A stretch of 34,699 nt of DNA from Gammaproteobacteria bacterium (lineage in GTDB: Bacteria; Pseudomonadota; Gammaproteobacteria; Ga0077536). The DNA lies in NCBI GenBank assembly GCA_020851775.1, contig JADZCB010000444.1, positions 1-34,699 on the forward strand, read 5' to 3'. Positions within the stretch are counted from its first letter, which is position 1. Each line of letters starts with the position of its first letter. The notes beneath the pieces are model-generated. The model saw nothing but the letters and a program-made list of their open reading frames with translations. It was not told the origin of the DNA and made no database searches. This document shows positions 1 through 34,699 of the stretch, piece by piece. Made by a program: the position numbers and the translations under genes.

Positions 1-356
1 AGCTTGTCGATCTCCGCCGAGATGACCGCATCCGGCTTCTTCGACAGTGCCGTCCGCTGGTACAGCATGCTGCCGATTTTCTGCCGCAGCGTACGCACGT
101 CCCAGCGTTCGATGCGGCACATCTCGGCGTAGAAGTCGCGCGCCAGCGGATCCTTGATCGGCAGCAGCTCGATGAAGTGGCTCCAGCTCAATGTTTGCGA
201 CAGCGTCGCAAGAATGCGCTCGTCGGTCACCCATTCCGCAAACCGAGCCATCCGCGTCAGGGCTGTGTAGCTGAAGCCGGCGCCGAACTCCGCTGTCAAT
301 TCTCGCGACACGGTCGCAAGAATCTGCTTGCCGTAAGCCGCGCGCCCTGGCTGCAG
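1..356 (-). pseudogene. DUF1016/YhcG-type PDDEXK nuclease, N-terminal-domain fragment (runs off left edge, apparently 5'-truncated)
   Basis: Minus-strand translation reads LQPGRAAYGKQILATVSRELTAEFGAGFSYTALTRMARFAEWVTDERILATLSQTLSWSHFIELLPIKDPLARDFYAEMCRIERWDVRTLRQKIGSMLYQRTALSKKPDAVISAEIDKL, characteristic of the DUF1016 N-terminal domain. Not in the supplied ORF track because it is open at the edge. Confidence 0.8.
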
Positions 357-414
357 GCTAGGCGCATTCTCGCCTGCCGTCGTCGCGCACAGGTCCCGCC
401 CGCTTCCGGCGGGC

Positions 415-842
415 TCACAGGGCACGGTCGTCGTCATTCTCCTGGCGGTTGCCCTTCACGTGTGCCCAGAACGAGACCTTGCGGGCGTGACGCGTTCTGA
501 TCGCAGCTTCGAAGTCGCCATGCGGCTGCAGCGGAAGCAAGCCGACACCCGTCCCTGCAATCTCTCGAAGCCGCGTCCAGTAGCGCGCGGCGTGGCGGTA
601 GGTACGGGCGTAGGCGCGATCGAGAATGCCCGTCAACAGTGCCCGGTACACGGCAGTCTGGCAGTCTCTGCGCGACAGAGTTCGCGTTCGCGCAAAGCCT
701 TGGCCAACGGCACGAGCGTCCCGTAGTCATCGCCGCGGATGAGCGCAGGCTCGGCGAGCAGCACCGCCTCGGCATCGCCGTCTTCCTCGAGTTCCAGCGA
801 CACCGCGGCGGCCCTGATCGGATCGTCATGGTTCAGCGCCAA
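415..842 (-). pseudogene. DUF6880-like protein C-terminal part, frameshifted
   Basis: Two minus-strand frames join at about 652-667: ALNHDDPIRAAAVSLELEEDGDAEAVLLAEPALIRGDDYGTLVPLAKALRERELCRAETA, then VYRALLTGILDRAYARTYRHAARYWTRLREIAG...SFWAHVKG. An 8-bp tandem duplication explains the frame break. Family name is from memory. Confidence 0.5.
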
Positions 843-1195
843 GCTGCGCGCAGCGGCGCGGACACCTCGACAATGTCAGTTTCGAGTTTCCCCGCGCCGA
901 GCAGCTTGCCTGATCAGCGCCATTGATGAGTAAGCGATTCGCGTGGCCGCGGTGACGCGGACCTGCTCGAGCTGCTGTTTCGCTACGCCCCGGACGAGGC
1001 CGTTCGCAAGCGCAACCTTGGTAGACAGCCAGGCGACCCTGTTCGGATTCGAATAGCAAGCCGCTTGAAGTTCAAGCGGTCGCAATAGCTGCGGCCAATG
1101 GGTTCTTATGGATCAACCACATGGCAGCGCCTGCCCGCTTGCCCAGCAACTCTTCGAGTTCAACATGGCATTTGCCAGCAAGCCCGAAGGGCTCA

Positions 1196-2827
1196 TCAGA
1201 TTCGTTCATCGTAGTCGCGCTTCTTGATGTGGCAAGCAATGACCGAGAAGGTATCTGCGGCCATCGATTGGCGGAGTGCATCGGCCAACTTCTCACGGGT
1301 GTTGACCTCAAACCCGACCCCACCCAGTGCTCGCGCCGCACCCGCGAAGTCGGTCGCTCCGAACTCCACTCCTAGATTTCGCATTCCCGAGCTACGCTGC
1401 TTGAGTTCAATCAGCGCCAGCGACTGATCGACGAAGACCACGCAAATGACACCGATCTTGCGGTCGCGCGCAGTTGCGAGTTCGCCGAGGACCATTTCGA
1501 ACCCGGCATCGCCGCTGAATGAGACAACCGGACGCTGCGGGCTCGCGAGCTTGGCGCCCATCGCCAGCGGCAGCGCGCAGCCCATCGTGCACAGACCCGT
1601 CGACTGCATCAGCCCGTGCGGCTCGATGCACTGCCACACCTGGCTCAGCAGGATGCGGTGTGCGCCGCTGTCGGCGCTGGCCAGTGTGTTGGCCGGCATC
1701 GTCCGGCGCACGGTGTCGACGATCGCGGCTGGCCCCCACGCCTCTGCGGCACGGAAGATCTTAGCCAGTGCCTGACGCTTCGCGTCGAGTTCTGCGGAAG
1801 TCCATGCGGATACGATCTGCTGTCCCGCGAACAACGCCGTCATCGTCTCGCCGACGTGCCCGACGAAGCTCAGCGGCGCCTGGTGCATGTAGTGCGTGTT
1901 AGGCACTGCCGTGACTTCGATGACGTGCGCGCCGGGAGGCCATGGGTCGCGCCAGCCGGTTCGCATCTCGATCGGGTCATAGCCTGCCAGGACGATTAGA
2001 TCGGCGTCTTGCAGTGTGCCGATCAGCACCTCGTCGGCACGCGGTGAGAGGCCAGCGCCGCCGAGCACCATCGGATCGCGCTCGTCGACGATCCCCTTGG
2101 CCTTGTAGGTCGTGATCAGCGGCAGGCGATGCGCCCTGACAAGGTCTGCCACCTGCGGCGCGCACTGCTGCGACAACACCTCGACACCGGCCAGAACCAC
2201 GGGCTTGCGGGCCTGTGCGATCCACTCGCGCGCCTGCGCGAACGCCGGCGAGGCTGCCGGCGCCATCGGCGCAGACCTGACGCGGCGCACCGGCGCCGTC
2301 ACCGGTTCGAGTGTACGCGCTACCGCGATCGGGATATCGATATGCACCGGGCCGGGTGGATCTTCGAGTGCGATCGCCACCGCCTTATCAATCATCACGT
2401 CGATCGCGCCGCTCGCGGCCGTGAACGTGGCCTTAACAATTGGTCCGAAGGCTGCGGCGTGGTCGAAGACCTGGTGCGTGTACGTGTAGGTTTCGGACGG
2501 ATCGACGCGCCCGGTCAGGAAGATCAGCGGCACTCGATCCTGCTGGGCGTTGGCAATGACGTTGAAGGCGTTGGCGGCGCCCGGCCCCACGGTTGCGATC
2601 AGGACACCTGGCGCGTGCGTGCGATGGTAGGTGCCTTCGGCCATGAAGCCGCCACAGTTCTCGTGCTTGACGAGCACGAAGTCGATGCCGACTTCGTCGA
2701 GTGCGTCCATCATCGTCAGCACTTCACCGCCCGGCATGCCGAACGCGTGCCGTACGCCGGCTTCCTTCAGGCGTCGTGCGATGACTTGGGCGGCATTGAG
2801 CGCAGGGCTGGTTTGCGAAGCCGACAT
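1196..2827 (-). CDS. Thiamine-pyrophosphate-dependent enzyme (acetolactate synthase/2-oxoacid decarboxylase family)
   Basis: MSASQTSPALNAAQVIARRLKEAGVRHAFGMPGGEVL...VKHENCGGFMAEG...GDAGFEMVLGELATA. N-terminal PYR domain with catalytic-type HE and C-terminal TPP-binding GDAGF motif. Start reassigned from ORF 3205 to ATG at 2827, giving an ATGA overlap with the upstream gene. Confidence 0.88.
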   Translation of the reverse strand: MSASQTSPALNAAQVIARRLKEAGVRHAFGMPGGEVLTMMDALDEVGIDFVLVKHENCGGFMAEGTYHRTHAPGVLIATVGPGAANAFNVIANAQQDRVPLIFLTGRVDPSETYTYTHQVFDHAAAFGPIVKATFTAASGAIDVMIDKAVAIALEDPPGPVHIDIPIAVARTLEPVTAPVRRVRSAPMAPAASPAFAQAREWIAQARKPVVLAGVEVLSQQCAPQVADLVRAHRLPLITTYKAKGIVDERDPMVLGGAGLSPRADEVLIGTLQDADLIVLAGYDPIEMRTGWRDPWPPGAHVIEVTAVPNTHYMHQAPLSFVGHVGETMTALFAGQQIVSAWTSAELDAKRQALAKIFRAAEAWGPAAIVDTVRRTMPANTLASADSGAHRILLSQVWQCIEPHGLMQSTGLCTMGCALPLAMGAKLASPQRPVVSFSGDAGFEMVLGELATARDRKIGVICVVFVDQSLALIELKQRSSGMRNLGVEFGATDFAGAARALGGVGFEVNTREKLADALRQSMAADTFSVIACHIKKRDYDERI

Positions 2828-4065
2828 CAGACGGCGCTCTTTGGTCTTGCAGCCGATGCCGCCCGGTCGGCGGGCGGCATCAGGTAGCCGTCGCGTGTTT
2901 GCGGCAGTTTGCGCCCGAGCAGGCTCGAGGCCACCTGGGTGCGCAAAATCTGTGCTGTACCGCCCGCAATCGTGAACATGCGCGCGTCGCGGACATGCCG
3001 CTCCAACGGCATTTCGCGGGCATAGCCCGAAGAGCCAAACATCTGCAACGCGTCGCTGGTGACCTTGTTCGCCGTCTCGGCGGCGAAGATCTTGGCCTGT
3101 GCGGCATGCAGGATGTCGGGGAAGCCCCCGTCCTCTGGGCTTGCGGCACGGTACAGCAGAAGGCGTGCTGCCTCCAGTTGAATCGACATGTCGGCCAGCA
3201 TCCATTGCAGGCCCTGGAACTCGGCGATCGGTCGTCCAAACTGCTCGCGCGCGTTCACGTAGGCTAACGCCTCGTCGAAGGCTCCCTGAGCGATGCCGAG
3301 CGCCACCGCGCCGGCACCGACGCGCTGTGCGTTGTAGGCTCGCATCAGGGAAGCAAACCCGCGCTTCGCTCCGCCTGGCGCGGTGAGCATCATCGACTTG
3401 TGAACCATCAGGTCATCGAAGTGAATGTGCGTCTCCGGGATGCCGCGCACACCCATCGCCAGCGTGCGGTCGGCGACCTGCATCGCGGCGGGATCGGAGG
3501 CGTCACGTCGAACCACGATAAAGCCCGCGATCCCCTGCTCTACTCCGCCATCGAACACGCGCGCAAACACCAGATGTAAACGTGAGACGCCGCCGCCGGT
3601 GATCCAGTACTTGTGTCCGTTAATGCGGTAATGATCACCCTGGCGGTCGGCCCGGGTGGTCATCTCGCTGGCCGCGCTGCCGGCATTCGGCTCGGAGATG
3701 CAGATCGCCGGCTTATCGCCTCCGAGCACACACTCGGCGGCGATCTTCTTCTGTTCGTCGGTGCCGTACGCCATCACTGCACCAATGGCTCCGAGGTTGG
3801 AGTCAACGGTGATGCGGCCCATCGTTGCGCAGGCCTGAGCCATCTCTTCGATCACAAGCACCGTATCCAGGTGACTGATGCCTTGGCCGCCGTACGCCTT
3901 CGGGATCATCATGCCCATGAAGCCGGCGTCGCGCAGCTTCGCGACGTTGTCCCAGGGGTAGGCCTCGGTCGCATCGGTACGCGCGGCTGTGGCTGCGAAT
4001 TCGCCTTGCGCCAGTTTGCGCGCGGCGGCTTTCAAAGCGGTCTGTTCAGGGGTTAATGGGAACAC
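2827..4065 (-). CDS. acd: Acyl-CoA-dehydrogenase-fold protein, probable 3-sulfinopropanoyl-CoA desulfinase
   Basis: GTG start at 4065 preceded by GAGGAG. VFPLTPEQTALKAAARKLAQGEF...ACATMGRITVDSNLGAIGAV...YNAQRVGAGAVALGIAQ...ERHVRDARMFTIAGGTAQILRTQVAS. Canonical catalytic Glu positions are Q247 and G368; Arg is at residue 84. Confidence 0.85.
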   Translation of the reverse strand: MFPLTPEQTALKAAARKLAQGEFAATAARTDATEAYPWDNVAKLRDAGFMGMMIPKAYGGQGISHLDTVLVIEEMAQACATMGRITVDSNLGAIGAVMAYGTDEQKKIAAECVLGGDKPAICISEPNAGSAASEMTTRADRQGDHYRINGHKYWITGGGVSRLHLVFARVFDGGVEQGIAGFIVVRRDASDPAAMQVADRTLAMGVRGIPETHIHFDDLMVHKSMMLTAPGGAKRGFASLMRAYNAQRVGAGAVALGIAQGAFDEALAYVNAREQFGRPIAEFQGLQWMLADMSIQLEAARLLLYRAASPEDGGFPDILHAAQAKIFAAETANKVTSDALQMFGSSGYAREMPLERHVRDARMFTIAGGTAQILRTQVASSLLGRKLPQTRDGYLMPPADRAASAARPKSAV

Positions 4066-4081
4066 GTTGCGTCTCCTCGGT

Positions 4082-5281
4082 TCAAGCGTCGGTAGTTCGG
4101 CTCGCGCGGCCCAGCCAGTCATGGAGTACCGCGTCGTGGTGTTCGTCCTGTCGGGGCGGTGGGTGGCGATAGGTGATGGGCGTTTCGGACAGTTTCAGCG
4201 GATTGGCCAACAGACTCACGGTGCCAGAGGCCGCGCCCGGGTAGGCAAGGGCCAGCTCGGCGCCGCGTGCACGCACGTGTGGGTCCGAGAACACCTGCTC
4301 GAGGTTGTTGACGGGACCGCAAGGCACGCCAATCGCTTCAAGCAGGGCGAGCCAGTCAGCACGTGGGCGTTTGGCCAGTTGCCGCTCAATCAGCTCGCAC
4401 AGATGTTCGCGGTGCTCGATGCGTGCGACGTTCGTGGTGTAGTGCGGGTCCGAGACGAGATGCGGCAAACCGACGCATTCGCAGAACTTGCGAAACTGGC
4501 CATCGTTTCCGACCGCGAGGATCATCGGCGCATCGGCCGTCGCGAACACCTGGTACGGTACGATGTTGGGATGGCCGTTCCCGAGCCGCGTGGGATTCTG
4601 CCGCGACATCAGATAGTTGGTGCCGGCATTGGCCAGCCAGGCGATCTGCGTATCCAGCAGCGAGATGTCGATCTGCTGGCCCTGCCCCGTGGCGTCCCGG
4701 TGGCGCAGCGCCGCCAGGATGCCGACGGTCGCATACATGCCGGTCATGATGTCGGCAATGCCGACGCCGACCTTCATCGGCAAGCCGGTGGGCTCGCCGG
4801 TCAAACTCATGATGCCGCCCATGCCCTGGATCAGAAAGTCGTAGCCGGCGCGGTGCGCATAGGGCCCGGTCTGGCCAAAGCCGGTAATCGAGCAGTACAC
4901 GAGCCGAGGGAAGCGTGCCCTCAACTGGGCATAGCCCAGACCGTACTTCGCCAGCCCGCCGACCTTGTAATTCTCGACCAGGATGTCGGCGTGTTCGAGC
5001 AGTTCGAGCACCAGAGCCACGCCGGCGGGCGTGGCGATATCGATATCGATCGAGCGCTTGTTGCGGTTGGCGCAGAGGTAGTAGGCACTCTCCTTGGTAG
5101 GACTACCGTCGTCTCCGGTCACGAATGGCGGGCCCCAGCGCCGCGTATCGTCGCCCTCGCCAGGCTTCTCGACCTTCACGATGTCCGCGCCAAGGTCGCC
5201 CAGCAGTTGTGTGGCAGTCGGGCCGGCGAGAATCCGCGACAGGTCGAGCACGCGCACGCCCGCGAGCGACATCGCAGTCAT
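4082..5281 (-). CDS. Class III CoA-transferase (CaiB/BaiF family)
   Basis: MTAMSLAGVRVLDLSRILAGPTATQLLGDLGADIVKVEKPGEGDDTRRWGPPF...GVGIADIMTGMYA. Typical family N-terminus and conserved Asp. Start overlaps the stop of the aminotransferase gene (ATGA at 5278-5281). Confidence 0.9.
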   Translation of the reverse strand: MTAMSLAGVRVLDLSRILAGPTATQLLGDLGADIVKVEKPGEGDDTRRWGPPFVTGDDGSPTKESAYYLCANRNKRSIDIDIATPAGVALVLELLEHADILVENYKVGGLAKYGLGYAQLRARFPRLVYCSITGFGQTGPYAHRAGYDFLIQGMGGIMSLTGEPTGLPMKVGVGIADIMTGMYATVGILAALRHRDATGQGQQIDISLLDTQIAWLANAGTNYLMSRQNPTRLGNGHPNIVPYQVFATADAPMILAVGNDGQFRKFCECVGLPHLVSDPHYTTNVARIEHREHLCELIERQLAKRPRADWLALLEAIGVPCGPVNNLEQVFSDPHVRARGAELALAYPGAASGTVSLLANPLKLSETPITYRHPPPRQDEHHDAVLHDWLGRASRTTDA

Positions 5282-6510
5282 AGAAGTCGCTCCACGGCCA
5301 CCTTGATCCGATCTGCTGCCTGCTCCAGCTTGACTTCCGACGTGGCGTACGAAAGACGAACATGCGCAGGCATACCGAAGCCCGAGCCAGGCACCACGGC
5401 CACGCCCTGCGTCAGCAGATAGTTCGAGAAGGCAACGTCGTCGGTCAGCGTCTCGCCCTCGGGCGTGCGCCGGCCGAGTAGCGCGGCCACGCACGGGAAC
5501 ATGTAGAACGCGCCCTGGGGTCGTGGGCAGGCCAGCGAAGGGATCTCGGCAAAGCGGGTCAGCAGAAGGTCACGCCGCGCCTGGAAGCGCGCGCAGCGCT
5601 CGCGCACGAATCCATGCGGGCCGTCGAGCGCTGCCGCTGCCGCCGCCTGGGAAATCGAAGCGGTGTGCGAGTTGACCTGCATCTGCAGCTTCGTCAACGC
5701 AGCGATCAGTGACTTGGGACCACCGGCGAAGCCGACGCGCCAGCCGGTCATCGAGTAGGCCTTGGAGACGCCGTTGACCGTGAGCGTGCGCTCGCGCAGA
5801 TTCGGTGCGATCTGTGCGACGGTGGCGAATGTCATGCCGTCGAACACAATATGCTCGTAGATGTCGTCGGCGAGGATCCAGAAGTTCTTGTGTGGACTGT
5901 GCTCGAGCACGTCGGTCAAGGCCTTCAACTGTGCTGCCGTGTAGGCCGCGCCACTCGGGTTGCTGGGCGAATTGAGCACGACCCACTTGGTCCGCTCGGT
6001 GAGTGCGGCCTCGAGTGCCGCGGGCTGCAGCAGGAAGGCGTCTTCAATTCGTGTCGCGACCGGCTTCAGCACGCCTGCGTGCATAGTCACCATGTCCGCA
6101 TACGAGGCCCAGTATGGGGTGGGCATCACCACCTCGTCGCCGGGCCGTAGCGTGGCGAGAAACGCTTGGTAGAGGACCTGCTTGCCGCCGCAGCCGACGC
6201 TGATCTCACCCAACCCGAACTCGAGACCGTTGTCGCGCTTGAACTTCCGCGATATGGCTTCGCGCAGTGCGATCGTGCCGTTGATCGGTGTGTACTTGGT
6301 TTCCTGATTGGCGATGGCCTTGACGGCTGCGTCGCAAATGTGCGGCGGGGTCGGGAAGTCCGGCTCGCCGAGCGTCATGTCGACGACGCTCTTGCCAGCC
6401 AAGATCACCTGGCGCGTCCTCTCTGCCATCTGCTGGATCGGAGACATGCGGATGCGCTGAACACTATCTGAATACACGGGGCGGCCTTTCCGGATGCTGA
6501 GTCCAGGCAA
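5278..6510 (-). CDS. Class I/II PLP-dependent aminotransferase (aspartate aminotransferase-like)
   Basis: LGEPDFPTPPHI, NSPSNPSGAAYT, VNGVSKAYSMTGWRVGF (PLP-Lys) and RLSYA motifs. Likely start is at or near MSPIQQM or a few codons upstream. Confidence 0.93.
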   Translation of the reverse strand: MPGLSIRKGRPVYSDSVQRIRMSPIQQMAERTRQVILAGKSVVDMTLGEPDFPTPPHICDAAVKAIANQETKYTPINGTIALREAISRKFKRDNGLEFGLGEISVGCGGKQVLYQAFLATLRPGDEVVMPTPYWASYADMVTMHAGVLKPVATRIEDAFLLQPAALEAALTERTKWVVLNSPSNPSGAAYTAAQLKALTDVLEHSPHKNFWILADDIYEHIVFDGMTFATVAQIAPNLRERTLTVNGVSKAYSMTGWRVGFAGGPKSLIAALTKLQMQVNSHTASISQAAAAAALDGPHGFVRERCARFQARRDLLLTRFAEIPSLACPRPQGAFYMFPCVAALLGRRTPEGETLTDDVAFSNYLLTQGVAVVPGSGFGMPAHVRLSYATSEVKLEQAADRIKVAVERLL

Positions 6511-6560
6511 GTAGGGTGGGACTCACAAGGTACGGCATGGCGGTATCATCAGTTCAAGTC

Positions 6561-6573
6561 TTGTCACATACAA
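6561..6573. promoter_or_regulatory. Candidate LysR-type operator (T-N11-A, TTGT-N5-ACAA dyad)
   Basis: TTGTCACATACAA lies in the AT-richer intergenic region between the divergent aminotransferase and LysR genes. Confidence 0.45.
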
Positions 6574-6635
6574 TTGAATTCGAAATCAACACGGTGCGAT
6601 TTCAAAGCCGCGCCATCTGATGGGTTCGTACTCCG

Positions 6636-7529
6636 TTGATCACTCTGAAGCAACTGGAGTTGCTGGTCGCCATGGCGGAGGCTCGCAGCATGTCCGCGGG
6701 AGGCACGCGGATCGGCATGAGCGCGTCAGCCACCAGCCACGCGTTGCGTGCCCTGGAAACCAACTTGGGCGTCATCGTCGTCGATCGACACGCCAAGAAT
6801 TTCGGCCTCACGGATGCCGGAAGTCGAGTGCTGCAACATGCGCTCGATGTCTTCACCTCGCTCAAGACTATCGAACAGGAAGGTAAGGCGGCCGCCGAGC
6901 TGAAAACGGGAGTGCTGCGCATCGGCTCGTTCGGCATCACCTCGTCGGTCCGCATCTTGCCGACGCTCATGGATCGGTTCCGCGCGCAGTATCCCGGCAT
7001 TGAGATCTGTATCGTCGAAGATCCCGATCAAGGCGTTGAGCAAGCGTTGGCCGAAGGTCGCGTAGACCTCGGGGTGGTGGTGCTTCCCAAACCGCAGTTC
7101 GACACGATTCTGTTGGCGGTCGACGAGTTGGTGGCTGTGCTGCCGGGCTCCAATCCGCTGGCTCGTTGCGAGCGCATCGAACTACGTGACCTCATCAAGT
7201 ATCCGTTCATCATGACCCAGGCCGGTTCGCAGGGGCTCGTGCGCAAGCTCTTCGATCGCTGCGGACTCGTACCGAGAATTACGCACGAACTCTCGCAGGT
7301 GTGGTCCATCCTCGACTTTGTGGGACGAGGTCAGGGCGTTTCCGTCGTCGCCTCGCTGGCCTTGCCAGATGGATTCCCCGGCGTCATTACGCGTCCCATC
7401 CTCCCGCGTTCTCAGCGCCGCATCGGCTTGGCGTGTCGCGACGAAACCCGCCTCGCACTGCAGGGGCGCGCATTCTGGCGGATGGCGCGCAGTGCTGTCG
7501 CAGCTCGGCAGCTTTCTGGTGGCAACTGA
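6636..7529 (+). CDS. LysR-family transcriptional regulator
   Basis: MITLKQLELLVAMAEARSMSAGGTRIGMSASATSHALRALETNLGVIVVDRHAKNFGLTDAG, a typical LysR wHTH, followed by an effector domain. Confidence 0.93.
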   Translation: MITLKQLELLVAMAEARSMSAGGTRIGMSASATSHALRALETNLGVIVVDRHAKNFGLTDAGSRVLQHALDVFTSLKTIEQEGKAAAELKTGVLRIGSFGITSSVRILPTLMDRFRAQYPGIEICIVEDPDQGVEQALAEGRVDLGVVVLPKPQFDTILLAVDELVAVLPGSNPLARCERIELRDLIKYPFIMTQAGSQGLVRKLFDRCGLVPRITHELSQVWSILDFVGRGQGVSVVASLALPDGFPGVITRPILPRSQRRIGLACRDETRLALQGRAFWRMARSAVAARQLSGGN

Positions 7530-7540
7530 TCAGCCATCGC

Positions 7541-8806
7541 TTAGCCCAATTGCGCGGACCGCCGGTCGACCACGACACGGCCTTTCTTGATCACCTTGGC
7601 CACACTGTTAGTGGCGAAGCGAAACACCGCCTGCTCGAATGACGGGACGTCGAGGATCACGATATCGGCCTGCTTGCCGGGCTCAAGCGAGCCGATGCGG
7701 TGGTCAAGACCGAGCGCTGCGGCCGCGTGGATGGTGGCTCCGCGCAGTGACTCTTCTGGCGTCATGCGGTTGATCCGGCAGCCCAGCGCGGCAGCCACCT
7801 GCATCGACTCGAGCCAGCACACCGGGCACTGGTCCGTCCCTAACGCAAGAGTGACGCCGCTGTCGCGCACCGCTTGCATGCTGGTTGGCGACGCATGATT
7901 GACAATGAAGTCGAAGCCGGGGAAAGTGACGGCCACCGTGCCCGCGTCGGCAAGCGCGCGGAAGTCGGCAGCGCTTGTGTGGTTCACATGGTCGCATGAG
8001 ACTGCGCCCATCTCGGCTGCCAGTCGCGTGCCGCCGATATTGTTTTTGGCATCGACGTGGAGTTTCAGCTTCAGTCCCAGATCGCTGGCGCCACGCAGCA
8101 CGCGCTCCGTATCCTTCACATCGAAGACATACGGGTCACAGTAGACATCGCAGAATTCAGCGAGACCTTCACTACTTACTTGCGGCAAGCCCTCGTTTAT
8201 GACTTCGTCGAGAAAACGCTCCTTCGTGGCGCCAGGCGGCAGCACATGCGCGCCGAGGTACGACGAGACGATCTCTACGGGCAGCAGTTCAGCAAGGCGT
8301 CGTGCAGCACGTAAGGACCGAATGTCGCTGGCAGGGTCGAGTCCATAGCCGCTCTTGGTTTCCAGCGTCGTCGTGCCCGCTTCTAACATGCGGCGCAGGC
8401 GCGGCAAAGATGCACTCACGAGTTCGTCCACCGAGAGCCCGCGGTTCGCCGCTATGGACGCCGGCACGTCGAACGGGATTCCCTCCGCGCGCAGGCCGGT
8501 GTCGTCCAGGCCTCGCATGCGTGCGAAGTATTCGCGGCTGCGGTTACCGGCGAAGATCAGGTGCGTGTGACAGTCCACGTAGCCTGGGATCACGGCCCCG
8601 CCGCTCGCGTCGAGTGGGTCGACGCGACGGTCCCCCAGCGCGGACATGACTTCGGCTTGAGTACCGACCGCAAGGATGGTCTCCCCGTCGATCGCAATCA
8701 AGCCGTTCTCGATCAACCCGACACCGTGAGTCCCTCCGCAGGTCACCACTTGCGCAGCCCCGGTGATCAGCGTCACCGGGGCGAGTGCATTTGCAGCGGA
8801 GTTCAT
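7541..8806 (-). CDS. Imidazolonepropionase-like (HutI-like) metal-dependent amidohydrolase
   Basis: VDCHTHLIFAGNRSREY, TTTLETKSGYGLDPASDIRSLRAARRL, LHVDAKNNIGG, LGTDQCPVCW and GSLEPGKQADIVILD motifs. Confidence 0.85.
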   Translation of the reverse strand: MNSAANALAPVTLITGAAQVVTCGGTHGVGLIENGLIAIDGETILAVGTQAEVMSALGDRRVDPLDASGGAVIPGYVDCHTHLIFAGNRSREYFARMRGLDDTGLRAEGIPFDVPASIAANRGLSVDELVSASLPRLRRMLEAGTTTLETKSGYGLDPASDIRSLRAARRLAELLPVEIVSSYLGAHVLPPGATKERFLDEVINEGLPQVSSEGLAEFCDVYCDPYVFDVKDTERVLRGASDLGLKLKLHVDAKNNIGGTRLAAEMGAVSCDHVNHTSAADFRALADAGTVAVTFPGFDFIVNHASPTSMQAVRDSGVTLALGTDQCPVCWLESMQVAAALGCRINRMTPEESLRGATIHAAAALGLDHRIGSLEPGKQADIVILDVPSFEQAVFRFATNSVAKVIKKGRVVVDRRSAQLG

Positions 8807-9420
8807 TCAGACACCTCTGGGTTCGTTGCCCCACTCCCGTGGTGCGACGGCAGGTCCGCCAGGCTCGAGCCACGTGACAACATATCTTCGACGACGCCGT
8901 CTTCAATGTCGATCATCAGCGCATCGTTGAATCGATTGAAGAATCCGCACAGAGCGGTGCGCAGCGTCAACTCCACGATCTGTTCCTCGCTGAAATGCTT
9001 TCGAAGGGCGGTGAAGACCTGGTCGCGGATACGCTGCGGATTGGTAGTCACCTGCACGGCGTAATCACGCACAAGCAGGTCGACCTCGTCGAATCCCGGT
9101 ACATCGGACTCGAGGATCCGCGCCACCGCAGCAGGCGAGAAGCCGTGATCTACCAAGCGTGGCGTGTGGTGACTCACGCAGTAGCTGCACTCGTTGACCT
9201 TGGAGACAACGACCAGCGCAATCTCCAGGTAACGTCTGGGCAGAATCTTCTCGTCGTACAGATCCAACAGCAAGCCCATGATGTGCTTGAGCGCTGGTGG
9301 TCGATGTGCGAACACCATCACCTGGTTCATGAATGGACCGTAGTCCTGCACGAACCGCTCGTAGATCGGTCGAACATCGACCGGTACTTCATCCACCTGA
9401 ACGTCTCTGACCCGTGCCAT
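8803..9420 (-). CDS. Carboxymuconolactone decarboxylase/AhpD-like protein
   Basis: VVSKVNECSYCVSHHTPRLVDHGFS contains the AhpD/CMD CxxC-x-HH type motif. Confidence 0.8.
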   Translation of the reverse strand: MARVRDVQVDEVPVDVRPIYERFVQDYGPFMNQVMVFAHRPPALKHIMGLLLDLYDEKILPRRYLEIALVVVSKVNECSYCVSHHTPRLVDHGFSPAAVARILESDVPGFDEVDLLVRDYAVQVTTNPQRIRDQVFTALRKHFSEEQIVELTLRTALCGFFNRFNDALMIDIEDGVVEDMLSRGSSLADLPSHHGSGATNPEVSE

Positions 9421-9455
9421 CTTGCTCCCTTCGGGGTCGTCCGCGCCGTGGTCGC

Positions 9456-10673
9456 TCAGCCCTTGCGTGTTGTGAGTACCACGTCCTTGCCGCCTTTGAT
9501 CTCGTAGAGTTGCACGTCGCGATCAACCGTCTGGCGATGGCTATCGAATTCCACAGGCGAACCGGCACCCGAGTAGTTGATTTCCTCGCCGGCGCGTATC
9601 GCCTTCAAGCCATCAAGCACGTTGTATACGGTCTTCTTGCCAGGCCCGGTCGAGACATCGACGATGGCCTTCTTGACCTTGTCGACATCGATGCTGCCTG
9701 CCTTCTGGATCGCCAACGCGAGCACGGAGATCTGATCGCGACAGAGGGTTCCATACGGATGTTGAATCTGGCCGTTGTCCTCGAGCCCCGCCTCGCGCAG
9801 GTACTGCTTATACGCAGGACTGTCCAATGGCGGGATCGGATAGCCGTGCAGGATTCCTTCCGCTGCGTCACCGACAGCGGCTTTGAAGGGAGCACTGGCG
9901 GCGAAAGTGACAGTGATGACACGGCCCTTGTACCCGGAACGATATATGTCCTTGTAGATCGCGGTGAAGTCGGTGACATACCCCGGAATGAAGACTGCGT
10001 CAGGATTTCCCTCTAGCAGATGCGAGACCTCGGATTTATACGAGGCTTGGTTGGCGTTGTAGTAGAACGGCTTTTCGAGCAGTCGGCCGGCGCCGACTGC
10101 GTCGACGAACCCGTCGAGTATGGATTTTGTGAAGTCGTTGTTTAGCGCCATTAGCTTGAAGCGCTTGTAGCCACGCTCGAGCGCAAGTTGCCCCAGAGCT
10201 CGGCCCCATACTGGATTCAGAATTTGAAAGTTGAACACAAGGCCCTTGGTGTCACGGAGCGGAATGTCGCTCGACGACGAGACACACATCTGGATCACGT
10301 TCGCGCTCTGGCACTTGGGCATGATTCCCAGGGTCACTGACGACGCCCAAGTGCCGAGAATCGCTATAACCTGATTCACGTTGATCAGTTTGTCGGCGGC
10401 GCGTGTCGCAGTCTCGGGATTGGTTTCGCCATCTTCCTGTGTCAGCTTGATCTGGCGATTCAGCACGCCACCCGCGGCGTTGATCTGGTCGACCGTGCGT
10501 TTGATGGCCGCGGCCATGTTCCCACCATAGGGCGCACCTCCACCGGTATTCGGTGTCAGAGATCCGATGTTTATCGGGTCACTCGCGTACGCGAAGCGTG
10601 GGACGAAGGCCGTGCCAAGCATGGCCGCAGTTGATCCGGTAACCACGCGACGGCGGGAAATCAGGGTTTGCAT
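9456..10673 (-). CDS. Branched-chain-amino-acid-type ABC transporter substrate-binding protein
   Basis: Tat-like leader MQTLISRRRVVTGSTAAMLGTAFVPRFAYA, then DPINIGSLTPNTGGGAPYGGNMAAAIKRTVDQINAAGGVLNRQIKLTQEDGETNPETA. Confidence 0.9.
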   Translation of the reverse strand: MQTLISRRRVVTGSTAAMLGTAFVPRFAYASDPINIGSLTPNTGGGAPYGGNMAAAIKRTVDQINAAGGVLNRQIKLTQEDGETNPETATRAADKLINVNQVIAILGTWASSVTLGIMPKCQSANVIQMCVSSSSDIPLRDTKGLVFNFQILNPVWGRALGQLALERGYKRFKLMALNNDFTKSILDGFVDAVGAGRLLEKPFYYNANQASYKSEVSHLLEGNPDAVFIPGYVTDFTAIYKDIYRSGYKGRVITVTFAASAPFKAAVGDAAEGILHGYPIPPLDSPAYKQYLREAGLEDNGQIQHPYGTLCRDQISVLALAIQKAGSIDVDKVKKAIVDVSTGPGKKTVYNVLDGLKAIRAGEEINYSGAGSPVEFDSHRQTVDRDVQLYEIKGGKDVVLTTRKG

Positions 10674-10718
10674 GATCTAGTCTCCTTCTGTAAGTGAGGA
10701 CGGGTAGGTGTGGCTTTG

Positions 10719-11630
10719 TCAAGAAGTCTTCTCGAACTCGGACATGAACTTGGGTTCAGGAATCAACCCACGCGGCCTAAAGCGCAGCACGGCCATCAGG
10801 ATGATTCCGATCAGGATGATGCGAATCGACGAGAGCTGCTGCGAGGTCACGATCGAGGTAAAGTCTCCGAGGAAACGCGAACCTTCGAGAATGAATATCA
10901 CGATGCCCGCACCCAGCAACAGCCCCTTGTTGTTGCCGTAACCGCCGACGATCACCGACATCCAGATAAAGATGGCAATCATCGGCATGAAGGTGTCGGG
11001 GCTGATGTTCTGGATGTAGTGAGCGAACAGCGCTCCAGCGACCCCCATGAAGACCGAGCCCAGGACGAATGCCTGAACGCGAAAGCGCAGCACGTTCTTG
11101 CCGAGTACGCCGGCCACCACGTCGTCTTCGCGGATCGCTCGGAGTGTGCGACCGTACGGGCCAGACCGAATCCGTTCGCAGATGGCATAGATCACCAGCA
11201 CGACCAGCGCCACGACGCCGAGATAGACAAGCGAGTAAACCGCGTTGCTTAGACCAAAGTCGAAGGGGCGCGCCGGAATTCTCAGCCCCCTGGGACCCTC
11301 GGTCAGCCAGTCTTCGTTGAGCGCGAAGAGCCGCACGATCTCGCCGAAGCCCAGGGTGACGATCGCGAAATAGTCTTCTCGCAGCCGCATAGTGAGAAGG
11401 CTGACGACGAGGCCTGCGACACCAGCGGCTACGCCGGCGAGTGCGATCGCGAGCTCTGGTGCGATTCCGATGCGGGTCGACAGAATCGCCCCACTGTATG
11501 CACCCAGTGCGTAGAAGCCGGCGACGCCGAAGTTCACCATCCCGGTCATGCCCCATTGCAGGTTGAGACCTTGCGCCAGAATCATGAAGAACCCGGCATA
11601 GGTGGCCATGGCGACGAAGTACGCAAGCAT
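10719..11630 (-). CDS. LIV-type ABC transporter permease (LivM-like)
   Basis: Hydrophobic protein with GMVNFGVAGFYALGAYSGA and YFAIVTLGFGEIVRLF motifs typical of LivM. Confidence 0.9.
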   Translation of the reverse strand: MLAYFVAMATYAGFFMILAQGLNLQWGMTGMVNFGVAGFYALGAYSGAILSTRIGIAPELAIALAGVAAGVAGLVVSLLTMRLREDYFAIVTLGFGEIVRLFALNEDWLTEGPRGLRIPARPFDFGLSNAVYSLVYLGVVALVVLVIYAICERIRSGPYGRTLRAIREDDVVAGVLGKNVLRFRVQAFVLGSVFMGVAGALFAHYIQNISPDTFMPMIAIFIWMSVIVGGYGNNKGLLLGAGIVIFILEGSRFLGDFTSIVTSQQLSSIRIILIGIILMAVLRFRPRGLIPEPKFMSEFEKTS

Positions 11631-11640
11631 CGGGCAACCC

Positions 11641-12504
11641 CTATTTCTTGATCTCGGGTTGGCCGAGTAGGCCGTACGGGCGCAGCAACAGCAAGATTGT
11701 GATCATCGCGAAGCCGACGCCGATCTTGTACGAGCTGGGCAGGATCAAAGTGGCGAACTCCTCGGCCAGCCCAACTAGAACCGCACCGAGCATCGCCCCG
11801 TACACTGAACCAATGCCGCCCAGAATGGCCGCCGCGATGATTGGAATGGTCAGGCCCCAACCGAGAAGCGGCTCTATCACTAGATCCAGCCCGGCTGAGA
11901 CACCGCTCAGCCCGAGTAGCGCTCCGCAGTAGAGCGTGACCATCACGCGAACCAGCACCGAGCGGATACCACGAACCTCGGCAAGTTGCGAGTTGTCGGC
12001 CATTGCGCGCATCGCCTTTCCGATGCGGGTGCGCGTCAGCAGAAAGTGAGTGACGATGACGACCAATAGCGACGCGCCCATCAGATAGAGTTGCGGACGC
12101 GTGATGTGCATCCCGCCAAAGACGAGTGGACGCTCAAGTGGCAGGTCGAAGCCCCTCACGTCGGCGCCGAAGACCAAGCGCACAGTGTGCTCAAGCACGA
12201 AAGTCAGTGCAATCGAAACCACGAGCAGCGTCACCGGTGAACTGGTGCGCATCGGCCGGAAGATGATCCGATCGCTGGCCCAGACGACGGCTGCACCCGC
12301 GAGCATGGCGGCAAGCGAGGCGGCCCAGAGCGGCAGGCCGAAAAGCACGTTGGCGGCGTACCCGGTGAAGACCCCGACCGTGATGTAGCCCCCGATCGCG
12401 AAGTTCGGGAAACGCAAGATGCCGAACAGCATCGAGAACGCGACCGCGGGAGGCGCGATCAAGGCGGCGGTGACGACGCCGTTGACAATCATCTGTCCCA
12501 TCAT
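11641..12504 (-). CDS. LIV-type ABC transporter permease (LivH-like)
   Basis: FSMLFGILRFPNFAIGGYITVGVFTGY...GAAILGGIGSVYGAMLGAVLVGLAEEF-type LivH signature (the read sequence is AAAILGGIGSVYGAMLGAVLVGL). Confidence 0.9.
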   Translation of the reverse strand: MMGQMIVNGVVTAALIAPPAVAFSMLFGILRFPNFAIGGYITVGVFTGYAANVLFGLPLWAASLAAMLAGAAVVWASDRIIFRPMRTSSPVTLLVVSIALTFVLEHTVRLVFGADVRGFDLPLERPLVFGGMHITRPQLYLMGASLLVVIVTHFLLTRTRIGKAMRAMADNSQLAEVRGIRSVLVRVMVTLYCGALLGLSGVSAGLDLVIEPLLGWGLTIPIIAAAILGGIGSVYGAMLGAVLVGLAEEFATLILPSSYKIGVGFAMITILLLLRPYGLLGQPEIKK

Positions 12505-13217
12505 GCTCGCGTACCCAGGTAAAGCTCCGCCACTTCCCGGTTGCTCAAGATCTCGGACGCGGGCCCCGTCATCGCAACCTGCCCCGCAGACATGACGGTG
12601 CCGAAGTTCGATATTTGCAAGGCCCGCATCGCGTTCTGCTCGACCATCAGAATCGCGATACCGCGCTCCCGGACTTCCCGGATCGCCTCGAACATTTGCT
12701 CCGCCATTGCGGGAGAGAGGCCCGCCGACGGCTCGTCGAGGAGCAGCAACTTCGGCTCGACCATGAGGGCCATGCCGAAGGCAACCATCTGGCGCTGCCC
12801 CCCGGAGAGGTTGCCGGCTCTTACCGTTCTGAGCTTGCGTAGCGCCGGGAAAAGCTCCAGCACGCTCTCCAGGCGTGGCTTGAACTTGCGCGGCTCGATC
12901 CAGGCGCCCATCTCGAGGTTCTCGAGCACACTCAGCGAACGGAAGACGTTGTGCTCTTGAGGCACATAGGCGATGGCATGGCGCGAAACCTCACTGGGTG
13001 GCAGGCCGCCGACATCGCGACCATTGATTAGGATCTTCCCGACCCGACGTTGAACGACACCAGCCAAGGTCTTAATGAAGGTTGACTTGCCAGCTCCGTT
13101 CGGCCCAATGATCGTCATAATGCTGCCGGACTCGACCGCAACGCTGACATCGCTGACGATGTCACCGCGGCCGTAGCCCGAATACACGCCCTCGGCGCGG
13201 AAGAAGACGTTAGACAT
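12501..13217 (-). CDS. LIV-type ABC transporter ATPase (LivF-like)
   Basis: Walker A GPNGAGKS, signature LSGGQRQM, Walker B LLLLDEPSAGLSP. Start set at MSNVFFRAEGVYSGYG (13217). Confidence 0.93.
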   Translation of the reverse strand: MSNVFFRAEGVYSGYGRGDIVSDVSVAVESGSIMTIIGPNGAGKSTFIKTLAGVVQRRVGKILINGRDVGGLPPSEVSRHAIAYVPQEHNVFRSLSVLENLEMGAWIEPRKFKPRLESVLELFPALRKLRTVRAGNLSGGQRQMVAFGMALMVEPKLLLLDEPSAGLSPAMAEQMFEAIREVRERGIAILMVEQNAMRALQISNFGTVMSAGQVAMTGPASEILSNREVAELYLGTRA

Positions 13218-14016
13218 GCGCCGCAGCCCTCCCGAGATAGGCTTCGATGACTGCGGGGTCTCTACGGATCTCATCGAACGACGCTTCCATCAGGTGCCGA
13301 CCTTCAGTCATCACGATGACCGGGTCGCACAGACGTGCAATGAAGTCCATGTCGTGTTCGATGATCAGGAACGTCTTCCCATACTCGGCGTTGAGCCGAC
13401 GAATCATTTCGGTGAGCAGTCCCATCAAGGCTGGGTTCACGCCGGCGCCGGGTTCGTCGAGCAGGATCACGGGGCAATCTGTCATTAGCGCGCGACCAAG
13501 CTCAAGCAGTTTCTTCTGCCCGCCTGACAGATTTGCCGCGTACTCGTTGCGCAAGGCCGTGAGGCGTGAGAGCGCAAGGACCTCCACCGCGCGCCGGTAA
13601 AGACCTTCTTGCTCGGCCCTCACCTTCGCCGGGCCGAAAAACAACGGCAGTAGTCGCTCGCCGCACTGGTTCTGCGGGGCGAGCAGCAGGTTCTCCAGTA
13701 CCGTGAGCGGGCCGAACTCCCGCGCGAGTTGGAAGCTGCGTACCATGCCGCGCTGTGCGCGCTCATGGGTGGGCAGCGCCGTAATGTTGTCACCGAACAG
13801 TTCGACGCGACCGGAGTCCGGACGGATCACGCCGCTCAACAGATGGAACAAAGTGGACTTTCCCGCCCCGTTGGGTCCGATCAGACCCGTGATCGATCCT
13901 TCTCGCAACGTGAGGCTCATGCCCGAGACGGCGCGCACACCGCCGAACGACTTCTGCAGAGCTTGGCCGCTGAGAACGATGCGCGGCGGACTCTTGGCTG
14001 TGGCACTAGCGTGCAT
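13210..14016 (-). CDS. LIV-type ABC transporter ATPase (LivG-like)
   Basis: Walker A GPNGAGKS, signature LSGGQKKL, Walker B VILLDEPGAGVNP. Confidence 0.93.
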   Translation of the reverse strand: MHASATAKSPPRIVLSGQALQKSFGGVRAVSGMSLTLREGSITGLIGPNGAGKSTLFHLLSGVIRPDSGRVELFGDNITALPTHERAQRGMVRSFQLAREFGPLTVLENLLLAPQNQCGERLLPLFFGPAKVRAEQEGLYRRAVEVLALSRLTALRNEYAANLSGGQKKLLELGRALMTDCPVILLDEPGAGVNPALMGLLTEMIRRLNAEYGKTFLIIEHDMDFIARLCDPVIVMTEGRHLMEASFDEIRRDPAVIEAYLGRAAAHV

Positions 14017-14356
14017 GGGCAGTTCGGAAGGAACGCGAATTCAGGCCGCCGAAGTGTGTGGTCGTATCCATCGCAATCCTTCGCTGGCGTGCTCGCGGCA
14101 CCGCTACGCGACAAGCAATTCCTGAGTCAGTCTATGTTTCAACGTCTTCATTCGCAATTGAAGACACCTTCAAGCCGGTGCTGGCGGAGAACAGGAACAC
14201 TGTCGCTCGAATTGGCGCGCACCCGGATCCGCACGCAACTTCCGAATGTGGGGTTAACCCTGGGCTCGCAACCAACCGATGCCTGCCCCCAAATACGCGT
14301 CATGCTGGCGCATCTCCTTGATCGGGTTCAACTTAACCCGCCAGCGCCACCGCCCG

Positions 14357-14389
14357 GCTGCACTACTCGATCGGGCCGAGTAGTGCAGC
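14357..14389. repeat. Perfect 13-bp inverted repeat with 7-nt loop
   Basis: GCTGCACTACTCG-atcgggc-CGAGTAGTGCAGC; arms are exact reverse complements. Confidence 0.9.
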
Positions 14390-14427
14390 TATGGGGGATA
14401 GTGTGGCGACCCCTTAAGCGAATCGAC

Positions 14428-14775
14428 TTAACCCCTCGGCGCGTCCAGCATCGCGTCGCGCAGCAGGTTGATCACCGGCTGCACCGCCTGGCCGATGCGC
14501 ACGACGCTGGCAGCCAGCGTGTTGCGCGAGGTGTCGCTGCCACCGAAGCGGCTGAGCAGCGCGGCTTACCGGTACAGCGGCAGCGCGTCCAGGTATTTCG
14601 ACGTGATGATCCAGGCCATCGCCGCCTCGGTGTACAGGCCCTTGGGGATCACCTGCGGCGGCCGCGCCCCCAGGCGCATCGCGCCGTCGCAGCACGGGCA
14701 CGCGTACTTGACGCGTTCGTGCCGGATCACGCGTCCGCCATGATGGTCGATCATGAGGCTTCGATGCGCCATCAT
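14428..14775 (-). mobile_element. IS66-family transposase (TnpC) remnant, truncated at both ends with in-frame stop
   Basis: HGGRVIRHERVKYACPCCDGAMRLGARPPQVIPKGLYTEAAMAWIITSKYLDALPLYR*AALLSRFGGSDTSRNTLAASVVRIGQAVQPVINLLRDAMLD; TAA at 14566-14568. Confidence 0.9.
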
Positions 14776-15977
14776 GCGATCACGCCGCGCGCGTGCAACG
14801 CGCGCAACTCCTCGGCTGTCACACCGATCTCCTGAAGCACCGAGTCGGTGTCCGCGCCGAGCATGGGTCCGCCGCCAGAAAAGTTGCCTGGTGTTGCGCT
14901 CAACTTGGGCACGACCCCAGGCACCGTCAAGGCGCTGCCGTCGGGCAGTTCGAGCCGCCGCAGCATGTCACGAGCGCGGTAGTGTGCGTCCTCGACGATG
15001 TCCCTTGTCGTGTACGGCTTGCCTGCCGGCACCCTTACATCGGCGAGTGCGCGCAACGCATCGTCGAGAGTCTGGCGTCGTGTCCATTCGCCGATCGCCT
15101 CGTCGATCTCGGCCATCCGTTTCACTCGGCCGGCGTTCGTCGCGACGCTCCGGTCGCCGCCGAGGTCGTCGCGCCCGATCAAGCGCATCAATCGCTTGAA
15201 GATGCTGTCGCCGTTACCCGCGATCAGCACGTAGCGGCCGTCTGCGCAGCGGTAGGCGTTGGTCGGCGCGACGCCGGGCAGCGCGCTGCCGGCGGGTTCG
15301 CGCTGCAGGCCGTAGCGATCGTACTCGGCGACCGCGCCTTCCATCATGTTGAAGACCGACTCGAACAGCGCGACGTCGATCATCTGTCCCTGGCCTCCGC
15401 GCGTCGCGCGATGGTACAGCGCGAGGAGCACGCCGATTACACCGTGCAGCGCCGACAGCGAATCGCCGATGCTGATCGCAGGCCGCACCGGCGGCTCGCC
15501 GGGCGTGCCGGTGATGTGCCGCAACCCTCCCATCGCCTCGGCGATGACACCGAAACCGGGCAGGTCGCGCAGCGGGCCGGTCTGCCCGTAGCCGGAGATG
15601 CGCAGCATGATCAAGCCGGGGTTGAGCGCTGCGAGTTGTTCGTATCCCAGGTTCCACCCTTCCATCGTGCAGGGACGGAAGTTCTCGATGACGATGTCGG
15701 CGCGGGCCGCCAGGCGGCGCACCAGGTTCTGCCCGTCGGCCTGGTGCAGGTCGACGGCAACCGACTTCTTGTCGCGCGACTGGACGTGCCACCAGACGGC
15801 CGTCTCTCCTTCCGGAGCGCGCCACCCGCGCAGCGGGTCGCCGCCGACGGGCGGCTCGATCTTGATCACCTCCGCACCGAAGTCGGCCAGCGTCTTGCCG
15901 GCGAACGGCCCTGCGATCAGGCTACCGAGTTCGACGACGCGGATTCCGTCGAGCGGACGTGTGGACACAACGCTCAT
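14772..15977 (-). CDS. Class III CoA-transferase (CaiB/BaiF family)
   Basis: MSVVSTRPLDGIRVVELGSLIAGPFAGKTLADFGAEVIKIEPPVGGDPLRGW...AISIGDSLSALHG. Start reassigned to 15977, overlapping the upstream stop. Confidence 0.93.
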   Translation of the reverse strand: MSVVSTRPLDGIRVVELGSLIAGPFAGKTLADFGAEVIKIEPPVGGDPLRGWRAPEGETAVWWHVQSRDKKSVAVDLHQADGQNLVRRLAARADIVIENFRPCTMEGWNLGYEQLAALNPGLIMLRISGYGQTGPLRDLPGFGVIAEAMGGLRHITGTPGEPPVRPAISIGDSLSALHGVIGVLLALYHRATRGGQGQMIDVALFESVFNMMEGAVAEYDRYGLQREPAGSALPGVAPTNAYRCADGRYVLIAGNGDSIFKRLMRLIGRDDLGGDRSVATNAGRVKRMAEIDEAIGEWTRRQTLDDALRALADVRVPAGKPYTTRDIVEDAHYRARDMLRRLELPDGSALTVPGVVPKLSATPGNFSGGGPMLGADTDSVLQEIGVTAEELRALHARGVIA

Positions 15978-17149
15978 GCCACGGCTCCGAAGCGCGTCCG
16001 AGACCACGAGGCGATGCGCTGCACCGCCTCGTCGAGCAGCTCGGGCTGACCCTTGAAGTAATGGTTCGCACCGCGGATCACGAGCATTTCGCGGTCCGCA
16101 CTCGCGCAGGCGCGGAAGATGCGGCCAATGTCGGGCTGGGGCACGGCGTCGTCGGCGCTGTGCTCGATCGCGAGCAGCGGCACGTCGATCTGCGCGGCAC
16201 ATGCCTCGCTGTCGGCGCGAGAATCGTCGATCGACCATTGGGACAGCCACGAGCGCAGCGTGCAGAAGCGGGCCAGGCCCACCGGACCGCTGTTGGCGGT
16301 CTCGGGCACGCCCAGATAGCAGGTACCGATCGGCCGATCGTTCGGCTCGATGCTCGCGTCGAGGAAGCGCGGTTCGGCTAGCGTGCGGTGCACGACGAAG
16401 CCGCGTTCGAGCTCGGCGCCGCCACGCTCCCGCAGCATGTGCAGCGTTTCGCGCACGCGGGTGGTGACGCGCCGCACGCGCTGCTCCTGGGCCGCGCGGT
16501 AGGCCCGCAGCCAATCAGCAGGGTAGGGCGGACGCACTGGCAGCGCGGGTGAGTAGAGGTCGAACTCGGGGTCACGGTCGTCGGGGTTCGCTTCGTCGCG
16601 TACCGACGGGTCGATCCAGTCGCAAAGCGTGCGCGCCCGCGACAGATGGGCCGCCTCGACGACGAGGCCGTCGGCGATGGGCAGCCTCGCGGCGACGAGG
16701 TCCACCGCGTCCCCTGCCGGGGTCGCGCGGATCGTCGGCCGCTCGGCCTGCGACTGGTAGAACAGTACTAGCGACCCGCCGCCGGACCAACCGAGCAGCA
16801 CGACCTTGCGATACCCGAGCCGCTCCCGGGCGTGGCGGATGCAGGCGCCGAGGTCGAGCGCGACCTTCTCGAAGATCAGCGGCGCATCGTTCTTCACGTA
16901 GCGGCTGCCCATGCACAGCACGTGGTGTCCGGCGGCCGCGAGTGCCGACGGCAGCGGGAGCAGCTGCAAGGTCGTGCTCGGGTGCATCATCAGGAACAGC
17001 GTGCCGTCGCGGCCGGTGTCGCCCGCCGGACGAATCAGCACGCCTTCGAGGTTGATCGTGCCCTGACTGCCGACGAAGCCATAGGTCTCGGTGTAGCGAG
17101 TCTGTTCCTCGAAGGCGACGTGAATCCAGCGGGTTTCGATCGGGAGCAT
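15974..17149 (-). CDS. Alpha/beta-hydrolase-fold protein
   Basis: Nucleophile-elbow motif VVLLGWSGGGSLVLFY, plus DVPLLAIEHSADDAVP and a late GANHYFKGQ (Asp/His). Confidence 0.82.
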   Translation of the reverse strand: MLPIETRWIHVAFEEQTRYTETYGFVGSQGTINLEGVLIRPAGDTGRDGTLFLMMHPSTTLQLLPLPSALAAAGHHVLCMGSRYVKNDAPLIFEKVALDLGACIRHARERLGYRKVVLLGWSGGGSLVLFYQSQAERPTIRATPAGDAVDLVAARLPIADGLVVEAAHLSRARTLCDWIDPSVRDEANPDDRDPEFDLYSPALPVRPPYPADWLRAYRAAQEQRVRRVTTRVRETLHMLRERGGAELERGFVVHRTLAEPRFLDASIEPNDRPIGTCYLGVPETANSGPVGLARFCTLRSWLSQWSIDDSRADSEACAAQIDVPLLAIEHSADDAVPQPDIGRIFRACASADREMLVIRGANHYFKGQPELLDEAVQRIASWSRTRFGAVA

Positions 17150-17175
17150 GTTCAGTCTTGCGTCGGAGGTTCGCG

Positions 17176-18309
17176 TCAGAAGCCGAGGAGCGTCGCCACG
17201 CGGTCGGCGTGCAGGTGCCGGTCGCCGAGGAGTGTCCCGGCCACGCGCGCGCGCTTCAGGTACAGGCCGACGTCGAGTTCGTCCGTCATGCCGATGCCAC
17301 CGTGCATCTGCACCGCCTCGTCGGTCGCCCGTTCGGCCGCGTCGCCGGCCTTGGCCTTGGCGACCGATGCGAACAGAGCAGCACGCGGGTCGCCGAGGTC
17401 GCGCAGGCGCGCCGCCTTCACGACCGTCGACTGCGCGAGCTCGATCTGGCCGTGCAGTTGCGCCGCGCGGTGCTGCAGCGCCTGAAAACTGCCGATCGCG
17501 TGGCCGAACTGGCGGCGCCGCTTGAGGTACGTCACGGTGCGCTCGAATGCCTCGCGCGCGATGCCGACGAGTTCGGCCGCGAGCGCGATGCGGCCGGCGT
17601 CGAGCACGTCGTCGATGATCGGCCCGGCGCCGTCGACCGGACCGATCGCGGTGTCGGTCGCGACGCGCACGCCGTCGAAGGTCACGCGAGCGGCGTTGCG
17701 GCTGTCGATCATGTCCTGGCGCCGGACCGAGACGCCCGGCCGATCGGCCTCGACAAGGAACAGGCTCAGTCCCGCAGCGTCGCCTGGCCTTCCCGACGTG
17801 CGCGCCAGCACAACGAACGCGTCGGCGACGTGCCCGTCGACGACGAGCGTCTTCTCGCCGCGCAGCACGTGAACCTCACCGCTGCGCTCGGCCGAGAGCG
17901 CGGTCGAGGCCGGGGCGTGGCGGCGCCCCTCGTCGACAGCCAGCGCCACGATCGCCTCTCCCTCCGCAATGCGAGGGAGCCAGCACCGCTGCGCGCTCGC
18001 CAGCGCCGAGCGCAACGCGGTCGCGCCCAGGACGGCGCTCGACAGGAACGGCGAGGTCGACAGGTGCCGTCCGAAGCTGGCGCACAACAGCCCTGCGCCG
18101 ACGTGACCGAACGCCGACCCGCCATGCGCTTCGTCGACGAGCACCCCGGCGTACCCCAGACGAGCCATCTCGTGCCAGACACCACGGTCGAAGCCGGTGT
18201 CGTCGCGCCCGTCGCGCAAGCGACGCAAATGCTTCGTCGACGCAAATCTCGCGAGGAAGTCGTCGGCACTGCGTGCCAGCATCACTTCGTCGTCGGTGTA
18301 GGCCAGCAT
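17176..18309 (-). CDS. Acyl-CoA dehydrogenase-like subunit (beta-type, no C-terminal catalytic Glu)
   Basis: MLAYTDDEVMLARSADDFLARF...MHGGIGMTDELDVGLYLKRARVAGTLLGDRHLHADRVA. Start trimmed to 18309 because the upstream ORF part overlaps the neighbouring gene. Confidence 0.88.
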   Translation of the reverse strand: MLAYTDDEVMLARSADDFLARFASTKHLRRLRDGRDDTGFDRGVWHEMARLGYAGVLVDEAHGGSAFGHVGAGLLCASFGRHLSTSPFLSSAVLGATALRSALASAQRCWLPRIAEGEAIVALAVDEGRRHAPASTALSAERSGEVHVLRGEKTLVVDGHVADAFVVLARTSGRPGDAAGLSLFLVEADRPGVSVRRQDMIDSRNAARVTFDGVRVATDTAIGPVDGAGPIIDDVLDAGRIALAAELVGIAREAFERTVTYLKRRRQFGHAIGSFQALQHRAAQLHGQIELAQSTVVKAARLRDLGDPRAALFASVAKAKAGDAAERATDEAVQMHGGIGMTDELDVGLYLKRARVAGTLLGDRHLHADRVATLLGF

Positions 18310-18320
18310 GGAGTCCCTTC

Positions 18321-19517
18321 TCACTCGGCCGGCAGGTCGAGCAGCCGCTTGGCGACGATGTTCAGCATCACCTCGGCCGTGCCACCCTCGATCGAGTTCG
18401 CCTTCGCGCGCAGCCACGCCGGCGCAACCTCGCCACCATCGCTGCGCACGAAGTCCCAGCGCAGGCCGTCGGCGCCGGACGCCTCCAGGATCAGCGTCTG
18501 GCGGCGCTGGTTCAGCTCGGCGTTGCAGTACTTCAGGATCGACGAGCGGTCGCCGATCTCGTGGCCGTGCGCGGCGTCCTCGACATAGCGCTCGATCGTC
18601 GCCGTCAAGGCGAGTGCGTCGATCTCGGCCCGCGCCACGCGATCGCGCAGGATCGGGTCGACGATGCGCCCTTTGGCGTCGCCGGCGAGCTCCTGCACCA
18701 CCTGCCATAGCGGCCGCCCGTCGTGCAGTCCGCGGGCGCGGCCGGCGATCATCTCGCGCTCCTGCGTCAGCAGGTACTTCGCGACCGTCCAGCCGCCGTT
18801 CTCGGCGCCGATCAGGTTCGCCTTCGGCACCTCGACGTTCTCGAAGAACGTCTCGCAAAACGGCGACTTGCCCGAGATCAGCTTGATCGGCCGGGTCGTG
18901 ACGCCTGGGGTGTGCATGTCGAACACGACGAACGAGAGGCCGCGGTGTTTCGGCGCTGTGGCATCCGTGCGCACGAGGCAGAAGATCCAGTCGGCCTGAT
19001 CGGCGTAGCTAGTCCAGATCTTCTGGCCGTTGACGACGTAGCGGTCGCCGCGGTCTTCCGCGCGTGTGCGCAGCGCCACCAGGTCGGAGCCAGCGTCCGG
19101 CTCGGAGTAGCCCTGGCACCAGCGGATCTCGCCGCGGGCGATCGGCGGCAGGTACCTTCGCTTCTGTTCGTCGGTGCCGAACTTCAGCAGCGCCGGGCCG
19201 AGCATCCAGATGCCGAAGCTCTCCAGCGGCGATCGTGCGCCGATGCGTTCCATCTCGTCGTCGAACACCTGGACCTGCGCCGACGACATCCCGGCACCGC
19301 CATAGGCGCGCGGCCAGCCGGGGACGGTCAGGCCTTCGGCGGCCGCGGCGTTGAGCCACTGGCGCTGCGCGTCGGACCTGAACGTCCAGCGCCTTCCGCC
19401 CCAGCAGATGTCGTCTTCGCCGTGTGCCGGCGAGCGCATCTCGGGCGGGCAGTGGCGCTCAAGCCAGGCGCGGATCTGCGCGCGGAACGTCTGCGGGTCG
19501 TCGGCGAACTCGGTCAT
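18321..19517 (-). CDS. Acyl-CoA dehydrogenase (catalytic-type subunit)
   Basis: MTEFADDPQTFRAQIRAWLERHCPPEM...GYSEPDAGSDLVALRTRAEDRGDRYVVNGQKIWTSYADQADWIFCLVRTD...AKANSIEGGTAEVMLNIVAKRLL. Start could be the upstream ATG at 19532. Confidence 0.92.
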   Translation of the reverse strand: MTEFADDPQTFRAQIRAWLERHCPPEMRSPAHGEDDICWGGRRWTFRSDAQRQWLNAAAAEGLTVPGWPRAYGGAGMSSAQVQVFDDEMERIGARSPLESFGIWMLGPALLKFGTDEQKRRYLPPIARGEIRWCQGYSEPDAGSDLVALRTRAEDRGDRYVVNGQKIWTSYADQADWIFCLVRTDATAPKHRGLSFVVFDMHTPGVTTRPIKLISGKSPFCETFFENVEVPKANLIGAENGGWTVAKYLLTQEREMIAGRARGLHDGRPLWQVVQELAGDAKGRIVDPILRDRVARAEIDALALTATIERYVEDAAHGHEIGDRSSILKYCNAELNQRRQTLILEASGADGLRWDFVRSDGGEVAPAWLRAKANSIEGGTAEVMLNIVAKRLLDLPAE

Positions 19518-19543
19518 CGAACCGTCCATCACTCCGGCCAGGC

Positions 19544-20116
19544 TCAGCGCGCCACCATGTCGTAGACGACGCTGATCACCGTGCCGCCGCTCGGCTGGCT
19601 GAAGTCGCCTGCGAGTTCGCCGGCGAGCGCGACGACCGACGTCGTCGTCACGCCGGCGGCGACTAGCCGGCGCAGGGCCGCATCTTCCGAGCGTGCGCTC
19701 AGGCCGCCGCAGGCATCCTCCACGACCAGCACGCGGTACCCGTTCGCGGTTGCGGACAGGCTCAGCAGCTGAACGGCGATCTCGGTCGCAATGCCCGAAA
19801 CGAGGATCGTCTTGCGACCCGTGCGCTCGATCGCTTCGCGGATCCCGGCGTTAGCCCACGAGTCCGGTGTCGTGCGCTGCAGCGGCTTCGCGTCGATCGC
19901 GGCCAGTTCGGGAATCAGCCGTGCCGGCCCGCCGCCGTGGTCGGGCAGCACCGACAGGATTACCGGCAGGTTCAGCGTCTTCGCGAGCTTGACCAGGCCG
20001 CGCACGCCGCGGCGCAGGTCGTCCTTGTCGATCGTAAGGTCGAGATCGATAATGCCGGCCTGCAGGTCGGCGAACACGATCAGCACGTCGCTCGGTGACA
20101 TCTTGGGATCGTTCAT
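19544..20116 (-). CDS. Isochorismatase-fold (cysteine-hydrolase-like) protein
   Basis: DVLIVFADLQAGIID at the N-terminus and ILVSGIATEIAVQLLSLSATANGYRVLVVEDACGG, matching the isochorismatase family layout. Confidence 0.85.
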   Translation of the reverse strand: MNDPKMSPSDVLIVFADLQAGIIDLDLTIDKDDLRRGVRGLVKLAKTLNLPVILSVLPDHGGGPARLIPELAAIDAKPLQRTTPDSWANAGIREAIERTGRKTILVSGIATEIAVQLLSLSATANGYRVLVVEDACGGLSARSEDAALRRLVAAGVTTTSVVALAGELAGDFSQPSGGTVISVVYDMVAR

Positions 20117-20152
20117 GGGGGTCTCCGGGTCGGGTGGATGAGCCTCGCGTGA

Positions 20153-21754
20153 TCACGCCTCGCGGGCGATCTCGCGCAGCCGGGTCTTCAGGACCTTGCC
20201 GCTCGCATTGCGCGGCAGCTGGTCGACAAAACGGACGGCGCGTGGCACCTTGTAGTTCGCCATGCGCTCGCGCGCCCAGGCGATCAGCTCGGCTTCGGCA
20301 GGCGGCGCGCCACGCGCGACGACGAAGGCCAGGCCAACCTCGCCGAGGCGCTCGTCGGGCATGCCGATGACGGACACCTCGGCGATCGCCTCGTGCCGCA
20401 TCAGCATGTTCTCGATCTCCGCCGGGTAGGCGTTGAAGCCACCGACGATGTACATGTCCTTCAGACGACCGACGATGCTGAGATTGCCGCGCGCGTCCAG
20501 CGCACCCAGGTCGCCTGTCAGCAGCCAGCCGTCGGGGGTCAGCGTGCGTGCGGTCGCCTCCGGCTCCTCGAAGTAGGCGTCCATCACGTTGTAGCCGCGC
20601 ACCCGGATCTCGCCGGTCGTGCCGGCGGGTACCGGCGTTCCGTCCGGCCCAAAGATCGCGACCTCGACGCCCGGCACCGCACGGCCGCTGGTTTCGCACA
20701 GCGTCGTCGTACCGTCGCCCGGGCGGGTCATCGTCGCCAGGCCCGAGCATTCCGTCAGGCCGTACCCGGTCAGGATGGTCTCGAAGCCGAACTCGGTGCG
20801 GATGCGGTCGATCAGTGCGGGGGGCAGTGTGGTTGCGCCGGTGATGCAGATGCGCAGCGAGCGCAGGTCGAGGGTCGGCCGCTCGGGACGTGCCAGTAGC
20901 GCGAGGTAGATGGTCGGCGGGCCGGGCAGGATCGTGAGCCGCTCGCGGGCGACCAGCGAGAGCACCCGCTCGGGATCGAACACCGCCATCGGATAGATGG
21001 CGGCGCCGAACATCATCGACAGCAGCCAGCCGAGCTTGTAGCCGAGCGCGTGGAAGAACGGGTTGACGCCCAGCATGCGGTCGCCGGGCCGCAGCCCGCC
21101 GAGCGCGCCGAAGTCGTGGAAGGCGCGCAGGTTCTGCCCGTGGCGGCCGACGACGCCGCGCGGATGGCCGGTCGTTCCGGAGGTGAACATGATGTCGGAG
21201 ACGTCGTCGGGGCCGACGGCGAGGGTCAGCGCGGCGACGCGCCCGGGTGCGACCGTCGCGCCGTCCTCGAGCAGCCGGTCCCACGAACCGCCGCGCGCGA
21301 CCGGCACGTCGTCGAACGTGACGATGCCGACCGGGGCGTCGCCGCACGCCTGTTCGAGCATCGCCACGTAGTCTTGGTCGAGGAAGCGACCTTGCACGAA
21401 GGCGAGCTTCGGGTGCGCGCGGCCGACGATGTATCGCACCTCGTCGACACGGAAGCGGGTGTTCAGCGGCACGATCGCCGCGCCGACGCTCTGCGCCGCG
21501 ACCGCGGCGACGATCCACTTCCAGCTGTTCGGCGCCCAGATGGCGACGCGGTCACCGGGTTCGATGCCGCGCGCGACCAGCCCGCGCGCGGCTTGCAGCA
21601 CACGATCGGCGAGTTCGGCGTAGCTCAGCCAGTCCGCGCCGTCGACGACCGCCGGTGCCGCGCCGTGGCGGCGCGAGGCGTCCTCCAGCAGGTGGGGGAT
21701 GCTGCGCCAGGCGACTCCCGGCGGAGCCGTCTCCGCCGGTGAGGACGGCTTCAC
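20153..21754 (-). CDS. AMP-dependent acyl-CoA synthetase/ligase
   Basis: FTSGTTGHPRGVV (P-loop), GYGLTECSG, WLLTGDLGALD and LPRNASGKVLKT motifs. GTG start at 21754 overlaps the crotonase stop. Confidence 0.94.
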   Translation of the reverse strand: MKPSSPAETAPPGVAWRSIPHLLEDASRRHGAAPAVVDGADWLSYAELADRVLQAARGLVARGIEPGDRVAIWAPNSWKWIVAAVAAQSVGAAIVPLNTRFRVDEVRYIVGRAHPKLAFVQGRFLDQDYVAMLEQACGDAPVGIVTFDDVPVARGGSWDRLLEDGATVAPGRVAALTLAVGPDDVSDIMFTSGTTGHPRGVVGRHGQNLRAFHDFGALGGLRPGDRMLGVNPFFHALGYKLGWLLSMMFGAAIYPMAVFDPERVLSLVARERLTILPGPPTIYLALLARPERPTLDLRSLRICITGATTLPPALIDRIRTEFGFETILTGYGLTECSGLATMTRPGDGTTTLCETSGRAVPGVEVAIFGPDGTPVPAGTTGEIRVRGYNVMDAYFEEPEATARTLTPDGWLLTGDLGALDARGNLSIVGRLKDMYIVGGFNAYPAEIENMLMRHEAIAEVSVIGMPDERLGEVGLAFVVARGAPPAEAELIAWARERMANYKVPRAVRFVDQLPRNASGKVLKTRLREIAREA

Positions 21755-22671
21755 TCGCGGCCCCCTGCCGCCGCGCCGCCGGCAGCATGCAGCCTGACCA
21801 TGCCGTCGCCGAACGGCGCATCCCGGTTGCGCAACGCTTCCTTCAGACCGTGCTGTGCAAGGTCGGCGGCGAACTGCGCACGGCGCGGGCCGTTGGCGGT
21901 GTGCGAGCGTGCGTTCATCTCGACCGCCATGCGCTGCAGCGACCGCGCACCGGCGAGTTCCATGGCGACGTTGACGATGCGCTTCTGCGTCGTCAGCAGT
22001 TCGTGGTCGACGTGGGTCAGGCGCAGCGCAAGTTCGTCGACGACGTCGTCGAGCCGGTCTGCCGGCACCGCGTCCATCACGAGCCCGATGCGCGCGGCGT
22101 CGCGGCCCCAGACGCAGTCGCCACTCAGCAGCAGGCGCTTGGCCCACTGCGGACCTACGTGATAAAACCACATGTTATTCGGCGCCGTGCCGTTCGCGCG
22201 CGTGGCGGGGAATCCGATGCGCGCGTCGTCGGCGGCGACGACCAGGTCGCACATCAGCGCGAGGTCCGTGCCGCCGGCCAGGCAGTTCCCGTGGACCTTG
22301 CAGATGATCGGCTTGTGGACGTCGAACAGCACAGTCGTCAGCGCCTGCGTGCGTTCCAGCTGCCAGGCGTCGTCGTCGAGCGTGTCGCCGACCGAGCGGT
22401 AGCGGGCCCTCTCCGCCGTCGCCTCGGCCGAATCGCCGCCGCCGTAGACGTTGGAGAAGTCGTAGCCTGCGCAGAAGTCCTTGCCCGCCCCGTCGAGCAC
22501 GATGACATTGACGTCGACGAGATCGTCGGCCTCGAGCATCGCGTCGTGCAGCTCGCGCATCATCGGCTCGTGCAGCGCGTTGCGCTTGGCCGGGCGGTTC
22601 AGCGTGATGCGGGCGATCTTGTCGCGTACCGCGAACGCGATGTGTTCCGCCGAGCGGATCCACTTGGCCAT
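21751..22671 (-). CDS. Enoyl-CoA hydratase/isomerase (crotonase) superfamily protein
   Basis: ITLNRPAKRNALHEPMMRELHDAMLEAD...GKDFCAGYDFSNVYG...HGNCLAGGTDLALMCDLVVAADDARIGFP. Confidence 0.9.
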   Translation of the reverse strand: MAKWIRSAEHIAFAVRDKIARITLNRPAKRNALHEPMMRELHDAMLEADDLVDVNVIVLDGAGKDFCAGYDFSNVYGGGDSAEATAERARYRSVGDTLDDDAWQLERTQALTTVLFDVHKPIICKVHGNCLAGGTDLALMCDLVVAADDARIGFPATRANGTAPNNMWFYHVGPQWAKRLLLSGDCVWGRDAARIGLVMDAVPADRLDDVVDELALRLTHVDHELLTTQKRIVNVAMELAGARSLQRMAVEMNARSHTANGPRRAQFAADLAQHGLKEALRNRDAPFGDGMVRLHAAGGAAAGGRE

Positions 22672-22674
22672 CGT

Positions 22675-23475
22675 TCATCGCCTCCTTGTGCGAGTCGCGG
22701 GGGCGCCCGACTTGGCGCGCGTCTTGCCCGGCGCGGCCTTCGTGCCCGCCGGCTCCGCCGCCTCGTGGCGCGAGCCGTCGGCGATGAACTGCGAACGCAG
22801 CGTCACCCGGTGGGCCGCGCACAGATGGCTGCGCATCACGGAGCCGGCCCAGGTCGCGTCGTGGTTCTCGAACGCGGCGACGAGCTCCCGGTGGTGCTCC
22901 ATGCTGCGAAGCAGCTCTTCCTTGCTGTAGGTCGCGAAGGTCCGCATCACCATCGACATGTCCACCAGCCTGTGCAGGATGTGCGTCAGCCGCGGCTGGC
23001 CGCACTCCTCCAGGATCAGGCGGTGGAACGCGTCGTTCAGCGTCGTCAGGGCGTCCACCCGCCCCGCCGCGGGGTTCGCGGCCGCGTCTTCCATCTGGTG
23101 CGCGAGCTCGCGCAGGCGCGCGATCGCGTCGGGCCCGATGCGCTGCGCCGCATGCTCGCAGGCGTGGCTCTCGAGCAGCACGCGCAGGTTGAACACCTCG
23201 TCGACATCGTCGCGCGTCCAGGAGGCGACGAACGCACCGCGGTTGGCGTGCTGCTCGACCAGCCCCTCGACCTGCAGGCGGCGCAGCGCCTCGCGCACCG
23301 GCGTTCGGCTGACGCCGAGCGACGCGGCGAGGGATTCGGTCGACAGGTGTGTGCCGCCGGGATATTCGCCGCTGATGATGCGCTTGCGCACGCTGCGATA
23401 GACGAGCGACTCGGCGTCGCTTGCCGCATCGCGCTCGGGGTCGGGCGGGGCGCCGTGGCTTCGGAGATCGTCCAT
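22675..23475 (-). CDS. GntR-family (FCD-type) transcriptional regulator
   Basis: SLVYRSVRKRIISGEYPGGTHLSTESLAASLGVSRTPVREALRRLQVEGLVEQHANRGAFV, followed by an FCD-like helical domain. Start at 23475. Confidence 0.93.
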   Translation of the reverse strand: MDDLRSHGAPPDPERDAASDAESLVYRSVRKRIISGEYPGGTHLSTESLAASLGVSRTPVREALRRLQVEGLVEQHANRGAFVASWTRDDVDEVFNLRVLLESHACEHAAQRIGPDAIARLRELAHQMEDAAANPAAGRVDALTTLNDAFHRLILEECGQPRLTHILHRLVDMSMVMRTFATYSKEELLRSMEHHRELVAAFENHDATWAGSVMRSHLCAAHRVTLRSQFIADGSRHEAAEPAGTKAAPGKTRAKSGAPATRTRRR

Positions 23476-24251
23476 CAGCGAATCACCTCGAAGTTGCCGT
23501 CCAGGCTGATCGTTTGGCCGCTGACGCTGCGACCTTGCGGCGACAGCAGATAGATCGCCAGAGCGGCGATCTCCCGAGGCTTGACGGTGCGGCGCAGCGA
23601 GATGTCGGCGAGGAAGCCGGCCTCGACGTCGGCTTCGCTCTTGCCGGTCGCTGCGGCGCGAGCCTGGATCACCGAGCGGATGCGCGGCCCGTCGACGAGC
23701 CCGGGCAGGATCGCGTTCACGCGGATGTCGGCCGGGCCGAGTTCCATCGCCCAGGTCTTCGTCAGCCCGATGACGGCCCACTTGGAGCCGACGTAGGCCG
23801 AGCGCAGCGGGAAGCCCAGCCGGCCGGCGACCGACGACAGGTTCACGATCGAGCCGCCGCCGGCGCGCCGCAGGTGCGGCACGGCGGCGCGGGTGCAAAA
23901 AAACGTGCCGTGGACATTGACGTCGTAGGTGCGCATCCAAGCGACGCTGTCGGTGGCCTCGATGGGCGCGGTCGGGCCCGAGATGCCTGCGTTGTTGACC
24001 AGGGCGTCGAGGCCGCCGAGGCGCTCCGCGGCCGCGTCGACCATGCGGGCCACGGCGCCCTCGTCGCTGACGTCGCAGAGCGCGGTTCCGATCTCGGGGC
24101 GCTCGGCCGCGAACGTGGCGAGCCTGTCGGCGTTGATGTCGCAGACCTGCACGTGCGCGCCTGCCTCGGCGAGCGCGCGGGCGATCTCGGCGCCAATGCC
24201 GGAGGCGCCCGCACTGACGAGGACGCGACGCCCGGCGCAATCGAAGTTCAT
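23475..24251 (-). CDS. Short-chain dehydrogenase/reductase (SDR)
   Basis: RVLVSAGASGIGAEIARALAEAGAHVQVCD, LVNNAGISG, SAYVGSKWAVIGLTK, and LDGNF near the C-terminus. Confidence 0.93.
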   Translation of the reverse strand: MNFDCAGRRVLVSAGASGIGAEIARALAEAGAHVQVCDINADRLATFAAERPEIGTALCDVSDEGAVARMVDAAAERLGGLDALVNNAGISGPTAPIEATDSVAWMRTYDVNVHGTFFCTRAAVPHLRRAGGGSIVNLSSVAGRLGFPLRSAYVGSKWAVIGLTKTWAMELGPADIRVNAILPGLVDGPRIRSVIQARAAATGKSEADVEAGFLADISLRRTVKPREIAALAIYLLSPQGRSVSGQTISLDGNFEVIR

Positions 24252-24344
24252 CGAACCCCCAAGGGAAGTACCTGCCTGACAACTGCCTCCGACGGATCGA
24301 CGGAGCACGGGCGGGAGCGTTGCATGAGATGGATCCAGAGTCAA

Positions 24345-24432
24345 TGATTGGATACAAAAAAGAGGAAACTCGAAGGGAGCTCGCAGGAGATAAGTACAAG
24401 CCCGCATGGTTGAGTTGGCCTGATTGGATACA
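24345..24432. promoter_or_regulatory. Two perfect direct copies of TGATTGGATACA (24345-24356, 24421-24432), candidate GntR operators
   Basis: Exact 12-bp repeats, 76 bp start to start, in the divergent intergenic region between the SDR/GntR and NIPSNAP/transporter operons. Confidence 0.55.
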
Positions 24433-24495
24433 GTTGTCGTCAAACGGTGTTTTAGAGCCGTCGATCCGCACAGTGCCTTCGACGAAGGAAGGAAC

Positions 24496-25116
24496 GTGGT
24501 CTTCGAGATGCGAACCTATTCATTCCACCCCGGCGCGCTGCCCACCTACCTGCACCTGGCAGAGACGGTCGGCCGCCCGGTGCGGCGCGACGACTACGGC
24601 ACCTGTCATGGCTACTGGATCGCGCAGAGCGCCCGCATCGACCAGGTGTGGCATCTGTGGAGCTACGCGAGCCTGGATGAACGTGCGCGGCTACGCAGCC
24701 AGCTGCTGAAGAACGACCGCTGGACCCAGGAGTACGGCGGCGCCGTGCTGCCGCTGCTGCAGCGCCAGGACGTGCGCTTCCTCGACCCGGTCCGCCCGAT
24801 CCATGTGCCGGAGCCGGGAGGTCTGTTCGAGCTGCGCCTGCATCGCGCCCGGCCGGGCCGGGCCCGGCCGTGGCTCGACGCGATCGGCGAGACGCAACCG
24901 ACCGCGCAGATCGTCGGGCTGTGGACCGGTATCGCGCCGCAGCCCAATGAAGTCGTGCAGCTGATCAGCCATCGCCGCGCCGACGACTGGCTAGACGACC
25001 GCGCCCGCCGCCACGTGCCCAGCGTCGATCGGCCGGATGCCGACGCACCGGACGCGATGCTCGCCGAAACCGAGTCGATCCTGCTGAAGCCGACGCGCTT
25101 TTCACCGATGCAGTAG
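24496..25116 (+). CDS. NIPSNAP-family protein
   Basis: VFEMRTYSFHPGALPTYLHLAE...GYWIAQSARIDQVWHLWSYASLDERARLRSQLLKNDRW, typical of NIPSNAP domains. GTG at 24496 or ATG at 24508. Confidence 0.85.
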   Translation: MVFEMRTYSFHPGALPTYLHLAETVGRPVRRDDYGTCHGYWIAQSARIDQVWHLWSYASLDERARLRSQLLKNDRWTQEYGGAVLPLLQRQDVRFLDPVRPIHVPEPGGLFELRLHRARPGRARPWLDAIGETQPTAQIVGLWTGIAPQPNEVVQLISHRRADDWLDDRARRHVPSVDRPDADAPDAMLAETESILLKPTRFSPMQ

Positions 25117-25173
25117 GGCCGTGGCAGCCCGCTCGCAGATGCTTCCCGCGCCACACGACCACCAGGAGACAAC

Positions 25174-26322
25174 ATGACCCTGAGACTGACGAAACCCCTT
25201 CTTCGCCTGACTGCGGCACTCGTGCCACTGTTGGGTGCGACCGCCGCGTCGGCGCTGGATGCCGGCACGTACAAGATCGGCTTCATCGCCGACCGCACCG
25301 GCGTCGTCGCATTCGCCGGGGTCTCCTACGCGCGCGGCGCCGAGCTGGCGGTCGAGCAGATCAACGCCACCGGCGCGATGGGGAAGGATACCAAGCTCGA
25401 GATCGTCGAGCGCGAAGGCGGGAGCGATGCGGCGAAGAGCATCCAGGGCTACAACCAGCTCGTCGCCGACCGCAACGTCATCGCGACCAGCTGCTGCATC
25501 TTCTCGGGCATCGCCGGCGCGCTGAAGCCGATCGCGATCGCCAACAAGGTGCCGCTGGTGTTCTACGGCGCGACGATGCCGGGACTGCCGACGTTGCCCT
25601 ACGCTTACAACGTCACCGGCCTGCCCGGGCCGCAGGAAGTCGCGCTCTCGAAGCACTTAGTGGAGGTCCTGAAGCCGAAGACGGTCGCCTACTTCGTGCT
25701 GTCCGACAACGACGCGTTCCAGGCGCGCTTCAAGGCTAGCCAAGCAGTGTTCGAGGCGGCCGGCGGCAAGACCGTCGGCGTGGTCACCGCGCTCGGCGCC
25801 GACACCGACTTCACCGCGCAGGCCACGCAGGTCATCGCGCTTAAGCCTGACCTGATCATGGTGTACGTGACGCAGATCCCGGCCTCGAGCTTCATTGCTG
25901 CGGTGCGTCAGCGAGGCTGGACCGGCCGCATGGCGACCAACGAAGCGGTGTCGCCCATCGCGGTGTTCAAGAAGATCGGCCCCGCGCTCGCCGGCGTGCC
26001 GTTCTCGGTCAACTTCTCGGCCGACCTGACCGAAAGCGAAGCCGGCAAGGCGTTCGTCAAGTCGTACAAGCAAAAGTTCGGTTCCGACCCGGACGTATAC
26101 GCCGGTCAGGGCTTCACCGCGATCCAGCTGATCGCGCAGGGGCTGAAGTCGCTGCCGGGCAAGCCGACGCGCGAGCAGCTCGCCGAGGCCATGGCCAAGT
26201 TCGACACCATCCAGAACGACATCTACGGTGGCGTGACCCTCATCAACGGCCAGGTGGAGAGCAAGAAGAACCTGTTCGTCAACTGGTCGCCCGACGGCAA
26301 GATCGTGCCCTGGAAGCCCTGA
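25174..26322 (+). CDS. Branched-chain-amino-acid-type ABC transporter substrate-binding protein
   Basis: Sec-type leader MTLRLTKPLLRLTAALVPLLGATAASA, then LDAGTYKIGFIADRTGVVAFAGVSYARGAELAVEQINATGAMG. Confidence 0.92.
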   Translation: MTLRLTKPLLRLTAALVPLLGATAASALDAGTYKIGFIADRTGVVAFAGVSYARGAELAVEQINATGAMGKDTKLEIVEREGGSDAAKSIQGYNQLVADRNVIATSCCIFSGIAGALKPIAIANKVPLVFYGATMPGLPTLPYAYNVTGLPGPQEVALSKHLVEVLKPKTVAYFVLSDNDAFQARFKASQAVFEAAGGKTVGVVTALGADTDFTAQATQVIALKPDLIMVYVTQIPASSFIAAVRQRGWTGRMATNEAVSPIAVFKKIGPALAGVPFSVNFSADLTESEAGKAFVKSYKQKFGSDPDVYAGQGFTAIQLIAQGLKSLPGKPTREQLAEAMAKFDTIQNDIYGGVTLINGQVESKKNLFVNWSPDGKIVPWKP

Positions 26323-26339
26323 GCCGGCTCTGAACCGCG

Positions 26340-27227
26340 ATGGAACTGTTCGCCTCCCAGTTGCTGAACGGGCTCGCGCTCGGGTCGCTCTGCGGCCTGT
26401 TCGGCATCGGCTTCGGTCTGGTGTTCGCGACGCTGGGCATCCTGAACGCGGCCCAGGGCTGCTACGCGAGCTGGGCGGCGATCATCGGCCTGGCGGCGGC
26501 CGAGAAGATGGGCGCGCCGTTCCCGCTCATCATGCTCGCCGGCATGGGCGGCGCGGCGGCGGTGGCGGTGGCGGTCGACCAGCTCGGCTTCCAGCCGTTG
26601 CGCACGCGCGGCGCCGACATGCTGGGGGCGCTGATCACCAGCATCGCGTTCTGGATGATCCTGGACAGCCTGGCCGGCTTTGCGACCGGCCAGCAGAGCC
26701 TGAGCTTTCCGTCCACGAGCTACCCGGGGCAGATGCTCCTGACCGAGCCGGTACCCCTGCCGGCGATGCAGCTGATCACGATTGCCGTGCTCGTCGCCGT
26801 CGCCGTCGGCATGCACCTACTGATGACGCGCTCGTCCGTCGGCTCAGCGATCCGCGCGGTCGGATGGAACCCGGTCGCCGCCGCGCTCGGGGGCGTCAAC
26901 AGCCGCTCCATCATCCTGTTGACCGCTGCGCTGTCGGGGGCGATCTCCGGCCTCGCCGGCACGCTCGGCGGCGTGCTTACCTCCAACGTGTCGTTCACGT
27001 TGGGTCAGGGGCTGCTGCTGAAGGGCTTCGCCGCGGTCGTCGTCGGCGGTTACTCCGACGTGCGCGGCACGGCGATCGCCGGCGTCATTCTCGGCATCCT
27101 CGAGGTCTTCGTCGGTCAGTACATCTCGACGGCGCTGCGGGACGCATTCACCTATTCGCTACTGCTGGTGTTCCTGCTGGTGAAGCCGCAGGGTCTCTTC
27201 GGCAAGGGCAGCCTTGTGAGGGCTTGA
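26340..27227 (+). CDS. LIV-type ABC transporter permease (LivH-like)
   Basis: LLNGLALGSLCGLFGIGFGLVFATLGILNAAQGCYASWAA; GYSDVRGTAIAGVILGILEVFVGQYIS. Confidence 0.9.
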   Translation: MELFASQLLNGLALGSLCGLFGIGFGLVFATLGILNAAQGCYASWAAIIGLAAAEKMGAPFPLIMLAGMGGAAAVAVAVDQLGFQPLRTRGADMLGALITSIAFWMILDSLAGFATGQQSLSFPSTSYPGQMLLTEPVPLPAMQLITIAVLVAVAVGMHLLMTRSSVGSAIRAVGWNPVAAALGGVNSRSIILLTAALSGAISGLAGTLGGVLTSNVSFTLGQGLLLKGFAAVVVGGYSDVRGTAIAGVILGILEVFVGQYISTALRDAFTYSLLLVFLLVKPQGLFGKGSLVRA

Positions 27228-28108
27228 TGGACTACCTGTCCGACCTGTGGGCGACGAACCGCAGCACCGTCGCGTTCGCGATGGTCAATTCGCTGTTCGC
27301 GCTCAGCACCTACGTGGTGCTGGCCGCGGGCTTCCTGAGCTTCTCGACCGTCGTGTTCGCGGCGGTCGGCGGCTTCGTCGGCGCCCAGCTCGTCGTCAAG
27401 GGCGTCGGACTCCCATTCGTGTTCGGCGCGGCGGCGGGCGGCGGGCTCCTGATCTCGCTGCTCGTCGCGGCCGTGTTCCTGCGCCTGAACAGCCATTGGA
27501 TGGCGCTGGCCAGTCTGGCGCTGGTCCTAATCACACGCGTTGTTACGCTCAACGCGCCGGCCCTGACCGGCGGTGTCAACGGTTTGGGCGTGCCGCTCGC
27601 GCTGCCGATGGACTGGCTGACCGGTGTCCTCGTGCTGACTGTGCTCGCGTTCTACGCGCTGCACCACTCGTGGTTCGGCGTCGCGTCGCGGGTGCTGCGC
27701 GAGGATCCGTCGGTCGCCGCCTGCATGGGCGTCGACCTGCGCCAGATCCAGCTGATCGCGTTCGGCATCAGTGGCATCGTCGGCGGCATCGGCGGCGCGG
27801 CGTACGCGATGCTGCTGCAGTTCATTTCGCCCGACACCTTCTTCCTGGGCATTGCGTTCACGATGATCGCCGCGACCGTGCTCGGCGGCTCGTACCACTG
27901 GTTCGGTCCAGTCGTCGGCGCCGTCGTCTATACCGCGCTGCCGATCGTCATGCAGGCGTTTCTGCCGCACCTGCTGCAGGAAGTGGCCAACGGCGTCGTG
28001 CTGCTGCTGATCATGATCTTCCTGCCACGCGGGCTGATCGACCCGCGCGCTGTCCGCCTGCGCCGCGCCGCGCCCGCCGCGGCAGGCGTAATGAAGATCC
28101 GGGCGTGA
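27227..28108 (+). CDS. LIV-type ABC transporter permease (LivM-like)
   Basis: MDYLSDLWATNRSTVAFAMVNSLFALSTYVVLAAGFLSFSTVVFAAVGGFVGAQL. Start at 27227 overlaps the upstream stop. Confidence 0.9.
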   Translation: MDYLSDLWATNRSTVAFAMVNSLFALSTYVVLAAGFLSFSTVVFAAVGGFVGAQLVVKGVGLPFVFGAAAGGGLLISLLVAAVFLRLNSHWMALASLALVLITRVVTLNAPALTGGVNGLGVPLALPMDWLTGVLVLTVLAFYALHHSWFGVASRVLREDPSVAACMGVDLRQIQLIAFGISGIVGGIGGAAYAMLLQFISPDTFFLGIAFTMIAATVLGGSYHWFGPVVGAVVYTALPIVMQAFLPHLLQEVANGVVLLLIMIFLPRGLIDPRAVRLRRAAPAAAGVMKIRA

Positions 28109-28899
28109 CCCCCATCCTCGAACTCGATCGCGCGACGAAGGCGTTCGGCGGCGTCACCGCGGTCGACGCGCTGAGCTTCGTCGCGCCACGCGGCCAGGTC
28201 ACGGGGCTGATGGGCCCGAACGGCGCCGGCAAGACGACGGTCATCAACCTGATCAGCGGGCTGCTGCACGTCGACTCCGGTCGCATCGCGCTGAACGGCA
28301 CCGACGTCAGCGCGCAGAAGCCGCACCACATCGGCGCGCTCGGGCTGGCGCGCACCTACCAGAACGTGCGCCTGATTTCCGGCCTGACCGCGCTCGAGCA
28401 GGTCGTCGCCGGCTCGTTCCTGAAGCGCGACACGTCCATGCTGGCGAGCTTCCTTCATACGCCGGCCGCGCGCCACCGCATGCGCGCGATCCGCGAGAAG
28501 GCGCTGCACCTGCTGGACCGCGTCGGCATGGCGCACTCGGCCGACGTGCTCGCCGAGACGCTGTCGTACGGCGAGCAGCGGCGCGTCGAGATCGCGCGCG
28601 CGCTCGGCGCCGATCCGGTGCTGCTGCTGCTCGACGAGCCGACCGCCGGCATGAACCCGGCCGAGTCGGCCGAGATCGGCCGGCTCACGCACAAGCTGCG
28701 CGACGAGGGTCTGAGCATCCTGATGGTCGAGCACAACATGAAGCTCGTCGTCGACTTCTGCGACTCCGTCATCGTCATGAACTTCGGCCGGCTGATCGCC
28801 AGGGGCGCGCCGACCGAATGCATTCGAGATCCCCACGTCCAGGAAGCGTATTTTGGCAAGCAGCGACACGATGCTGACGGTCTCCGGGCTGTCGGCTAG
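28105..28899 (+). CDS. LIV-type ABC transporter ATPase (LivG-like)
   Basis: GTG start at 28105; GPNGAGKT, LSYGEQRR and LLLLDEPTAGMNP motifs. Confidence 0.93.
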   Translation: MTPILELDRATKAFGGVTAVDALSFVAPRGQVTGLMGPNGAGKTTVINLISGLLHVDSGRIALNGTDVSAQKPHHIGALGLARTYQNVRLISGLTALEQVVAGSFLKRDTSMLASFLHTPAARHRMRAIREKALHLLDRVGMAHSADVLAETLSYGEQRRVEIARALGADPVLLLLDEPTAGMNPAESAEIGRLTHKLRDEGLSILMVEHNMKLVVDFCDSVIVMNFGRLIARGAPTECIRDPHVQEAYFGKQRHDADGLRAVG

Positions 28900-29566
28900 C
28901 TACGGCGCGATCCGGGCGGTCGAGGGCGTCAGCCTGGACGTCCCGGCGGGCACGTTCGCCGCCGTGCTCGGCTCGAACGGTGCCGGCAAGTCGACGACGC
29001 TGCGCAGCATCATGGGGTTGCACCGGCCGATCAAGGGGTCGGTGAAGCTGCGCGGCGTCGAGCTGTCGAAGCTACCGCTGCACCGTGTCGTGCGCCTGGG
29101 GATGGCGTACGTTCCCGAGGGCCGGATGGTCGTCGCGCCGCTGACGGTCGAGGAGAACCTGCGCCTGTCGGCCCACGCCGGACGCGGACGCGTGGCCGAA
29201 CATCTCGATCGTGTGTTCCAGCTGTTCCCGCGGCTGAAGGAGCGGCGCGGCCAGCTCGCCGGGCTGATGAGCGGTGGTGAGCAACAGATGCTCGCGATCG
29301 GCCGCGCGATGATATCCGGGCCCGACATGCTGGTGCTCGACGAACCCTCGATGGGCCTGGCGCCGGCGATCGTCGATCAGGTGTTCGAGGCAATCGTCGG
29401 ACTGCACCGCCAGGGGCAATCGCTGCTGCTGGTCGAGCAGAACGCGGCAATCGCGCTGTCGGTGGTCGACTACGCCTACTTCATGAAGCGTGGCAGCATC
29501 GTGCTGCAGGGCAAGCCGAGCGAGTTGCGCAACTCGCCCGAGGTGATGGAAGCGTACCTCGGCTGA
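28871..29566 (+). CDS. LIV-type ABC transporter ATPase (LivF-like)
   Basis: GSNGAGKS, MSGGEQQM and MLVLDEPSMGLAP motifs. Start could be 28853 or 28871. Confidence 0.92.
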   Translation: MLTVSGLSASYGAIRAVEGVSLDVPAGTFAAVLGSNGAGKSTTLRSIMGLHRPIKGSVKLRGVELSKLPLHRVVRLGMAYVPEGRMVVAPLTVEENLRLSAHAGRGRVAEHLDRVFQLFPRLKERRGQLAGLMSGGEQQMLAIGRAMISGPDMLVLDEPSMGLAPAIVDQVFEAIVGLHRQGQSLLLVEQNAAIALSVVDYAYFMKRGSIVLQGKPSELRNSPEVMEAYLG

Positions 29567-29596
29567 CACGCCGAGTCTTCGCACACGGAGGCAAGG

Positions 29597-30859
29597 ATGG
29601 GGTTCACGATCGCAGAGAAGATCCTGGCTCGCGCGGCCGGCAGGCCCGGCGTGCGCGCCGGCGATGAGATCCGGGCCAAGCCCGACTTCGTGGTCGCGTA
29701 CGACTTTCCCGGTTACACCGACGTGATCTTCCGCCAGATGCAGGACGAGTTCGGCATCGAGCGCGTGAAGGAGCCGGACCGCTTCGTCCTCTTCATCGAC
29801 CACATGGTCCCGGCAGTGACGCCACAAGAAGAGGATCTGCACCAGAACACGCGCGACTGGGGCGCGAAGAACGGCGTGCCGGTGCACGAGCGCAAGGGCA
29901 TCGGCCACCAGGTCGCCTCCGAACTCGGCTACGCGGTACCGGGCGCGTTCGTCGTCCACTTCGACGGCCACATCTCACAGCTCGGCACCTTCGGCACGCT
30001 GGCGATCGGCGTGCGGCGCCATCTGCTCGAGGCCTTCGTCAAGGACAGCATCCTGCTGAAGGTGCCGCAGACGACGCGCGTCGAGATCGTCGGCACGCCG
30101 CCGCCCGGCGTGATGGCGCGCGACGTGTTCCACCACATCGTGCGCGTGCTGGGGCCGTCAGCGTGCCGGTTCCAGGTGCTGGAGCTCGGCGGAGAGACCA
30201 TCTCCCGCTTCGGCATCGACTCGCGCCAGACGCTCACCGGGCTGGCGATGTTCACCGGCGCGATCACCGCGATCATCAACCCGGACGAGCTCACGCTCGC
30301 CTACGCCCGGCCGCGCGCCAGGAAGTCGATCGAACCGGTCGCCTCGGACGCCGACGCCGTCTACGCGGCGCGCCACACGATCGACGTCACGGACCTGGAG
30401 CCGATCGTCGTCGTGCCGCCGAGCCCGGCCAACACGCGCAACCTCACTGACTACCTCGGCACCGAAGTGCAGGTGGGGTACCTCGGCTCGTGCGCGTCCG
30501 GTCGCATCGAGGACCTGCGTGCCGCCGCGCAGGTGCTGAAGGGCCGCGAGGTGCGGCCGGGCTTCCAACTGCACGTCGTGCCGACGAGCCAGGACATCAT
30601 GCGCCAGGCATCGGAACAAGGCATCCTGACCGACCTGATCGCCGCGGGCGCCTTCGTCACGTCGCCGTCGTGCGACTACTGTTTCGGCCGGCTTGGCGTG
30701 ATGACGGCCGGCCAGCGCGCGGTGTCCACCGGCACGCTGAACGTGCGCGGCCGCATGGGCAGCCCGGACTCGGAGATCTACATTGTCAACGCCGCCGCGG
30801 TCGCCGCCGCGGCGATCGAGGGTCGGATCGCCGATCCGCGCCGCTACCTCGGAGGCTGA
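29597..30859 (+). CDS. Aconitase/3-isopropylmalate-dehydratase-family large subunit (LeuC/DmdA-like)
   Basis: MGFTIAEKILARAAGRPGVRAGDEIRAKPDFVVAYDFPGYTD...GSCASGRIEDLRAAAQVLKGR...SPSCDYCFGRLG, with Fe-S ligand Cys motifs conserved. Confidence 0.9.
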   Translation: MGFTIAEKILARAAGRPGVRAGDEIRAKPDFVVAYDFPGYTDVIFRQMQDEFGIERVKEPDRFVLFIDHMVPAVTPQEEDLHQNTRDWGAKNGVPVHERKGIGHQVASELGYAVPGAFVVHFDGHISQLGTFGTLAIGVRRHLLEAFVKDSILLKVPQTTRVEIVGTPPPGVMARDVFHHIVRVLGPSACRFQVLELGGETISRFGIDSRQTLTGLAMFTGAITAIINPDELTLAYARPRARKSIEPVASDADAVYAARHTIDVTDLEPIVVVPPSPANTRNLTDYLGTEVQVGYLGSCASGRIEDLRAAAQVLKGREVRPGFQLHVVPTSQDIMRQASEQGILTDLIAAGAFVTSPSCDYCFGRLGVMTAGQRAVSTGTLNVRGRMGSPDSEIYIVNAAAVAAAAIEGRIADPRRYLGG

Positions 30860-30863
30860 AGCC

Positions 30864-31391
30864 ATGGCCCTGCAGAACCTCCGCGGCCGGGTGGCGTTCA
30901 TCTTCACGGAGACCGACTTCGACGTCGACCAGATCGTCGGCGTCAAGAACATCAAGCTGCGCGACCCGGCCGAGCTCGCGGCCGCGAGCATGAAGGAGTA
31001 CGACGCCGAGTTCGCGAAGCGGGTGCGACGGGGCGACATCCTGGTCGGGGCGGCGAACTTCGGCTATGGCCACCCGCACTATCCGCCGATGATCGCGATG
31101 CGCCACCTCGGCATCGCAGGCGTCGTCGCCGAGAGCTTCTCGCCTGGCTACTGGCGCGGCGAGGTGGCGATGGGATTTCCGCAGGCCACCTGCCCTGGCA
31201 TCCTCGGGCTCGTCCAGCGCTGGGACGAGATCGAGGTCGACTGGGACGCCGGCCTTGTGCGCAACCTGACGCGCGATGCGCATCTGCCCATCGAGCCGCT
31301 CTCGATCGCCGACCGCCAGATGCTCGACGCCGGCGGCATCGTCGGCTACCTCCACGCCCGTGACCGATTCGAGGAGACCCCCCATGACTGA
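30864..31391 (+). CDS. Aconitase/3-isopropylmalate-dehydratase-family small (swivel) subunit (LeuD/DmdB-like)
   Basis: RGRVAFIFTETDFDVDQIVG...GDILVGAANFGYGHPHYPPMIAMRHLGIAGVVAESFSPGYWR. Start trimmed to 30864. Confidence 0.87.
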   Translation: MALQNLRGRVAFIFTETDFDVDQIVGVKNIKLRDPAELAAASMKEYDAEFAKRVRRGDILVGAANFGYGHPHYPPMIAMRHLGIAGVVAESFSPGYWRGEVAMGFPQATCPGILGLVQRWDEIEVDWDAGLVRNLTRDAHLPIEPLSIADRQMLDAGGIVGYLHARDRFEETPHD

Positions 31392-32265
31392 CTCGAAACT
31401 CGACCGCCGCTCGTTCGCCGGCGCCGCGCGCGCCGGCCAGACCGTGTGGGTGGCCGGCGTCTACGACGCGCTGTCCGCCAAGCTTGCCGAAGAAGCGGGC
31501 TTCCGCGCCGTGATGACCTCGGGCTTCGCAGTCTCCGCGTCACTGCTCGGCCAGCCCGACGTCGAGATCTACACGATGACGGAGAACCTCTCGATCGTGC
31601 GCAACGTCGTCAACGCGGTGAACGTCCCGGTCGTGGCCGACACCGACACCGGCTACGGCAACGCCGTCAACGTGATGCGCACCGTGCGCGAATTCGAGCA
31701 GGCCGGCGTCGCCGCGATGATCCTCGAGGACCAGGAAGTGCCCAAGCGCTGTCCGGCGGCGGCTGCGCGGATCGAGATCCTGCCGAGGGCCGAGAGCGTC
31801 GCGAAGATCCGTGCTGCGGTCGCGGCCCGGCGCGATCCGGACATGCTGATCGTCGCGCGCACCGATGCCGTCGACGAGCACGAGGCGATCGAGCGCGCGA
31901 AGGCCTACGCCGAGGCCGGTGCCGACATCATCCAGCCGATCAGCCGCACCTTCCACTCGATAGACGGCTTGCGTCGCATGCGCCAGGCCTGCGGCCGGCC
32001 GCTGTCGCTGCAGATCCTCGGCTGGCTGGAAACCGAACTGAGGCCCGAGCAGATCGCCGAGGTCGCGGGCTTGGCGACGTTCCCGCTCGTGGGTCTGCTC
32101 ACGGTGACGGCGGCGCTGCGGTCGAATCTGGCCGCACTCGCGAACACGCACACGACCGCGAAGCTGCCTCTGGAAGCGGCGACGATGGGTGAGTTCAAGA
32201 AGTTCATTGGTTTCGAGGAAATCGAGGCGCTGCAGGCCAGGTTCATGGTGGCGCCTGAACGCTGA
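31384..32265 (+). CDS. Isocitrate lyase/PEP mutase-family enzyme (methylisocitrate- or dimethylmalate-lyase-like)
   Basis: VWVAGVYDALSAKLAEEAGFRAVMTSGFAVSASLLGQPD...VVADTDTGYGNAVNVMRTVREFEQAGVAAMILEDQEVPKRCPAAAARIEILP. Confidence 0.92.
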   Translation: MTDSKLDRRSFAGAARAGQTVWVAGVYDALSAKLAEEAGFRAVMTSGFAVSASLLGQPDVEIYTMTENLSIVRNVVNAVNVPVVADTDTGYGNAVNVMRTVREFEQAGVAAMILEDQEVPKRCPAAAARIEILPRAESVAKIRAAVAARRDPDMLIVARTDAVDEHEAIERAKAYAEAGADIIQPISRTFHSIDGLRRMRQACGRPLSLQILGWLETELRPEQIAEVAGLATFPLVGLLTVTAALRSNLAALANTHTTAKLPLEAATMGEFKKFIGFEEIEALQARFMVAPER

Positions 32266-32323
32266 GGTGGCAGGCGCGGACGAAGCTGCAGATTCAAACG
32301 GACGGAGACAATCCATGACTTGA

Positions 32324-32745
32324 TTAGCGACCAACCTCAGCCACGCGAATGACGCGAGCCGGGGTTGGAATTGAAAGGCAGGCGGCGCGAAGCAGCCTGG
32401 ACAGGATGGAAACCAGATCGAATCGACGGTTGAACCGGTACTGGAGCCTCGGCAAGGTAGCGATGGGCGTACTTGACGAAGTCGAACACGTGGTAGGTGC
32501 CGCTGAGCGAGCACTTGAGGTTGCCCAGGAACGTGTTGATCGCCTTGAACTGAGGCAGTTCGGTGCTGGCCTTGCCCCCGCCGGTGACCACCCGCTCGTG
32601 GTCGGCGCCGACGATCTGCACCGCGCCGAAGCACCACACCCCGTCGGTGACCACGGTGGCCGCCGGTGCGGCCGAGCGCGCGGCGAACACCGCCACCTCC
32701 TCGGCCGTGAACGGCTGCTGGCGCGGCACACGAACTGCGGCTGGC
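32324..32745 (-). mobile_element. IS1595-family transposase remnant, 5'-truncated and frameshifted
   Basis: TATVVTDGVWCFG-type motif (AAPAATVVTDGVWCFGAVQIVGADHERVVTGGGKASTELPQFKAINTFLGNLKCSLSGTYHVFDFVKYAHRYLAE), then in a second frame QYRFNRRFDLVSILSRLLRAACL...RVIRVAEVGR*. Confidence 0.88.
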
Positions 32746-32770
32746 CTGCGGAGGGATTGCCGGGAGGGCG

Positions 32771-33034
32771 GGGGCGAAGGGGAACTACATCGCAGCCCTG
32801 CGCGAGCTGTCACGCGCCGCCAACGCGATCTATCCCAAGTACCTCACCACCAACGCCACCGGCGCCATTGCCGCCATCCTGCTGGAGATCGGTCTGAAGC
32901 CCGAGATCATGCGGGGTATCGCCGTGATCAGTCGCGCCGCGGGCCTCGTGGGCCACATCAACGAGGAGATCGACCGGCCCTCCGGGCGCTACATCTACGA
33001 CATGGTGGACAGCGGGATCGAGTACCGGGAATAG
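32771..33034 (+). pseudogene. Citrate-synthase-family (citryl-CoA lyase/alkylcitrate-synthase-like) C-terminal fragment
   Basis: GAKGNYIAALRELSRAANAIYPKYLTTNATGAIAAILLEIGLKPEIMRGIAVISRAAGLVGHINEEIDRPSGRYIYDMVDSGIEYRE*. No start codon or N-terminal domain; replaced upstream by the IS1595 remnant. Not in the supplied ORF track. Confidence 0.78.
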
Positions 33035-33042
33035 CTGTGAGC

Positions 33043-33948
33043 ATGGACCCCGATTCACTCGTCATCACCGATGTGAGCCCGCGCGACGGTCTGCAGAACC
33101 AGTCCGCGCACGTGCCGGCCGGTGCCAAGGTCGATCTAGTGCTTCGGCTAGCGGCCGCAGGGGTGCGCAGCGTGGAAGTCACGAGCTTCGTCTCCCCCAA
33201 GACCGTTCCGCAGATGGCCGATGCCGCGCAGGTGCTGGCCGGCGTGCAGGCCGCGCTGCCGGCCCTGCGCGCCTCGGTGCTGGTGCCCAACCTCAGGGGT
33301 CTGGCACGCGCGCAGGAAGCCGGCGCATGCGAAGTCGCCGTCGTGCTTTCGGCGACCGAAACGATGAACCTGAGGAACATCAACATGAACCTCGCGACGG
33401 CGACCGCCGTGTGCGAGGAAACGATCGTGGCCGCGCGTGGCGCCGGCCTGGCGACGCGTGCGTACATTGCGGTTGCGTTCGAGTGTCCGTTCGAAGGACT
33501 GACCGACCCGATCGCAGTGAGGTCACTTTGCGAACGCATGCTGCAGGCGGGCGCGCAGGAGGTCGTGCTTGCCGACACGATCGGCGCTGCCGCGCCCTGC
33601 CAGGTGACACGCCTGCTGAGCGACCTGCGGGGCGTGCTGCCACTTGACAGGACGGCAATGCACTTCCACGACACCCGCGGCTTCGGCGTGGCCAACGCCT
33701 GGGCCGCCATCGAGGCCGGCGTGCGCCGCTTCGATGCCAGCGTCGGAGGCGTCGGAGGCTGCCCCTTTGCGCCGGGGGCGGCGGGCAATTTGGCGACCGA
33801 AGATCTTGTCCTGCTGGCCCGTCAGTCGGGGTTGGAAACAGGGATCGACATGGATGGCTTGCGCGACGCAGTGGAGTTCGCGGAAGCACAGCTGCAGCGG
33901 CCGCTGGGTGGACGAAGCATGGGGTGGTATCGAGCACTGGCCCAGTAA
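33043..33948 (+). CDS. HMG-CoA-lyase-family protein
   Basis: VITDVSPRDGLQNQSAHVPAGAKVDLVLRLAAAGVRSVEVTSFVSPKTVPQMADA...LADTIGAAAPCQV...MHFHDTRGFGVANAWAAIEAGVRRFDASVGGVGGCPFAPGAAGNLATEDLV. Confidence 0.93.
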   Translation: MDPDSLVITDVSPRDGLQNQSAHVPAGAKVDLVLRLAAAGVRSVEVTSFVSPKTVPQMADAAQVLAGVQAALPALRASVLVPNLRGLARAQEAGACEVAVVLSATETMNLRNINMNLATATAVCEETIVAARGAGLATRAYIAVAFECPFEGLTDPIAVRSLCERMLQAGAQEVVLADTIGAAAPCQVTRLLSDLRGVLPLDRTAMHFHDTRGFGVANAWAAIEAGVRRFDASVGGVGGCPFAPGAAGNLATEDLVLLARQSGLETGIDMDGLRDAVEFAEAQLQRPLGGRSMGWYRALAQ

Positions 33949-34375
33949 GGAGCTGTCCTCAGGCACGATCGGCACGTCATCGCTGTATCCGCGCGCGATC
34001 ACATGTCGATCATGTGGACCCTTTTTCGTCTGCGCCCGCGCGTCACACGACCGTGCAGCCCTCGACTCGTGTGGGCGAAGTCGATCGATGCTTCGCACCT
34101 TCGCCCGCTGCATCCGAGCTCGGTTCCCGTAGGTTGGAGGCCAGAGCTACGCGCGGGGAAGGCGCCAGACATCTTGGTGGATTGGATCTGTGTCGGTTCG
34201 AGCGGCGGCTTTGCGGTAATGCAGGCCAGACGGCGGATGTCGCCGATGGGTCGATGGACTAAACCGCTCGCGCGGAAGGCGCTCCGGGTGAGGTCGTGAC
34301 CGCTCGGGATGCCGCGGTTCTGCGAAGTTGATGAACGAGGCAATCCGCGCCTCGCTCATCAACGGAGCTGCAACC

Positions 34376-34570
34376 ATGGACACGACCACCCGCGCGGCCT
34401 CGCCGCTGCGCCAACGCATGCTTGACGACATGCGCATGCGCAAGTTTGCTGAGCACACGCAGGAAGGCTACATCCGAGCCGTTCGCAAGCTGGCCGCGTT
34501 CCTCGGCCGATCGCCCGACACGGTTCAAAAACTGTCCAGCTTCCGGGGGAACGCAACAGCGACGGTTTGA
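34376..34570 (+). pseudogene. Tyrosine recombinase (phage-type integrase) N-terminal SAM-like fragment
   Basis: SPLRQRMLDDMRMRKFAEHTQEGYIRAVRKLAAFLGRSPDTV is typical of mobile-element integrases; the reading then becomes unrelated and stops. Confidence 0.72.
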
Positions 34571-34699
34571 CTTTGCTTGATCGGATCGAACTTGATCGCT
34601 CCAGCCTGACCGCTCACACACTTGCCAGAAACGTCAATAGAGCGCATCCCGAATAAGAGAACGAGTTACGCGCTCATCGAGACCATGCTGGGCGCGGGC

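Follow-up and report, generated by a model that had tools for sequence, protein, structure and literature searches.

A probable 3-sulfinopropanoyl-CoA desulfinase gene in an operon with aminotransferase and ThDP-enzyme genes: a hint of a sulfur amino acid pathway not yet described

The window analysed here is the whole 34,699-nucleotide stretch of contig JADZCB010000444.1 (assembly GCA_020851775.1) from a gammaproteobacterium of the lineage Ga0077536. It carries an operon ordered aspartate-type aminotransferase, class III CoA-transferase, desulfinase and ThDP-dependent enzyme, whose genes overlap or nearly touch: the aminotransferase stop overlaps the ATG of the CoA-transferase gene (ATGA), 16 nt lie between the CoA-transferase gene and the desulfinase start, and the desulfinase stop overlaps the ATG of the ThDP gene (TGATG, 2829-2825). 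The features are as follows.

1196..2827, minus strand: ThDP-dependent enzyme with acetolactate-synthase fold, 543 aa, a putative 2-oxo-acid decarboxylase or oxidative decarboxylase
2827..4065, minus strand: predicted 3-sulfinopropanoyl-CoA desulfinase (Acd), 412 aa, GTG start, R84/Q247/G368
4073..4078, minus strand: ribosome-binding site GAGGAG of the desulfinase gene, 7 nt before the GTG
4082..5281, minus strand: class III (CaiB/BaiF) CoA-transferase, the proposed succinyl-CoA:3-sulfinopropanoate CoA-transferase and Act counterpart, in the same order as act/acdA of Variovorax paradoxus (PMC6370202)
5278..6510, minus strand: aspartate-type aminotransferase; closest solved structures are aspartate aminotransferases A and B, 6f77 and 6f35
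6636..7529, plus strand: divergent LysR-type regulator, 46-52% identical to LysR genes at other desulfinase loci

Behind the LysR gene, the minus strand at 7541-14016 encodes an imidazolonepropionase-type amidohydrolase, an AhpD-like protein and the full set of components of a branched-chain-type ABC transporter. Advenella mimigardefordensis DPN7 likewise has an AhpD-core gene in the vicinity of acd (PMC5373536).

The initial annotation had read the gene at 2827-4065 as a desulfinase translated from a GTG at 4065 behind a good ribosome-binding site. This start was borne out, as GAGGAG at 4078-4073 precedes it with 7-nt spacing and 412 residues follow. An alternative 431-aa ORF from an upstream ATG is also present in this frame, and appears less likely because the GTG start coincides with the chain start of the DPN7 enzyme. 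The closest PDB chain is the DPN7 desulfinase itself (5af7), with 644 bits against 250 bits for the second-best chain, and pairwise comparison with DPN7 Acd gives 293 identical residues out of 394 (74%). Moreover, the protein scores 641.6 bits with NF042439, the NCBIfam equivalog '3-sulfinopropanoyl-CoA desulfinase', above its cut-off of 600, while none of the other NCBIfam acyl-CoA dehydrogenase models attains its own cut-off with it. The expectation that automatic annotation would yield a generic acyl-CoA dehydrogenase is contradicted, since this equivalog exists and is passed; naming the protein only as a generic dehydrogenase was ruled out on the same score.

Arg84, Gln247 and Gly368, which the initial annotation had singled out, were all confirmed in the alignment at the positions claimed. 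In the DPN7 desulfinase we take the signature to be Gln246, Gly366 and a key Arg84, the last presumably with a catalytic role. When aligned with 5af7/5ahs, Arg84 coincides with DPN7 position 84, and Gln247 and Gly368 correspond to DPN7 246 and 366, the window sequence being longer by one residue ahead of Gln247 and by another ahead of Gly368. Gln247 and Gly368 occupy what we take to be the two positions where acyl-CoA dehydrogenases carry the catalytic Glu. A Glu or Asp at either of them was looked for as evidence against a desulfinase and was not found in the window protein. The residues were further compared among 85 desulfinase-type sequences, comprising 80 from desulfinase loci, 4 from a survey of ThDP genomes and the window protein; all three are invariant in every one of them (85/85, that is, 84 homologues and the window). 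The set is absent from all 11 acyl-CoA dehydrogenase paralogues encoded in this genome; Glu is present at the 247 position in seven of them and at the 368 position in four. The occurrence of the three signature residues in the window protein is far beyond chance.

A superfamily tree was run as a quick ML tree, which places the window protein together with DPN7 in a clade of 30 rows (support 96), and not among bona fide dehydrogenases; all 11 own-genome paralogues lie outside the 86-row desulfinase clade. The same data bear on the alternative of an ordinary acyl-CoA dehydrogenase with a relocated catalytic base. Such an enzyme would have the identical fold and superfamily, and the base can indeed move, as isovaleryl-CoA dehydrogenases show (PMC8360864). 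However, Gln and Gly occupy both known base positions, a characterised desulfinase is 74% identical, the equivalog cut-off is passed, and the tree separates the protein from all dehydrogenases of its own genome, which makes this alternative very improbable. Judged from sequence, the desulfinase reading is supported by the 5af7 match, NF042439, the residues and the tree, and the gene very probably encodes a 3-sulfinopropanoyl-CoA desulfinase, another member of an already known family that NCBI's own model can name. Such an enzyme would keep the acyl-CoA dehydrogenase fold without the catalytic Glu and, instead of oxidising its substrate, would break 3-sulfinopropanoyl-CoA at its C-S bond into propanoyl-CoA and sulfite. 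The DPN7 desulfinase reportedly catalyses this conversion of 3-sulfinopropanoyl-CoA to propanoyl-CoA and sulfite and is devoid of dehydrogenase activity.

The neighbouring CoA-transferase groups with a clade of CoA-transferases found beside Burkholderiales desulfinases. The ThDP enzyme matches no NCBIfam cut-off shown, its best score being 333.5 bits with PRK08322, the acetolactate synthase equivalog, which needs 509. According to its predicted model it has the same fold as acetolactate synthases (4rji, 1ozf; TM-score about 0.88), and it likewise has the catalytic Glu56, HQ at 118-119 and Lys132, whereas it is 29% identical to them, carries GDA in place of GDG, and has its own invariant set GYDPxEMR, DxGAHRIL and SLxLIExKQ. 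A structure search with this model returned acetolactate-synthase family matches only and no hint of the substrate. The subfamily occurs in 14 of 398 genomes of the phylum, and only 4 of the 13 others also have a desulfinase, which rules out that the family is specific to desulfinase genomes. In several genomes the ThDP gene and the same CoA-transferase family precede genes for a TPR protein, OpgC, OpgG and OpgH, a periplasmic-glucan operon. This arrangement, with the class III CoA-transferase gene before those for the TPR protein and OpgC, is seen at loci L108-L110 and L113-L116 (e.g., L113:8325-17368), several of which also have OpgG and OpgH; the ThDP and CoA-transferase genes there are possibly an unrecognised acyl-donor module of osmoregulated periplasmic glucan operons. 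Some 80 invariant columns of the ThDP family are common to the desulfinase and glucan contexts. Because the enzyme occurs in glucan operons with these shared residues, it may help to make a thioester resembling succinyl-CoA that has several fates.

Several further gene families were observed around these loci. A TPR-containing family of 450-470 aa is encoded repeatedly next to the desulfinase as well as next to the ThDP enzyme (L058:11198-12598, L113:11338-12702, L132-L134, L136); Pfam reports only TPR repeats, and in our impression the protein resembles human TTC38. Metabolite associations of human TTC38 were considered as a clue and dropped, as the metabolites carry no identification. A YeeE/YedE-type sulfur transporter gene (PF04143) is close to the ThDP gene in L111, L112, L116 and L117, and L112 and L116 encode an additional protein family of 157-186 aa without a Pfam match.

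Among 80 desulfinase loci, the CoA-transferase is present in 29 and the ThDP gene in 21, where it immediately follows the desulfinase gene on the same strand in 20 cases. The 3-mercaptopropionate dioxygenase, whose identity in the loci is based on solved structures, is found in 12, and no locus has both the dioxygenase and the ThDP gene (Fisher p = 0.019); because the loci are related and the ThDP loci mostly belong to other clades than the dioxygenase loci, this avoidance is descriptive and does not amount to a strong test. Whole-genome searches found a copy at 63% or better in 6/6 dioxygenase-type control genomes. In the 21 ThDP-type genomes, many of them drafts, 14 had no dioxygenase match at E 1e-10, in six the matches were confined to weak cupins (37% or less), and Achromobacter had a 62% dioxygenase copy elsewhere. 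As for the window, the cluster contains no 3-mercaptopropionate dioxygenase (Mdo), and neither PF05995 nor the Mdo protein as query detected one in the draft genome, while the six positive-control genomes matched. The gene could be missing from the assembly, a 453-contig draft with 90.6% completeness.

The families of the aspartate-type aminotransferase, CoA-transferase, desulfinase and ThDP enzyme recur with 57-73% identity, contiguously in Streptomyces coffeae (L034) and split in Achromobacter kerstersii (L032). Both also have the LysR gene as in the window, whereas in A. kerstersii the genes form two groups with TctC and M20-peptidase genes and the dioxygenase lies elsewhere in the genome. 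In addition, L071 has a divergent aspartate-transaminase-like gene behind the ThDP gene, along with the CoA-transferase and desulfinase genes. Denitrobaculum tricleocarpae (L042) is among the bearers of a desulfinase plus a ThDP gene. A second aminotransferase-like gene at Burkholderiales loci was ruled out as an equivalent of the one in the window, as it encodes a PatB-type C-S lyase. This PatB-family protein (416 bits, cut-off 340) is accompanied by an amino-acid-permease-like gene at L016, L017, L018, L026, L028 and L060 (e.g., L017:7278-8504), and all of these but L026 also contain the 3-mercaptopropionate dioxygenase gene. Such loci would fit the degradation of S-(2-carboxyethyl)cysteine, an amino acid abundant in legumes (PMC9414067), via 3-mercaptopropionate.

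The desulfinase was found in none of eight congeners and in 5 of 35 other members of the order, where it is only 62-64% identical and adjoins the TPR gene in four of the five. The G+C content at 4-12 kb is 60-63% compared with about 67% in other contigs, and genes at 17.2-19.3 kb match relatives within the family. The cassette was probably acquired horizontally; a misassembly is conceivable. Elsewhere in the window, the minus strand at 17176-19532 encodes an acyl-CoA dehydrogenase pair, conserved in the family, that resembles the small and large subunits of pimeloyl-CoA dehydrogenase, accompanied by acyl-CoA ligase (20153-21757), enoyl-CoA hydratase and CoA-transferase genes. On the plus strand at 29597-32265, isopropylmalate-dehydratase-type large and small subunits are followed by a methylisocitrate-lyase-type protein, none of which passes its cut-off, and then by an HMG-CoA-lyase-type gene (32563-33948).

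That the desulfinase is encoded beside an aminotransferase and a ThDP enzyme, in place of the usual thiol dioxygenase, may point to a route, not described so far, that starts from a sulfur amino acid. The side chains handled by aspartate-type aminotransferases are acidic, and to these enzymes a sulfinate is an analogue of a carboxylate. The aminotransferase could thus convert homocysteine sulfinate, the sulfinic glutamate analogue, to 4-sulfino-2-oxobutyrate, from which the ThDP step would form 3-sulfinopropanoate, the succinate analogue, by decarboxylation plus oxidation, the latter either via a separate aldehyde dehydrogenase or in an oxidative ThDP reaction. The CoA-transferase encoded just upstream of the desulfinase would most likely then form the CoA ester from 3-sulfinopropanoate and succinyl-CoA. 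The propanoyl-CoA released could enter metabolism through methylmalonyl-CoA mutase, a family present in this genome, and the sulfite may be oxidised by the one molybdopterin sulfite-oxidase-type protein, assigned by family. Homocysteine sulfinate is accepted by bacterial glutamate decarboxylase, and a GABA-transaminase/succinic-semialdehyde-dehydrogenase pair converts homohypotaurine to 3-sulfinopropanoate, so a sulfinate can stand in for a carboxylate (PMC11396700). No bacterial degradation route of this kind for homocysteine sulfinate was found in the literature searched. Cysteine sulfinate was ruled out as the substrate on chemistry, because 3-sulfinopyruvate spontaneously loses sulfite and its decarboxylation would yield a C2 sulfinate. 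The oxidation is the weakest link of the homocysteine sulfinate route, as it needs one or the other of these oxidations and no dehydrogenase gene is linked. The cassette encodes no aldehyde dehydrogenase, and the candidates of 470-500 aa encoded in the neighbourhood of ThDP or desulfinase genes proved to be Mur ligase, AAA ATPase, TctA or malonyl-CoA decarboxylase.

We therefore hold it as a tentative proposal that the aminotransferase and the new ThDP subfamily make 3-sulfinopropanoate from homocysteine sulfinate independently of a dioxygenase, and that the CoA-transferase and desulfinase complete the route. Its support lies in the tightly packed operon, the 20 of 80 loci in which the ThDP gene immediately follows the desulfinase gene, the four-gene recurrence in L032, L034 and (divergent) L071, the 12 dioxygenase loci that all lack the ThDP gene, the failure to detect a dioxygenase in the draft genome, and the sulfinate-for-carboxylate substitution in the homohypotaurine reaction, while the occurrence of the ThDP family without a desulfinase weakens it. 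A serious contender, which we rate as plausible though short of probable, is that the desulfinase operates in the manner of DPN7 and TBEA6, the 3-sulfinopropanoate being derived from 3-mercaptopropionate or taken up from outside the cell, with the aminotransferase and ThDP enzyme doing something else. The desulfinase and CoA-transferase do group with dioxygenase-linked loci, a contig with the dioxygenase may be missing from the draft, and import of 3-sulfinopropanoate itself requires no dioxygenase; however, the tight overlap of the aminotransferase and ThDP genes in the operon, the same four genes in L034 (contiguous) and L032 (split), and the failure to find a dioxygenase in the draft genome speak against it. 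It is also conceivable, if rather unlikely, that the ThDP enzyme and CoA-transferase convert a substrate other than homocysteine sulfinate and produce, from a different acid, a thioester resembling succinyl-CoA, which OpgC loads onto glucans in some bacteria and the desulfinase degrades in others. The association with TPR protein, OpgC, OpgG and OpgH genes, the roughly 80 columns kept across both contexts as if for one reaction, and the TPR family that adjoins the desulfinase even without a ThDP gene point this way, whereas the aspartate-type aminotransferase is seen in the desulfinase context only, and the link to OpgC consists of gene order.

By its sequence, the window protein clearly belongs to a family whose characterised members come from only a few betaproteobacteria. 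If the proposed reading of the operon is true, the desulfinase would be the common last step of at least two entries, one by thiol oxidation with a dioxygenase and the other by transamination and ThDP chemistry on a ready-made sulfinate. Organic sulfinates would then be linked to propanoyl-CoA and sulfite without a dioxygenase, through a pathway that breaks down a sulfinic amino acid, and a recurrent ThDP subfamily would gain a directly testable function.

Compared with DPN7 Acd (5af7, 5ahs), the window desulfinase combines 74% identity with the three signature residues and the same length and start. The DPN7 locus likewise has class III CoA-transferase and LysR neighbours with an AhpD-type gene nearby, whereas its acd adjoins the Mdo dioxygenase gene and methylcitrate genes, in contrast to the aminotransferase and ThDP enzyme of the window, in whose genome no Mdo was found. 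In V. paradoxus TBEA6, act adjoins acdA as the corresponding genes do in the window, but that cluster includes mdo and enoyl-CoA hydratases for thiodipropionate, all of which are absent from the window operon (PMC6370202).
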